DNA from: Alistipes sp. | GTDB lineage: Bacteria > Bacteroidota > Bacteroidia > Bacteroidales > Rikenellaceae | DNA length: 52,471 nucleotides | Direction: 5' to 3' | Assembly (NCBI GenBank): GCA_017451685.1 | Contig: JAFTNV010000001.1 | Location: forward strand, 1 to 52,471 | Part shown: positions 1-52,471 of the stretch, one piece after another | Layout of the letters: each line of letters starts with the position of its first letter | How positions within the stretch are numbered: the stretch's first letter is position 1 | Notes under the pieces: model-generated | Told to the model about the DNA's origin: nothing | The model's database searches: none | The model's input: only the letters and a program-made list of their open reading frames with translations | Made by a program: the position numbers and the translations under genes

Positions 1-73
1 CGTGTGGTCCCGGCTGTTTACGAAAAATATTATGTTATTCTTTCAATTCCAGTTGAGCTGAACAGCTCGCAAT

Positions 74-107
74 ACAAAGATAGCAACTTTATATATATAT
101 ACAAAAA
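74..107 (-). promoter_or_regulatory. Promoter firing off the left edge
   Basis: On the minus strand there is a TATCTTTG -7 box (74-81) and a TTTTTG -33 box (about 102-107) about 20 bases apart, the usual Bacteroidetes arrangement. Transcription would run left out of the window, so the gene it serves is not visible. Bases 1-73 would then be its 5' leader. Confidence 0.5.
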
Positions 108-144
108 CCTGCCTAACAAAAAACTTGTTAGACAGGCTCTTTTT
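108..144. terminator. Hairpin with T-tract
   Basis: CCTGCCTAACAA and TTGTTAGACAGG pair with one mismatch around an AAAAAC loop and are followed by CTCTTTTTC on the plus strand. It looks like an intrinsic terminator, although the visible neighbours are both transcribed leftwards. Confidence 0.45.
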
Positions 145-149
145 CAAAT

Positions 150-230
150 GAGTAGTGAGTAATGAGTAGTGAGTAGTGAGTAGTGAGTAGTTATGGAATT
201 TATTTTAATTACTCACTACTCACTACTAAT
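150..230. repeat. 7-bp microsatellite forming a 21-bp hairpin
   Basis: Tandem GAGTAGT units (150-192) face an inverted ACTCACT array (207-230). Positions 172-192 pair with 207-227 with only one G:T pair, around a 14-base AT-rich loop. The structure lies immediately 3' of the leftward yqaA-like gene and may act as its terminator. The same ACTCACTACTAATT text recurs in other intergenic gaps of the window. Confidence 0.7.
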
Positions 231-669
231 TTGTAAAATAGAAGTGTCCTAATGCCCAGAAGATGTAGCGACCACACTTGCCGACGAACATCCATAGCGC
301 CGAGGGTAGGAACTTCACCTTGTAGAAGCCGAGGACTATGGCGAAGATGTCGCCCACGAAGGGTGTCCACGTCAGAAGCGCGAGGAGCGGCCCCCAGCGC
401 TCGGCCTTGGCGCGGTGCTTGATGATGGTCTCGTGCTTAACCTTAAACCAGCGCTCCAGCCACTCGAGCTTGCCGAGGTAGCCCATGCCGTAGCCTATAA
501 GACCTCCCGTCCAGTTGCCGAGCGTGGCGACAACAACCGTCATGATGGGGTCGCCACCGGCAATGAGCATGCCGAGGAGCAGCACATCGGAGCTAAACGG
601 GAATATCGTCGCAGCGAGCAACGAGCCGAGAAACAGTCCGAGATATCCAAATTCGAGTAATCCCTCCAT
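226..669 (-). CDS. YqaA/DedA-family small membrane protein
   Basis: 147 aa. It is a short SNARE-associated (VTT/DedA-like) inner-membrane protein of the YqaA type. Hydrophobic segments lie near residues 5-35, 40-65, 93-115 and 122-145. The family's glycine-rich stretch GNWTGGLIGYGMGYLG is present, as is the late TPFVGDIFAIVLGFYK segment, in which a conserved acidic residue follows PFVG. DedA relatives act in lipid-carrier flipping and envelope homeostasis, but YqaA proteins themselves are poorly characterised, so no substrate is assigned. The ATG at 669 lies about 25 bases after a TATCTTTG promoter box. The gene is monocistronic and points away from tdh. Confidence 0.8.
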   Translation of the reverse strand: MEGLLEFGYLGLFLGSLLAATIFPFSSDVLLLGMLIAGGDPIMTVVVATLGNWTGGLIGYGMGYLGKLEWLERWFKVKHETIIKHRAKAERWGPLLALLTWTPFVGDIFAIVLGFYKVKFLPSALWMFVGKCGRYIFWALGHFYFTN

Positions 670-694
670 TGTGATGGTTGTTTGTCATCCTCCG

Positions 695-702
695 CAAAGA
701 TA
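695..702 (-). promoter_or_regulatory. -7 box for the yqaA-like gene
   Basis: CAAAGATA on the plus strand reads TATCTTTG on the minus strand, 25 bases upstream of the ATG at 669. No clear -33 box is seen. Confidence 0.5.
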
Positions 703-784
703 CGATATTTATTTTTAAGTGCCCCCAAATCGAGAAAATAAGAAAAAAAGTGATGCGCGATGCTTATATTTCCGATAAAATGTG

Positions 785-792
785 TATTTTTG
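785..792 (+). promoter_or_regulatory. -7 box for the threonine dehydrogenase gene
   Basis: TATTTTTG matches TAnnTTTG and lies about 80 bases before the ATG at 872. The -33 region is not convincing. Confidence 0.35.
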
Positions 793-871
793 TTGATGAT
801 TAGGGCTCGTGTATAGAGCAATGTGCAGTAACTATTTGAACCTAAAACATATAACTTAAGTTAAACTATCA

Positions 872-1822
872 ATGAAGCGCATTTTGGTTTTGGGTGCCGG
901 AGGTCAGATTGGATCTGAGTTGGTACCGTATCTTCGCTCAATCTATGGTGCATCGAATGTCGTTGCTACCGATGTAAAACACAATGCCGTGTTGGCCGAG
1001 GCGGGCCCCTTCGAGGCGTTGGATGCCCTCGATGCCAAGCAGTATGCCGAGCTCGTTAGTAAGTACAACATCGACTCTATCTTCAACCTCGTTGCCCTTC
1101 TTTCGGCTACGGGCGAGAAGAACCCCCAGTTGGCTATGCGCATCAACATGGGCGCGTTGGAGAACTCACTGGAGATTGCCCGCGAGAAGAACTGCGCGGT
1201 GTTCACGCCCAGCTCTATCGGTGCTTTTGGTGGCGACTTCCCCCGCGATAAGACTCCGCAGGATACCGTCATGCAGCCTAACACCATCTATGGTGTATGT
1301 AAGGTTACGGGCGAGCTTCTCTCAAACTATTATCACACACGCTTTGGCGTAGATACACGCTCGGTACGCTTCCCCGGTATCATCTCTAACGTGACACTCC
1401 CCGGTGGCGGTACTACGGACTACGCTGTGGAGATTTACTATGAGGCTGTCAAGGGTAATAAGTTTGTCTGCAACATTGCTCCCGATGTATATATGGATAT
1501 GATGTATATGCCCGATGCCCTGCGTGCTACGGTGGAGCTTATGGAGGCCGACCCTGCGAAGCTCAAGCACCGCAACTCGTTCAACATCGCATCTATGAGC
1601 TTCACGCCCGAGATTATCCGCGAGGTTGTCGAGCGCCACGTTCCCGGCTTCCAGATGGAGTATAACGTCGACCCCGTTAAGGATCAGATTTCGCGTAGCT
1701 GGCCCAACTCGTTGGACGACACTTGCGCTCGCGAGGAGTGGGGTTGGAAGCCCGAGTGGGACTTGGAGTCTATGACCAAGGATATGCTCCGCGCTGTGCG
1801 TGCTAAGCTCGATATTAAGTAA
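872..1822 (+). CDS. tdh: L-threonine 3-dehydrogenase, SDR (epimerase-like) type
   Basis: 316 aa. It oxidises L-threonine to 2-amino-3-ketobutyrate with NAD+. It belongs to the extended short-chain dehydrogenase family, not the zinc alcohol-dehydrogenase type of E. coli Tdh. The Rossmann motif GAGGQIG is at residues 8-14, the serine of the active site at TPSSIGAFG (112-120), and the catalytic YxxxK is Y140/K144. The segments PGIISN, GGGTTDYAVEIYYEA, SMSFTPE and the C-terminal EEWGWKPEWDLESMTKDML match animal, trypanosome and bacterial TDH closely, which separates it from UDP-sugar epimerases. No kbl (2-amino-3-ketobutyrate CoA ligase) is adjacent. It is followed by a strong terminator, so it is probably monocistronic. 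Confidence 0.88.
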   Translation: MKRILVLGAGGQIGSELVPYLRSIYGASNVVATDVKHNAVLAEAGPFEALDALDAKQYAELVSKYNIDSIFNLVALLSATGEKNPQLAMRINMGALENSLEIAREKNCAVFTPSSIGAFGGDFPRDKTPQDTVMQPNTIYGVCKVTGELLSNYYHTRFGVDTRSVRFPGIISNVTLPGGGTTDYAVEIYYEAVKGNKFVCNIAPDVYMDMMYMPDALRATVELMEADPAKLKHRNSFNIASMSFTPEIIREVVERHVPGFQMEYNVDPVKDQISRSWPNSLDDTCAREEWGWKPEWDLESMTKDMLRAVRAKLDIK

Positions 1823-1848
1823 GTCATACATATATTTATATATATATT

Positions 1849-1885
1849 ATTCTCGGCTTGTCGCTCGACAGGCCGAGAATTTTTG
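1849..1885 (+). terminator. Intrinsic terminator after tdh
   Basis: ATTCTCGGC pairs with GCCGAGAAT, the stem continues inward through TTGTC/GACAG, and five Ts follow. It is 27 bases after the tdh stop codon. Confidence 0.85.
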
Positions 1886-2244
1886 TATTCCTTATTAACA
1901 ATGACCCCGCAGAGTGTTGTCCGTTTCGAAAATTATTTTTAATTTTGTAACGCTATCCGCAAGATAGCAGACATATTGAAAGTGTTTTCGCAGTCCTTAA
2001 TCGAAAATGTGGAAGTTTTCAAGGAAGAGGGCAAACGGGCAACACTCATTTCTTGTATAGTTATGTGGCTATGCACCCTCTGTGCATATACCCATACTAT
2101 CCAAGTGTGGGGCATTGTAGCGTTTATTCTTCCTAAGGTCATTCCACAACCTTCGATTAAATAGACGGAAATCAACTCCACACTTTCTGTTTATATAAAT
2201 CAGCCATATTGGAGTTGTGTGGTGCGACACAAGCAACAATTACT
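1886..2244. other. Intergenic stretch without a convincing gene
   Basis: The gap is AT-rich. It contains a TAATTTTG box (1940-1947), a small hairpin GCTATC/GATAGC (about 1953-1969) and a CAACTCCA/TGGAGTTG inverted pair upstream of the 42-aa ORF. The only plus-strand ORF inside would start at TTG and gives a low-complexity hydrophobic peptide, so it is not called. Confidence 0.4.
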
Positions 2245-2373
2245 ATGAAGTATGACAAACAATCAACGGATATCGGTTATTTGTCACCCGATATCGAGGT
2301 CTTAAACATCTGTCTTGAGGGTGGTTACTCGTTTAGTGACCCTATACGCGACGAAGAAGAGGAGTGGGATTAA
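2245..2373 (+). CDS. 42-aa Bacteroidales leader-type peptide
   Basis: The peptide starts at ATG 2245 (MKYDKQSTDIGYLSP...) and ends ...DEEEEWD. A short (Y)xxPxIEVLxIxxEGG core followed by an acidic tail is typical of many 40-50 aa peptides encoded just upstream of fimbrillin-like or surface lipoprotein genes in Bacteroidales. It stops 20 bases before the large LRR lipoprotein and is probably cotranscribed with it. The function of this peptide class is not established, and the recognition here is by pattern only. Confidence 0.6.
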   Translation: MKYDKQSTDIGYLSPDIEVLNICLEGGYSFSDPIRDEEEEWD

Positions 2374-2393
2374 CATAATAAATATAGCATATC

Positions 2394-4793
2394 ATGAAGC
2401 GATTTTTACATTTTATCCTGATAGTAGGTCTGCTATCAGGATGTGTCGATGCAGAGATAGACGAGGCGAGACAGTCTTTGTCGAGTGTTATGCCTAATGT
2501 CATCAATATCTCGTTAGATGATGACACCACGCGTGTTCAGCTGAATGCAAGCGGTAAGACCGTTTGGACTGAAGATGATTGTGTCTCGGCATTTTATATG
2601 AGTGATGCCAACAACAAATTCCGTTTCAATGGCGAGACGGGCGATAGAGATGGCAAGTTTATAATCGAGTCTATGGGTACTGCAACCACAGATATTGATA
2701 ATATCGTGTTGCTATACCCCTACTCGAGTAGTTATAAGTTAAACGCTGCCAAAAGTCAGATTGATGTTTACATTCCCTCTACACAATATTACGCTGAGGG
2801 CTCGTATGGCGTAGGGGCCAATATTATGGCATCTGTTGAGACAGACGACGACTTTACGCTAAAGAGCTTATGTGGCTGGATTGTCGTGCAGCTTAAGGGC
2901 GATGCTACTATCACAAACATAACCCTCTCGGGTAATAATGGCGAGCAACTCGCCGGCGATGCCGATTTCGATTATGCCGATTTTAACTTGAACCTTGTCT
3001 ACTACCCCAATGGGTCTAATATCTATGGCGACTCGAATGTTGGAGGCTCGCTTGTTTGGGGCGATTGCCTAGAGTCTATCACCCTTGATTGTGGTGACGG
3101 CATAGCGTTAAATCCAGATAAGCCCACTGAGTTCTACTTTGTTGTGCCCCCGCAGAAATTTACTAAGGGCATCACCATCGAGGCAGAGTGCCTACGCGGT
3201 GAGCCCATTGTCAAGAGCAGCTCTAAGGCTCTTACGGTTCAGCGCAACCATATTGTTCCAATGTCAACAATTACGGCTAATGAGGTTATCCCCAATAATC
3301 AGATATGGTATACATCATCGGATGGGGAGGTTGTAGAGCCAGATGATGATACTGCTTTTGGAGCAACATTGTTATCAAATACTTATATTAATGATATAGG
3401 TGTTATTACTTTTAATGGAGAGGTAACGACGATTGGAGAGTATGCGTTCAGTTACTGCGAGAGCCTAACAAGTATAACAATTCCCGATAGCGCAACTGAA
3501 ATTGGAGAGGATGCATTCTCTGGTTGCGACTCGCTGAGAAGTGTAACTATTCCCGATAGTGTTACTTCTATTGGAAATTTTGCATTCTATGATTGCACCT
3601 CGCTGAGAAGTGTAACTATTCCCGATAGTGTTACTTCTATTGGAAATTTTGCATTCGGTGGTTGCAACAGTTTGACCGCATTTTATGGGAAGTTTGCTTC
3701 AGAAGATAATCGTTGCCTGATTATTGATGGAGTGCTAAACTCTTTTGCACCATCAGAACTAACACAATATACTATTCCTGATAGCGTAACAACAGTTGGA
3801 TATGGCGCATTCTATGGTTGTGACAACCTAACGAGTGTAACTATACCTGATAGTGTAATAACCATTGGAGATGGTGCATTCAACGCCTGCAATGGTCTAA
3901 CAGAGATAACTATCCCAGTTGGCGCAACGTCGATTGAATGTGCTGCATTCATGGGCTGTGAGGGTCTTATGTATGCAACTATACCCGCGAGTGTTACTCA
4001 GATTGGCGAGGGAGCATTTGCCTATTGCGAGAGTCTAACCAGTGTATTTTGTAAGGCTACAACGCCACCATCAGTAGATGATGGTATATTCCTTGACAAT
4101 GCAGCTGAACGTAAAATCTATGTTCCGGCAGAGGCTGTAGATGCGTATAAATCGGCTAAGGGTTGGAGCGACTATGCAGATTATATTATAGGGTATGATT
4201 TTGAAAAAGGTGAGATATTTGCAAAACAAAAACTTGTTTATACGGCTACAAGTATCGTATCTCCGGATAGTACGGATTTCGGCGATGCTAATATCATGTA
4301 TAATAACTTCGATGCCACCACTGGTATTGGTGTTATTGGCTTTGACCGAGAGGTAACGTCGATTGGAGAGGGTGCATTCTCTGGTTGCGACTCGCTGACA
4401 AGTGTAACTATTCCCGATAGTGTTACTTCTATTGGAAATGCTGCATTCGAAGATTGCACCTCGCTGACAAGTGTAACTATCCCCGATAGCGTTACTTCGA
4501 TTGGAGATTTTACATTTGGTTATTGCGACTCTCTGACAAGTGTAACTATCCCCGATAGCGTAACTTCTATTGGAAATGCTGCATTCAATGATTGCGACTC
4601 TCTGACAAGTGTATATTGCAAGCCGACAACTCCGCCAAGCTTGGGAGAGGATGCTTTCAAATGGTATGATAGTAGTTGGAATTCGGTCAATATTGGGTGC
4701 GCGCTTTATGTTCCTACAGCTTCTGTTGAGGCATATAAGTCGGCAGCATATTGGAGTGACTATGCGTCAGATATCGTTGGCTACGAGTTTTGA
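2394..4793 (+). CDS. Surface lipoprotein: fimbrillin-like domain plus BspA-type LRRs
   Basis: 799 aa. A lipoprotein signal peptide ends in the lipobox LLSGC (Cys17). Residues about 30-305 look like the fimbrillin-like beta-sandwich common in Bacteroidales (TRVQLNASGKTVWTEDD, IVLLYPYSS and a RNHIVPM strand before the end). From about 345 there are two arrays of 23-residue BspA/LRR_5 repeats with the core LTSVTIPDSVTSIGxxAFxxC, at about 345-560 and 640-745. Each array ends in a CKATTPPS...YVPAEAVDAYKSAKGWSDYA-type capping block, so the protein looks like an internal duplication. BspA-like proteins bind host matrix or other bacteria, and that role is inferred here. The DNA of several repeats is almost identical, which points to recent expansion. 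Confidence 0.85.
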   Translation: MKRFLHFILIVGLLSGCVDAEIDEARQSLSSVMPNVINISLDDDTTRVQLNASGKTVWTEDDCVSAFYMSDANNKFRFNGETGDRDGKFIIESMGTATTDIDNIVLLYPYSSSYKLNAAKSQIDVYIPSTQYYAEGSYGVGANIMASVETDDDFTLKSLCGWIVVQLKGDATITNITLSGNNGEQLAGDADFDYADFNLNLVYYPNGSNIYGDSNVGGSLVWGDCLESITLDCGDGIALNPDKPTEFYFVVPPQKFTKGITIEAECLRGEPIVKSSSKALTVQRNHIVPMSTITANEVIPNNQIWYTSSDGEVVEPDDDTAFGATLLSNTYINDIGVITFNGEVTTIGEYAFSYCESLTSITIPDSATEIGEDAFSGCDSLRSVTIPDSVTSIGNFAFYDCTSLRSVTIPDSVTSIGNFAFGGCNSLTAFYGKFASEDNRCLIIDGVLNSFAPSELTQYTIPDSVTTVGYGAFYGCDNLTSVTIPDSVITIGDGAFNACNGLTEITIPVGATSIECAAFMGCEGLMYATIPASVTQIGEGAFAYCESLTSVFCKATTPPSVDDGIFLDNAAERKIYVPAEAVDAYKSAKGWSDYADYIIGYDFEKGEIFAKQKLVYTATSIVSPDSTDFGDANIMYNNFDATTGIGVIGFDREVTSIGEGAFSGCDSLTSVTIPDSVTSIGNAAFEDCTSLTSVTIPDSVTSIGDFTFGYCDSLTSVTIPDSVTSIGNAAFNDCDSLTSVYCKPTTPPSLGEDAFKWYDSSWNSVNIGCALYVPTASVEAYKSAAYWSDYASDIVGYEF
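3526..3664 (+). repeat. Near-identical 69-bp coding repeats (first array)
   Basis: The 69-bp unit containing AGTGTAACTATTCCCGATAG is repeated almost base for base in consecutive LRRs (23 codons each). Related copies recur in the second array (about 4388-4612). Confidence 0.8.
4388..4612 (+). repeat. Near-identical 69-bp coding repeats (second array)
   Basis: Three or more LRR units share the text CTGACAAGTGTAACTAT and GATAGYGTTACTTC in register every 69 bases. Third positions agree as well as the encoded residues, so the similarity is at DNA level and the array could change length by recombination. Confidence 0.75.
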
Positions 4794-4827
4794 GCTGCGC
4801 TCAATGAGTAATTAGTAGTGAGTAATT

Positions 4828-4855
4828 GGGGCTGCGCATGCGCAGCCCCTTTTTT
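4828..4855 (+). terminator. Perfect palindromic terminator after the LRR lipoprotein gene
   Basis: GGGGCTGCGCA and TGCGCAGCCCC form an 11-bp perfect stem followed by six Ts. It is 34 bases after the stop codon. Confidence 0.85.
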
Positions 4856-4894
4856 GTGCCCCCGCCCTCCCCACTGCTCACGCCCCCCGTTCTT

Positions 4895-5148
4895 GCGGGT
4901 ATATAAAAGTATACCCGCGTTGCTTTTGCTCACTCCGGCAATTCAAGATGCTTCGGCTTCGCTCAGCATGACAGGGTGCTCCACCCGCCACACTGCTCCC
5001 TTCGTTCTTGCGGGTATATAAAAGTATACCCGCGTTGCTTTTGTTCACTCCAGCAATTCAAGATGCTTCGGCTTCGCTCAGCATGACAGGGTGCTCCACC
5101 TGCCACACTGCTCCCTTCGTTCTTGCGGGTTACATTTTTGTAACCCGC
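4895..5148. repeat. 115-bp tandem repeat with GCGGG palindromes
   Basis: A 115-bp unit occurs at 4895-5009 and again at 5010-5124 with few differences, and the start of a third is at 5125. Each unit begins with a perfect hairpin (GCGGGTATA...TATACCCGC at 4895-4918 and 5010-5033; GCGGGTTAC...GTAACCCGC at 5125-5148). Each unit also carries the segment AGATGCTTCGGCTTCGCTC followed by AGCATGACA, a relative of the CATTCTGAGCG family found to the right. There is no coding potential beyond accidental ORFs. Confidence 0.8.
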
Positions 5149-5192
5149 ACCACCAAGAAGCCCCCCAAAAAAAAACTCCGCCCCTCACTCTT

Positions 5193-5216
5193 GCGGGTAT
5201 ATAAAAGTATACCCGC
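5193..5216. repeat. Further GCGGGTATA palindrome
   Basis: This is another copy of the 24-base hairpin seen at 4895 and 5010, here without the rest of the 115-bp unit. A variant with GGGTTAC/GTAACCC arms lies at about 5690-5712. Confidence 0.75.
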
Positions 5217-5326
5217 AAAAATGGTGGCGTGCGATGGGATTCGATGATAGAGCCCCCATAGGGACTCATTTTAACTCATAGGGCCCCATTTTTTTTGATG
5301 AGTTTCTATGGGTTACGATGAGGCAC

Positions 5327-5511
5327 TTTGTCATTCTGAGCGGAGCGAAGAATCTGATAGAGACAGCAGAGAGAACAGAGACAACAGAGACAACAACGAG
5401 GTCTCGGGCGACAATGTCCGCGTAGTCGTTTATCTCTCCGTAGTCTCTGTGGTCCCTGTGGTCTCTTTATAGATCCTTCGACTCCGCTTACGCTCCGCTC
5501 AGAATGACAAA
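5327..5511. repeat. Palindromic element of the GTCATTCTGAGCG family (copy 1)
   Basis: The left end TTTGTCATTCTGAGCGGAGC (continuing to AAGAATCT) is the inverse of the right end, which runs from AGATCCTTCG to CTCAGAATGACAAA. Between them lie purine-rich AGAGACAACAGAGA and matching TCTCTGTGGTC stretches, which also pair. I recall the terminal motif as a widespread dispersed repeat in Bacteroidetes genomes. No transposase is inside, so the element would be non-autonomous or a REP-like sequence. Confidence 0.7.
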
Positions 5512-5531
5512 GGGGTGGTGCTGCCTGAGAG

Positions 5532-5640
5532 TGTCATTCTGAACGAAGTGAAGAATCTGATAGAGACAACAGGGAGAACAGAGAGAATAGGGACAACAAC
5601 GAGGTTGCGGGCAGATTCCTCGACTTCGCTCGGAATGACA
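5532..5640. repeat. Palindromic element of the GTCATTCTGAGCG family (copy 2)
   Basis: TGTCATTCTGAACGAAGTGA at the left and TTCGCTCGGAATGACA at the right are imperfect inverted copies, 109 bp end to end. It has the same architecture as the neighbouring 185-bp element with a shorter centre. Confidence 0.7.
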
Positions 5641-5761
5641 AACCGCGCTCCACACCCCTCCTCTGCCAGCTCCCCGCCCCCTCACTCTTGCGGGTTACAA
5701 AAAAAGTAACCCATCTTAACCCATTAAAAATTACTCACTACTTACTACTCATTAAAAGGCA

Positions 5762-5793
5762 AGGGCTGTCTGCGTGTGCAGACAGCCCTTTGT
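5762..5793. terminator. Hairpin 3' of sdhB
   Basis: AAGGGCTGTCTGC pairs perfectly with GCAGACAGCCCTT (13 bp) around a GTGT loop. It lies about 30 bases beyond the leftward sdhB stop, so it is probably the terminator of the sdhCAB operon. The T-run on the minus strand is weak (TGCCTTTTAAT). A second small hairpin, GAGGC/GCCTC, sits at about 5795-5808. Confidence 0.7.
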
Positions 5794-5822
5794 GCGAGGC
5801 CGAAGCCTCGGTTGTAGTATGC

Positions 5823-6566
5823 TTAGTCCTGAAGCTTTGCGGCCAAGAACTCGCGGTTAAGACGTGCGATGTGTGCGATAGACACCTGCTTGGGGCATTG
5901 TGCCTGGCATGCGCCAGTGTTGGTACAGTTACCGAAGCCGAGCTCGTCCATCTTAGCAACCATCGACTTAGCACGGCGTGCGCCCTCAACCTTACCCTGA
6001 GGCAACTTAGCGAGTGACGATACACGTGCTGCGACGAACAACATAGCCGAGCCGTTCTTACATGTTGCAGCACAAGCACCACAACCTACGCAAGCAGCAG
6101 CGTCCATAGACTCGTCGGCATCAGCCTTAGGAATAGGAATAGCGTTACCGTCGGGTACAGAGTTTGTGCGCACCGAGATAAAGCCACCGGCCTGAAGAAT
6201 CTTATCGTAAGCCGAGCGGTCTACAACGAGGTCGCGGATAACGGGGAACGCTGCCGAGCGCCAGGGCTCGATAGTGATGGTCGAGCCATCCTTGAACTTA
6301 CGCATATACATCTGGCACGTAGTTACGGCCTGTGAAGGACCGTGAGCGTGGCCGTTGATGTGCATAGAACACATACCGCAGATACCCTCGCGGCAGTCGT
6401 GGTCGAAGGCCACGGGCTCCTTACCCTCGTGGATAAGGTTATTGTTCAGGATGTCCATCATCTCGAGGAACGACGTATCAGCCGAGATATTCTCAACCTT
6501 ATAGGTCTCGAAAGCACCCTGTGACTTAGCGTCTCTTTGACGCCATATCTTTAATGTAAAATTCAT
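5823..6566 (-). CDS. sdhB: Fumarate reductase / succinate dehydrogenase iron-sulfur subunit
   Basis: 247 aa. It carries electrons between the flavoprotein and the membrane cytochrome b. The plant-type [2Fe-2S] cysteines are in [10 protein letters not shown] (C58, C63, C66) with C84. The ferredoxin-like cysteines for the [4Fe-4S] and [3Fe-4S] clusters are in [11 protein letters not shown] (C159-C169) and in [12 protein letters not shown] (C214, C220, C224). It is the last gene of the leftward sdhC-sdhA-sdhB operon, 32 bases after sdhA. In gut Bacteroidales this complex works mainly as the fumarate reductase of the succinate-forming pathway; that direction is inferred from lifestyle, and frdB would be an equally valid name. 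Confidence 0.95.
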
Positions 6567-6598
6567 AGTTTAATCTTATTAAAGTTCAACGCCAAAAA

Positions 6599-8545
6599 TT
6601 AGTCCTTGTAGTTACGCTGTGCGCGGTGTACAAACTCGTAGTCGAGGTTCTCGATGCTCATCTCGGGAACATTGTCGATACCCTTGTACTCCCATACGGC
6701 GGCGTATGCAAACTTATCGTCGTGGCGCAATGCCTCGCCATCCTCGGTCTGGTGCTCAGAGCGGAAGTGACCACCGCAAGACTCCTCACGGTTCAAAGCA
6801 TCGCGTGCCATGAGCTCGCCGAGCTCCAAGAAGTCCTCCAGGCGGAGAGCCTTCTCCAACTCTACGTTGAATGAGTCGGCCGTGCCTACGAGCTTGAGGT
6901 CTGCGTAGAACTCCTTGCGCAAAGCCTGAATCTCGACGATAGCCTTCTCCAACGACTCCTTCGTGCGGGCCATACCCACGTTATCCCACATGATAAGGCC
7001 GAGGCGCTTGTGGATGTCGTCAACGCTCTGGTTACCCTTGATAGCGAAGAGGCGGTCGATACGTGCCTGAACGCCCTTCTCTGCCTCGTCGAAGGCGGCG
7101 GTGTCGGTCTTAACCTTGGGAGCCTGAATCTTCTTGGCAAGGTAGTCACCGATGGTGTAGGGAAGAACGAAGTAACCATCGGCCAAGCCCTGCATAAGAG
7201 CCGAAGCACCGAGGCGGTTAGCACCGTGATCCGAGAAGTTTGCCTCACCGATAGCGTACAAGCCGGGGATGGTGGTCATAAGGTTGTAGTCAACCCAGAT
7301 ACCACCCATTGTGTAGTGAACAGCGGGGAATATCTGCATGGGCTGCTCGTAGGGATTAACGTCGGTAATCTCCTCGTACATGTCAAAGAGGTTGCCATAA
7401 CGCTGCTTGATGGTATCCTTACCGAGGCGCTCGATAGCGGTCTTGAAGTCGAGGAATACGGCCAAGCCTGTCTCGTTAACACCGTAGCCTGCATCGCAAC
7501 GCTCCTTCGCAGCACGTGATGCCACGTCGCGAGGTACGAGGTTACCGAAGGCGGGGTAGCGGCGCTCCAAGTAGTAGTCGCGATCCTCCTCGGCGATGTC
7601 CGAAGGAAGCTTCGTGCCCTTGCGGATAGCCTCCACATCCTCCATCTTCTTGGGAACCCAGATACGGCCATCGTTACGCAACGACTCAGACATAAGCGTA
7701 AGCTTAGACTGCTGTGTGCCGTGTACGGGGATACATGTGGGGTGAATCTGCGTGAAGCAGGGGTTAGCAAAGCCTGCACCCTTACGGTAGCACTGGAATG
7801 CTGCCGAGCCGTTAGATGCCATAGCGTTTGTCGAGAGGAAGAATACGTTACCGTAGCCACCCGTAGCGATAACAACGGCGTGAGCACCGTGGCGCTCCAA
7901 CTCGCCGGTTACGAGGTTACGTGCGATGATACCGCAAGCCTCGCCATTCTCGATAACGACATCCAACATCTCGTGACGAGGGTATGACTTAACCGAGCCT
8001 GCTGCAATCTCCTTGTTAAGCGCTGCGTAAGCACCCAAGAGGAGCTGCTGGCCGGTCTGACCACGAGCGTAGAACGTACGCGATACCTGAGCACCACCGA
8101 ACGAACGGTTAGCCAACAGACCACCGTACTCACGTGCGAAGGGTACACCCTGAGCTACGCACTGGTCGATGATGAGGTTCGACACCTCGGCAAGACGGTA
8201 TACGTTAGCCTCACGTGCGCGGTAGTCACCACCCTTGATTGTATCGTAGAAAAGACGATATACAGAGTCGTTGTCGTTCTGGTAGTTCTTTGCTGCATTG
8301 ATACCACCCTGTGCTGCGATAGAGTGAGCACGACGGGGCGAGTCCGAGATGCAGAAGATCTTCACGTTGTAGCCGAGCTCACCGAGTGAGGCAGCTGCAG
8401 AGGCGCCACCGAGACCGGTACCTACAACGATGATGTCCAACTTACGCTTATTTGCCGGGCTCACGACCTTGATAGCCGCCTTGTGATTGCTCCACTTCTG
8501 AGCCAACTCACCTGCCGGAGTTTTTGCATCTAATTTATAAGCCAT
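6599..8545 (-). CDS. sdhA: Fumarate reductase / succinate dehydrogenase flavoprotein subunit
   Basis: 648 aa, the FAD-containing catalytic subunit. The dinucleotide-binding motif GTGLGG is at residues 42-47. The histidine that covalently holds FAD in this family is in AHSIAAQGG (H74). Substrate-binding and catalytic segments include [10 protein letters not shown], the late [12 protein letters not shown] and [16 protein letters not shown]. The length fits the Bacteroidetes / epsilonproteobacterial type-B enzyme with its long C-terminal helical region. It lies between the cytochrome and the iron-sulfur subunit genes. Confidence 0.95.
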
Positions 8546-8579
8546 AATATCTGTGTTTTTATTGTTTTCAAACTATGTA

Positions 8580-9305
8580 CTAACCAACGTAAGTGAGCAT
8601 CTCCTCAATAAGCTGGGGTGTCGATGTGAGGTAGCAGTATACCGCAACAACGGCGAAGCCGAGGAATATGAGCGTAGCAACGATGTTGGCACCGCACTTC
8701 AAGCGGGGATACCACGTGTCGTTAGCGAAGCCTGCGGTCTGGAACATAGACCATACACCGTGAGTGAGGTGGAACCACAATGCGGCGAACCATACGAGGT
8801 AGAGAACCACGTTGTACCACTTCGAGAAGGTAATCATCATGAGGGCAGCACCGTTAGTTGCGGGCACGTCGAGGCCACCAACAACAGATGCGTGAGCGCC
8901 CATAATCTCCACAAGCTGCATCTTCGACCAGAAGTGTACGAGGTGAAGACCAAGGCCGAGGATTACGATAACGCCAAGAACAAGCATGTTCTTCGAAGCC
9001 CACGACACGCCCTTCTCCTGAACGGTTACGGCGTAGCGCTGCTTACCACGAGCACGGTAGTTGTTGATGGTGAGGATGAAGGCGTACACGAAGTGAACGA
9101 GAACACCTGCAGCCAAGAGAGCGGTACCTGCGAGTGCATACCAGTTAGCACCGAGGAACTCGCAAATAGCGTTGTAACCCTGCCAGCTGAAGAGCATGGT
9201 GAGGTTCATTGACATGTGGAAGAGAATGAAGAGCACGAGGAAACATCCCGAAATACTCATAACAAGCTTCTTTCCCACTGATGAATTAGTTAAAAAACAG
9301 CTCAT
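8580..9305 (-). CDS. sdhC: Succinate dehydrogenase / fumarate reductase cytochrome b subunit
   Basis: 241 aa with five predicted transmembrane helices, matching the single-anchor diheme cytochrome b558 of type-B enzymes. Histidines inside or next to helices (for example HMSMNL, VHFVYAF, HLVHFW, HLTHGVW) are candidates for haem ligation. It passes electrons between menaquinol and the SdhB clusters. It is the first gene of the operon and is preceded by a good Bacteroidetes promoter at about 9400-9430. Confidence 0.92.
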   Translation of the reverse strand: MSCFLTNSSVGKKLVMSISGCFLVLFILFHMSMNLTMLFSWQGYNAICEFLGANWYALAGTALLAAGVLVHFVYAFILTINNYRARGKQRYAVTVQEKGVSWASKNMLVLGVIVILGLGLHLVHFWSKMQLVEIMGAHASVVGGLDVPATNGAALMMITFSKWYNVVLYLVWFAALWFHLTHGVWSMFQTAGFANDTWYPRLKCGANIVATLIFLGFAVVAVYCYLTSTPQLIEEMLTYVG

Positions 9306-9399
9306 AGTGTAAAATTTTAATTATATTTGTAAATAGTTTTGTAGTTTATTGCGGTGTTTGTTGCGCTTCGGCAGGACACAATGCTGCCAAACCATACTG

Positions 9400-9430
9400 C
9401 AAAGATAAGAATTGTTTGCATAATAACAAT
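9400..9430 (-). promoter_or_regulatory. Promoter of sdhCAB
   Basis: On the minus strand, TATCTTTG (9400-9407) is preceded 19 bases upstream by TTG (about 9427-9429). The start of transcription would be near 9393, giving a leader of about 90 bases before sdhC. Confidence 0.6.
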
Positions 9431-9506
9431 ACCAAACGGCACTTTTTACTATGTAAAAGTGGTGAAAAGTGGCAAAAATGTACATTATTTATATATATAC
9501 CCGAAT

Positions 9507-10076
9507 ATGGAGATAGGTTCAGAGCAGAAAAACGAGGAGAAACGGGCCATACGCAAGGAGGTGCGCCGTCGTATCAAGGAGCTCGGCGCGGAGGTTATGG
9601 AGGCTGCTGCCGAGGAGATATTTCGCACTGTGGAACATACGGAGGCCTTTGTCCGTGCACGTAGCGTGGCGTTCTACGCAGCGATGAGTGACGAGGTGCC
9701 TACGGCCGTGGCGCTCGAGAGGTGGAGGGCGATAGGCAAGCATGTCGTCGTGCCACGTGTCGAGGGCGATATCATGCGCTTCTACGACTACGACCCCGAG
9801 CGTATGCAGTCGGGAGCCTTCGGCATTGCCGAGCCTGTGGGCGACAAGGAGTACCCAGCGGGCGATATAGACCTTATCATAGTGCCGGCACGTGCCTTCA
9901 CGCGCTCAGGTGTGCGCCTCGGTCGTGGTGGTGGCTTCTACGATAAGTATATGTCGCTGCCTGATTTCAGGGCGTATAAGATAGGCGTGGCGTTTGGCTG
10001 TCAGATATTTGAGGCGCTCACGTGCGACAAGCACGACATCCTCGTCGACGAGGTTATATCCTCGACGATAGCCTAA
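9507..10076 (+). CDS. 5-formyltetrahydrofolate cyclo-ligase
   Basis: 189 aa when started at ATG 9507. The frame is open further left to 9354, but the added 51 residues resemble nothing in the family and cross the sdhC promoter, so the shorter start is preferred. The enzyme converts 5-formyl-THF to 5,10-methenyl-THF with ATP. Family features are the N-terminal basic helix (KRAIRKEVRRR), DLIIVPARAFTRSGVRLGRG and the signature GRGGGFYDKYM. Its stop codon overlaps the stop of the convergent pdxB by three bases. Confidence 0.9.
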   Translation: MEIGSEQKNEEKRAIRKEVRRRIKELGAEVMEAAAEEIFRTVEHTEAFVRARSVAFYAAMSDEVPTAVALERWRAIGKHVVVPRVEGDIMRFYDYDPERMQSGAFGIAEPVGDKEYPAGDIDLIIVPARAFTRSGVRLGRGGGFYDKYMSLPDFRAYKIGVAFGCQIFEALTCDKHDILVDEVISSTIA

Positions 10077-11068
10077 AAATACTCCTCGCGATAGTTGTAG
10101 CCGTTGCGCATCGCCTCGAACTCCTCGGGGTGGCATTTTAGGCGTGCGCTCTCTGCGACGATGTCGCAATAATTAATGATGGTCGATGCCATCTCCTGCC
10201 AACCGATAGGCTGTGGGGTAGAGGGCACTACTTTATCTGGGTACCAGTCGGTTAGCGGAATGTCGAAATGCTTGGCAAAGGCTCTTACGACCATCGCCGT
10301 GGCGTTGGCCTTGCCTTGTAGCGAGTAGCCCGCAACGTGGGGCGTTGCAAGTGTAGCCTTTTGTAACACTTCGTGGTCTATATCGGGCTCTCCCTCCCAT
10401 ACGTCAAATATGTAGCGATGACCGCTATTCATCACCGCGTGGTTGTCCGCTACGCCTCCGCGCGAGGCATTGATAATCGTGGCGTTAGGCTTCATGCGGG
10501 CGATAGCCTCGGCATCAATCAGATGTCGCGTGGAGTCATCTAACGGGGTGTGCAGCGTGATGATGTCGGCCTCGGTGAGGATGCTCTCCAGTGACACGAA
10601 GTCACCACCCTCGCGCTCCATGCGCGGAGGGTCGCACGCCAACACTCTAAATCCCCATGCTCGGGCATACTCCGCAACGAGCGAGCCCACGTTGCCTACG
10701 CCCACCACACCGAGGGTGTAGTCTTTGGGCGAGAGATTATCCGTCGTGACGATATGGTGTAACGTGGCTGCCACCCACTGTAACACACCGCGCGCATTGC
10801 ACCCGGGGGCGCTATGTACGGCGATGCCGTGCTCACGGCAATACTCCTCGTCGATATGGTCGCGGCCGATGGTCGCGGTGGCTATGAACCTCAGGCGCGA
10901 GCCTTCCAAGAGTGCGCGACAGCAGCGCGTGCGTGTCCTAATAATAAGAGCGTCACAATCCCTAACTACGGCAGTGTCAATATCTTTGCCGCTGCAATAG
11001 ACGACCTCGACGTATGGCTCCAGCACCCCGCCGATAAATGGTATGGCTTTGTCGATTGCGACTTTCAT
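10073..11068 (-). CDS. pdxB: 4-phosphoerythronate dehydrogenase
   Basis: 331 aa. It is the second step of DXP-dependent pyridoxal phosphate synthesis: 4-phosphoerythronate to 2-oxo-3-hydroxy-4-phosphobutanoate. It is a D-2-hydroxyacid dehydrogenase with the NAD motif GVGNVGS at about 123-129. PdxB-specific text includes the N-terminal VAIDKAIPFIGG, IRTRTRCC, FIATATIGRDHID and NARGVLQWVA. It is shorter than E. coli PdxB (378 aa), mainly in the C-terminal dimerisation region. It is divergent from the ureohydrolase homologue and convergent with the folate gene. Confidence 0.9.
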   Translation of the reverse strand: MKVAIDKAIPFIGGVLEPYVEVVYCSGKDIDTAVVRDCDALIIRTRTRCCRALLEGSRLRFIATATIGRDHIDEEYCREHGIAVHSAPGCNARGVLQWVAATLHHIVTTDNLSPKDYTLGVVGVGNVGSLVAEYARAWGFRVLACDPPRMEREGGDFVSLESILTEADIITLHTPLDDSTRHLIDAEAIARMKPNATIINASRGGVADNHAVMNSGHRYIFDVWEGEPDIDHEVLQKATLATPHVAGYSLQGKANATAMVVRAFAKHFDIPLTDWYPDKVVPSTPQPIGWQEMASTIINYCDIVAESARLKCHPEEFEAMRNGYNYREEYF

Positions 11069-11091
11069 ATCCTCGTGGTATAAATTTTTAG

Positions 11092-11128
11092 CAAATGTAG
11101 GAAAAATGTTAAAATTTTACTAATTTTG
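11092..11128. promoter_or_regulatory. Divergent promoter pair between pdxB and the ureohydrolase gene
   Basis: Minus-strand TACATTTG (11092-11099) faces pdxB and plus-strand TAATTTTG (11121-11128) faces the gene at 11164. Both match TAnnTTTG. Neither has a clear -33 box. Confidence 0.4.
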
Positions 11129-11163
11129 CACGATTATTTTATCTGATAAAGGTATTAATAACG

Positions 11164-12228
11164 ATGGCTATGAGTGACAAGGAGTTTAATCCAAATGGGG
11201 CGATTCCGGATAACGGCAACTATTTCGGTATTCCGTTGAGTCCGGACGAGGCAGCGTTGGTTCTTATCTCGGCACCCTGGGATGCAACCACGGCAGTGCG
11301 CGCGGGTAGCTCGTACGCTCCCGATGCTATCATTGAGGCATCGCGTCGTGTGGATTTCTTCGAGCCCATGGCTCCCTATAGCTGGCGTAAGGGTATCGCC
11401 ACCGCGCCTATTGACTACTCGATGCAGGATATGTCGCACCGCCTGCGTGCCGATGCTGCGCGCGTCGTCAAGGTGCACGACGACCTCGGCTCGTCGCCCT
11501 TCGACCACCTCGTCTATGAGCGCAGCCTGCGCCGTGTGAATGAGGCCTCGGTGATGGTCAACGATAACGTGTACAAGCAGTCGAAGGAGTGGCTCGCAAA
11601 GGGTAAGATTGTAGGCCTTGTCGGTGGTGACCAGTCGGTAGCCTACGGTCATATACGTGCTGTGGCGGAGAGCCATGGCAAGATAGGCGTGCTGCATATC
11701 GACTCGAAGTGCGACCTCCGTGCTGCACATCAGGGCTTCGAGCACTCGCACGCCTCGGTCATGTATAACGTGTTACGCGATGTAGAGGGTGTTGCGAGCC
11801 TTGTTGCCGTCGGTGTTCGTGCCTTTAGTCCCGAGGAGTGGGAGAGGGCTGAGCGCGATAGCCGTGTGAAGCTCTTCACCGGACAGTCGATATGGTCGCG
11901 CCACTTCGAGGGTGTTAATTGGGCGACTATCGTAGATGAGATTCTGGCCGAGTTGCCCGAGTGCGTGTATGTGTCGCTGGATGTTGATGGTCTCACGATG
12001 GAATGCTCGCCACGCACGGGCTCGCTCGTTGCCGGTGGTCTGCGTCTGCCGGAGGTGGTATACCTCATGGGGAGAATTGTCGACTCGGGGCGTAGGATTG
12101 TGGGCTTCGACCTCACGGAGGTGGTGCCCGATATGGAGGATAAGACCGATGCCATGATTGCAGCACGTATGCTTTATAACGTGTGTTGCATGGCGTTGAA
12201 GAATCACCCTGCACCCGATGTGTTGTAG
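11164..12228 (+). CDS. Ureohydrolase (arginase/agmatinase) homologue with altered metal site
   Basis: 354 aa. The overall fold markers of the arginase superfamily are present: GLVGGDxSxxYG, GVLHID...DLR, SHASVMYNVL, SLDVDGL and GFDLTEVVP. However, two of the histidines that bind the Mn pair are replaced. GGDHS reads GGDQS (Q157), and DAHxD reads DSKCD (K182). In addition the usual DGLDP reads DGLTM (275-279). D180, D184, D273 and D275 remain. This suggests a protein that has lost hydrolase activity or uses a changed metal centre. It may be regulatory or bind guanidino compounds; no substrate can be assigned. It has its own promoter box and lies upstream of an antiporter gene. Confidence 0.8.
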   Translation: MAMSDKEFNPNGAIPDNGNYFGIPLSPDEAALVLISAPWDATTAVRAGSSYAPDAIIEASRRVDFFEPMAPYSWRKGIATAPIDYSMQDMSHRLRADAARVVKVHDDLGSSPFDHLVYERSLRRVNEASVMVNDNVYKQSKEWLAKGKIVGLVGGDQSVAYGHIRAVAESHGKIGVLHIDSKCDLRAAHQGFEHSHASVMYNVLRDVEGVASLVAVGVRAFSPEEWERAERDSRVKLFTGQSIWSRHFEGVNWATIVDEILAELPECVYVSLDVDGLTMECSPRTGSLVAGGLRLPEVVYLMGRIVDSGRRIVGFDLTEVVPDMEDKTDAMIAARMLYNVCCMALKNHPAPDVL

Positions 12229-12386
12229 GGCGAGCGTTTGACTATAAAAGTGTGAAAACAGGAACAGCAATATAATGTTGTTAACAGTGGTTATAGGAGA
12301 AATGTAGTGACTTTTGTCGATTTTTAGAGCAGTTTTGTGGAGTTTTAGAGTAGAAAGCGGGCTCTACGTTTTGACGAAATAATTAC

Positions 12387-12394
12387 TACATTTG
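12387..12394 (+). promoter_or_regulatory. -7 box for the antiporter gene
   Basis: TACATTTG lies 32 bases before ATG 12427. TTTTG occurs upstream at 12369-12373, but the spacing (13 bases) is shorter than usual. Confidence 0.35.
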
Positions 12395-12426
12395 CGGCAC
12401 TCAGATAACCCCTAAAAATTAGTATT

Positions 12427-13731
12427 ATGCATCAGGTAGAACTATGGATGGTGATTCCTTTTGTGATTATGCTACTAACCATCGCTATCGCGCCCCTGGC
12501 TGCGGAGCATCTGTGGGAGAGTAATCGCAATAAATTCATCTTTACGTTGGCAATCTCCGTGGGGACGATTGCGCTGTTGTCGTTTTATGGAATGGGACAT
12601 AGTGTCGTACACAACCTACTCTACGACTATATCCCCTTCATTATGCTTCTGTTGGCGCTCTTTGTCGTCACGGGAGGCATACACATACGTGGCGATATTG
12701 CCGCAACACCCTTTATCAACACCTCTATCCTCGGCATGGGCTTCGTGCTCGCCTCGTTTATGGGTACTACGGGTGCTGCGATGCTACTTATCCGCCCCTT
12801 GTTGCAGATAAACAAGCAGCGTAAGTATAGGGTGCACACCGTGCTCTTCTTCATCGCTCTCGTGGCTAACTGTGGTGGTCTCCTCACACCGCTGGGTGAT
12901 CCTCCATTGTTTTTGTTGTACCTCCGCGGTGCCGAGTTCCAGTGGTTCTCGTCGTTGTTCCCCGAGTGGTTGGTTGCGGGCTTGCTGCTGATGAGCATAT
13001 ACTTCGTTCTCGACCGCCACTACTATGCTAAGGAGCCCGCCGAGAATATCCTTCGCGACCGCACCGAGCAGGAGCCTATACGTATCTCGGGCGCGCGTAA
13101 CTTTATATACTTAGGTATGGTTATCGCAGCTGTGCTCTTCCTTAACCGTAGCTACATCCCCGCTATGCGTGCTGAGGGAGCACCGTTCTATATCGCCTTC
13201 CTGCGCGACATCGTGCTTGGCGTTATCATCATCCTGTCGTTGGTGACAACGCGCAAGGAGGTGCGCAAGGCTAACAACTTCTCGTGGGCACCCATCTTGG
13301 AGGTCGCCATCCTCTTTGTCGGCATCTTCGTGACGATGACTCCTGCGATGATGTACCTCAACCAGCACGCCATGGATCTTGGCCTCACCGAGCCGTGGCA
13401 GTTCTATTACTCTACGGGTGCGCTGTCGTCGTTCTTGGATAATGCACCTACGGCCGTGGCGTTCCATACTGTTGCTGCGGGCCTTCCGGAGGTTACGGGC
13501 GTGGAGTATGTTGCGGGTGTTCCCGAGATACTGCTCACAGCAATATCGCTCGGTGCCGTATTCTTTGGCGCCATGACTTACATCGGCAACGGCCCCAACT
13601 TTATGGTTAAGGCTATCGCCGAGGAGGCAGGCGTTAAGATGCCGTCGTTCTTCGGATATATGGTGAAGTTCTCGTTGGTGATACTCCTACCGGTATATGT
13701 TATCGTTCAGCTGATATTCCTACCATTCTAA
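12427..13731 (+). CDS. NhaD-type Na+/H+ antiporter
   Basis: 434 aa with about 11-12 hydrophobic helices. It belongs to the ion-transporter (ArsB/NhaD/citrate transporter) superfamily. The sequence GLLTPLGDPPLFLLYLRG and the later DNAPTAVAFHTVAAG are the two discontinuous-helix motifs characteristic of the NhaD/UIT3 branch, as is MTYIGNGPNFMVKAIAEEAG. The likely role is sodium export driven by proton uptake at the inner membrane. A related-anion transporter is the main alternative, but the DPP and DNAPT motifs favour NhaD. The first FKBP gene follows after only four bases, so the three genes to 15716 are probably one transcript. Confidence 0.85.
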   Translation: MHQVELWMVIPFVIMLLTIAIAPLAAEHLWESNRNKFIFTLAISVGTIALLSFYGMGHSVVHNLLYDYIPFIMLLLALFVVTGGIHIRGDIAATPFINTSILGMGFVLASFMGTTGAAMLLIRPLLQINKQRKYRVHTVLFFIALVANCGGLLTPLGDPPLFLLYLRGAEFQWFSSLFPEWLVAGLLLMSIYFVLDRHYYAKEPAENILRDRTEQEPIRISGARNFIYLGMVIAAVLFLNRSYIPAMRAEGAPFYIAFLRDIVLGVIIILSLVTTRKEVRKANNFSWAPILEVAILFVGIFVTMTPAMMYLNQHAMDLGLTEPWQFYYSTGALSSFLDNAPTAVAFHTVAAGLPEVTGVEYVAGVPEILLTAISLGAVFFGAMTYIGNGPNFMVKAIAEEAGVKMPSFFGYMVKFSLVILLPVYVIVQLIFLPF

Positions 13732-13735
13732 TAGT

Positions 13736-14416
13736 ATGAAAAAGTCGCTAACAACAATCCTTATACTCCTGGTGCTCGTGTCGTGTGGCGGAAGGGCGAC
13801 GACCGTGAAGCCCGCGATGCAGACCAGCACCGACTCTATGTCGTATGTCATGGGTCTTAACCTCGGGCGTAACCTCGCGGGTATCGACTCGTTGCTTAAC
13901 ATCGACATGGTGTGCGAGGGCTTGCGCGATGCCTACAATGGCGAGCCTAAGTTCAACGACGAGGTAGCACGTGCTGCTTACCTTAAGTATATGAACTACG
14001 ATGTATACGAGCGTGCCAAGCAGTTCGAGAAGCAGTTTTTGGAGGACTTGCGCCGCCAGGATCGTAGGTTTGTGGCTACGTACTCGGGCCTGACGTATAA
14101 GATTGCCGAGATTGGCGACATGAAGAGCGTTATCCGCAATAACCGTGACACCATACGCTTGCGCTATCGTGCTCTCGACCAGGCGGGAAATGTCGTCGAC
14201 ACGACATACTATCGTGGCGATACGTTGCGTTTGGCTGTGGGTAGCTTGCCTCGTGGTGTCATCGAGGCAGCGAAGCTCATCGGCCGTGGCGGACACATGG
14301 AGGCGTGGTTGCCCTCGTCGCTGGCCTATGGCTCGGCAGGCTGCGACTCGCTGAACGTGGCACCCAACACCATGTTGTACTACGAGCTGTGGCTCATTGA
14401 TATTGAGAAGAGATAA
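13736..14416 (+). CDS. FKBP-type peptidyl-prolyl isomerase lipoprotein
   Basis: 226 aa. A lipoprotein signal ends at LVLVSC (Cys17). Residues about 30-115 correspond to the helical FKBP N-terminal dimerisation domain (SMSYVMGLNLGRNL). The FKBP fold follows at about 135-222, ending in GGHMEAWLPSSLAYGSAG...MLYYELWLIDI. It probably sits in the periplasm or outer membrane and helps folding of envelope proteins. Several catalytic-pocket aromatics typical of active FKBPs are not obvious, so activity is uncertain. It is followed 22 bases later by a second FKBP lipoprotein gene. Confidence 0.85.
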   Translation: MKKSLTTILILLVLVSCGGRATTVKPAMQTSTDSMSYVMGLNLGRNLAGIDSLLNIDMVCEGLRDAYNGEPKFNDEVARAAYLKYMNYDVYERAKQFEKQFLEDLRRQDRRFVATYSGLTYKIAEIGDMKSVIRNNRDTIRLRYRALDQAGNVVDTTYYRGDTLRLAVGSLPRGVIEAAKLIGRGGHMEAWLPSSLAYGSAGCDSLNVAPNTMLYYELWLIDIEKR

Positions 14417-14438
14417 TCATTAACAATAACGTATTATT

Positions 14439-15716
14439 ATGAAGAAAATCCTTATTGCTGCCTTGTCGCTCGTCACCCTTGTATCGTGTGGCGGTGGCGA
14501 GAAGCAGATGTACTTCGACAACGACCTGTCGAGAGTCTACAACGATGCTACTGCCGAGTTTGACACTCTGTCGTATGCTGTGGGTATGAACGTGGGCCTC
14601 GGCCTCTCGCTCCAGAATGCCTACCTCGAGCTACAGCCCGAGGCTATCATCGCCTCGATTGATGCTGTGCTCAGCCAGCCGACTGCGGACTACGACATCA
14701 TCACCGAGAATGGCAAGCTCATGAAGCGCTATGCCCAGGAGCTGTCGCGCCCCTACATGATGGCTAAGCGTATGCAGGCCTTCGCTAAGACCGATAAGCC
14801 CGATACGATGACACTCCCTGCGGTGTATAACGAGGAGTTTACGCGCGAGAAGGTCACCGAGATGTATGGCCGCGATATTGCAAGCTACATCATGCGCCTG
14901 GCCCTCCCCGTAAATACGTACTGGGTGTATAAGGCCATCGAGGAGTCGGATGCTATCGAGAATGTCGAGGAGATAGATGCGAAGATGCCTCTTAAGGGTA
15001 ACGACGTACGTAATGTCATGTCGAAGTATGCCAAGGAGCAGTGGGCAGTATACAACCGTGAGCGTACGGCTGCATGGCTCAAGGATATTGCTGCGAAGGA
15101 GGATGTTCACATGATGGTTGTTGAGGATGATACGCTCTACTATCGTGTAGATGTTGCGGGCCATGGTACTCGCCCCCAGAATATCCTCGATACGGTATCT
15201 TTCAGCTACGAGGTGTACACGCGCGCAGGTCGCCCTGTGGAGTCTACCGCGAAGCGCCTCGAGAGCCTGAATGACCACCTTGAGATGACACGTACCAAGA
15301 TGCTCTTTGCCGACTCTATGCAGCGTGCTATGCAGATTAAGCAGATTGAGGAGCAGATTGAGAATGTCAAGAACCTCCGCATACCGTTGAGCAACTCGAT
15401 GATTAAGGGTGCACAGTACGCCATGAAGCATGTCAGCGAGGGTGGAGAGATTACCTTCTGGATGCCAGCAGCGTTGGCCTATGGCGAGCGCGGTAATCGT
15501 GAGGTGGGCCCCAACGATGGTATTGTCATGTCGGTGAAGCTTAATAGCGTTACGACGGTAGACCCCGAGGCTGTTGCCGAGGCGGAAGAGGCTCTCAAGG
15601 CCGGCGAGTCGAAGGTGAAGGTTATCCCCACCTCGCGCCCCGTGGATTTTAAGAAGCCCATAGGCAAGAAGCCTGTTATTATGCCCTCGAAGCCGGCACA
15701 GCCCGAGCAGAAGTAA
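14439..15716 (+). CDS. Long FKBP-type lipoprotein with an interrupted isomerase domain
   Basis: 425 aa. Its signal peptide ends at VTLVSC (Cys17). Residues 40-225 resemble an enlarged FKBP N-terminal domain (FDTLSYAVGMNVGLGLSL). The FKBP core begins at DTVSFSYEVYTRAGRPVES (251-269) and resumes at MIKGAQYAMKHVSEGGEITF (321-340), ending with AALAYGERG and a C-terminal strand near 370. The roughly 45 residues between are a charged, probably helical insertion (KQIEEQIENVKNLR). The last 50 residues form an acidic helix and a Lys/Pro-rich tail. It is probably a periplasmic chaperone made together with the shorter paralogue. Confidence 0.8.
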   Translation: MKKILIAALSLVTLVSCGGGEKQMYFDNDLSRVYNDATAEFDTLSYAVGMNVGLGLSLQNAYLELQPEAIIASIDAVLSQPTADYDIITENGKLMKRYAQELSRPYMMAKRMQAFAKTDKPDTMTLPAVYNEEFTREKVTEMYGRDIASYIMRLALPVNTYWVYKAIEESDAIENVEEIDAKMPLKGNDVRNVMSKYAKEQWAVYNRERTAAWLKDIAAKEDVHMMVVEDDTLYYRVDVAGHGTRPQNILDTVSFSYEVYTRAGRPVESTAKRLESLNDHLEMTRTKMLFADSMQRAMQIKQIEEQIENVKNLRIPLSNSMIKGAQYAMKHVSEGGEITFWMPAALAYGERGNREVGPNDGIVMSVKLNSVTTVDPEAVAEAEEALKAGESKVKVIPTSRPVDFKKPIGKKPVIMPSKPAQPEQK

Positions 15717-15735
15717 CACGCTTCCTATATACGAG

Positions 15736-15767
15736 ATAACCCTCGCCAATGGCGAGGGTTATTTGTT
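15736..15767 (+). terminator. Terminator after the FKBP pair
   Basis: ATAACCCTCGCC and GGCGAGGGTTAT form a perfect 12-bp stem with an AAT loop, followed by TTGTTT. Confidence 0.85.
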
Positions 15768-15801
15768 TGAGATGCAATCTCGTATCTCTACCTGCGGAGC
15801 C

Positions 15802-16083
15802 TTACTCGCACACAGCGCTAAGGTCAGCAAAAAGGCCTGCGAAGCTCTCAACCATGTCGCGACGCAAAGCTGCGTAGTGCTTCTTCACGAGTGAACGGTT
15901 CTTGGGCTCTGCGGGGTTGTTAGCCTTGCAGTAGAGGGCGTTACGCAACTCTACGCTCTTCTGCATGAGGTCGACAATCTTCTCCTCCTTGTTGGGCTGT
16001 ACGAATGCAGCCATCTCGCAATCAAAGACAAACTCCTCCAAGCGGTAGTCAATCTCCTTCTTAAGTACTCTTAAATTTGCCAT
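15802..16083 (-). CDS. Conserved small helical protein, function unknown
   Basis: 93 aa. It is mostly charged and alpha-helical with no signal peptide or membrane segment. It begins with MANLRVLKKEIDYRLEEFVF and contains KEEKIVDLMQKSVELRNAL and VKKHYAALRRDMVESFAGL. I recall similar roughly 90-aa cytosolic proteins in many Bacteroidales, but I cannot name a function. It has its own TACCTTTG promoter box and no operon partner. Codon use is like its neighbours, so it belongs to the core genome. Confidence 0.8.
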   Translation of the reverse strand: MANLRVLKKEIDYRLEEFVFDCEMAAFVQPNKEEKIVDLMQKSVELRNALYCKANNPAEPKNRSLVKKHYAALRRDMVESFAGLFADLSAVCE

Positions 16084-16148
16084 AGTTATAATTGGTTTTT
16101 AGTTGTTATCTCTCTGTTATCTGTGCCGTGGTGAAACTACGACGATGA

Positions 16149-16180
16149 CAAAGGTACAAAATCCAATTCTTTTATGCAAA
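16149..16180 (-). promoter_or_regulatory. Promoter of the 93-aa protein gene
   Basis: TACCTTTG on the minus strand (16149-16156) with a TTTG at about 16174-16178 upstream gives the expected spacing of about 19 bases. Confidence 0.5.
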
Positions 16181-16205
16181 TTTTTGGTCGTTTATTCTTT
16201 GAATG

Positions 16206-17015
16206 TCACTCCGCAAAGTCGATGATTATGCCATCCCACTCCTCGACCATCTTGTGGCGTTTATGGTGCTTGCCGTGCTTGTGGTGTTTATGATGTTTGC
16301 TGTGCTTGTCATCCTCTACGACCTCCTCCACGATGATTACCTCGCGGGGTTCGGGGCTATACTCACGGCTGTATACCTCGTGATCCGTGCTGTAGGCTAT
16401 CGTCACCACAGCGCGGCGCATCTCCGGGAGGACATCCGTTTTGAGGTATTGCCACGCATCGCCCTCGCGCTTTAGTCGTCGGTCGACGGTCATAGGCGCC
16501 TCGTTGGCATTCACGATGTTGACGATGTCGCTGCGGTTCTTTAGCTTCGACTCCTCGATAGGCTTTGTCGTTGCACTCCACGGCTCGACATGCGAGGTGA
16601 CCGTCACGTTGTAGCCCGTAAGGCCGTAGCGCTCGCTAAGCATGGCGCTCAGCTTCTCGGCACGCTCGCGCGCCAACTCCGCGTTGAATGGCGTGGTGCC
16701 ATCGGGCGAGGCGTAGCCCGCAATCGTTATCGAAGACACATGGCGCAGGGTGTCGCTCTGAAGTTCGGCGAAGAAGCGGTCGAGACGCTCGAGCTCGATG
16801 TCGTTATGCTCATACTCGGGTGCTGTCGTTGCTGAGTTTATGGCATAGTGAAGCTCATAGTTCGCCTTATGCAGCGTGTCGTCCTCGATGATATAGCGGC
16901 GCACGATGTAGTCGCCATCGCGCCACTCGGACATAAGGTGGCGCTTGCCCTGCTGCGCTACACAGATGTAAGGTAGCGCTACGAGCAGGATGATAGATGT
17001 AAATAGCCTTTTCAT
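16206..17015 (-). CDS. Exported OmpA-like domain protein with His/Lys-rich tail
   Basis: 269 aa. A signal peptide ends near CVAQQ (residues 17-22). The sequence VSSITIAGYASPDGTTPFNAELARERAEKLSAML, read in two parts (93-110 and 111-126), is an OmpA-family peptidoglycan-binding strand and helix, in the variant found in Bacteroidales envelope proteins. There is no transmembrane barrel, so it is probably periplasmic or surface-anchored. Residues 237-255 are almost entirely His and Lys (alternating KHHKHHKHGK), which could bind metal ions. The protein ends in an acidic stretch. Its partner and role are unknown. It is transcribed alone, divergent from ispE. Confidence 0.7.
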   Translation of the reverse strand: MKRLFTSIILLVALPYICVAQQGKRHLMSEWRDGDYIVRRYIIEDDTLHKANYELHYAINSATTAPEYEHNDIELERLDRFFAELQSDTLRHVSSITIAGYASPDGTTPFNAELARERAEKLSAMLSERYGLTGYNVTVTSHVEPWSATTKPIEESKLKNRSDIVNIVNANEAPMTVDRRLKREGDAWQYLKTDVLPEMRRAVVTIAYSTDHEVYSREYSPEPREVIIVEEVVEDDKHSKHHKHHKHGKHHKRHKMVEEWDGIIIDFAE

Positions 17016-17073
17016 ACTCTAATTTTTTTTGGTTTGTATGCTTCATATCCCAACAACTATACCGATATTTCCG

Positions 17074-17081
17074 TATCTTTG
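17074..17081 (+). promoter_or_regulatory. -7 box for ispE
   Basis: TATCTTTG is 16 bases before ATG 17097, implying a very short leader. Confidence 0.5.
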
Positions 17082-17096
17082 TGAAAATATTTCGTT

Positions 17097-17903
17097 ATGG
17101 AGCTACGAGCCAATTGTAAGATAAACCTCGGACTGAGGGTTACGCGCAAGCGCGAGGATGGCTATCACGAGTTGGAGACCGTGATGCTTCCCGTGCGCGA
17201 GCTGTATGATATTGTCACGGTGGAGGCTATGGATGACGAGGGCGTTGCCTTCGCGGGTGCGGGTATTATGGTCGACTGTGCCGATAAGGATAACCTATGT
17301 GTCCGTGCCGCGCGCCTTATGCAGGAGCGCTACGCTGTGGGTGGCGTACGTGTGCATCTGGATAAACGTGTGCCCTTTGGTGCGGGTCTTGGTGGTGGCT
17401 CGTCGGATGCCACAGCTGTGATTATGGCTATAAATGAACTCTTTGCCCTCGGCTTGGATAAGCCTACGCTGGCATCGCTCGCTGCGGAACTTGGCAGCGA
17501 CACCCCCTTCTTTGTATATAATACGCCACAGTTATGCACGGGTCGCGGAGAGATTATGTCGCCGATAGATGTCAACCTTGGGAGTAGGTGGCTCGTCGTT
17601 GTTAAACCCGACGAGGGTGTATCTACTGCCGAGGCATATCGTGGTGTGAAACCGCGGATGCCCGAGGTGGCGCTCGCGGAGCTTGTGGCACGACCCGCGG
17701 AGGAGTGGCAGGGGAGTGTGGTGAATGATTTTGAGCCACATATCTTTGCTGCCCACCCGCGTATTAAGGATATTAAGCAGATGCTCTTAGACGAGGGCGC
17801 TCTCTACGCCTCGATGTCGGGCTCAGGCTCTGCCGTGTTTGGCATCTTCGCAGAGCAACCAGATATCGAAACACCATATTTTATGCACATGGAGCAGTTG
17901 TAG
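17097..17903 (+). CDS. ispE: 4-diphosphocytidyl-2-C-methyl-D-erythritol kinase
   Basis: 268 aa. This GHMP kinase phosphorylates CDP-methylerythritol in the MEP pathway to isoprenoids. Features are ANCKINLGLRV at the N-terminus, the ATP-binding PFGAGLGGGSSDATA and the C-terminal MSGSGSAVFGIF glycine motif. The length fits the family. The gene meets the ygjP-like gene tail to tail with no spacer, since its TAG ends at 17903 and the opposing stop begins at 17904. Confidence 0.95.
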   Translation: MELRANCKINLGLRVTRKREDGYHELETVMLPVRELYDIVTVEAMDDEGVAFAGAGIMVDCADKDNLCVRAARLMQERYAVGGVRVHLDKRVPFGAGLGGGSSDATAVIMAINELFALGLDKPTLASLAAELGSDTPFFVYNTPQLCTGRGEIMSPIDVNLGSRWLVVVKPDEGVSTAEAYRGVKPRMPEVALAELVARPAEEWQGSVVNDFEPHIFAAHPRIKDIKQMLLDEGALYASMSGSGSAVFGIFAEQPDIETPYFMHMEQL

Positions 17904-18473
17904 CTACTCCTCGACCTTGGGGATACGATAGCGCTTAAGCTCGGCGTTGTACTGCGCCTCGCGACCCTCGGATAGTATTCTTAGGGTATTGTGGAAGTCT
18001 GCCGAGTGGTTGTGATGCTTGGTGTGGCAGAGCTCATGAAGGATGATAAACTCGCGCAGATGCTCGGGGAGAAGCATGACGAAGAGCGATATGCTTATGT
18101 CGTTATTGCTGCTGCATGACCCCCAGCGTGTGCGGGCTGAGGAGATGCGTAGCGCGTTGTACGTGAACCCGAAGCGCGAGGCTATGCGCTCGACCATTGC
18201 AGGTATGACCTTATGAGCCTCACGACGTAGTCGTTCACGCTCAATACGTGTTATCGTGGGATACTCTTCGACGGCCTTGGCTATGCGTGAGCGAGTTCTC
18301 TCTATCCATGCTGCCTTGCTCTCGGCAAAGGCTATAGCTTGGCTCTCTGTCGCAAATAGTGGAATTGTCAGACGTAGAGTGCCATCACGCTTCACCACAA
18401 GACGAATAGAGCGTGTGCGCAGTGAGCGTACACACTCTATATCTCCTAACCGCGGGTGATGAACGATGCTCAT
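17904..18473 (-). CDS. YgjP-like zinc metallopeptidase-fold protein
   Basis: 189 aa of the DUF45/YgjP (WLM-like) family. It contains RTRWGSCSSNNDISISL and the zinc motif HELCHTKHHNHSADF (H146, E147, H150, with further His residues at 153-156). E. coli YgjP was reported as a UTP pyrophosphatase, but the fold is that of a metallopeptidase and the in vivo role is unclear. It is the last gene of the leftward set rpe, ABC-F, rlmB, ygjP, starting 5 bases after the rlmB stop. Confidence 0.85.
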   Translation of the reverse strand: MSIVHHPRLGDIECVRSLRTRSIRLVVKRDGTLRLTIPLFATESQAIAFAESKAAWIERTRSRIAKAVEEYPTITRIERERLRREAHKVIPAMVERIASRFGFTYNALRISSARTRWGSCSSNNDISISLFVMLLPEHLREFIILHELCHTKHHNHSADFHNTLRILSEGREAQYNAELKRYRIPKVEE

Positions 18474-18477
18474 GCCG

Positions 18478-19209
18478 TTAGTCGCCTATGCGCTGGCGTA
18501 CAACCTCGAAGAGCATGATGGCCGCAGCTGCCGATACGTTCAACGACTCGGTGCGACCGATAAGAGGTATGGCAAGCTGCTCGTCGCAGAGCTTCATCAC
18601 CTCCTTCGATATGCCCTTATCCTCGGCACCCATGACGATGGCCGTAGGCTTCGTGAAGTCGGCATCGTAGAGTAGACGGTTGCTCTTCTCCGTGGCGGCA
18701 ACAATCTGGAAGCCCTCGGTCTGCAACGTCTTGATGGTGTTGCGTATCGACCCCACACGACATGCGGGGATGTTGTTCAGCGCACCTGCTGACGAGCGTA
18801 TGGCATCGGCATTTACGGGTGCTGAGTTTTTCAGAGGCGTGATAAGGCCGTGAGCACCGGCACACTCTGCCGAGCGGGCTATACCTCCGAAGTTACGCAC
18901 ATCGGTGACACCGTCGAAGATGACAACAAGCGGCGTCTCGTCCTCGGGAACACGCTCGAGGATGTCCGTGAGCTCCACATACTCGATGGCGGCAATCTGC
19001 GCCACGACACCCTGATGGTTGCCACGTGTTAGGCGGTTGAGCTTCTCGATGGGCACCTCCTGCCAGCGTAGGCGGTGGCGCACCATGAGATCCTTGAGGT
19101 CGTTCATAAGCTGACCGTCGGCCCCCTTCTTTATATATATGCGCTCTATCTGCTTGCGTGCCTCGATGGCCTCTGCCACGGGTCTAATTCCGAAGATTAT
19201 GTTCTCCAT
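18478..19209 (-). CDS. rlmB: 23S rRNA 2'-O-ribose methyltransferase, TrmH/RlmB family
   Basis: 243 aa. It starts with ENIIFGIRPVAEAIEA, the substrate-binding domain typical of RlmB, followed by the SPOUT methyltransferase knot: VTDVRNFGGIARSAECAGAHG, AIVMGAEDKGISKEV and IPLIGRTESLNVSAAAAIML. The usual target is Gm2251 of 23S rRNA in the peptidyl-transferase centre. The specific position is inferred from family membership, and other TrmH-type targets cannot be excluded. It begins 18 bases after the ABC-F stop. Confidence 0.9.
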   Translation of the reverse strand: MENIIFGIRPVAEAIEARKQIERIYIKKGADGQLMNDLKDLMVRHRLRWQEVPIEKLNRLTRGNHQGVVAQIAAIEYVELTDILERVPEDETPLVVIFDGVTDVRNFGGIARSAECAGAHGLITPLKNSAPVNADAIRSSAGALNNIPACRVGSIRNTIKTLQTEGFQIVAATEKSNRLLYDADFTKPTAIVMGAEDKGISKEVMKLCDEQLAIPLIGRTESLNVSAAAAIMLFEVVRQRIGD

Positions 19210-19226
19210 ATATTCCTATTTGCTAA

Positions 19227-21155
19227 TTACTCGTTACTTATCTCTAACTCATACGAGGCTTTCTCCCACTCGTGCATGAGGTGGTCGTAGCGACCCTTCA
19301 GCGCATCGTACTTGGCGTAGTCGTCGGCATTGTACTCCGTGGCCGCAGCAAAGCGTGCATCGTAGGCGGCAATCTCTCGCTCTACGCTCTCGAGTTCTGC
19401 CTCTATCATCTCCACAGCCTTGCGCAACTTGCGTAGCAGCTTCTCCTGCTCCTTCTTCTGCTCGTAGCTCTGCTTACCTACGTTCGTGGCGCCCTCCTCG
19501 GCCTTCATGGCGGGCTTATCGTGGCGCTCAATATCTTGCAGCGACTCCACCTTGCGCTTCTCTAAGAAGTACCATATATCACCGAGATACTCCCTCACGC
19601 CACCATCGCGAAACTCGTATATGCGCTCCACGAGGCCGTCGAGAAACTCTCTGTCGTGCGATACGACGACAACCGTGCCGTCATACTTCTGCAACGCATT
19701 TTTGAGGATGTCCTTCGAACGCATGTCCATGTGGTTCGTGGGCTCGTCGAGGACAAGGAGGTTGTAGGGCTCGAGCATCAGGCGCGCCATGGCTAAGCGT
19801 GAGCGCTCACCACCAGAGAGCACCTTGACCTTCTTATCTATATCCTCGCCACGGAAGAGGAACGCCCCGAGGATGTCCCTCAGACGTGTGCGTATGTCGC
19901 CCACAGCAACCCTGTCGAGGGTGTCGAATACGGTGAACTCACCATCCATAAGGTCGTCCTGATTCTGCGCATAGTAGCCTATGTTTACGTTGGCGCCAAT
20001 CTTTATCTCGCCCTCCGTAGGCTCAAGCTCGCCTATGAGCATGCGGGCAAGCGTGGTCTTACCCTCGCCATTGCGCCCCACGAGGGCTATCTTCTGCCCG
20101 CGCTCGATGGTAAACTCCGCACCGCTGAATACGCGCTTTGTGTCGAAGGCCTTGCCCACGCCCTTGATGTCGGCAACAATCTGCCCTGAGCGTGGCGCCG
20201 GCGGGAACTTGATGTTTAGGCGCGACAAATCCTCCTCGTCAACCTCTATGCGGTCAATCTTCTCGAGCTGCTTGATGCGCGACTGCACCTGATTGCTCTT
20301 CGTGGGCTTGTAGCGAAACTTCTCGATAAACTCCTCGGTCTTTTCGATCATGCGCTGCTGGTTCTCGTATGCCGCCATCTGCTGCTCCCTGCGCTCGGCA
20401 CGTAGCACGACATACTTCGAGTAGGGAACCTTGTAGTCGTAAATCTTACCTAACGATAGCTCCACGGTGCGCGTTGTTACGTTATCGAGGAAGGCCCTGT
20501 CGTGCGATATGAGGAGCACAGCGCCATTGTAGTTCTTGAGATACTCCTCGAGCCACTGTATACTCTCGATGTCGAGGTGGTTTGTGGGCTCGTCGAGGAG
20601 GAAGATGGATGGTCGTCGTAGGAGCAACTTAGCTAGCTCGATACGCATACGCCAGCCTCCCGAGAACTCGCGCGTGGGGCGCTCGAAGTCCGTGCGCTTG
20701 AAGCCGAGGCCGAGGAGCGTGCGCTCGATGTCAGCCTCGCGTGTGTCGCCACCGAGAATGTGGTAGCGGTCGTTGGCGTCGTTGAGCCTATGTATCAACT
20801 CGGCATACCCGTCGCTCTCGTAGTCCGTGCGCGAGGCTATCTCGGCGGTGAGGCGCTCAATGTCGGCCTCAATCCTCAGCACCTCGTCGAAGGCCTTGGC
20901 CGTCTCCGCCACAAGCGTCGTGGTGTCCGCCACACGCATCTGCTGCGGGAGGTAGCCTATGGTGCACTCACCGTTTATGGTCACAGCACCCTCGGTGGGC
21001 TGCTGCTCACCCGTGATGACACGTAGCAGGGTGGTCTTACCGGCACCATTCTTACCCACGAGGCCTATGCGATCCTTGGGGTTTATCATGAACGATATGC
21101 CGTCGAAGAGTGTCCACCCTCCGTAGCTTATGCTTAGGTTGTCGAGTGATATCAT
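19227..21155 (-). CDS. ABC-F family ribosome-associated ATPase
   Basis: 642 aa with two ABC domains and no membrane segment. Walker A motifs are GLVGKNGAGKTT and ALVGRNGEGKTT, signatures are FSGGWRMRIELA and LSGGERSRLAMA, and Walker B motifs are LLDEPTNHLD and VLDEPTNHMD. The linker and a C-terminal coiled coil (about 570-640) are those of the Uup/EttA-like ABC-F group. Such proteins bind the ribosomal E site. Antibiotic protection is possible for some members, but housekeeping translation or assembly is more likely here because it is next to rlmB. It starts 6 bases after the rpe stop. Confidence 0.9.
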   Translation of the reverse strand: MISLDNLSISYGGWTLFDGISFMINPKDRIGLVGKNGAGKTTLLRVITGEQQPTEGAVTINGECTIGYLPQQMRVADTTTLVAETAKAFDEVLRIEADIERLTAEIASRTDYESDGYAELIHRLNDANDRYHILGGDTREADIERTLLGLGFKRTDFERPTREFSGGWRMRIELAKLLLRRPSIFLLDEPTNHLDIESIQWLEEYLKNYNGAVLLISHDRAFLDNVTTRTVELSLGKIYDYKVPYSKYVVLRAERREQQMAAYENQQRMIEKTEEFIEKFRYKPTKSNQVQSRIKQLEKIDRIEVDEEDLSRLNIKFPPAPRSGQIVADIKGVGKAFDTKRVFSGAEFTIERGQKIALVGRNGEGKTTLARMLIGELEPTEGEIKIGANVNIGYYAQNQDDLMDGEFTVFDTLDRVAVGDIRTRLRDILGAFLFRGEDIDKKVKVLSGGERSRLAMARLMLEPYNLLVLDEPTNHMDMRSKDILKNALQKYDGTVVVVSHDREFLDGLVERIYEFRDGGVREYLGDIWYFLEKRKVESLQDIERHDKPAMKAEEGATNVGKQSYEQKKEQEKLLRKLRKAVEMIEAELESVEREIAAYDARFAAATEYNADDYAKYDALKGRYDHLMHEWEKASYELEISNE

Positions 21156-21161
21156 CCGTTG

Positions 21162-21815
21162 TTATGAGTTAAGCATGTCGATAATAGCCTGCTCGGGGTC
21201 TGCGGCACCAAATACCGAGCTGCCGGCAACAAGAGCCTCGGCACCCGCATCGAAGAGTAGGCGCGAGTTAGCTGCCGAGATGCCGCCATCAACCTCGATG
21301 ATGAGGTCGCTGAGGCCAAGCTCCTTCTTCTTTTTGTCGAGGTACTCGCACTTGGCAATAGACGAGGGCATGAACTTCTGACCTCCGAAGCCCGGCTCTA
21401 CGCTCATCACGAGGATGAGGTCGAGCTGCGTGAGCCACCTGTCGAGGACATCGGGCTCCGTGCCCGGCTTTATCGATATGCCCACCTTCGCTCCCGCCTT
21501 GCGGATGAGGTCTATGCACTCCTGGATGTTCTCCGTCGCCTCGTAGTGGAACGTGACATAGTCGGCACCCGCCTCCACGAAGCGCTCCACGTACTTCTTG
21601 GGTGCTGTAATCATGAGGTGCACGTCGAGCACCTTCTCGGTACCCTTGCGTAGTGGCTTCATCAGCGGGAAGCCAAACGATATGTTGGGCACAAAGACAC
21701 CATCCATAACATCCACGTGTACCCACTCGGCACGTGAGCGGTCGAGCATCTCCATGTCGTGGTTGAGGTTTCCGAAGTCGGCCGAGAGCACCGACGGAGC
21801 AATAATTCGTCTCAT
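21162..21815 (-). CDS. rpe: Ribulose-phosphate 3-epimerase
   Basis: 217 aa TIM-barrel enzyme of the pentose phosphate pathway. It interconverts ribulose-5-phosphate and xylulose-5-phosphate. Family motifs are IAPSVLSADFGNL, VHVDVMDGVFVPNISFG, LDVHLMI, VMSVEPGFGGQKFM, and the catalytic Asp in VDGGI. It leads the leftward operon with ABC-F, rlmB and the ygjP-like gene, and its promoter box faces away from the TPP riboswitch promoter. Confidence 0.95.
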   Translation of the reverse strand: MRRIIAPSVLSADFGNLNHDMEMLDRSRAEWVHVDVMDGVFVPNISFGFPLMKPLRKGTEKVLDVHLMITAPKKYVERFVEAGADYVTFHYEATENIQECIDLIRKAGAKVGISIKPGTEPDVLDRWLTQLDLILVMSVEPGFGGQKFMPSSIAKCEYLDKKKKELGLSDLIIEVDGGISAANSRLLFDAGAEALVAGSSVFGAADPEQAIIDMLNS

Positions 21816-21854
21816 AGCATTTAGGTTGTTTTAGGCTTTATTTATATATTTCTG

Positions 21855-21862
21855 CAAAGATA
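21855..21862 (-). promoter_or_regulatory. -7 box for the rpe operon
   Basis: CAAAGATA reads TATCTTTG on the minus strand, 40 bases upstream of the rpe ATG. Confidence 0.5.
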
Positions 21863-21924
21863 CGAAAAATAATCATTACTAATTAAAATTTTACCAATTA
21901 CTCATCACTAATTGAAATTTTTAG

Positions 21925-21932
21925 TATCTTTG
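21925..21932 (+). promoter_or_regulatory. -7 box for the thiamine uptake operon
   Basis: TATCTTTG immediately precedes the riboswitch. The transcript would start near 21938, just at its 5' end. Confidence 0.55.
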
Positions 21933-21934
21933 CC

Positions 21935-22160
21935 CTCACATAAGGGGTGCTACTCATGCTCGACGGTCTGTAACCGCGGACAGATTGATTGGCAGAGTGA
22001 CTGAATAAGCAACGCCCAAGTCTCCCTCCAAAGGGAGATTTAGAGGGATTGTAAATGCTATTTCGGCCACTTTGCGAACGTAGTGAAGCATAAGTGGCTG
22101 AGATTAAACCCATCGTACCGGATACGGGTAATGCTGAGACCGGGAAAGGCAATCTTGAGC
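21935..22160 (+). promoter_or_regulatory. TPP riboswitch (THI element) with long P3 arm
   Basis: The conserved blocks are AGGGGTGC (21943-21950), CTGAGA (22098-22103), the ACCC that pairs with GGGG, and ACCGGATACGGGTAATGC followed by GAGACCGGGAAA. They occur in the order of the TPP aptamer, 28 bases before a TonB receptor gene. The P3 stem is extended: 21949-21960 pairs with 22087-22098. Between them is a 126-base insertion that holds its own hairpin, AAGTCTCCCT/AGGGAGATTT (22018-22041). P1 is weak by eye and the exact ends are uncertain. No clear terminator follows, so control may act on translation of the receptor. Confidence 0.85.
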
Positions 22161-22187
22161 CCCTTTTCAACTTAATTAAATTAAAGT

Positions 22188-24431
22188 ATGAAAAGGATTT
22201 TTTTATTTCTTGCCGCCATGTTCGTTTTTCATGCGGCCGCGTGCGCTCAGATTATCGGTGAGCGCCTTGACACAACCAAGATCTATGAGGTGGAGCTCGT
22301 GGAGATTACGACCACCGGGGCTAAGAGTACCACGCCTGTGGCGTACGACGACCTCACCAAGGAGGCTATCGTGCGCAGCAGCTACGGCACCGACCTCCCC
22401 ACGGCACTCGCCCTAACGCCCTCGATGATAGCGACAAACGAAACTGGCATAGGCATAGGTGCCACATCCATACGCCTGCGTGGTACGGACGCTACGCGCA
22501 TAAACGTGACCATCAATGGCGTGGCGATGAACAACCCCGACTCGCACTCGGTCTATTGGTACGATACGCCCGACCTTATATCGTCGGTTGGTAGCGTGCA
22601 GGTGCAGCGTGGCGCGGGAGTGTCGACAAATGGCACGGGAGCCTTTGGCGGCTCGGTGTCGATGACTACGGATGCCCTCACCACCGACTTCGGAGGCTCG
22701 GCATCGCTATCCTACGGCTCCTACAACACCAACAAACAGGCGCTGCACATATCCTCGGGACTCATGCGCGACCATTGGGTTGTCGATGCCCGCCTCACGC
22801 ATATCGGCTCCGACGGATATATCGACCGTGGTGCCACAGACCTTAAGAGTTACATGCTGCAAGCGGGCTACTACGCCGCGAATACGAAGGTTAAGTTGCT
22901 GTCGTTTGGTGGCCTCGCCAAGACATACCTAACGTATAATGGCGTGTCGCGCGAGGATATGAAGCTCTACGGCCGTAGGTATCACACCTCGGGACAGTAT
23001 GTCACGTCGGATGGCCCCTATGTCTTGGCCGACGGCACGCATGTGGACTACTACGACGACGAGACGGATAACTACGCGCAGATAAACAACCAACTCGTCC
23101 TGAACCACCGCTTCAACCGCGCATGGCGGCTCAACGCTACGCTCTTCTATACCTACGGCTACGGCTACTATAATCAGTATAAGGACGATGCGTGGCTTGC
23201 GGGGTATACCAACCTCAGCACCACCATCGAGCAGGCCGACCTGATACGTAGTAAGAAGATGCGTAACCACCTTGGTGGTGCGAATGTAGCAGCCACGTAT
23301 AACACCTCGTCGCTCGACCTTACGTTTGGAGGGTCGTGGAGCTACTACCGCTGCCCGCATTGGGGTACGCTGTCGTGGGTCGATGGCCTCGATAGTGGCG
23401 CCGTCATGGGGTGCTGGTACGATAACGATGTCGCAAAGCAGGATGCTAACATCTTCGTGCGTGCCGACTGGGAGGTATACCGCGGTGTTAGCGATGCGTT
23501 GCACCTCTTTGGCGATGTGCAGTACCGCTACGTGCATTATAAGGCGTGGGGTACGAACGATAACGCCATCTGGGGCGATGAGGGCGTCACGATGCAGCCG
23601 ATAGATGTCAACGAGAGGTACAACTTTCTTAACCCACGCATAGGCTTGAGTTATACGCATGGTCGCCATAACCTCTTCGCCTCGGCTGCCATGGCGCACC
23701 GCGAGCCTACGCGCTCGGACTTCACCGACCGCCACATGTTCTCGGCCGACGATAGTTATCCTAAGCCCGAGCGCCTCATAGATATGGAGGTGGGATATAC
23801 CTACTCGGCACATCGACTAACGGTTGGAGTAAACCTTTATTATATGTTGTATCACAATCAGTTGGTGGCTACGGGTATGGTCAACGATGGCGACGATGCA
23901 CTGAATACGAATGTCGATAGGAGCTTCCGTCGTGGCGTGGAGATTATGGCCTCGTGGAAGACAACAAAGTGGCTCACGCTCTCGGCAAATGCTACGCTCT
24001 CGCAAAACAAGATTCTGGACTATGTAGACCAGTTGAAGGATAGCCCAACCTTTGGTCAAAATCTCGGCACGATGACCATATCCTACTCTCCGTCGGTTAT
24101 GGGCGCAGTGTCGGCCGACTTCCACGTCAAGGGCTTCGATGCCGTATGGCGCACACAGTATGTTGGTAAACAGTATTTTACAAACAACGAGATTGAGGCT
24201 CTGTCGTTGGATGCCTACTGCGTGACGAATGTCGACTTGGGTTATACGCTTAAGACGCGCTCGGTAGGCTCCGTGCGCTTTGGTCTGCGTATCGAGAATT
24301 TGTTCTCTACGCTCTATGAGTCAAATGGTTATGGCTACTCGTATATGTGGGATGGCGAGCGCTACGACGAGGCCTTCTACTTCCCGCAGGCGCCCATCAA
24401 CTTTTTGGCTAACGTGACAATTAATTTCTAA
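22188..24431 (+). CDS. TonB-dependent outer membrane receptor, probably for thiamine
   Basis: 747 aa. A signal peptide ends near AAACAQ (residue 21). A TonB-box-like stretch (VELVEITTTG) leads into the plug domain at about 45-160, with MIATNETGIGIGATSIRLRG, INGVAMNNPDSH, and VQRGAGVSTNGTGAFGG. A 22-strand barrel follows and ends in a C-terminal Phe (LANVTINF). The substrate is inferred from position: it is directly behind a TPP riboswitch and in front of pnuT, an arrangement known for thiamine uptake in Bacteroidetes. Four bases separate it from pnuT. Confidence 0.88.
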   Translation: MKRIFLFLAAMFVFHAAACAQIIGERLDTTKIYEVELVEITTTGAKSTTPVAYDDLTKEAIVRSSYGTDLPTALALTPSMIATNETGIGIGATSIRLRGTDATRINVTINGVAMNNPDSHSVYWYDTPDLISSVGSVQVQRGAGVSTNGTGAFGGSVSMTTDALTTDFGGSASLSYGSYNTNKQALHISSGLMRDHWVVDARLTHIGSDGYIDRGATDLKSYMLQAGYYAANTKVKLLSFGGLAKTYLTYNGVSREDMKLYGRRYHTSGQYVTSDGPYVLADGTHVDYYDDETDNYAQINNQLVLNHRFNRAWRLNATLFYTYGYGYYNQYKDDAWLAGYTNLSTTIEQADLIRSKKMRNHLGGANVAATYNTSSLDLTFGGSWSYYRCPHWGTLSWVDGLDSGAVMGCWYDNDVAKQDANIFVRADWEVYRGVSDALHLFGDVQYRYVHYKAWGTNDNAIWGDEGVTMQPIDVNERYNFLNPRIGLSYTHGRHNLFASAAMAHREPTRSDFTDRHMFSADDSYPKPERLIDMEVGYTYSAHRLTVGVNLYYMLYHNQLVATGMVNDGDDALNTNVDRSFRRGVEIMASWKTTKWLTLSANATLSQNKILDYVDQLKDSPTFGQNLGTMTISYSPSVMGAVSADFHVKGFDAVWRTQYVGKQYFTNNEIEALSLDAYCVTNVDLGYTLKTRSVGSVRFGLRIENLFSTLYESNGYGYSYMWDGERYDEAFYFPQAPINFLANVTINF

Positions 24432-24434
24432 ACG

Positions 24435-25013
24435 ATGGATTGGTCTTGGATATTGCAGATTGTGGGCACCACGCTCGGCCTTTTCTACCTATGGTTGGAG
24501 TATAAGGCGAATATATGGGTGTGGGTCATCGGTGCCATCATGCCTATGGTTCACGGCATGTTGTACCTCACCTCGGGAATATATGCCGATGCCGCCATGC
24601 AGCTATACTATGTCGCTGCGGGCATCTACGGCCTTGTGGTGTGGAAGCGCCACCCCAAGGAGAGCGCGTCGGGGCGCATAAAGCATACACCGCTAAGGTG
24701 GATTGTGCCCCTTGTTGCTACGTACGCCCTGCTCCACGTGGCGATATACTTCATGCTCACGGAGTTTACCGACAGCCGCGTGCCCTTCTTCGACGCTATG
24801 TCCACGGCCTTGAGCATCGTGGCGATGTGGATGCTCTCGCGTAAGTTGGTGGAACAGTGGCTTGTATGGCTTGTTGTGGATATGATAAGCGTGGGGTTGT
24901 ACCTCTATAAGGGGATACCCCCCACGGCAGGCTTGTATGCCATCTACTGTGTGCTTGCCGTGGTGGGCTACGTGCGCTGGTTGCGCGTATGCCGAGGCGA
25001 AGTGGCGAGCTGA
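24435..25013 (+). CDS. pnuT: PnuC-family thiamine transporter
   Basis: 192 aa with about seven hydrophobic helices. It belongs to the PnuC family of facilitators for vitamin precursors. Family markers are LGLFYLWLEYKANIWVW near the N-terminus and the C-terminal YLYKGIPPTAGLYAIYCVLA. Homologues under TPP riboswitches are called PnuT and carry thiamine across the inner membrane, where phosphorylation traps it. That assignment rests on the riboswitch and the adjacent receptor. No thiamine pyrophosphokinase gene follows, although one often does in relatives. Confidence 0.85.
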   Translation: MDWSWILQIVGTTLGLFYLWLEYKANIWVWVIGAIMPMVHGMLYLTSGIYADAAMQLYYVAAGIYGLVVWKRHPKESASGRIKHTPLRWIVPLVATYALLHVAIYFMLTEFTDSRVPFFDAMSTALSIVAMWMLSRKLVEQWLVWLVVDMISVGLYLYKGIPPTAGLYAIYCVLAVVGYVRWLRVCRGEVAS

Positions 25014-25039
25014 GAGCGTAGATTGTTAAAAAAAAGTTG

Positions 25040-25065
25040 AAAAAAGTGTGTCGGGCACTTTTTTT
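25040..25065 (+). terminator. Terminator of the thiamine uptake operon
   Basis: AAAAAAGTG pairs with CACTTTTTT around a TGTCGGG loop and continues into Ts, 27 bases after the pnuT stop. Confidence 0.75.
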
Positions 25066-25081
25066 ACTGCGAAATAAATGC

Positions 25082-25089
25082 TACCTTTG
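25082..25089 (+). promoter_or_regulatory. -7 box in front of the 57-aa ORF
   Basis: TACCTTTG matches TAnnTTTG. It ends only six bases before the ATG at 25095, so transcription would begin at or next to the start codon. Confidence 0.45.
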
Positions 25090-25094
25090 TCACT

Positions 25095-25268
25095 ATGAAT
25101 TATTATAGTGAACATCCCCGACAGACGGCATCTCGAAATGTGTGCGAGTTGATGGCTCATGAGCTCGCCATGCAGGGCATGATGACGACAACTTGTTTGA
25201 TGCAGGCGTGTGACCTTTCGGGCGCATATATTGTGGCTGTTCAGATGCGTAAGGGAAGTAGATATTAG
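25095..25268 (+). CDS. 57-aa ORF, unknown; independent unit or purine operon leader
   Basis: ATG 25095 to TAG 25268. The product begins MNYYSEHPRQTASRNVCELM and ends AVQMRKGSRY, with the Met-rich stretch HELAMQGMMTTTCLMQ in the middle. I do not recognise it. It is framed by a promoter-like box just upstream and a hairpin terminator just downstream. That supports a real transcript, but the transcript could be a leaderless mRNA, a small RNA, or an attenuator leader for purE, which has no clear promoter of its own. Confidence 0.4.
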   Translation: MNYYSEHPRQTASRNVCELMAHELAMQGMMTTTCLMQACDLSGAYIVAVQMRKGSRY

Positions 25269-25273
25269 ACTGT

Positions 25274-25310
25274 AGACCGCTGATACATAATGTGTTGGCG
25301 GTCTTTGTTT
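25274..25310 (+). terminator. Terminator or attenuator before purE
   Basis: AGACCGC pairs with GCGGTCT, with a weaker ACA/TGT pairing inside, followed by TTGTTTTT. It lies 39 bases before the purE ATG. Confidence 0.7.
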
Positions 25311-25348
25311 TTGAGAGTAAATGTAAATTATAATAAATTATCGAGATT

Positions 25349-25816
25349 ATGAAAGTAGCAGTTATTATGGGTTCGACGAGCGACTGGGATGTTATGAAGG
25401 CCGCAGTTGAGACATTGGAAGAGTTGGGTATCGAGTACGAGAAGCGCGTCATCAGTGCGCACCGCACACCCCACCTCATGTTTGAGTACGCCACGACGGC
25501 ACGCGAGCGTGGCATTGGCGCTATCATCGCGGGCGCGGGAGGTGCTGCGCATGTTGCCGGTGTTACGGCAGCGCTCACCACGGTACCCGTCATCGGTGTG
25601 CCTATCAAGACCTCGGCACTCGGCGGCATGGACTCGTTGCTCTCTATCGTGCAGATGCCCGGTGGTATCCCCGTGTCGACGACGGCAATCAACGGAGCGA
25701 AGAATGCTGCACTTATCGCTGCCTCAATCTTCGCACTCACGGACAAGGCTCTTGAGGAGCGCCTCGTGGCCTTCCGTAAGGCACAGACCGATAAGGTTCT
25801 CGCTGCCGAGTTGTAA
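25349..25816 (+). CDS. purE: N5-carboxyaminoimidazole ribonucleotide mutase
   Basis: 155 aa. It moves the carboxyl group of N5-CAIR to carbon 4. Class I motifs are MGSTSDWDVM, ISAHRTPHLM and GAGGAAHVAGVTAALT, with TSALGGMDSLLSIVQMP behind. A class I PurE normally works with PurK, which is not in this window and must be encoded elsewhere if present. It is the first gene of the purine operon and is separated from purL by 30 bases. Confidence 0.93.
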   Translation: MKVAVIMGSTSDWDVMKAAVETLEELGIEYEKRVISAHRTPHLMFEYATTARERGIGAIIAGAGGAAHVAGVTAALTTVPVIGVPIKTSALGGMDSLLSIVQMPGGIPVSTTAINGAKNAALIAASIFALTDKALEERLVAFRKAQTDKVLAAEL

Positions 25817-25846
25817 ACCATAACCCCTAACGACCAACTATTGATT

Positions 25847-28800
25847 ATGAAGAATCGCCGTATATTTGTTGAGAAATATTCACGTTTCGACGTCGAGGCT
25901 GAGACACTGCGCAAGGAGCTAAATACGAACTTGGGACTTAACATCGAGTCGTTGCGCTACCTCAATGTCTATGACCTCTTCGGCTTCACGGACGAGTTGC
26001 TCGAGAAGAGCCGTTATAGTGTCTTTGGCGAGGTTGTCACCGACCTCGTTACGGACGAGTGCGACACGAAGGGCATGCCCTCGTTGGCTGTGGAGTTTCT
26101 GCCGGGTCAGTTCGACCAGCGCGCAGCCTCGGCTGTGGACTGCGTACACCTCATCGAGCCTAATGCTGAGGTTAAGATTAAGTCGTCACGCCTGTACGTC
26201 TTCGACCAGAGCGTCGATATGGAGGCTATGGTACGTATCGAGAAGTACCTTATCAATGCCGTGGAGTCGCGCAAGAAGAACCTCGACATCCTCACCGATA
26301 TGGAGAGCGCGGAGGTTAAGCCTGTAGCGGTGTTGGAGGGCTTCCGCCAGATGAAGGAGGAGGACTTGGCGCCCTACTGTAAGGCTAACGGCCTCGCGAT
26401 GAATGCCGACGACCTCCGCGAGGTGGTTAACTACTTCCAGAAGGAGGGCCGCGACCCCGTGGAGACGGAGCTTCGCATCCTCGACACCTATTGGAGCGAC
26501 CACTGCCGTCATACCACGTTTACTACCGAGATTGAGGAGATAACACTCGACGAGTCGTTCATGAAGGCCGAGATGGAGGAGTCCATCGCCCTCATGCGTA
26601 AGATACGCAAGGAGCTCGGCAGGGAGCAGAAGAGCCTCTGCCTCATGGAGCTGGCAACGATTGGCGCCCGCTACCTCACGAAGCAGGGTAAGCTCGACGA
26701 TATGGAGCAGAGCGAGGAGAACAACGCTTGCAGCATCTTCGTGAATGTAGATGTGGATGGTAGGTTGGAGCGCTGGCTCTTGCAGTTTAAGAACGAGACA
26801 CACAACCACCCGACGGAGATTGAGCCCTTTGGTGGCGCTTCGACATGTCTTGGTGGCGCCATTCGTGACCCGCTGTCGGGCCGCAGCTACGTGTACCAGG
26901 CTATGCGTGTTACGGGTGCCGGCGACATCTATAAGCCTGTTGACCAGACGATGGAGGGTAAGCTCCCGCAGCGCATCATCTCGACGAAGGCAGCGGCCGG
27001 ATATTCGAGCTACGGCAACCAGATAGGCCTTGCTACGACACACGTGCGCGAGGTGTACCACCCCGACTATGTGGCTAAGCGCCTGGAGGTGGGTGCTGTT
27101 GTGGGCGCTGTGAAGGCGGACAACGTGCGCCGTGAGAGCCCTGCTGCGGGTGATGTAGTGTTGTTGCTCGGTGGCCGCACGGGCCGCGATGGCGTAGGTG
27201 GTGCTACGGGCTCGTCGAAGGAGCATACGTTGAGCTCGTTGGAGGAGTGTAGCTCGGAGGTGCAGAAGGGTAATGCTCCTGAGGAGCGCAAGCTCGCCCG
27301 ACTGTTCCGCCGCGGTGATGTTACGCGCCTGATTAAGAAGTCTAATGACTTCGGTGCCGGAGGTGTGAGCGTGGCTATTGGCGAGCTCACCGACGGCCTC
27401 GATATATACCTCGACCGTGTGCCTACGAAGTACGACGGTCTGAACTTCTCGGAGCTCGCAATCTCGGAGTCGCAGGAGCGCATGTCGGTTGTTGTCGAGC
27501 GTAAGGATGTGGAGGCATTTATGGCTCTCTGCCATGAGGAGAATGTGGAGGTTACGTATGTCGCTGATGTTACGGATACGCGCCGCATGCGTATGTACTG
27601 GGGCGACAAGGTCGTTGTTGACCTCTCGCGCGACTTTATCGACTCGGCAGGTGCTAAGCACTATACTAAGGCACGTATCGGTGCTGTTGAGGATAGGAAT
27701 CCGTTTGAGCGTAAGATTGAGGGCGCAACGACAACGAAGCGCATGAAGACAAACCTCGCGGATGATAACGTAGTGTCGCAGAAGGGTCTTATCGAGATGT
27801 TCGACTCGACCATCGGTGCCTCTACGGTGCTTATGCCCTACGGTGGTAAGACACAGACGACCGAGACACAGGTGTCGGTGCAGAAGCTGCCCGTGGGTGG
27901 TGGCTATACCAACACGGCAAGTATCATGGCCTACGGCTATAACCCCTATATTGCTAAGTGGAGCCCCTATCACGGTGCTGCCTATGCTGTTGTGGATGCT
28001 TGCGCCAAGGTTGTGGCTGCGGGTGCGCGCTACGATAATATGCGCTTCTCGTACCAGGAGTACTTCGAGCGCATGACCGACACTAAGTCGTGGGGTAAGC
28101 CCCTCGCGGCATTGCTCGGTGCGCTGAAGATGCAGGTGGAGTTGGGCCTTCCCTCAATCGGTGGTAAGGACTCTATGAGCGGCACGTTCCGCGATATCAA
28201 CGTGCCCCCTATGCTCATGGCCTTCGGTATCACCACGGTGGATGCCCGCACGGTCATCAGCCCCGAGTTTAAGGAGGGCGGACATAAGCTCTACGTCATA
28301 CGTCACACGCCCGAGGCTAACTATATGCCCGCGACGGAGCAGCTGAAGCGTAACTTTACGTTCGTGTCGGATAAGATAATGACGGGTGACATCGTCGCAG
28401 CCTATGCCGTAGGCTTTGGTGGCGTTGCGGAGGCTGTGGCGAAGATGTCGTTCGGTAATAGGGTAGGTGCTGCGTTGGAGTGCGACGAGCAGATGCTCTA
28501 CAACCTGTCGTATGGCTCTATCGTTGTTGAGGCGCGCCGCACGCTTAACTTCCCCGCGGCAGAGCTTATAGGTAAGACCGTGACGGAGGAGGCTATCTTC
28601 GTAAATGGTACACGCCTACCTATCGACGAGCTGTTGGAGGCAAACACGGAGAGGTACACTGCGGTATATGCCGATAAGGGTAAGGCTGGTGAGCCTACAC
28701 GTGTGAGCGATGGCCGCCTGCATGCCAAGGAGTATCAGGGCGAGAGGGTTGATAAGGTTAGAGTCTTCATCCCCGTATTCCCCGGTACGAACTGCGACTA

Positions 28801-29554
28801 CGACACGGCACGTGCGTTTGAGCGTGCGGGTGCCGAGGTTGAGATTGCGGTGTTTAAGAATCTTACGGGCGAGGATGTGCTTCGCTCTATTGAGGAGATG
28901 ACAAAGTGCATCGAGCGCTGCCACATCATGGCTCTTGCCGGAGGCTTCTCGGCAGGTGACGAGCCTGACGGTAGCGGTAAGTTTATCGCCAACGTTCTCA
29001 ACAATAAGAGCGTGGCGGATGCTATCCACGCGCTTCTGGATCGTGGTGGCTTGATGCTCGGTATATGTAACGGCTTCCAGGCGTTGGTTAAGTCGGGCTT
29101 GTTGCCATACGGTCGCCTGGGTAAGGTGACGAAGGCATCGCCCACGTTGTTCCGCAACGACATCAACCGCCATATCTCGCAGGTGGTATCTACGCGCGTG
29201 GGCACGGTGGCATCGCCATGGTTGCAGTCATTCGAGGTGGGCGACATCCACTCTATCGCTGTGAGCCACGGTGAGGGTAAGTTTGTCGTTAGCGACGAGC
29301 TTGCCGAGGAGCTCTTCCGCAATGGCCAGGTGGCGTTCCAGTATGTCGATACGGAGGGTAGACCTACGACCGACTCGCCCTACAACCCCAATGGCTCGAG
29401 CTTCGGCATCGAGGGTATCATCGACCCCTCGGGTCAGATTCTCGGTAAGATGGGACATACGGAGCGTTACGAGCGCGACCTTATGAAGAATATCTATGGC
29501 GAGAAGGTGCAGGACATCTTCTCGAACGCGGTAAACTACTTTACAAAGAGATAA
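25847..29554 (+). CDS. purL: Phosphoribosylformylglycinamidine synthase, large fused form
   Basis: 1235 aa from ATG 25847; a TTG two codons upstream is in frame but is an unlikely start. It makes FGAM from FGAR, glutamine and ATP. It is the single-chain type: an N-terminal PurS-like part, two AIRS-like halves (DTYWSDHCRHTTF, NETHNHPTEIEPFGGASTC, and later AYAVVDACAKVVAAGA and SIGGKDSMSGTF), and a C-terminal class I glutaminase. The glutaminase begins at about residue 970 (FPGTNCDYDTARAFERAG), contains the nucleophile Cys in LGICNGFQALVKSGLLP, and has the His/Glu pair near the end (NPNGS, GHTER). It is followed by purC one base later. Confidence 0.95.
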   Translation: MKNRRIFVEKYSRFDVEAETLRKELNTNLGLNIESLRYLNVYDLFGFTDELLEKSRYSVFGEVVTDLVTDECDTKGMPSLAVEFLPGQFDQRAASAVDCVHLIEPNAEVKIKSSRLYVFDQSVDMEAMVRIEKYLINAVESRKKNLDILTDMESAEVKPVAVLEGFRQMKEEDLAPYCKANGLAMNADDLREVVNYFQKEGRDPVETELRILDTYWSDHCRHTTFTTEIEEITLDESFMKAEMEESIALMRKIRKELGREQKSLCLMELATIGARYLTKQGKLDDMEQSEENNACSIFVNVDVDGRLERWLLQFKNETHNHPTEIEPFGGASTCLGGAIRDPLSGRSYVYQAMRVTGAGDIYKPVDQTMEGKLPQRIISTKAAAGYSSYGNQIGLATTHVREVYHPDYVAKRLEVGAVVGAVKADNVRRESPAAGDVVLLLGGRTGRDGVGGATGSSKEHTLSSLEECSSEVQKGNAPEERKLARLFRRGDVTRLIKKSNDFGAGGVSVAIGELTDGLDIYLDRVPTKYDGLNFSELAISESQERMSVVVERKDVEAFMALCHEENVEVTYVADVTDTRRMRMYWGDKVVVDLSRDFIDSAGAKHYTKARIGAVEDRNPFERKIEGATTTKRMKTNLADDNVVSQKGLIEMFDSTIGASTVLMPYGGKTQTTETQVSVQKLPVGGGYTNTASIMAYGYNPYIAKWSPYHGAAYAVVDACAKVVAAGARYDNMRFSYQEYFERMTDTKSWGKPLAALLGALKMQVELGLPSIGGKDSMSGTFRDINVPPMLMAFGITTVDARTVISPEFKEGGHKLYVIRHTPEANYMPATEQLKRNFTFVSDKIMTGDIVAAYAVGFGGVAEAVAKMSFGNRVGAALECDEQMLYNLSYGSIVVEARRTLNFPAAELIGKTVTEEAIFVNGTRLPIDELLEANTERYTAVYADKGKAGEPTRVSDGRLHAKEYQGERVDKVRVFIPVFPGTNCDYDTARAFERAGAEVEIAVFKNLTGEDVLRSIEEMTKCIERCHIMALAGGFSAGDEPDGSGKFIANVLNNKSVADAIHALLDRGGLMLGICNGFQALVKSGLLPYGRLGKVTKASPTLFRNDINRHISQVVSTRVGTVASPWLQSFEVGDIHSIAVSHGEGKFVVSDELAEELFRNGQVAFQYVDTEGRPTTDSPYNPNGSSFGIEGIIDPSGQILGKMGHTERYERDLMKNIYGEKVQDIFSNAVNYFTKR

Positions 29555-29555
29555 T

Positions 29556-30272
29556 ATGGCTGAGCAGGAAGTATTATACAACGGTAGTAGCAAGGTGGTC
29601 TTTAAGGGCGAGGGTGACACTATCACCATACGTTTCAAGGACTACATCTCGGCCTTCTACGGTATCAAGGGCGCGAGGATAGAGAATAAGGCGACGATGA
29701 ACTGCCGCATATCGTCTATGGTGCTCGGCTACCTTAACGATAACGGCATCACCACACACTTCGTGGCGCAGACGAGCGATACGGAGCAGTGCTGCCGCCT
29801 CGTTAAGCACATACCCATCGAGGTCATCGTGCGTAATGTCATCGCGGGCTCTATGGCCCGTCGCCTCGGCATGGAGGATGGTATCATCCCCGAGAATACG
29901 ATATTCGACCTATGCCTACGCGACAACGAGCTTGGCGACCCGCTTATCAACGACCACCACGCTGTGGCGTTGGGTCTTGTTACGTACGAGGAGTTGCAAC
30001 ATATATACGCGGTGTCGTCGAAGGTTAATGCGTTGCTCACGGACTTGTACGCGCGTGCGGGTATTAAGTTGGTGGACTTCAAGATTGAGTTCGGCCGTGC
30101 GACGGATGGCTCTTTAGTGTTGGCCGACGAGCTCACGCCCGACACATGCCGTCTGTGGGATGTGGCTACGGGCGAGAGAATGGATAAGGATCGTTTCCGT
30201 CGTGACCTTGGTCGTGTGCGCGAGACGTATGAGGAGGTGGCACAGCGCCTCGCTAACCAACTTAACAAGTAA
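29556..30272 (+). CDS. purC: SAICAR synthase
   Basis: 238 aa. It joins aspartate to CAIR with ATP. Motifs are VLYNGSSKVVFKG (equivalent to the usual YEGKAK start), IPIEVIVRNVIAGSMARR, INDHHA and ADELTPDTCRLWD. One base separates it from purL, and purF begins five bases after its stop, so the genes are translationally close. Confidence 0.93.
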   Translation: MAEQEVLYNGSSKVVFKGEGDTITIRFKDYISAFYGIKGARIENKATMNCRISSMVLGYLNDNGITTHFVAQTSDTEQCCRLVKHIPIEVIVRNVIAGSMARRLGMEDGIIPENTIFDLCLRDNELGDPLINDHHAVALGLVTYEELQHIYAVSSKVNALLTDLYARAGIKLVDFKIEFGRATDGSLVLADELTPDTCRLWDVATGERMDKDRFRRDLGRVRETYEEVAQRLANQLNK

Positions 30273-30277
30273 TAGGT

Positions 30278-31681
30278 ATGCTTAAGGATTCATTGGATAT
30301 ATATGGTGACGACCTGCACGAGGAGTGTGGTGTCTTTGGTATCTTCGGTGTTGACGATGCCCCCAACCTTGCCTACTACGGCCTCCACGCCTTGCAACAT
30401 CGCGGTCAGGAGGCCTGCGGCATCTCGGCCTTCGATGGCGAGAAACTTAATACGGTTAAGGGCGAGGGTCTTGTTACAGAGGTGTTCAATCAGCAGAAGC
30501 TCGATAAGCTGAAGGGGCGTATCGCTATCGGCCATGTGCGCTACTCGACGACAGGTGGCGGTGGCGCGAATAACGTGCAGCCCTTCTCGTTCAACCACTA
30601 CACGGGCGACTTCGCTCTGGCGCATAACGGTAATCTCGTAAACTCGAAGGAGTTGGCACACTACCTCGAGGTGCGTGGCTCGCTGTTCCACTCATCGTCG
30701 GATAGTGAGCTTCTGGCTCACCTTATCAAGAAGGAGAAGAGCGAGAAACATCGTATCGACAATATCATCGAGGCGCTGAATATGTTGGAGGGAGCCTTCG
30801 CCTTCCTCATCATGACGAAGAACCGCATCTATGCTTGCCGCGATAAGCATGGCCTTAGACCCTTGTCTATCGGTAAGCTTGGTGAGGGATACGTCATAAG
30901 CTCGGAGACCTGCGCCTTCGACATCATCGGCGCGGAGTATATCCGCGATATTGAGCCTGGCGAGATTGTTACTATCGACCACCACGGCATACGCTCGAAC
31001 CACTACTCGCTGTACCAGCGTCACCTGATGTGTGCCATGGAGTATATCTACTTCGCACGCCCCGATAGCGATATTGAGGGTTGCAACGTGCACTCGTTCC
31101 GTAAGCTCTCGGGTAGGCTGTTGTACGAGCAGTGCCCCACGAAGGCGGATGTCGTTATCGGTGTTCCCGACTCGAGCATCAGTGCCGCCATCGGCTATTC
31201 GGAGGCAAGTGGCATACCCTACGAGATGGGCCTTATTAAGAATAAGTATATCGCCCGCACCTTTATCCAGCCCTCGCAGGAGATGCGCGAGAAGGGCGTG
31301 AGGATGAAGCTCTCGGCCGTGCGCTCGTTGGTTAAGGATAAGTCGGTGGTGTTGATCGACGACTCCATCGTGCGAGGTACCACGTCGTTGCGTATCGTGC
31401 GCCTATTGAAGGAGGCGGGAGCCAAGGAGGTGCATGTGCGCATCGCCAGCCCCGCGATTACGAATCCATGCTTCTACGGCATCGACATGTCTACGCGAGC
31501 GGAGTTGCTGTGTGCCCGCATGTCGAAGGAGGAGGCGTGCAAGGCTATCGAAGCCGACTCGTTGGAGTTCCTCTCGGAGGAGTCGCTCCTAAAGTCGGGT
31601 AACCGCTCGGAGTTGTGCATGGCATGCTTCAATGGCTGTTATCCTACGTCGTTGTATCAGAATAAGTTGAATGATAAATAA
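30278..31681 (+). CDS. purF: Amidophosphoribosyltransferase
   Basis: 467 aa. It makes phosphoribosylamine from PRPP and glutamine, the first committed purine step. Cys17 in HEECGVFGIFG would become the N-terminal nucleophile after removal of a 16-residue propeptide, as in the Bacillus-type enzyme. The PRPP-binding loop is VVLIDDSIVRGTTS. The C-terminal CMACFNGCYP supplies cysteines expected for the [4Fe-4S] cluster of this subtype. In this operon it is fourth. Confidence 0.95.
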   Translation: MLKDSLDIYGDDLHEECGVFGIFGVDDAPNLAYYGLHALQHRGQEACGISAFDGEKLNTVKGEGLVTEVFNQQKLDKLKGRIAIGHVRYSTTGGGGANNVQPFSFNHYTGDFALAHNGNLVNSKELAHYLEVRGSLFHSSSDSELLAHLIKKEKSEKHRIDNIIEALNMLEGAFAFLIMTKNRIYACRDKHGLRPLSIGKLGEGYVISSETCAFDIIGAEYIRDIEPGEIVTIDHHGIRSNHYSLYQRHLMCAMEYIYFARPDSDIEGCNVHSFRKLSGRLLYEQCPTKADVVIGVPDSSISAAIGYSEASGIPYEMGLIKNKYIARTFIQPSQEMREKGVRMKLSAVRSLVKDKSVVLIDDSIVRGTTSLRIVRLLKEAGAKEVHVRIASPAITNPCFYGIDMSTRAELLCARMSKEEACKAIEADSLEFLSEESLLKSGNRSELCMACFNGCYPTSLYQNKLNDK

Positions 31682-31696
31682 AAACTATATATAATT

Positions 31697-32725
31697 ATGG
31701 CAAAGAGTTATGAAGCTGCCGGTGTGAATCTTGAGGCCGGCTACGAAGTAGTACGACGCATCAAGTCGCACGTGGCATCGACCAAGCGCGTAGGCTCGAT
31801 GGGTAATATCGGAGCCTTTGGCGGTATGTTTAACCTCGCGGAGCTCAACATCAAGGAGCCGGTGCTCGTCAGTGGCACCGATGGCGTGGGCACGAAGCTT
31901 AAGTTGGCGTTCGAGATGGACAAGCACGACACTATCGGTATTGATGCTGTGGCTATGTGCGTGAACGATGTCTTGGCACAGGGTGCCGAGCCTCTGGTGT
32001 TCCTCGACTATGTGGCCGTTGGTCACAACGAACCCGCCAAGGTTGAGGCTATCGTTGCGGGCGTGGCCGAGGGTTGCCGTCAGGCGGGCTGTGCCTTGGT
32101 GGGTGGCGAGACTGCCGAGATGCCGGGCATGTATCAGGATGGCGAGTACGACATTGCGGGCTTCACCGTGGGTGTTGTCGAGCGCTCGAAGCTTATCGAT
32201 GCGGGCGAGCGCGTGAAGGTGGGCGATGTGTTGGTAGGCATCGCCTCAAGCGGTGTTCACTCTAATGGTTTCAGCCTTGTGCGTAAGGTTGTTAGCGATA
32301 ACAGCCTTAAGCTCGGTGAGTGCTACCCCGAGATTCCGGGTCGTACGCTTGGCGAGGCGCTGTTGGAGCCCACACGCATATATGTTAAGCAGGTGTTGAA
32401 GGTTATCGCAGAGTGCGATGTCCACGGCATCAGCCACATTACGGGTGGTGGCTTCGATGAGAATATCCCCCGCATCTTGAAGGATGGTCAGGGCGTAGAG
32501 GTCAAGGAGGGCACGTGGGAGATACTTCCCGTCTTCCGCCTCTTGGAGAAGTATGGTAAGGTGGGCCACCGCGAGATGTTCAACATCTTCAACATGGGTA
32601 TCGGCATGGTCATCGCTCTCCCTGTAAGCGATGCTGAGCGTGCTATTGCCATCCTCGAGGAGTGTGGCGAGCGTGCCTCGGTTATCGGCCGCGTTACGGA
32701 GGGTGAGGGTGTGACAATAATCTAA
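31697..32725 (+). CDS. purM: Phosphoribosylformylglycinamidine cyclo-ligase (AIR synthetase)
   Basis: 342 aa. It closes the imidazole ring of FGAM to give AIR. Motifs are [67 protein letters not shown] and [15 protein letters not shown]. It starts 15 bases after purF and is followed by purN after nine bases. Confidence 0.95.
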
Positions 32726-32734
32726 TCGCGCGTT

Positions 32735-33310
32735 ATGAGAAGAGCCAAGATTGCCGTATTTGCAAGTGGCAGTGGCAGTAATTATGAGGCTATTGTCGAA
32801 GCGTGCCGTGATGGCCGCATCGAGGGTGATGTAGTGTTGCTCGTGTGCGACAAGCCCGGGGCTAAGGTCTTGGAGAGGGCTAAGCGCTACGGCACGGAGA
32901 GCTTCGCATTCAACCCTAAGGATTATGCCTCGCGTGAGGCATACGAGACGGTGCTGGCGGATATGCTCGACGAGCGTGGCGTAGAGTTCGTATGCTTGGC
33001 CGGATATATGCGCATCGTGGGTAAGGTGCTCCTGGAGCGCTACGCCCAGCGTATCGTCAACATCCACCCCTCGCTATTACCATCATTCAAGGGCGCTCAC
33101 GCCATCCAGGATGCTGTGGACTATGGTGTCAAGATATTTGGCGCTACGACACACTTCGTTGACGAGACGCTCGATGGTGGCCGCATCATCGACCAGGGTG
33201 CCATCGTCTATGAGGGTAGCGACATCGAGGAGCTAACGATGTTGATACACTCGATTGAACATAAGCTTTATGTTAAGACCATTAACAAACTGATAAATAG
33301 GAACTATTAA
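32735..33310 (+). CDS. purN: Glycinamide ribonucleotide formyltransferase
   Basis: 191 aa. It transfers formyl from 10-formyl-THF to GAR. Features are IAVFASGSGSNYEAIVEAC, the catalytic region LAGYMRIVGKVLLERY, NIHPSLLPSFKGAHAIQDA and the DEG-like VDETLDGGRII segment. No formate-dependent purT is present in the operon, so this step relies on folate supplied by FolD. Confidence 0.94.
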   Translation: MRRAKIAVFASGSGSNYEAIVEACRDGRIEGDVVLLVCDKPGAKVLERAKRYGTESFAFNPKDYASREAYETVLADMLDERGVEFVCLAGYMRIVGKVLLERYAQRIVNIHPSLLPSFKGAHAIQDAVDYGVKIFGATTHFVDETLDGGRIIDQGAIVYEGSDIEELTMLIHSIEHKLYVKTINKLINRNY

Positions 33311-33313
33311 GAT

Positions 33314-34843
33314 ATGAGAGCATTAGTAAGTGTTAGCGACAAGAGGGGTGTTGTGGAGTTTTGCCAAAACCTCCGTCGCTTGGGCTGGGAGATTATCGCC
33401 ACGGGAGGCACGCAGAAGCTTTTGGAGGATAGCGGTGTCGAGACCATCGGCATCAGCGACATCACGGGCTTCCCCGAGATATGCGACGGTCGCGTTAAGA
33501 CGTTGCACCCCAAGGTGCATGGCGGCCTTCTGGCTCGTAGAGATGACGAGAACCACCTCAAGGCGTTGCGGGATAACGCCATAGAGTTCATCGACATGGT
33601 GTGTGTTAACTTGTACCCCTTCCGCCAGACTATCGCTAAGCCCGATGTCAGCAAGGTGGATGCCATCGAGAATATAGATATAGGTGGCCCCTCGATGCTC
33701 CGCTCGGCAGCAAAGAACTACCGCGATGTCACGGTTGTGTGCGACCCCGAGGATTACGCACAGATTATCGCTGAGATTGAGGCTAACGGCAACACCGAGC
33801 CCGCAACACGCCTGAAGCTCTCGGCAAAGGCCTATACGCACACTGCGGAGTACGATATGTGCATTGCAACGTATATGCGTAAGCAGGCGGAGTTGAACGA
33901 GAAGCTCTTTGCATCGTTCGATCTCGTGCAGACGCTGCGCTATGGCGAGAATCCCCACCAGTCGGCTAAGTTCTACCGCTCGGCTGATGAGGTGCCCTAC
34001 TCGTTGGCTACGGCTAAGCAGCTTAATGGCAAGGAGATGTCGTATAACAACATTCAGGATGCTAACGCTGCGCTATGTATCGCGCGCGAGTTCTCGGAGC
34101 CCTTCTGCGTGGGCTTGAAGCACATGAATCCTTGTGGTGCAGCCATCGGTGCCGACATCAAGGATGCGTGGACGAAGGCATACGAGGCAGATAAGGTGAG
34201 CATCTTCGGCGGTATCGTGGCCGTAAACCGCGAACTCACGAAGGAGGTTGCAGAGTTGATGAAGCCCGTATTCTTGGAGATTATCATGGCGCCCTCGTTC
34301 TCGGCTGAGGCCCTTGAGGTGCTGTCGACGAAGAAGAATCTTCGCCTCTTGCAGGTCGACATGAGCGCTTCGGAGGCTCCGCAGACACAGTATGTGTCGG
34401 TGAATGGTGGCCTCTTAGTGCAGGAACTCGACACGAATACGAAGGAGGTCGTTGCCGATATGTGTGTTACGAAGCGTAAGCCCACGGCCGCAGAACTCGA
34501 GGATATGAACTTCGGCTGGCGCATCGCTAAGCACGTGAAGTCGAACGCTATCGTCGTTGTTAAGGATGGCCATACCGTAGGCGTTGGTGCCGGACAGATG
34601 AACCGCGTAGGCTCTGCCGAGATAGCCCTCAAGCAGGCTGAGGCGGCAGGCTTCACCGAGGGCCTTGTCCTCGCTTCGGATGGCTTCTTCCCCTTCGACG
34701 ACACCGTGACCCTGGCTGAGAAGTATGGCGTTACGGCCCTTGTTCAGCCTGGTGGCAGCGTTCGCGATGAGGACTCGGTAAAGAAGGCGGATGAGTTTGG
34801 TATGACGATGTTAGTGACCGGTATGCGCCACTTTAAGCACTAA
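33314..34843 (+). CDS. purH: AICAR formyltransferase / IMP cyclohydrolase
   Basis: 509 aa bifunctional enzyme for the last two steps to IMP. The N-terminal cyclohydrolase domain shows VSDKRGVVEFCQNL, ATGGTQKLL, FPEICDGRVKTLHPKVHGG and NIDIGGPSMLRSAAKN. The C-terminal transformylase has the K-H pair in GLKHMNPCGAAIG and the end SDGFFPFDDTV...QPGGSVRDED. Its stop codon overlaps the left end of a 128-bp inverted-repeat element. Confidence 0.95.
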   Translation: MRALVSVSDKRGVVEFCQNLRRLGWEIIATGGTQKLLEDSGVETIGISDITGFPEICDGRVKTLHPKVHGGLLARRDDENHLKALRDNAIEFIDMVCVNLYPFRQTIAKPDVSKVDAIENIDIGGPSMLRSAAKNYRDVTVVCDPEDYAQIIAEIEANGNTEPATRLKLSAKAYTHTAEYDMCIATYMRKQAELNEKLFASFDLVQTLRYGENPHQSAKFYRSADEVPYSLATAKQLNGKEMSYNNIQDANAALCIAREFSEPFCVGLKHMNPCGAAIGADIKDAWTKAYEADKVSIFGGIVAVNRELTKEVAELMKPVFLEIIMAPSFSAEALEVLSTKKNLRLLQVDMSASEAPQTQYVSVNGGLLVQELDTNTKEVVADMCVTKRKPTAAELEDMNFGWRIAKHVKSNAIVVVKDGHTVGVGAGQMNRVGSAEIALKQAEAAGFTEGLVLASDGFFPFDDTVTLAEKYGVTALVQPGGSVRDEDSVKKADEFGMTMLVTGMRHFKH

Positions 34844-34969
34844 TTTATCGTGATAAATGGCCGTCTGTGTCGTCTGGCTCATTGCCCCGAATGGGGAAAT
34901 ACGCCAGGTATGTCCCCATCCGTGTCAATTTCGACCAGTCCCACAGCCAGCCCTTTCTGACGATAAATT
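34842..34969. mobile_element. 128-bp MITE-like element between purH and purD
   Basis: AATTTATCGT (34842-34851) and ACGATAAATT (34960-34969) are perfect 10-bp terminal inverted repeats. The left end also forms the local palindrome ATTTATC-GT-GATAAAT. The interior is GC-richer than the ends and has no transposase; the small plus-strand ORF through it is probably accidental. The left repeat overlaps the purH stop codon (TAA at 34841-34843). I see no target-site duplication. It could be a non-autonomous element or a structured intercistronic RNA. Confidence 0.55.
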
Positions 34970-35062
34970 GGTATAGGAATAATTTAGGGAATTTAAGGAG
35001 ATTAGAGCAATTAGGGAGTAAGGTGATATATCAAAAATTACTCACCACTAATTAAAAAAGGT

Positions 35063-36307
35063 ATGAAGATTCTGGTTATTGGCTCGGGTGGTCGTGAGCA
35101 TGCCATTGTGGAGGCTATCTCGCGTTCGCCCAAGGCCGAGAAGATATTTGCAGCACCCGGCAATGCGGGCATAGCACAGCTTGCCGAGTGCGTAGCCATC
35201 AAGGATACCGATGTGGAGGCTCTTGTGGCCTTCGCTAAGCGCGCGGCCATCGACCTCACGGTCGTAGGCCCCGAGGCGGCACTTGCCATAGGTGTCGTAG
35301 ACCGCTTCCGCGAGGAGGGCCTTAAGATTTTTGGCCCCACGAAGGCGGCAACGGAGATAGAGTCGAGCAAGGATTTTGCTAAGCGACTGATGAAGAAGTA
35401 CGATGTGCCCACGGCCGACTATGCCACGTTTACTGACTACGACGAGGCCATGGCGTATGTACGTAGGGGTTCGTTGCCCACGGTGCTCAAGTACGACGGC
35501 TTAGCCGCAGGCAAGGGTGTTGTTATCGCCACGACGATGGAGGAGGCCGAGGCGGCACTACGCGACATGCTCCTCGACACGAAGTATGGCGAGGGTAGGG
35601 TCGTCATCGAGGAGTTCCTCACGGGCGAGGAGTTTTCGTTGATGTGCTTTGTCGCGGGCTCAAAGGTTGTGCCCCTGCCCGTAGCGCAGGATCATAAGCG
35701 TGCCTACGATAACGACGAGGGCCCCAACACGGGTGGCATGGGCGCATATACGGAGTTGCCGTTTGTCACTGCCGAGGATCACGCCTACGCCATGGAGCGT
35801 ATCATGCAGCGTGTGGCCGATGCCCTTGTTAAGGAGGGGTGTCCCTTCACGGGCATACTCTACGGTGGTCTGATGAAGACTCCCGCGGGCATTAAGGTGA
35901 TAGAGTTCAACGCCCGCTTTGGTGACCCCGAGACGGAGGTTGTGTTGCCTCGCCTTAAGAGCGATGCCGTGGATGCCTTCATGGCTGTTGCTTGCAACGA
36001 GGAGCCCACGGTGGAGTGGTCGGAGGGCGCTACGCTCGGCATAGTGTTGGCATCGAATGGCTACCCGGGTAGTTACGATAAGGGCTACGCCATCAAGGGC
36101 ACGGAGCGCGTAGAGTCGAAGGTATACCACATGGGCACGGCGATTAAGGATGGTGAGCTTGTGACGGCAGGTGGTCGTGTGATGATTGTCGTAGCTGCGG
36201 CACCGACGCTCAAGGAGGCGCAGGCTAAGGCTCGCGAAGATATTGCCAAGATAGAGTGCGACAACCTATTCCATCGCACCGACATCGGCAATAAAGCATT
36301 TAAGTAA
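35063..36307 (+). CDS. purD: Phosphoribosylamine-glycine ligase (GAR synthetase)
   Basis: 414 aa ATP-grasp enzyme. It begins MKILVIGSGGREHAI, and shows FGPTKAATEIESSKDFAK, VLKYDGLAAGKGVV, QDHKRAYDNDEGPNTGGMGA and FNARFGDPETEVVLPRL. It is preceded by a 219-base gap after purH that holds the MITE-like element and an ATTACTCACCACTAATTA repeat. Transcription could read through or restart there, and no TAnnTTTG box is visible. Confidence 0.95.
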   Translation: MKILVIGSGGREHAIVEAISRSPKAEKIFAAPGNAGIAQLAECVAIKDTDVEALVAFAKRAAIDLTVVGPEAALAIGVVDRFREEGLKIFGPTKAATEIESSKDFAKRLMKKYDVPTADYATFTDYDEAMAYVRRGSLPTVLKYDGLAAGKGVVIATTMEEAEAALRDMLLDTKYGEGRVVIEEFLTGEEFSLMCFVAGSKVVPLPVAQDHKRAYDNDEGPNTGGMGAYTELPFVTAEDHAYAMERIMQRVADALVKEGCPFTGILYGGLMKTPAGIKVIEFNARFGDPETEVVLPRLKSDAVDAFMAVACNEEPTVEWSEGATLGIVLASNGYPGSYDKGYAIKGTERVESKVYHMGTAIKDGELVTAGGRVMIVVAAAPTLKEAQAKAREDIAKIECDNLFHRTDIGNKAFK

Positions 36308-36326
36308 CTTAAAAAGTAAGAATAGT

Positions 36327-37178
36327 ATGATTATAAAAGGTAAAGATTTATCGGTGTCGATAAAGGAGGCACTTAAGGTGCGTGTCGAGGTGCTCAGCAA
36401 GCAGTATGGTCGCACGCCCAACCTCGTCGTTGTCCTCGTGGGTGACGACCCGGGTAGTGTGTCGTATGTTACGGGTAAGGCTAAGGCTGCCGACCAGGTG
36501 GGTATTCGCAATACGACGATACGTCGTGAGGCGACAATCTCGGAGGCCGACCTCCTCGATATTGTCAACGACCTAAATAACGACGATGATGTTGACGGCA
36601 TCCTCGTACAGTTGCCCCTGCCGAAGCATATCGACGAGAATAAGGTTATCGCAGCCATCTCGCCCGAGAAGGATGTAGATGCGTTCCACCCCATGAATGT
36701 GGCTAAGCTGTGGCTCAAGCAGCCCTGCATGCTCCCCTGCACACCTAAGGGCATCATCAAGTTGCTCCACTTTGCGGGTGTCGACATCGCGGGTAAGGAG
36801 GCTGTGGTTGTCGGTCGCAGTAATATCGTTGGTCAGCCCGTGGCGAAGCTGCTGTTGGATGCCAATGCTACGGTAACGGTGGCGCACTCGCGCACGAAGC
36901 ACCTCGCAACCATCACACGCCGTGCCGACATCCTCGTTGCTGCCATCGGCAAGGAGCGCTTCATCACAGCAGATATGATTAAGCCCGGTGCTGTGGTTAT
37001 CGACGTGGGTGTAAACCGCGACTCGCGCAATGGTAAGCTCTGTGGCGATGTGGACTTCGAGGAGGCGCAGTATATTGCTGCTGCCATCACCCCCGTGCCC
37101 GGAGGTGTCGGCCCCATGACCATCACCTGTCTTATGGAGAATACCGTGGAGGCCTATGTTAATAGAATGAGTAAATAA
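36327..37178 (+). CDS. folD: Methylene-THF dehydrogenase / methenyl-THF cyclohydrolase
   Basis: 283 aa. It converts 5,10-methylene-THF to 10-formyl-THF, the donor used by PurN and PurH. The active-site lysine is in SVSYVTGKAKAADQVG, followed by DGILVQLPLPKHID, PCTPKGIIKLL and VVVGRSNIVGQPVAKLLL; the C-terminal PVPGGVGPMTITCLMENTV is also diagnostic. Its position inside the purine operon fits that role. Confidence 0.95.
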   Translation: MIIKGKDLSVSIKEALKVRVEVLSKQYGRTPNLVVVLVGDDPGSVSYVTGKAKAADQVGIRNTTIRREATISEADLLDIVNDLNNDDDVDGILVQLPLPKHIDENKVIAAISPEKDVDAFHPMNVAKLWLKQPCMLPCTPKGIIKLLHFAGVDIAGKEAVVVGRSNIVGQPVAKLLLDANATVTVAHSRTKHLATITRRADILVAAIGKERFITADMIKPGAVVIDVGVNRDSRNGKLCGDVDFEEAQYIAAAITPVPGGVGPMTITCLMENTVEAYVNRMSK

Positions 37179-37213
37179 TAAGATATAAACTAACTAACTA
37201 ACCTTACTGCCTT

Positions 37214-38509
37214 ATGATTGAGAGATATAGCAGAGAGATTATGCGTAGGGTGTGGACCGAGCAGAATAAGTTCGATGCATACCTCAGAGTAGAGATATTA
37301 GCCTCGGAGGCGTGGAGCCAGCTTGGCGTAGTGCCCAAGGAGGATGTCGAGAAGTTGTGGAAGAATGCCTCGTTCAACATCGACCGCATCACCGAGATTG
37401 AGCAGCAGACGCGCCACGACATCGTGGCCTTCACACGTGCCGTGAGCGAGACCCTCGGCGAGGAGCGTAAGTGGGTGCACTATGGCCTCACCAGCACCGA
37501 TGTTGTAGATACGGCCAACGGCTACCTCCTGAAGCAGGCTAACACCATACTCCTGGAGGATATCGAGAAGATGCTCGAGGTGCTGCGCCGCCGTGCTATC
37601 GAGTTCAAGGCTACGCCCTGCATCGGCCGTACTCACGGCATACATGCCGACATCACATGCTTCGGCCTTAAGTGGGCTTTGTGGTACGAGGAGATGAAGC
37701 GTAACCTTGCACGCTTTGCGGCTGCTGCCCGTGGTGTCGAGGTGGGCAAGATCTCGGGTGCTGTGGGTAACTTCGCTAACATACCCCCCTTCATTCAGGA
37801 TTACGTATGCGAGAAGCTCGGCATCGACAGCGCAAATATCTCTACGCAGGTCATCCAGCGCGACCGCCACGCCTACTATATGGCTACGCTTGCTGTCATC
37901 GCCTCGAGCATCGAGCAGATGGCCATGGAGATTCGTAACCTCCAGCGTACCGAGGTACACGAGGTGGAGGAGTCTTTCGGCAAGGGTCAGAAGGGCTCAA
38001 GCGCAATGCCTCATAAGCGTAATCCTATCTCGAGCGAGAATATGTGTGGCTGTGCCCGCGTTATGCGTGGCTATATGGCAGCCTTCTACGAGAATGTGGC
38101 TCTCTGGCATGAGCGCGACATCTCGCACTCGTCGACCGAGCGTATCATCCTCCCCGATGCTACAATGCTTCTTGACTATATGCTCAACCGCTTCCGTGGC
38201 ATCCTCGAGAACCTTGTTGTGTTCAAGGATGTCATGATGGAGAACATCTACCGCACACGTAAGGTTATCTTCGCGCAGCGCGTGATGAATGCCCTCATAG
38301 AGAAGGGCTTCTCGCGCGAGCAGGCCTACGACACCGTGCAGCCCATCGCTATGCGTGCCATGAGCGAGCGTGCCGACTATCAGGAGCTCCTTGCCGAGAG
38401 CCCCGAGGTTATGGCCGTACTCACGCGCGACGAGCTCGATAGTTGCTTCACGCTCGAGTACTACCTCAAGAATGTAGATTTCATATTTGATCGTGTTGGT
38501 ATAGAGTAA
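37214..38509 (+). CDS. purB: Adenylosuccinate lyase
   Basis: 431 aa fumarase/aspartase superfamily enzyme. It acts twice, on SAICAR and on adenylosuccinate. The signature [16 protein letters not shown] is in the mobile loop that carries the catalytic serine. [13 protein letters not shown] and [12 protein letters not shown] are the other two conserved regions. It is the last gene of the purine operon and is followed by a large hairpin element. Confidence 0.95.
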
Positions 38510-38526
38510 TCTTCGACCCATCTAAA

Positions 38527-38650
38527 AAGAGAGTGAATAAAAAGTGTATTTTGTCGTTACACTCGCCCTCAAAATGCTCATTTACCTCGAGTAAACTCCG
38601 CTTTTTCGGGCTTCGCAGGCCTAAAACTACATCTTTTTATTCACTCTCTT
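38527..38650. repeat. 124-bp element with 18-bp perfect inverted repeats
   Basis: AAGAGAGTGAATAAAAAG (38527-38544) and its exact inverse (38633-38650) bound an 88-bp centre. After a one-base bulge the pairing continues with TGTA/TACA. It lies between the convergent purB and recX genes. It may be a MITE-like insertion, and its transcript would fold into one long hairpin able to terminate or protect mRNA ends from both sides. Confidence 0.7.
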
Positions 38651-38658
38651 AGGTATCA

Positions 38659-38690
38659 AGGCTGGCTAAGCAACTTTTTAGTCAGCCCCT
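38659..38690. terminator. Second hairpin between purB and recX
   Basis: GGCTGGCTAA pairs with TTAGTCAGCC with one mismatch. The flanking T-runs are weak on both strands. It probably serves recX or purB. Confidence 0.5.
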
Positions 38691-38698
38691 TTGATGAC

Positions 38699-39205
38699 CT
38701 ATCTCGATACTACCTCGTCGATGACCTCCACCGCGAGGTCGTAGTCGTAGCCCGCACTTAGGGCGTGGCGTAGCAGCTTGCCACGGAGGTCATACTCCGT
38801 CGTAGCCTTCACCGTGCGTAGCTTACGCTCCAAGCGCATCTTCAGGCGCTGGCGCATATCGTCGCCATCGAGCGTCGCCAATACTGCGCTGATGATGCTC
38901 CCATTTATTCCCTTTTGTCGCAGCTGCATCGCTATCTTACGTGCGCCCCAGCCCGATAGTTGCGACTTCTCGCGCACGTAGGCCTCGGCATAGCGACGGT
39001 CGTCGATAAAGCGTTGTGCAACAAGCCTATCCAGCACTCCCTGGCGCTCACCCTCGGGAACACCCCATGTGCGCATTAGGCGCAGAGCATCGCCCGACGA
39101 CTTCTCGGCACGTGAGCATAGCCTCATAAGCGACTGCAACGCCTCGGCTGCCGTCTTTGTGCGACGCTCACGCGGCTTGTTATCTATCTCGTTCTTGTCG
39201 CGCAT
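38699..39205 (-). CDS. recX: Regulatory protein RecX
   Basis: 168 aa, helical, with the tandem three-helix repeats of RecX: ALRLMRTWGVPEGERQGVLD, FIDDRRYAEAYVREKSQLSG and WGARKIAMQLRQKGINGSII. RecX limits RecA filament growth. The start at ATG 39205 overlaps the end of prmC by 22 bases, so the two are likely translationally coupled. The assignment is by repeat pattern and length. Confidence 0.85.
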   Translation of the reverse strand: MRDKNEIDNKPRERRTKTAAEALQSLMRLCSRAEKSSGDALRLMRTWGVPEGERQGVLDRLVAQRFIDDRRYAEAYVREKSQLSGWGARKIAMQLRQKGINGSIISAVLATLDGDDMRQRLKMRLERKLRTVKATTEYDLRGKLLRHALSAGYDYDLAVEVIDEVVSR

Positions 39206-40026
39206 ATCATCCTTGGTTTCCCTCTAAAGTCATCACGTAGTATTGTATCGTAGCCCTCAGCACGTAGCATGGCCACCATGTCTGTGGCTAACGATTCGTA
39301 TATCTCGAAGTATAGACGGCCGCCCTCCGCGAGCATCGCGCGTGCCGTGCGTGCAATGGCGCGGTAGAAGAGTAGCGGGTCGCTGTCAGGAACAAAGAGC
39401 GCCATGTCGGGTTCATAGCGCGTTACGTTAGGGCGCATCGTTGCCCTATCTGCCTCGGGGATATATGGCGGGTTTGAGGCGATGACATCGTACTCGCGAC
39501 CCACAACCGCGGAGAAGTCCGCAAGGGCATCGGCTCTCAAAAACTCAACACTCGGGGCATGGCGCTCGCCATTACGTTGCGCTATGGCAAGAGCTTCGGG
39601 CGAAATGTCTATACCGCAGACATGGCTCCCCGCAATCCTTCGCGCCAGGGCGAGGGCTATACATCCGCTGCCCGTGCATACATCCAAGATGCGCTTAGCA
39701 TGCGGCATATCCTTTGCGATCCACTCCACAAGTTCCTCGGTCTCGGGGCGAGGGATAAGCACCCCCTCGTGCACCTCAATCTCCATCTCGGCGAAGTAGG
39801 CCGAGCCCACGATATACTGCACGGGTCGCCATGAGCGCAGCTCCGAGCATATAGTATCAATGTCGGGAATGTCGAGCGGTGCGTTGGGCTCGATGATGAG
39901 GTCGTTGCGTGTTATGCCGCCACGCTCCAAGATAATCATCTCGGCAATCTGTCGTGCCTCCACCTCGGGGTAACACTCCCCGGCGGCATGCTCCAAAAGG
40001 TGAAGTATATCGCGGCGCGAGGTCAT
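39184..40026 (-). CDS. prmC: Release factor glutamine N5-methyltransferase
   Basis: 280 aa. It methylates the GGQ glutamine of peptide-release factors. It has the N-terminal helical domain, the SAM motif LDVCTGSGCIALALAR, and the catalytic NPPYIPEAD. RPETEELVEW just before the SAM motif is also typical. It lies between aroC (two bases upstream) and recX (overlapping) in a leftward operon. Confidence 0.93.
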   Translation of the reverse strand: MTSRRDILHLLEHAAGECYPEVEARQIAEMIILERGGITRNDLIIEPNAPLDIPDIDTICSELRSWRPVQYIVGSAYFAEMEIEVHEGVLIPRPETEELVEWIAKDMPHAKRILDVCTGSGCIALALARRIAGSHVCGIDISPEALAIAQRNGERHAPSVEFLRADALADFSAVVGREYDVIASNPPYIPEADRATMRPNVTRYEPDMALFVPDSDPLLFYRAIARTARAMLAEGGRLYFEIYESLATDMVAMLRAEGYDTILRDDFRGKPRMICATRTR

Positions 40027-40028
40027 GG

Positions 40029-41012
40029 CTATAGTGCTATAAGGTATAGGTCGGCAAGGGCTATGGCCACAGCGGCCTCGACAACAACAGCAGCACGACG
40101 GGCGATGCAGGCATCGTGACGACCACCTATGGTTAATGGCTCAATGCTCTCTTTGTCAAGGTTATATGTACGCTGACTTGAGGCGATGCTTGGCGTAGGC
40201 TTGATAGCCACCCTGACAATTATATCGTTGCCGTTAGCGATGCCACCGTTGATGCCTCCCTCGTTGTTCGTAAGGGTGTGACCCTCGCTGTCGATAATAG
40301 TGTCATTCCGCTCCGAGCCACGCTTGCGTGCCCCCGCGAAGCCGTCGCCAAACTCTACGCCCTTAACCGCGGGGATGGCGAAGAGCAGGTGGGCGATGAC
40401 ACTCTCCACCGAGTCGAAGAAGGGCTCGCCAAGGAGTGGGGTGATGCCCGACACGCGGCACTCGACAACGCCACCTACGGAGTCACCCGCACGTGATGCC
40501 TCGGCAATGATAGCCTCGAAATCCGCGGTATTATCGGAGCCGCCAACCTCCACAAGGCGTGTGTCGAAGGATACGCTGTCGATAATCCTCTTTGCCACAA
40601 CGCCCGCAGCCACAAGGGCTATGGTCATACGCCCCGAGGCGATGCCTCCGCCCGCAAGGTCGTAATCCGCGCCATACTTGCGACGTTGCACAAGGTCGGC
40701 ATGCGAGGGGCGGGGATGGGTGACAAGGTGGCTGTAATCCTTCGAGCGGGTATTGCTGTTGTGGAAAGATATGCGTATGGGGTTATTGGTTGTAAATCCC
40801 TCGGCATCAAGACCCTCGATGGTGGGAATATCATCCTCATGGCGTGTCGTCTCGCCCGTAAGCGCGGGGCGACGACGGTCGATGTCCTTGGAGAATATCT
40901 CGGGTGTGAGGCGTATGCCCGCGGGTATGCCCTCCATGATGACTCCTACTTCGGGAGCGTGCGAGGCGCCAAAGATTGTGAGGCGCAGTATGTTCCCAAA
41001 CGTGTTATTCAC
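40029..41012 (-). CDS. aroC: Chorismate synthase
   Basis: 327 aa. The enzyme makes chorismate from EPSP with reduced FMN. Typical text includes NTFGNILRLTIFGASHAPEVG, the RRRPALTGETTRHEDD segment, and RPSHADLVQRRKYGADYDLAGGG split around HADL. Near the end NNEGGINGGIANGNDI is diagnostic. It is slightly shorter than the usual 350-360 aa. Its start overlaps the end of aroA by eight bases. Confidence 0.93.
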   Translation of the reverse strand: MNNTFGNILRLTIFGASHAPEVGVIMEGIPAGIRLTPEIFSKDIDRRRPALTGETTRHEDDIPTIEGLDAEGFTTNNPIRISFHNSNTRSKDYSHLVTHPRPSHADLVQRRKYGADYDLAGGGIASGRMTIALVAAGVVAKRIIDSVSFDTRLVEVGGSDNTADFEAIIAEASRAGDSVGGVVECRVSGITPLLGEPFFDSVESVIAHLLFAIPAVKGVEFGDGFAGARKRGSERNDTIIDSEGHTLTNNEGGINGGIANGNDIIVRVAIKPTPSIASSQRTYNLDKESIEPLTIGGRHDACIARRAAVVVEAAVAIALADLYLIAL

Positions 41013-42276
41013 CGTCGTGTTGTTTCAATGATTCTATGTCGTCGAAGAACGATGGGTAGCTCTTGGCTACACATTCGCGGTTGCGGATGCTTATCTCATC
41101 GTCGATGCGTAGTGCTGTCACCGCCAGCGACATCGCTATGCGGTGGTCGTCGTGCGAGTCTACCTCGGCAGCATGGGGCATGCCACCAACGATGCGCATC
41201 GTATCTTCATCGTAGTCGAGTTCTATCTCGATGCCTATTTTTGCGTACTCCTCCTTAAGCACCTCGCCACGGTCGCTCTCCTTGCTACGTAGGCGCTTGA
41301 TGCCGTGGATGGTGGATACGCCCTCGGCAGCCGCAGCCAGCGCCACGAGGGCGGGGAAGAGGTCGGGGCAGTGCGTAGCATCGAAGGTGAAGGCCTCAAT
41401 CTCACGGTGCGATACGGTGATTCTATTCTCCTCGATGATGAGCGAGGCACCTGCGCGCTCCAAGGCGCGACAAATCGCCGTGTCGGCTTGGCGCGATAGG
41501 GTAGAGAGGTTACGTAGCGTCACCTCACCCGCAATGGCAGCAGCAACCATAAGCATGGCAGCAGCACTCCAGTCGCTCTCGATGGTGTAGTCTACGGGCT
41601 TATACTCCTGGCCACCCTCGATGTAGAATTGTGTGTAGTCGCCCTCGTTGTACATGACCTTCACACCGAAGCGCTCAAGGGTCTCGAGAGTCATGTCTAT
41701 GTAGGGTGTCGACACAGCACCCTCTACTTCGATGGTTGTGTCGCTCTCGGCAAGGGGGAGGGCTATGAGTAGTCCTGTGACGAACTGCGACGACATGCTG
41801 CCATCCACCGTAACGCGACCGCCACGCATGGGGCCGCATACCTCTATGGGAAGGTGGCCTCCGCCGTCGCGCACCGCAACGCCTAAGGCCTTCAACGGCT
41901 CGACCATCATCGACATGGGGCGGTGGCGCAGTGTGCCCTCACCCTCGATGGTAATGGGCGTGGTGTTGAGTGCCGCAATGGGGGTGAATAGGCGCGCTGC
42001 AAGGCCCGACTCGCCCACATTGAGTGTGTCGGCAAGAGGCTTGAGTCCGCCTTCGATAATAAGCGTGTCGTTGTCCTTGATTTCTACCTTGGCACCAAGG
42101 CGCTCGATGGTGGCTATGGCCGAGCGCGTGTCGCGACAAAGCTCTATGCCACGTAGTGTTGTGCGCCCCGAGGCAAGAAGTGCCGCGGCTAAGGCGCGCT
42201 GTGCATAACTCTTTGAGCATGGAGGTGTTATCTCTCCACGTAGGTGGTTCCCGAGGGGAACAGTACTATCATCCAT
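41005..42276 (-). CDS. aroA: EPSP synthase (3-phosphoshikimate 1-carboxyvinyltransferase)
   Basis: 423 aa. It transfers enolpyruvyl from PEP to shikimate-3-phosphate. Features are PCSKSYAQRALAAALLASG (the N-terminal Lys-Ser substrate loop), VGESGLAARLFTPIAAL, DGSMSSQFVTGLLIALP, RSKESDRGEVL and VDSHDDHRIAMSLAV. It is the first of the two adjacent shikimate genes and lies 24 bases after lptB. Confidence 0.93.
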   Translation of the reverse strand: MDDSTVPLGNHLRGEITPPCSKSYAQRALAAALLASGRTTLRGIELCRDTRSAIATIERLGAKVEIKDNDTLIIEGGLKPLADTLNVGESGLAARLFTPIAALNTTPITIEGEGTLRHRPMSMMVEPLKALGVAVRDGGGHLPIEVCGPMRGGRVTVDGSMSSQFVTGLLIALPLAESDTTIEVEGAVSTPYIDMTLETLERFGVKVMYNEGDYTQFYIEGGQEYKPVDYTIESDWSAAAMLMVAAAIAGEVTLRNLSTLSRQADTAICRALERAGASLIIEENRITVSHREIEAFTFDATHCPDLFPALVALAAAAEGVSTIHGIKRLRSKESDRGEVLKEEYAKIGIEIELDYDEDTMRIVGGMPHAAEVDSHDDHRIAMSLAVTALRIDDEISIRNRECVAKSYPSFFDDIESLKQHDGE

Positions 42277-42300
42277 ATATAAGTGTCGTTGTTCTCAATG

Positions 42301-43152
42301 CTACTCCTCGTCTAACTCGTCCTCCGAGGGCTCGTGTACATGACCCAAGGCGCGCAGTGCCTCCTGGCGCTCACGCTCCTCGCGCTCCTTACGCTCGCGT
42401 GCCATCTGTGGCGAGGTGCGTAGCTCGAAGTTGCTGCCGAGGTATACCTTGCGTACCATCTCGTCGTTGGCAAGATCCTCGGCCGTACCCGTCTTAAGTA
42501 TCTTACCCTCGTAGAGAAGGTATGTGCGGTCGGTGATAGCCAGGGTCTCGTCGACGTTGTGGTCGGTGATGATGACACCGATGTTCTTGTCCTTCAGCGT
42601 GCCCACGATACTCTGTATGTCCTCCACTGCAATGGGGTCGACACCCGCAAAGGGCTCGTCGAGGAGTATGAACGAGGGATTGATGGCCACGGCACGTGCT
42701 ATCTCGGTACGACGACGCTCGCCACCCGAGAGCTGATTACCGTAGCTCTTGCGCACCTTCTGCAAGCGAAACTCCTCGATAAGGCTCTCCATACGCTCCT
42801 TCTGATACTGCTTCGAGAACTTCGTCATCTCAAGCACGGCACGTATGTTGTCCTCGACAGTAAGGTGACGGAACACCGAGGCCTCCTGTGCGAGGTATCC
42901 CACGCCCATCTGCGCACGACGGTATACCGGCAGTGAGGTGATGTCGGTAACCTTGCCGTTGTCGTCCTCGAGGAATATGCGCCCCTCGTTGGGCTTGATA
43001 AGGCCTACAATCATATAGAAGGTTGTGGTCTTACCCGCACCGTTGGGGCCCAGCAAACCGACAATCTCGCCCTGGTTGACGTCGATGGTGACATGGTTAA
43101 CCACAGTGCGTGATTTATAGGATTTTACTAATTCGCTTGTGTATAGTCGCAT
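42301..43152 (-). CDS. lptB: LPS export ABC transporter ATPase
   Basis: 283 aa. It is the cytoplasmic ATPase of the Lpt machine that moves lipopolysaccharide to the outer membrane. Walker A is GPNGAGKTT (35-43), with [15 protein letters not shown] and [20 protein letters not shown] following. The core ends near residue 240. A further 40 residues, rich in Glu and Arg ([17 protein letters not shown]) and ending acidic, extend beyond the usual 240-aa length. It leads the leftward operon with aroA, aroC, prmC and recX. Confidence 0.92.
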
Positions 43153-43173
43153 ACTTTTTTTACAAATTTTTCA

Positions 43174-43213
43174 CAAAGTTATCACTATTTTTCAAAAAAA
43201 TATAGTATATTTG
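43174..43213. promoter_or_regulatory. Divergent -7 boxes between lptB and recQ
   Basis: Minus-strand TAACTTTG (43174-43181) faces lptB and plus-strand TATATTTG (43206-43213) faces recQ. Both match TAnnTTTG. The -33 boxes are not convincing. Confidence 0.4.
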
Positions 43214-43240
43214 GGTAAATTTTCATTACAACAAGAAAAT

Positions 43241-45433
43241 ATGGACACCGAACAAGGAGTATTACTACACGATAAACTACGCGAGTATTTCGGATTTACG
43301 TCGTTCAAGGGTAACCAGGAGGCCGTCATAAATAACGTGTTGGCGGGTAAGGATACCTTCGTTCTTATGCCTACGGGTGGCGGAAAGTCGTTGTGCTACC
43401 AGTTGCCGGCACTCATCATGGATGGCGTGGCGATAGTCATCTCGCCACTCATTGCACTGATGAAGAACCAAGTGGATGCCATGCGTACGTTCTCTACCGA
43501 GTCGGGCATTGCGCACTTCTTGAACTCGTCGCTAAATAAATCGGCCATACAGCAGGTGCGTCAGGATGTTATGGAGGGTCGTACCAAGTTGCTATACTTT
43601 GCACCCGAGTCGCTCACGAAGGAGGATAACATCGCCTTCCTGCGCAAGATAAAGGTATCGTTCTACGCCATCGACGAGGCACACTGTATCTCGGAGTGGG
43701 GTCACGACTTCCGTCCTGAGTATCGCCGTATACGCCCCATCATCAACGATATAGGTCAGGCACCGCTCATAGCCCTCACCGCGACGGCTACGCCAAAGGT
43801 GCAGATGGATATACAGAAGAACCTCGGTATGACCGATGCTACGGTATTCCGCTCGTCGTTCAACCGCCCCAACCTATACTACGAGCTACGCCCGAAGAAC
43901 AACGTAGACCACGACATCATACGCTTCATCAAGCAGAATGAGGGTAAGAGCGGCATCATCTACTGCCTGAGCCGCAAGAAGGTGGAGGAGTTGGCCGAGC
44001 TGCTCGTGGCTAACGGCATCAAGGCCTTGGCCTACCATGCGGGCATGGATGCGCAGACACGCGCCGACAATCAGGATGCCTTCCTGCACGAGAGGGTGAA
44101 TGTCATCGTAGCCACCATAGCTTTCGGTATGGGTATCGACAAGCCCGATGTGCGCTACGTGATACACTACGACATTCCCAAGTCGCTCGAGGGCTACTAT
44201 CAGGAGACCGGCCGTGCCGGCCGTGATGGTGGCGAGGGTTACTGCCTCACGTACTATAGCTACAAGGATATTCAGAAGCTCGAGAAGTTCATGCAGGGCA
44301 AGCCTGTTGCGGAGCAGGAGATTGGCAAGCTGCTACTCTTGGAGACGGTGTCGTATGCCGAGAGCTCGATGTGTCGTCGTAAGTCGCTCCTGCACTACTT
44401 TGGCGAAACGTACGAGGAGGCAAACTGTGGTAGCTGCGATAACTGCTGCAATCCTAAGCCTAAGATTGAGGCCAAGAAGGAGATGCAGTTGGCGTTGGAG
44501 GCTCTGCTGGAGATTGGCGACAAGTTTAAGATCGACCACCTCGTAGCCGTACTCACGGGTAAGGTTACGGCTATGGTTAAGAGCTACAACCACAATAAGT
44601 CGGAGTTCTTCGGTGCGGGTGAGAGCAAGGATGCCCGCTTCTGGAATGCCGTCATCCGCCAGGCGCTTATCATGGGCCTCGTGGATAAGAATATCGAGAA
44701 CTATGGCCTCATATCGGTAAACGACAAGGGCCGAGAGTATATCAAGTCGCCCAAGAGCGTCACGATAACCCTCGACCACGACTACGACTCGGAGGAGGAG
44801 AATATGGCCATGGGAGGCCCGATGAAGGGTGGTGGCGCAGCCGACGAGGAACTCTTTGCGATGCTTAAGGATTTGCGTCGTAAGGTGGCGAAGCAGAACG
44901 ACCTGCCGCCGTATGTCATCTTCCAGGATCCCTCGCTTGAGGATATGTCTATCCAGTACCCCATCACGATGGAGGAGATGCAGACAATCTCGGGCGTGGG
45001 TGCCGGCAAGGCGCAGAAGTTCGGCGCAGAGTTCATCAAGCTCATCAAGGCATACGTCGAGGAGAAGGAGATTATCCGCCCGCAGGATCTCGTCGTGAAG
45101 GGTGTGGCGAGCAAGTCGAACAACAAGATATTCATCATACAGTCGATAGACCGCAAGATGGACTTCGAGGATATCGCGCGTGCGCGTAACTTAGATATGG
45201 ACGAGCTCCTCACGGAGATTGAGGCTATCGTCAACTCGGGTACGCGCCTCGACATACAGTATTACCTCAATACGCTCATGGATGAGGATAAGGTCGAGGA
45301 TATATACCTCTACTTCAAGGAGGATGCCGAGACCGACTCGTTGGACGATGCCATCGAGGAGCTTGGCTCGGAGTATAGCGAGGAGGAGATACGCCTTGTG
45401 CGCATTAAGTTTATATCGGAGGTGGCAAACTAA
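43241..45433 (+). CDS. recQ: ATP-dependent DNA helicase RecQ
   Basis: 730 aa from ATG 43241; the frame is open 34 codons further left from a GTG, but that stretch contains the promoter box and nothing RecQ-like. It is a 3'-5' helicase of recombination and repair. Motifs are MPTGGGKSLCYQLPAL (I), IDEAHCISEWGHDFRPEY (II), LTATATPKV (III) and QETGRAGRDG (VI). The zinc-binding RQC cysteines are in CRRK and CGSCDNC. An HRDC domain follows near 580-650 and a C-terminal helix-turn-helix region closes the protein. Its TAA stop shares one base with the rsmA ATG. Confidence 0.95.
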   Translation: MDTEQGVLLHDKLREYFGFTSFKGNQEAVINNVLAGKDTFVLMPTGGGKSLCYQLPALIMDGVAIVISPLIALMKNQVDAMRTFSTESGIAHFLNSSLNKSAIQQVRQDVMEGRTKLLYFAPESLTKEDNIAFLRKIKVSFYAIDEAHCISEWGHDFRPEYRRIRPIINDIGQAPLIALTATATPKVQMDIQKNLGMTDATVFRSSFNRPNLYYELRPKNNVDHDIIRFIKQNEGKSGIIYCLSRKKVEELAELLVANGIKALAYHAGMDAQTRADNQDAFLHERVNVIVATIAFGMGIDKPDVRYVIHYDIPKSLEGYYQETGRAGRDGGEGYCLTYYSYKDIQKLEKFMQGKPVAEQEIGKLLLLETVSYAESSMCRRKSLLHYFGETYEEANCGSCDNCCNPKPKIEAKKEMQLALEALLEIGDKFKIDHLVAVLTGKVTAMVKSYNHNKSEFFGAGESKDARFWNAVIRQALIMGLVDKNIENYGLISVNDKGREYIKSPKSVTITLDHDYDSEEENMAMGGPMKGGGAADEELFAMLKDLRRKVAKQNDLPPYVIFQDPSLEDMSIQYPITMEEMQTISGVGAGKAQKFGAEFIKLIKAYVEEKEIIRPQDLVVKGVASKSNNKIFIIQSIDRKMDFEDIARARNLDMDELLTEIEAIVNSGTRLDIQYYLNTLMDEDKVEDIYLYFKEDAETDSLDDAIEELGSEYSEEEIRLVRIKFISEVAN

Positions 45434-46221
45434 TGGCAGAGGTACGCGCAAAGAAGGCTCTCGGGCAACACTTCCTTACTGACCTAAACATAGCCCGCAA
45501 GATTGCCATGTCACTCTCGGGAGGCACGGCAGAGACCCCCGACAAGGTGTTGGAGGTGGGCTGTGGCATGGGTGTGCTCACGCAGTTCCTGCTACAGAGA
45601 GAGGATGTTGTCGCCTATGGCGCGGAGATTGATGGCGAGTCGGTGGAATATCTCCACGCTCACTATCCCGCATTTGCGGAGCGATTGACCGAGGGCGACT
45701 TTCTGAAGATGGACTTACGCACCATGTATGGCGATAGACTCAAAATTATCGGTAACTTCCCGTATAACATATCGTCGCAGATATTCTTTAAGGTGCTCGA
45801 AAATAGGGATATAGTCCCCGAGTGCGTGGGCATGATACAGCGTGAGGTAGCCGTGCGCCTTGCCGAGCCCCCGGGCTCGAAGGAGTATGGCATACTCAGT
45901 GTCCTGCTACAGGCGTGGTACGATATCGAATACCTCTTTACGGTGGGCGAGAAGGTGTTTAACCCGCCACCAAAGGTTAAGAGTGCCGTTGTGCGTCTCG
46001 TGCGTAACAATGTCGAGCGGTTGGAGTGCGACGAGACTCTATTTATCAAGGTCGTGAAGGCCTCGTTTGGCCAGCGACGTAAGATGTTGCGCAACTCGTT
46101 GAAGGCGGCCTTTGGTAACTTCGGCGGCAGGGAGCATCGCTTCTTTACGATGCGTGCCGAGCAGTTGTCGGTTGCCGACTTTGTGGAACTTACGCAGTGG
46201 GTGGCAGAGAATAGGGAGTAG
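45433..46221 (+). CDS. rsmA: 16S rRNA dimethyladenosine transferase
   Basis: 262 aa. It dimethylates A1518 and A1519 of 16S rRNA. Signs are KKALGQHFLTDLNIARKI at the start, the SAM motif VLEVGCGMGVLTQFLL and the catalytic GNFPYNISSQIFFKVLE. FNPPPKVKSAVVRL and FGQRRKMLRNSLK are also typical. It overlaps recQ by one base (TAATG), which suggests coupled translation. It is followed by a terminator hairpin that overlaps the umuD promoter. Confidence 0.95.
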   Translation: MAEVRAKKALGQHFLTDLNIARKIAMSLSGGTAETPDKVLEVGCGMGVLTQFLLQREDVVAYGAEIDGESVEYLHAHYPAFAERLTEGDFLKMDLRTMYGDRLKIIGNFPYNISSQIFFKVLENRDIVPECVGMIQREVAVRLAEPPGSKEYGILSVLLQAWYDIEYLFTVGEKVFNPPPKVKSAVVRLVRNNVERLECDETLFIKVVKASFGQRRKMLRNSLKAAFGNFGGREHRFFTMRAEQLSVADFVELTQWVAENRE

Positions 46222-46237
46222 CGACATCCCGAAATCA

Positions 46238-46277
46238 TAACTTTGGCGCGTGAGGTAGTTCCTGATGCGCCTTTTTA
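46238..46277 (+). promoter_or_regulatory. umuD promoter box overlapping the rsmA terminator
   Basis: TAACTTTG (46238-46245) matches TAnnTTTG. Its last G begins an 11-bp hairpin with one mismatch (GGCGC...GCGCC, 46245-46271) followed by five Ts. The hairpin can end rsmA transcripts and would also form in the leader of umuD transcripts started here. I see no recognisable LexA operator, but Bacteroidetes operators differ from the E. coli box. Confidence 0.4.
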
Positions 46278-46287
46278 GACTCATGAA

Positions 46288-46716
46288 ATGGAAAAGTTTG
46301 TACCATACAGCATAGGCCCGGAGGAGAGGTATGAGGGCACGTTGCTTGGCGACGTTAAGGCGGGATTTCCCTCGCCCGCGGAGGATGTGCGCGAGAAGTT
46401 AGACCTCGTTAAGTTGCTCGTTAGACATAAGGCCTCGACCTTCTTCTTCCGCGTAAGTGGCGTGTCGATGGTCGATGCCAATATGGACGAGGGCGATATT
46501 ATCATCGTGGATAGAGCCATAGACCCATATAACAACTGTAAGGCCGTGTGTTTTATCGATGGTGAGTATACCGTCAAGCGCGTTGAGATAGGGGAGCATG
46601 GCATCCGCCTTATGCCTGCCAACGAGAATAACACCAACTACAAACCTATCGAGGTTACACCAGAAAATAACTTTATCATCTGGGGCGTTGTCACATACAC
46701 TATCAAGAAGATGTAA
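46288..46716 (+). CDS. umuD: UmuD-like SOS mutagenesis protein
   Basis: 142 aa S24 peptidase-fold protein. After RecA-stimulated self-cleavage it serves as the partner of the UmuC polymerase. The expected cleavage bond is in VKAGFPSP (A25-G26). The serine nucleophile is in RVSGVSMVDANMDEGD (S60) and the general-base lysine in EYTVKRVE (K97). No DNA-binding N-terminal domain is present, which distinguishes it from LexA. The umuC GTG begins one base after its stop codon. Confidence 0.92.
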   Translation: MEKFVPYSIGPEERYEGTLLGDVKAGFPSPAEDVREKLDLVKLLVRHKASTFFFRVSGVSMVDANMDEGDIIIVDRAIDPYNNCKAVCFIDGEYTVKRVEIGEHGIRLMPANENNTNYKPIEVTPENNFIIWGVVTYTIKKM

Positions 46717-46717
46717 C

Positions 46718-47983
46718 GTGTTTGCTCTTGCCGACTGCAACAACTTCTACGCCTCGTGTGAGCGTGTCTTTCGCCCCGACCTTCAGGGGAGACCCATCAT
46801 CGTGCTCTCGAGTAACGACGGCTGCGCCATAGCGCGTAGCAACGAGGCTAAAGCCCTCGGCATCAAGATGGGTGCGCCCTACTTCAAGATTAGAGATATT
46901 GTTGAGCGACACAACATTGCCGTCTTTTCGGGCAATATGGCGCTCTATGGCGACATGTCGCAGCGTGTACGCTGGGTATTGGAAGGGTATGCCCCAAGTA
47001 TCGAGGTATACTCGATTGACGAGGCCTTCCTCGACCTGCGTGGCATGGAGGGCATCGACTTCGACAGCTATGCCAAGGAGATTTCGCACGAGTGCTGGCG
47101 GCAGACATCCATACCCGTGTCCGTGGGCATAGCACCCACAAAGACACTCGCAAAGATAGCCTCGAAGCTGTGCAAGCAGTACCCGAAGCTAAAAGGCGGT
47201 TGTTATATGCACCGTCCCGAAGATATCGAGAAGGTGTTGCGTAAGTTCCCCATAGAGGATGTGTGGGGCATAGGTCGTCGCTCCGTGCCTAAACTAAAGA
47301 CGAGGGGCATAAATACGGCTTATGAGTTCACTCGACTATCAGAGGGTGTCGTGCATAATATGTTTGGTATAACGGGCGTAAGAACTTGGAAAGAGTTACA
47401 AGGCATACCTTGCATAGAGTTTGAGGATGGCTTCGAGGCGCGGCAGTCGATATGCGTTTCGCGTAGTTTCGCTAAGGAGATATACGACGTTGCAGAACTG
47501 TCGGAGCAGGTGGCTAACTTCGCTGCTACGGTCGCCGAGAAACTGCGCAAGCAGGGCTCCGTGACTGCGGAGATGAATATCTTTGCCTTTACCAACCGCT
47601 TCAAGGAGTCGGCGCCACAGGCCTTCGGCACTCAGCTCGTTCACTTCGAGGTGGCAACAAACGACCAGCGCACCATCGTCACACGTGCCGTGGCAGCGCT
47701 GCGCGAGCTATATCGTCGAGGCTTCGGATATAAGAAGGCGGGCGTGGTCGCTACACATATCCTCCCCGCTGATAGTGTCATGCACTCGCTCTTCGATGAT
47801 GGCGAGGCTGTTGCGCGCGAACATAAACTCTCGGCCGTTGTCGATGCCGTAAACCGCGCCCATGGCCGTGGCGCCGTGCGCCTTGCGGTGCAGGGGAACG
47901 GTAAAATTAAGAGTGCCAGCGAAAGCCAATCGCCGCACTACACTACGCGCTGGAGCGATATCCCATCTGTCACAGTGAAGTAG
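46718..47983 (+). CDS. umuC: Y-family DNA polymerase UmuC
   Basis: 421 aa starting at GTG 46718 (VFALADCNNFYASCERVF). The frame is open further left but overlaps umuD, so the GTG next to the umuD stop is preferred. It is the translesion polymerase of the SOS response. The palm residues are in ALADCNNFYAS and YSIDEAFLDL. GIAPTKTLAKIASK and DVWGIGRRSVPKL (the helix-hairpin-helix) follow. The C-terminal little-finger domain and DUF4113-like end (TRWSDIPSV) are present. Confidence 0.93.
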   Translation: MFALADCNNFYASCERVFRPDLQGRPIIVLSSNDGCAIARSNEAKALGIKMGAPYFKIRDIVERHNIAVFSGNMALYGDMSQRVRWVLEGYAPSIEVYSIDEAFLDLRGMEGIDFDSYAKEISHECWRQTSIPVSVGIAPTKTLAKIASKLCKQYPKLKGGCYMHRPEDIEKVLRKFPIEDVWGIGRRSVPKLKTRGINTAYEFTRLSEGVVHNMFGITGVRTWKELQGIPCIEFEDGFEARQSICVSRSFAKEIYDVAELSEQVANFAATVAEKLRKQGSVTAEMNIFAFTNRFKESAPQAFGTQLVHFEVATNDQRTIVTRAVAALRELYRRGFGYKKAGVVATHILPADSVMHSLFDDGEAVAREHKLSAVVDAVNRAHGRGAVRLAVQGNGKIKSASESQSPHYTTRWSDIPSVTVK

Positions 47984-48054
47984 CCCCTCTTAGGCACGAT
48001 TGTTGGCGTGTATAGGTTTTAACAATGCGGCTATAAGAAAGTGTGATTGAAATC

Positions 48055-48087
48055 TTGTTGTAAGTGTGAAAATTATTGCTATCTTTG
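48055..48087 (+). promoter_or_regulatory. Strong promoter of the rubredoxin gene
   Basis: TTGTTG (48055-48060) and TATCTTTG (48080-48087) are separated by 19 bases, close to the Bacteroidetes consensus. Transcription would start near 48094, about 40 bases before the ATG. Confidence 0.65.
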
Positions 48088-48132
48088 CAGTGTGAAAAAT
48101 AAATAATAATAACTAATAAAAACTAAAAGATT

Positions 48133-48291
48133 ATGGATAAGTATACATGTGTACCTTGTGGCTGGGAGTACGATCCCGCAATTGGCGACCCCGAGAATGG
48201 CATTCCCGCCGGCACACCCTTTGAGGAGTTGCCCGACGACTGGACATGCCCCGTATGTGGCGTAGGCAAGGAGTTGTTCGAGAAGGAGTAG
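48133..48291 (+). CDS. Rubredoxin
   Basis: 52 aa. It is a small electron carrier with one iron held by four cysteines, here C6 and C9 ([12 protein letters not shown]) and C39 and C42 ([13 protein letters not shown]). The central [18 protein letters not shown] is characteristic. In anaerobes it typically passes electrons to rubrerythrin or superoxide reductase in oxygen defence; no such partner is adjacent. The second gene, at 48328, is probably cotranscribed. Confidence 0.93.
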
Positions 48292-48327
48292 TAAAGGATA
48301 AAAGGTTATTATAAAACGATTTAGACT

Positions 48328-48507
48328 ATGGAAACAAAAGATAAGGTATTGGCAACGATGAAGGAGGCGGGTGAGCCCCTGAATGCAGGCAAGATTGCGG
48401 AGCTCAGCGGCATCGACCGCAAGGAGGTGGACAAGGCGATGAAGCAGCTCAAGGATGAGGGCGCCATCGTGTCGCCCGTGCGCTGCAAGTGGGAGCCCGC
48501 GAAATAA
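48328..48507 (+). CDS. Small winged-helix protein
   Basis: 59 aa. The sequence [20 protein letters not shown] is followed by [20 protein letters not shown] and [17 protein letters not shown]. This is a compact helix-turn-helix with a short wing, as in the DNA-binding domains of MarR/ArsR-like proteins but without any effector domain. I recall similar 60-aa proteins next to rubredoxin in anaerobes, but their target is unknown. It could regulate the rubredoxin operon. A good terminator follows. Confidence 0.75.
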
Positions 48508-48523
48508 TCAAGCATACTTCTTT

Positions 48524-48555
48524 AGGCATCTGCATTTGCGGGTGCCTTTTTTTTT
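48524..48555 (+). terminator. Terminator of the rubredoxin operon
   Basis: AGGCATC pairs with GGTGCCT (one G:T pair) and is followed by eight or more Ts. Confidence 0.85.
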
Positions 48556-48585
48556 ACAGTGATTCTAACTTAAAACCTACACTAT

Positions 48586-48966
48586 ATGAAGTGATTATTT
48601 ACACTCTCATCTCTCGTGGCTCTTATCTTCTCGCTGTCGGCATGCGAGAAGGATACCAAGTCCCTGGAGATTGAGGGTGCCACGATCACTTCGTCGAGAG
48701 AGCTTACGGGCTATGATAGCAGCATCGTGACACGCACACTTACGGCCGAGACGGTGAGGGTGAAGGGTAACATTGCGGAGTTCGATTGCGACGATGTCAA
48801 GATGACGACGATAGATGTAACACATTGTGCAACATTGCGTTCGCTCAACGTATGCGATAACCTGTTTACGACGCTCGACGTGTCGTCATGTAAGGCGTTG
48901 GAGTGGCTCGGATGTTGCCATCGCCTAGGCGAAGAACTGAAGCCTGATAGAGGGTTAGAACATTAA
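48586..48966 (+). pseudogene. Damaged lipoprotein gene with an LRR-like segment
   Basis: ATG AAG at 48586 is followed directly by an in-frame TGA, after which the frame continues as a textbook lipoprotein signal: LFTLSSLVALIFSLSAC, then EKDTKSLEIEG. A later GTG (48616) would lack most of the signal peptide. The body has the repetitive pattern TTIDVTHCATLRSLNVCDN and LFTTLDVSSCKALEWLGC, as in the many-repeat lipoproteins of Bacteroidales. It then diverges and ends after about 110 residues, with no further repeats. The likely reading is a remnant with a nonsense codon 3 and a truncated 3' end. Readthrough or GTG initiation cannot be ruled out. Confidence 0.65.
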
Positions 48967-48971
48967 TAGTA

Positions 48972-49003
48972 GCGATAAGGAGGTGCGATCATCCCCTTAT
49001 CGC
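48972..49003. terminator. Bidirectional hairpin before the accessory region
   Basis: GCGATAAGG and CCTTATCGC form a perfect 9-bp stem between convergent genes. T-runs are short on both sides. Confidence 0.55.
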
Positions 49004-49013
49004 TTGTTAGTAA

Positions 49014-50123
49014 CTATTCACTTGCTACTACGTGCAGGGCTGCTCGGGTGAACTCCTCGGGAAAGTGGGTTTTGAGGTAGGCGGTAAGATAGACCAAGCG
49101 GGTAAACTCTGCCATCACAGCCTTCGGAAAAGACCAACTGCCCTCATTTATAAGTTTACGAAGTAACCCCTTATGCTTACTGAATCGGCGGCGGTGATTA
49201 TTATATTCCTGCTTTTTGCGAGCAGTCAGCACCTTACGAAACGCCTCCGCCTCGCTTGGAGTATAACCAACCAATTTGGCGATAGCATATACCTGTTCAT
49301 TGTAGAGTATATCGCCACATGTTTCACTCAATATCATCTCAATACCTGGCGTAAAACGAGGCTCCCACGCAGCACCATATTTGCGTGATATATAGATGTG
49401 ATTAGTCGGATAGTCTATAATGCTCGCTGTACAAAGCGGGATTAAATCTTCAAAATGGGGTTTGGCTTGCGTTAGATATTCCTGCAAAACCGTTCCATCA
49501 TTACATCCATACACACCCGTTAAGTCATTTGAGCGCAACAAGGTGTAGAAAGTCTCTCGGTCATCAAATGGTATGTAGTCAAAATTGACTTTATCGCTAA
49601 AATATCCCAATAACTGTGCAGTGCGCTGGCTCGGATAAATTATCAACGCAGGGGCGTCATCATTGAGTTCTCGCTCGCCTAAACGCTCCCTATCCTCATC
49701 AAACTTTAGGTTCATAATCTCTGTTTGAATCTGCGATTTTGTAGCATTGGTAGCCAAACCAATCTCAACGAAGTGGGGCTTGTCGGTCTGCATAAAGCGG
49801 TTAAAATCAAGTTCCAAACGAATAGGGTCAACTTCCGTAATTCCTAACGCATAGCACACCGCTGATGCGTGGGCAAGAGTACGATAAGGCATAATATAGT
49901 ATCCGCTATCATAAACCACTCGCCACACGAAATAGAGATACTCCATATACCCATCTACTTGCTCGAATGTGGCAATTTCCATCTCTATTCTCGCCTTAAT
50001 ATCGGGCGTTATATTCCCTCTCCAACGGTCGATAGCCCCTCCCCAAATCTCAGTAGAGATAAACTCTTCTTTAACATTCCCATCAAAAGATAATACCGAA
50101 TGAAATCTAATACACTCAATCAT
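49014..50123 (-). CDS. Truncated DnaE-like protein without polymerase catalytic residues
   Basis: 369 aa from ATG 50123 (MIECIRFHSV); a TTG five codons upstream is less likely. Four blocks follow the order of the bacterial replicative polymerase (PolIII alpha) core. Residues 60-111 match the start of the palm (MEYLYFVWRVVYDSGYYIMP, YALGITEVDPIRLELDFNRF). Residues 183-230 match the fingers (DYIPFDDRETFYTLLRSNDL, TGVYGC..., KPHFEDLIPL). Residues 262-306 match the EQV helix (GDILYNEQVYAIAKLVGYTP). Residues 328-362 match the final LTAYLKTHFPEEF segment. The GRGS loop reads PYRTLAHAS and the PDxDxDF motif reads PHFVEIG, so the palm aspartates are gone. The PHP domain, beta-clamp motif and OB fold are absent. 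It is an intact frame, so a structural or DNA-binding role is more likely than a decayed polymerase. Confidence 0.7.
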   Translation of the reverse strand: MIECIRFHSVLSFDGNVKEEFISTEIWGGAIDRWRGNITPDIKARIEMEIATFEQVDGYMEYLYFVWRVVYDSGYYIMPYRTLAHASAVCYALGITEVDPIRLELDFNRFMQTDKPHFVEIGLATNATKSQIQTEIMNLKFDEDRERLGERELNDDAPALIIYPSQRTAQLLGYFSDKVNFDYIPFDDRETFYTLLRSNDLTGVYGCNDGTVLQEYLTQAKPHFEDLIPLCTASIIDYPTNHIYISRKYGAAWEPRFTPGIEMILSETCGDILYNEQVYAIAKLVGYTPSEAEAFRKVLTARKKQEYNNHRRRFSKHKGLLRKLINEGSWSFPKAVMAEFTRLVYLTAYLKTHFPEEFTRAALHVVASE

Positions 50124-50125
50124 AA

Positions 50126-51073
50126 CTAATCCCACCAATTATGCATATGAAACTCCAAATACTTAAACAAAATACAATACGCTTTGTTGTAACGCACTTT
50201 CTGCATATCGCCCTGGTCATAATAGCCTTTATGGTCGTGAAAGATTTTGAATCTATCGGCATTGCGCAGGTTTACCCGATAAGGTAAATGCTTGCAATCA
50301 CCACTCTCGTTACCATCTTTGAGGACTATTTCTATGAGGCTGCAGGCTGTATGCATTGTACTTACCACATAACGTCCATTTTGACAATGTCCGAACTGCT
50401 CCCAATATTCAATCATTCGCTCGATTTTGAATTTCAAAATCTGGAAGATATCCGACCAATCGTAATCGCCACCCCACGGCAATTCGCGCATAATCATATC
50501 GTGTTTTTGCCTATTGTGCGCTTCCGCATAGGCATTCCAATCCTCACGCTTCATTCCGTGGACTGGCTCGTTGCCCCAATTTTTATCCCCCTCTCCCCAC
50601 TCTTTATCGAGGCGTTCAATTTCGGTTTGTCGTTCCTCATCGGTCATTGCCTCAAAGCGGGCACGGGCCTCCTCCCTCTCGCATACCTCTTTGGTAAGCG
50701 GACAGTGATTTGCCAATTTGAAATAGTAATCCTCGCCCTCCTCTTCGCGTTCTTTTACCTCATATGCTGCACACTCTGCCTGCCACTTATCTTCCAACGG
50801 TTGCAGGCGGGCAATGGTAGCAAGGTCTGCCAATCTCTCATCAAGTTTACGAAAACAGCAGTAATAGATTTCGCGAGGATGGCGAGAGCTCCACTCTTCG
50901 CCTATGATATACGCCTGCTCCAACTGCTTGATAATGCGTTTTGCTCGGTTTGTTCCGATACAAAATTTATCACTGATAGCCGACGCCGACACCGTCTGTC
51001 GCTCAACCACATAATGCGCCACCTCATCAAAGAGAGGGTCGCGGCTGTTCCAATCAAAGGTTTTATTATTCAT
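50126..51073 (-). CDS. FtsK-gamma domain protein with a phage-like C-terminal domain
   Basis: 315 aa. Residues 11-70 are an FtsK/SpoIIIE gamma-type winged helix: RDPLFDEVAHYVVERQTVSA, SDKFCIGTNRAKRIIKQLEQ, HPREIYY. The translocase motor is absent. Residues about 75-170 are charged and helical (coiled-coil-like). The end, from about 205, contains DWSDIFQILKFKIERMIEYW, STMHTACSLIEIVL and the terminal EFHMHNWWD. That pattern recalls an uncharacterised domain common in phage and prophage proteins. In FtsK the gamma domain reads polarity sequences (KOPS), so sequence-specific DNA binding is inferred. Its TAG is followed two bases later by the DnaE-like ATG, so they are probably coupled. Confidence 0.7.
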   Translation of the reverse strand: MNNKTFDWNSRDPLFDEVAHYVVERQTVSASAISDKFCIGTNRAKRIIKQLEQAYIIGEEWSSRHPREIYYCCFRKLDERLADLATIARLQPLEDKWQAECAAYEVKEREEEGEDYYFKLANHCPLTKEVCEREEARARFEAMTDEERQTEIERLDKEWGEGDKNWGNEPVHGMKREDWNAYAEAHNRQKHDMIMRELPWGGDYDWSDIFQILKFKIERMIEYWEQFGHCQNGRYVVSTMHTACSLIEIVLKDGNESGDCKHLPYRVNLRNADRFKIFHDHKGYYDQGDMQKVRYNKAYCILFKYLEFHMHNWWD

Positions 51074-51098
51074 TTGGTTATAGTATTAATTTTTTCGG

Positions 51099-51106
51099 CA
51101 AAACTA
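51099..51106 (-). promoter_or_regulatory. Possible -7 box for the 315-aa gene
   Basis: TAGTTTTG on the minus strand matches TAnnTTTG. A TTTTG lies upstream at 51121-51125, but only 14 bases away. Confidence 0.3.
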
Positions 51107-51129
51107 CTGCCTTACACAGACAAAAGCCG

Positions 51130-51408
51130 TCAGAGTGATTCCAATTCTTGTTTGAGTTGGGCAATTTTCTCAGCACCTGCTTCGAGGTTGTAGTGAAACA
51201 ATCCTGCAAATGAGCAGTTGCAGAGCATTTCGATATCGGCTTCGGTTATTGGGCGAGGAAAGCCGCAGTCGGCGTATGGCTGCATCTTCCGCCACACGGC
51301 ACTAATGAGCGGCTCGCCCGTGCGGATTTCGAGCCGAGGCTCACGCTGCGCAAAATAGTAGAATAGCATCTCACGGTGGAGCGCCTCGCAAAGTTCGTCT
51401 TTTGTCAT
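51130..51408 (-). CDS. 92-aa unknown protein in the FtsK-gamma cassette
   Basis: It starts MTKDELCEALHREMLFYYFA. It is soluble and mostly helical, with an aromatic-rich N-terminus, RTGEPLISAVWRKMQPYADC in the middle, and an acidic C-terminal helix (EKIAQLKQELESL). I do not recognise the family. It lies between the two FtsK-gamma genes, with a strong terminator just upstream and a promoter-like box at 51427, so it may begin a second transcript that continues into the 315-aa gene. Confidence 0.6.
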   Translation of the reverse strand: MTKDELCEALHREMLFYYFAQREPRLEIRTGEPLISAVWRKMQPYADCGFPRPITEADIEMLCNCSFAGLFHYNLEAGAEKIAQLKQELESL

Positions 51409-51426
51409 AAATCATTGATTATACGA

Positions 51427-51434
51427 CAAAAGTA
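51427..51434 (-). promoter_or_regulatory. Possible -7 box for the 92-aa gene
   Basis: TACTTTTG on the minus strand, 19 bases before the ATG at 51408. It overlaps the U-tract of the terminator of the preceding transcript. Confidence 0.3.
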
Positions 51435-51468
51435 AAACCCCTCTCTGCCACATAAGGTCAGAGAGGGG
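51431..51468 (-). terminator. Terminator between the two halves of the cassette
   Basis: On the minus strand CCCCTCTCTG pairs perfectly with CAGAGAGGGG (10 bp) and is followed by TTTTACTTTT. It ends the transcript of the UDG-like and 84-aa genes. Confidence 0.85.
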
Positions 51469-51491
51469 GGGTGTTTGTGTATATTAGTTAG

Positions 51492-51746
51492 CTATTTCTG
51501 CCACTCGGCGAGTTTTTGTTCCAACTCCTCAGCGGTGCAGAGTACGGCGCGAGGTTTGCAGCGCACAGCCTCACCAACAATACCAGCTGCCTCCAACTGC
51601 TCGAGGATGCGTCTGGAACGAATGAAACCAATCTCAAATTTACGCTCCAAAGGGCTCCCCCAAGCCATTCTATTGTTCTCTACAACAAATCTTGCTACCT
51701 CGACAAACAGAGGATCAGCCTGCGAAAAATCAAATTTCTGCTCCAT
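51492..51746 (-). CDS. Stand-alone FtsK-gamma winged-helix protein
   Basis: 84 aa, almost entirely an FtsK/SpoIIIE gamma domain. Residues 10-28 read ADPLFVEVARFVVENNRMA, 33-57 include LERKFEIGFIRSRRILEQLE and AAGIVG, and 64-70 KPRAVLC closes the wing. Chromosomal FtsK carries this fold at the end of an 800-aa translocase; here it is free. It could bind the host's own FtsK polarity sites, or act as a repressor. Its start overlaps the end of the UDG-like gene by 17 bases, so the two are translationally linked. Confidence 0.8.
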   Translation of the reverse strand: MEQKFDFSQADPLFVEVARFVVENNRMAWGSPLERKFEIGFIRSRRILEQLEAAGIVGEAVRCKPRAVLCTAEELEQKLAEWQK

Positions 51747-52471
51747 AGGTTTTGGATTTATGATATTCGGGATGTATCCTTAAAAACGCCTTCAAATCTG
51801 CCATCATTTGCTCGTAGTACAACTCAATATCTTTGTGTGATTTAGGATAGGATGGATGATAACTATCTATCACAATCTTTTGGGTTGAAGGAGAAAAATA
51901 TACCCAGCCAGCATCCGAAAACTTTTCAAGGTTTGGCAAGTAGGTATTCTTTACAAAATCTTTGATTATTCCGCCGCCACCACAGCAGAGTATAATGTCG
52001 GCATCGTACATCGCAATTTGCTCATGGAGTAAATCGGCATATCTTTCGATATGAGCCTTTAATACCTCATCTCTGATAGAACTCTCCCCAATCTCTTTTT
52101 TACAATTCACACGCGCAATTGGGGCAGAGGTGTAGTGCTCACGCAACTCATCCCAACAGGGCGTTTGGTTGTATTCTACAATCTCGCCACCTTGCACCGC
52201 ATTGAGCAGAGCATACGACCACAATGTTAAGTTTCGATACATTCCTGCTGCCGGCTCTTTCCTATTCCCAATGTTGTTTTTCAGAGCAGCCTCCTCGCGT
52301 ATATCCTCTTGACCGCCGTTACGGGTGGTGTCTTTGGTTAGAATCAGCAAACGACAAGGTGCGTTATCCCACAGTTCGGTTTCATTGCCCGAGTGGCGTA
52401 TCCAACAGCCATTTAAGAGTTCAAGTTCCCCACGAAATAGGATACCGTCATAGGCAAAATCCTCCTCCGGA
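51730..52471 (-). CDS. Uracil-DNA-glycosylase-like protein (5' end outside window)
   Basis: 246 residues are visible; the frame stays open to the right edge, so the start lies outside. An internal TTG at 52350 is not the true start because the upstream frame is coding-like (FAYDGILFRGELELLNGCWI). Features recalling the UDG superfamily are LLILTKDTTRNGGQEDIRE, PIARVNCKKEIGESS (the AxVNLKK strand), QIAMYDADIILCCGGGG, and a late SYHPSYP in place of the HPS motif. I cannot say whether it excises uracil. It may be a nucleic-acid-binding relative. It opens the accessory cassette as far as visible. Confidence 0.6.
   Translation of the reverse strand, partial: PEEDFAYDGILFRGELELLNGCWIRHSGNETELWDNAPCRLLILTKDTTRNGGQEDIREEAALKNNIGNRKEPAAGMYRNLTLWSYALLNAVQGGEIVEYNQTPCWDELREHYTSAPIARVNCKKEIGESSIRDEVLKAHIERYADLLHEQIAMYDADIILCCGGGGIIKDFVKNTYLPNLEKFSDAGWVYFSPSTQKIVIDSYHPSYPKSHKDIELYYEQMMADLKAFLRIHPEYHKSKTYGAEI

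Follow-up and report, generated by a model that had tools for sequence, protein, structure and literature searches.

The occurrence, side by side, of two FtsK-gamma domains, a relative of DNA polymerase III alpha (DnaE) and a protein resembling uracil-DNA glycosylases (UDG) at the end of a 52,471-nt stretch of Alistipes DNA (the window) raises the question of what such parts do together. The original prediction described them, with one small unknown, as a set in a lower-GC tract, and this description was borne out: all five leftward ORFs are present at 49014-52471, where the GC content is 0.44-0.45, compared with 0.49-0.59 at 5 to 48 kb. From the contig end, the order is UDG-like, 84-aa FtsK-gamma (gamma-84), 92-aa protein (ORF92), FtsK-gamma with a long tail (gamma-315), and 369-aa DnaE-like. 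Because the contig stops at 52471, the locus is incomplete in the window. Its features are as follows (evidence in brackets).

48971..49004, minus strand: inverted repeat directly after the DnaE-like gene, possible terminator (read in the sequence)
49014..50123, minus strand: 369-aa DnaE-like protein, reduced to a palm segment and the fingers (PF17657, PF07733)
50126..51073, minus strand: 315-aa protein, FtsK-gamma domain (residues 10-70) and ~240-aa tail (PF09397, 3.9e-14)
51074..51129, minus strand: intergenic gap with TAnnTTTG starting at 51106 (motif scan)
51130..51408, minus strand: 92-aa fragment of topoisomerase IV subunit A (NCBIfam PRK12758, 3.3e-4)
51408..51491, minus strand: module-junction repeat, hairpin (CCCCTCTCTG...CAGAGAGGGG) then TAnnTTTG (repeat in relatives and fold score)
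51492..51746, minus strand: 84-aa free FtsK-gamma protein, winged helix (PF09397, 7.4e-16)
51730..52471, minus strand: UDG-superfamily-like protein (PF03167, 1.8e-4, below the cut-off; orthologues)

Origin of the parts

The two FtsK-gamma proteins exceed the curated cut-off of PF09397 (58.1 bits for the 84-aa and 52.5 bits for the 315-aa protein, cut-off 30.6), and Pfam finds a motor domain in neither. The helix that we take to be the recognition helix differs in sequence between gamma-84 and host FtsK. The last 120 residues of the gamma-315 tail resemble the phage family phrog_8579 weakly in the window protein (0.65), with values of 0.0043, 0.041 and 0.17 in three orthologues, and one relative (L097) encodes a 214-aa homologue of the tail that has no gamma domain.

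In the DnaE-like protein, Pfam recognises the fingers (PF17657, 1.9e-14) and PF07733 (1e-13), and solved PolIII alpha is retrieved (2e-39) by a profile of 12 such sequences, the window's included. None of the PHP, thumb, clamp-binding and tau-binding parts was matched. The loci carry two divergent DnaE-like types. In an alignment of both with 13 full-length DnaE proteins of Bacteroidales, the position of the catalytic DxDxD reads E-G-A in the window protein and E-E-L in the second type, while the aspartate of KMDFLGL is replaced by K in the former (with a D one place earlier) and is a D bordering a gap that deletes FLGL in the latter. The predicted loss of the catalytic aspartates is thus upheld for the window protein, and the second type perhaps keeps one of the three. 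Identity to the DnaE of related genomes is only about 30-35% over the matched parts, and dN/dS is 0.10-0.16. An AlphaFold2 model was unusable (pLDDT 40). Beyond the DnaE-like gene, the window and one relative (L050) carry UmuC-like genes, named by eye and falling in the same BLAST cluster; of the 16 mapped stretches, just these 2 contain them, in opposite relative orientation.

The small unknown is, as judged from its alignment, a fragment of topoisomerase IV subunit A: it is colinear with full-length host proteins (~30% match) over about positions 376-481 of the full protein. Pfam gave no match, and a PDB profile search gave chance matches only. We considered and rejected a recent transfer of this gene, which had been suspected from an identity of ~90% everywhere; its dS (0.31-0.73) resembles that of the other genes of the locus, so ORF92 is simply constrained (dN/dS 0.05-0.20).

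The UDG-like protein is visible over 246 aa, with ~26 N-terminal residues missing at the contig end. Its orthologues in L004, L050 and L011 have 96, 95 and 88% identity and a full length of 270-272 aa. The UDG resemblance is weak: three orthologues, of which the window protein gives the first value, match PF03167 at 1.8e-4, 3.8e-4 and 4.3e-3, all under the curated cut-off (22.0, 21.0 and 17.6 bits against 24.3). A PDB profile search with the family gave chance matches alone and no UDG structure, and the AlphaFold2 model was unusable (pLDDT 35). A YHPS motif was spotted by eye in the protein.

Coupled expression, proposed from the close spacing of the genes, fits two pairs, UDG-like/gamma-84 (17-nt overlap) and gamma-315/DnaE-like (2-nt gap), but not the two other gaps. 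Each of these contains one TAnnTTTG motif, in one case (at 51434) behind a strong hairpin (fold z-score -5.6), which makes several transcription units likely. The motif occurs 3 times in 3600 bases, against 1.2 expected from a mononucleotide shuffle, and 2 of the 3 lie within the two gaps. Neither this hairpin nor the inverted repeat after the DnaE-like gene is on the terminator scan list.

Sister loci and the exchange of modules

Comparison with relatives places the window end as the 3' part of a modular Rikenellaceae locus. A WYL regulator (PF13280, 5.6e-16) heads 9 of the 10 mapped loci with enough upstream sequence; in the window, the contig ends before the place of its own WYL gene. Next to the regulator comes a swapped effector (UDG-like, GmrSD, Mrr or PD-(D/E)XK), then a set of mixed modules (PLD, SprT, AAA, mini FtsK motor, topoisomerase fragment), and the FtsK-gamma and DnaE-like genes stand at the end. 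One locus counts against a WYL-controlled anti-phage locus: L007 has ORF92, gamma-315 and the DnaE-like gene, but no WYL gene in its 8.7 kb upstream, where a YhcG-type PD-(D/E)XK nuclease gene (1.5e-49) takes its place. A palindrome lies at about -335 from the WYL start in 4 of the 7 loci scanned, as TACACTGTC-N7-GACAGTGTA in L048 and L014 and as ACTGAC-N7-GTCAGT in L015 and L013; it was not found in the other three (L004, L006, L012).

We surveyed the cargo next to the regulator in 11 loci whose WYL protein has about 67% identity or more. This cargo is UDG-like by sub-threshold Pfam matches in 3 loci and by eye only in 2, belongs to GmrSD, Mrr or PD-(D/E)XK in 5 (as the fourth ORF in L012), and is unmatched in 1. 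The first cargo gene of L014 matched no family tried. PADLOC families were matched by 7 of 9 cargo proteins tested from sister loci (HEC-06 8e-54, HEC-05 3e-20, PDC-S26 2e-23, PDC-S02 2e-9, AriA 6e-16, DrmC 1e-7, and mad8 2e-15 for the mini motor), those of the AAA, PLD and motor proteins being matches to broad enzyme classes; L014_09 and L012_08 had none. The five window proteins gave no credible PADLOC match (best GajB, 0.026).

These genes travel together across genomes. Among 200 genomes, all 6 with the small TopoIV-like ORF also have a short DnaE-like gene, which is present in at least 8. An extra FtsK-gamma is found in all 6 genomes whose WYL gene reaches at least 67% identity; overall, 9 of the 200 have at least two gamma domains. 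Across loci, gamma and ORF92 were counted by tblastn, and counts out of 13 omit L008, L009 and L051, which break off immediately upstream of the DnaE-like gene. In 10 of the 13 loci, FtsK-gamma directly precedes this gene, with an in-frame fusion in L013. Two loci (L005, L006) have the DnaE-like gene without gamma, and in L010, which also carries a truncated DnaE-like copy, a motor rather than gamma precedes the intact one. The absence of a motor, correct for the window, is misleading for the locus as a whole: BLAST clustering assigns a separate mini FtsK motor to 5 of the 13 loci. PF01580 confirms 4 of these 5, and the remaining one (L050_14) has no Pfam match.

One pair of loci illustrates the exchange of modules. 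The window and L004 match at 95.8% and 88.9% on two flanks, between which the mini FtsK motor of the sister locus occupies the exact slot of the window's topoisomerase fragment. In the same pair, dS is 0.09 for the UDG-like and 0.48 for the DnaE-like gene. The junction of hairpin and TAnnTTTG recurs in 15 copies in 12 of the 26 loci searched, between differing gene pairs. Modules are thus seen, in these alignments, to recombine at shared ends and at the repeated hairpin/promoter junction. The genes are also under purifying selection by this measure, with dN/dS of 0.05-0.27 in every pair of the six families tested (0.08-0.25 for the gamma-84 family) and dS up to 1.3. What these sequence comparisons establish is the modular design of the locus, module exchange at shared ends, purifying selection, and where the parts come from.

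Candidate functions of the locus

We tentatively favour, with a probability of about 0.48, the reading that the window holds the 3' portion of a Rikenellaceae anti-phage locus that is probably mobile, swaps modules and is under WYL control, and in which captured replication and segregation parts recognise DNA or replisomes. We infer the defence role from genomic context. The DNA-surveillance or anti-phage module of the original prediction gains from this context (WYL, GmrSD, Mrr, PD-(D/E)XK and PLD, the AAA_21 genes among the companions in sister loci, and the PADLOC matches). In such a locus, the WYL protein would repress expression until infection, and the gene beside it would encode a DNA-damaging effector. 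In the window, this would be a UDG-superfamily glycosylase that excises modified bases of phage DNA, filling the slot that modification-dependent restriction enzymes would use elsewhere. The 3' module, apparently built from captured chromosome-processing parts (FtsK-gamma, with or without the mini FtsK motor or the topoisomerase IV fragment, then the dead DnaE-like protein), may bind DNA or replication complexes without catalysis, and might steer the effectors to invader DNA that is actively replicating or translocating.

The locus might instead be an integrative mobile element that uses the FtsK motor, gamma, DnaE-like and TopoIV-like proteins for its own replication, partition or resolution and carries the defence genes as passengers. 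A piece of a prophage or conjugative element had indeed been proposed, and the mobile part of that proposal finds some support in tyrosine integrases upstream of some loci (L014_04, PF00589 3.9e-13; a 24%-identical one in G020). In G020, a candidate 19-bp direct repeat encloses 12.1 kb, with one copy to the left of the integrase and the other shortly beyond the DnaE-like gene; the stretch searched in G112 has no bounding direct repeat of at least 13 bases, though tRNA-Phe adjoins the integrase. The gene rsmA neighbours the locus in the window and lies on a different contig in 9 of 9 relatives that have all or part of the locus, an argument weakened by contig breaks. Window homology to six relatives ends right after rsmA (46205-46220), and an empty site could not be demonstrated, as only two of the seven stretches after rsmA are alike. 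The prophage part is not supported: three viral-contig scans (DnaE-like, 92-aa and UDG-like proteins) revealed no relative, every phage or plasmid match listed with a named gene is a DNA polymerase, and at least 80% of the query is covered in one place in 0 of 540 plasmid and 1 of 544 phage records. With a polymerase this small and dead, and no family of relaxases, partition proteins or replication initiators among the cargo proteins searched with Pfam, we regard a self-serving element as unlikely.

The fragments could also be decoys, in which pieces of host DnaE, TopoIV A and FtsK bait phage inhibitors or hijackers and their engagement releases effectors or switches the WYL protein. Three essential host enzymes are present as catalysis-free fragments, the two divergent DnaE-like types and the swapped modules would suit an arms race, and the gamma-315 tail has its faint phage likeness. 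Against this, the identity of the DnaE-like proteins to related DnaE is distant for a mimic of the current host enzyme, and selection on them is purifying overall. We consider this quite unlikely, and are equally doubtful of an integrated-decoy immune system that combines swappable, catalysis-free fragments of enzymes which phages need or attack (PolIII alpha, topoisomerase IV and FtsK), acting as sensors or baits, with interchangeable DNA-destroying effectors.

ImuB/DnaE2 cassettes are the model for a further reading, a DNA-repair or mutagenesis module with UDG-like base excision and a DnaE2-like accessory near umuDC. The co-location of UDG-like and DnaE-like genes and the UmuC-like genes of two stretches would agree with it. 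The loss of catalytic residues, the unmatched clamp-binding part, the replacement of the UDG-like gene by restriction enzymes in other loci, and the rarity and opposite orientation of the UmuC-like genes make it improbable. Functionless decay of truncated housekeeping genes, which the fragmentary nature of every part and the truncated copy in L010 might suggest, is largely contradicted by the dN/dS values and by a gene order conserved across many species, and is scarcely credible.

Relation to known systems

The favoured reading, a WYL-controlled anti-phage locus, has partial counterparts among described systems. The WYL regulator of the BrxR family adjoins restriction or defence genes behind an inverted repeat with 11-bp arms and a 5-bp spacer (PMC9122601). 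The sister loci likewise have a WYL gene beside defence genes and behind an inverted repeat, here with 9-bp arms around a 7-nt spacer in two loci, and with 6-bp arms in another two. They differ in their 3' end, where FtsK-gamma and dead DnaE recur, and the proteins searched included no recognisable BREX-type core. In HerA/FtsK capture systems (DndH and relatives), FtsK-type translocases captured from the segregation machinery stand beside nucleases and wHTH proteins (PMC10853773). The sister loci share the captured FtsK-type parts, but their motor and gamma are encoded separately, by genes that can be swapped, and are accompanied by a TopoIV fragment and dead PolIII alpha; the window itself has no motor to stand with a nuclease, and BLAST clustering places one in only some loci. 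The main text of that article nowhere uses the term "FtsK gamma". The DnaE-like protein shares palm and fingers homology with DnaE, but has about one third of its length and lacks its catalytic aspartates.

A literature search of incomplete coverage returned no description of the gamma/DnaE/TopoIV combination. If the favoured reading is right, a WYL-controlled island uses defined recombination junctions to trade sensors as well as effectors, and dead replication enzymes have gained a role in immunity. The locus supplies small proteins for testing this: the 369-aa dead polymerase, the 92-aa topoisomerase fragment and the 84-aa FtsK-gamma.

Brig1 and Brig3 are anti-phage DNA glycosylases of the UDG superfamily, and Brig1 alone conferred immunity to T4 (PMC11078745, PMC13160076). 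The window protein is likened to them by superfamily and setting, being UDG-superfamily-like and in a defence context; it differs in lying within a locus of exchangeable effectors, whose several UDG-like lineages may be new anti-phage glycosylases.

Gene content of the window locus and its sister loci

Contig 2 of a 1.59-Mb assembly, 80.6% complete, makes up the window; it ends at base 52471. The locus (49014..52471, minus strand) has a GC content down to 0.44-0.45 and comprises, leftward from the contig end:

minus strand, UDG-like gene, 5' end missing
minus strand, FtsK-gamma-84
minus strand, ORF92
minus strand, FtsK-gamma-315
minus strand, DnaE-like gene

The gamma domains of both gamma-84 and gamma-315 score well above the Pfam cut-off. 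Because only two gene pairs are tightly coupled and the other two intergenic gaps each contain a TAnnTTTG motif, the Bacteroidetes -7 element, the locus probably comprises several transcription units. The C-terminal part of gamma-315 (window 50126-50500) covers nearly the whole phage family phrog_8579 in an alignment (0.65 for the window protein, 0.0043 for its best orthologue). Near the opposite contig end, window 2001-5000 is a second low-GC stretch (0.43-0.46).

We mapped 16 loci first, then 10 more around relatives of the WYL regulator. The general order is WYL regulator, exchangeable cargo genes, and a 3' end of FtsK-gamma and DnaE-like genes. The WYL gene was found in 9 of the 10 loci among the first 16 that reach far enough upstream (the exception is L007), usually preceded by a small ORF, apparently membrane-bound on visual inspection. 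Thirteen loci extend upstream of the DnaE-like gene, and in 10 of them (window, L004, L007, L011, L012, L013, L014, L015, L048, L050) an FtsK-gamma gene lies immediately upstream of it. In L013 the two share a single frame, possibly as an artefact of assembly. L005 and L006 have no gamma directly upstream, and L010 carries gamma-315, a truncated window-type DnaE-like gene, a mini FtsK motor, and a second-type copy that is intact. ORF92 occurs in 11 of the 13 (absent from L004 and L013). The mini motor occurs in five by BLAST cluster (L004, L010, L011, L013, L050), four of them supported by Pfam (no match in L050).

The more distant L097 has a WYL gene and, at 13768-16868 (WYL turned to plus), a gamma-315-tail homologue without gamma between two proteins that are UDG-like by eye (PF03167 only 0.044 for one, no match for the other). 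An AAA+ ATPase of 550-569 aa follows the WYL and UDG-like genes in L095 (7065-8717; PF00004, 3.6e-23) and L097 (17178-18887, turned; by eye). In L004, inspection by eye showed a long inverted repeat 3' of the DnaE-like gene, at about 7730-7910, its arms lying around GCAATACAAGGAGCCTGCA.

Module exchange and sequence constraint

The window and L004 are 95.8% identical across UDG/gamma-84 and 88.9% across gamma-315/DnaE, and between these blocks lies ORF92 in the window and the mini motor in L004. Their dS is 0.089 for the UDG-like gene, 0.166 for gamma-84, 0.387 for gamma-315, and 0.478 for the DnaE-like gene. A junction made of a hairpin and a promoter motif recurs with varying flanking gene pairs: 12 of 26 loci contain it, with 15 copies in all, and the copy in the window has a folding energy of -28.2 kcal/mol (z -5.6). 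L050 contains a second WYL copy (reverse complement 4320-4954) that is broken into pieces, 89-94% identical and in two frames; it has a UDG-like gene on either side and resembles the scar of a module insertion.

In Pfam, the DnaE-like protein matches PolIII alpha in its palm and finger parts, and its two types are about 31% identical. Aligned with 13 full-length Bacteroidales DnaE proteins, the window protein has E-G-A at the catalytic DxDxD position, where the second type has E-E-L. In place of GPGRGS the window has MPYRTL, and the second type IAGRGV (FAGRGV in L015). The Asp of KMDFLGL, at a gap edge, is K in the window and D in the second type, and FLGL is absent. ORF92 aligns end to end with residues about 376-481 of topoisomerase IV subunit A (about 30% identity).

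Because the last 22 codons of the DnaE-like genes are equally close between types (pS 0.54, 35 pairs) and within types (0.54), while the bodies are saturated between types (pS 0.77, pN 0.52; 12 pairs), the codon comparison indicates that the two types recombined at their shared 3' end. L050 has a gamma start of the window type, yet a DnaE-like gene of the second type. In six gene families, dN/dS is 0.05-0.27 for every pair computed; these genes are not debris.

Mobility and distribution

In the window, rsmA adjoins the locus; in 9 of 9 relatives searched, it lies on a different contig. A tyrosine integrase lies upstream of L014, and another, 24% identical to it, upstream of the locus in genome G020. 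Copies of a 19-bp direct repeat enclose 12.1 kb of G020; this stretch begins to the left of the integrase and runs on for 126 bp beyond the DnaE-like gene. A search of L014's genome (G112) found no bounding direct repeat. It is plausible from these sequences that the locus is an integrative element. The region between rsmA and the locus (46221-49013) holds UmuDC-like genes, a rubredoxin-like protein, a small HTH protein, and a 116-aa ORF, and is also variable, since homology to six relatives ends directly after rsmA. Genes that resemble UmuD/UmuC by eye are found past the DnaE-like gene in the window (46288-47983, convergent) and L050 (reverse complement 9555-11251, codirectional); their UmuC-like proteins fall in the same cluster.

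A scan of genome contigs found 14 loci. Twelve lie in MAGs that carry the labels Alistipes, Tidjanibacter, Rikenellaceae, Bacteroidales, and once Flavobacteriales; two distant Firmicutes matches were left out of the mapping. The 14 loci come from MAGs, and most of the other genomes are in many pieces, which leaves room for breaks and mis-joins; the same gene order recurs across independent assemblies. Among 200 genomes (the window's own, 120 of the same genus, and 79 of the same order), at least 8 have the short DnaE-like gene (in one case just 62 residues, located where a contig ends), and 6 have ORF92, all with the DnaE-like gene. Nine genomes have at least two FtsK-gamma domains (G000, G001, G020, G033, G048, G086, G106, G112, G156), including the window's own, in which full-length FtsK was not found. 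All six genomes whose WYL orthologue is at least 67% identical (G001, G020, G033, G048, G086, G112) belong to these nine; in G106 and G156 the additional gamma is not accompanied by a WYL gene this close. G031, with ORF92 and the DnaE-like gene, gave no gamma match at all.

Cargo, possible function, and published parallels

Pfam matches of cargo proteins
GmrSD_N: 3e-34, 1e-30, 5e-26, 2e-17
Mrr_cat: 3e-9
PDDEXK_4: 1e-9
PLDc_2: 2e-12
AAA_21: 4e-15
SprT-like: 5e-4 (below cut-off), 9e-6
KaiC-type ATPase: 1.5e-6
FtsK motor: 2e-15

Seven of the nine cargo proteins run against PADLOC matched families known for defence or listed as candidates; some of these families are broad ATPase or PLD classes. 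Neither L014_09 nor L012_08 had a match there, and the five window proteins had no credible one. Eleven loci have a close WYL gene; their first cargo gene is of restriction type in five (L006, L048, L015, L013 behind a 93-aa ORF, and L012 as fourth ORF), UDG-like by sub-threshold Pfam matches in three (L004, L011, L050), UDG-like by eye with no Pfam match in two (L094, L095), and unmatched in L014. The UDG assignment of the window protein is likewise a sub-threshold match. Upstream of ORF92, L007 carries an F12 gene and a gene for a YhcG-type PD-(D/E)XK nuclease (1.5e-49). These neighbouring genes suggest a defence role for the locus.

Since gamma is a DNA-reading domain in FtsK and its helix sequence here differs from that of the host FtsK, and since the polymerase relative has lost catalytic residues yet remains constrained, the 3' module may recognise DNA or replication complexes non-catalytically. 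The boldest interpretation, that the module acts as a decoy, seems unlikely to us. Our strongest functional inference is that the UDG-like genes may stand in for modification-dependent restriction enzymes, because they occupy the same place in these loci and UDG-superfamily glycosylases are reported to excise modified phage bases (PMC11078745, PMC13160076). Another report describes the 'capture' of cellular FtsK by defence systems (PMC10853773). A palindrome lies upstream of the WYL transcript region in 4 of the 7 loci scanned, which matches the published pattern of WYL repressors that bind inverted repeats upstream of defence islands (PMC9122601).
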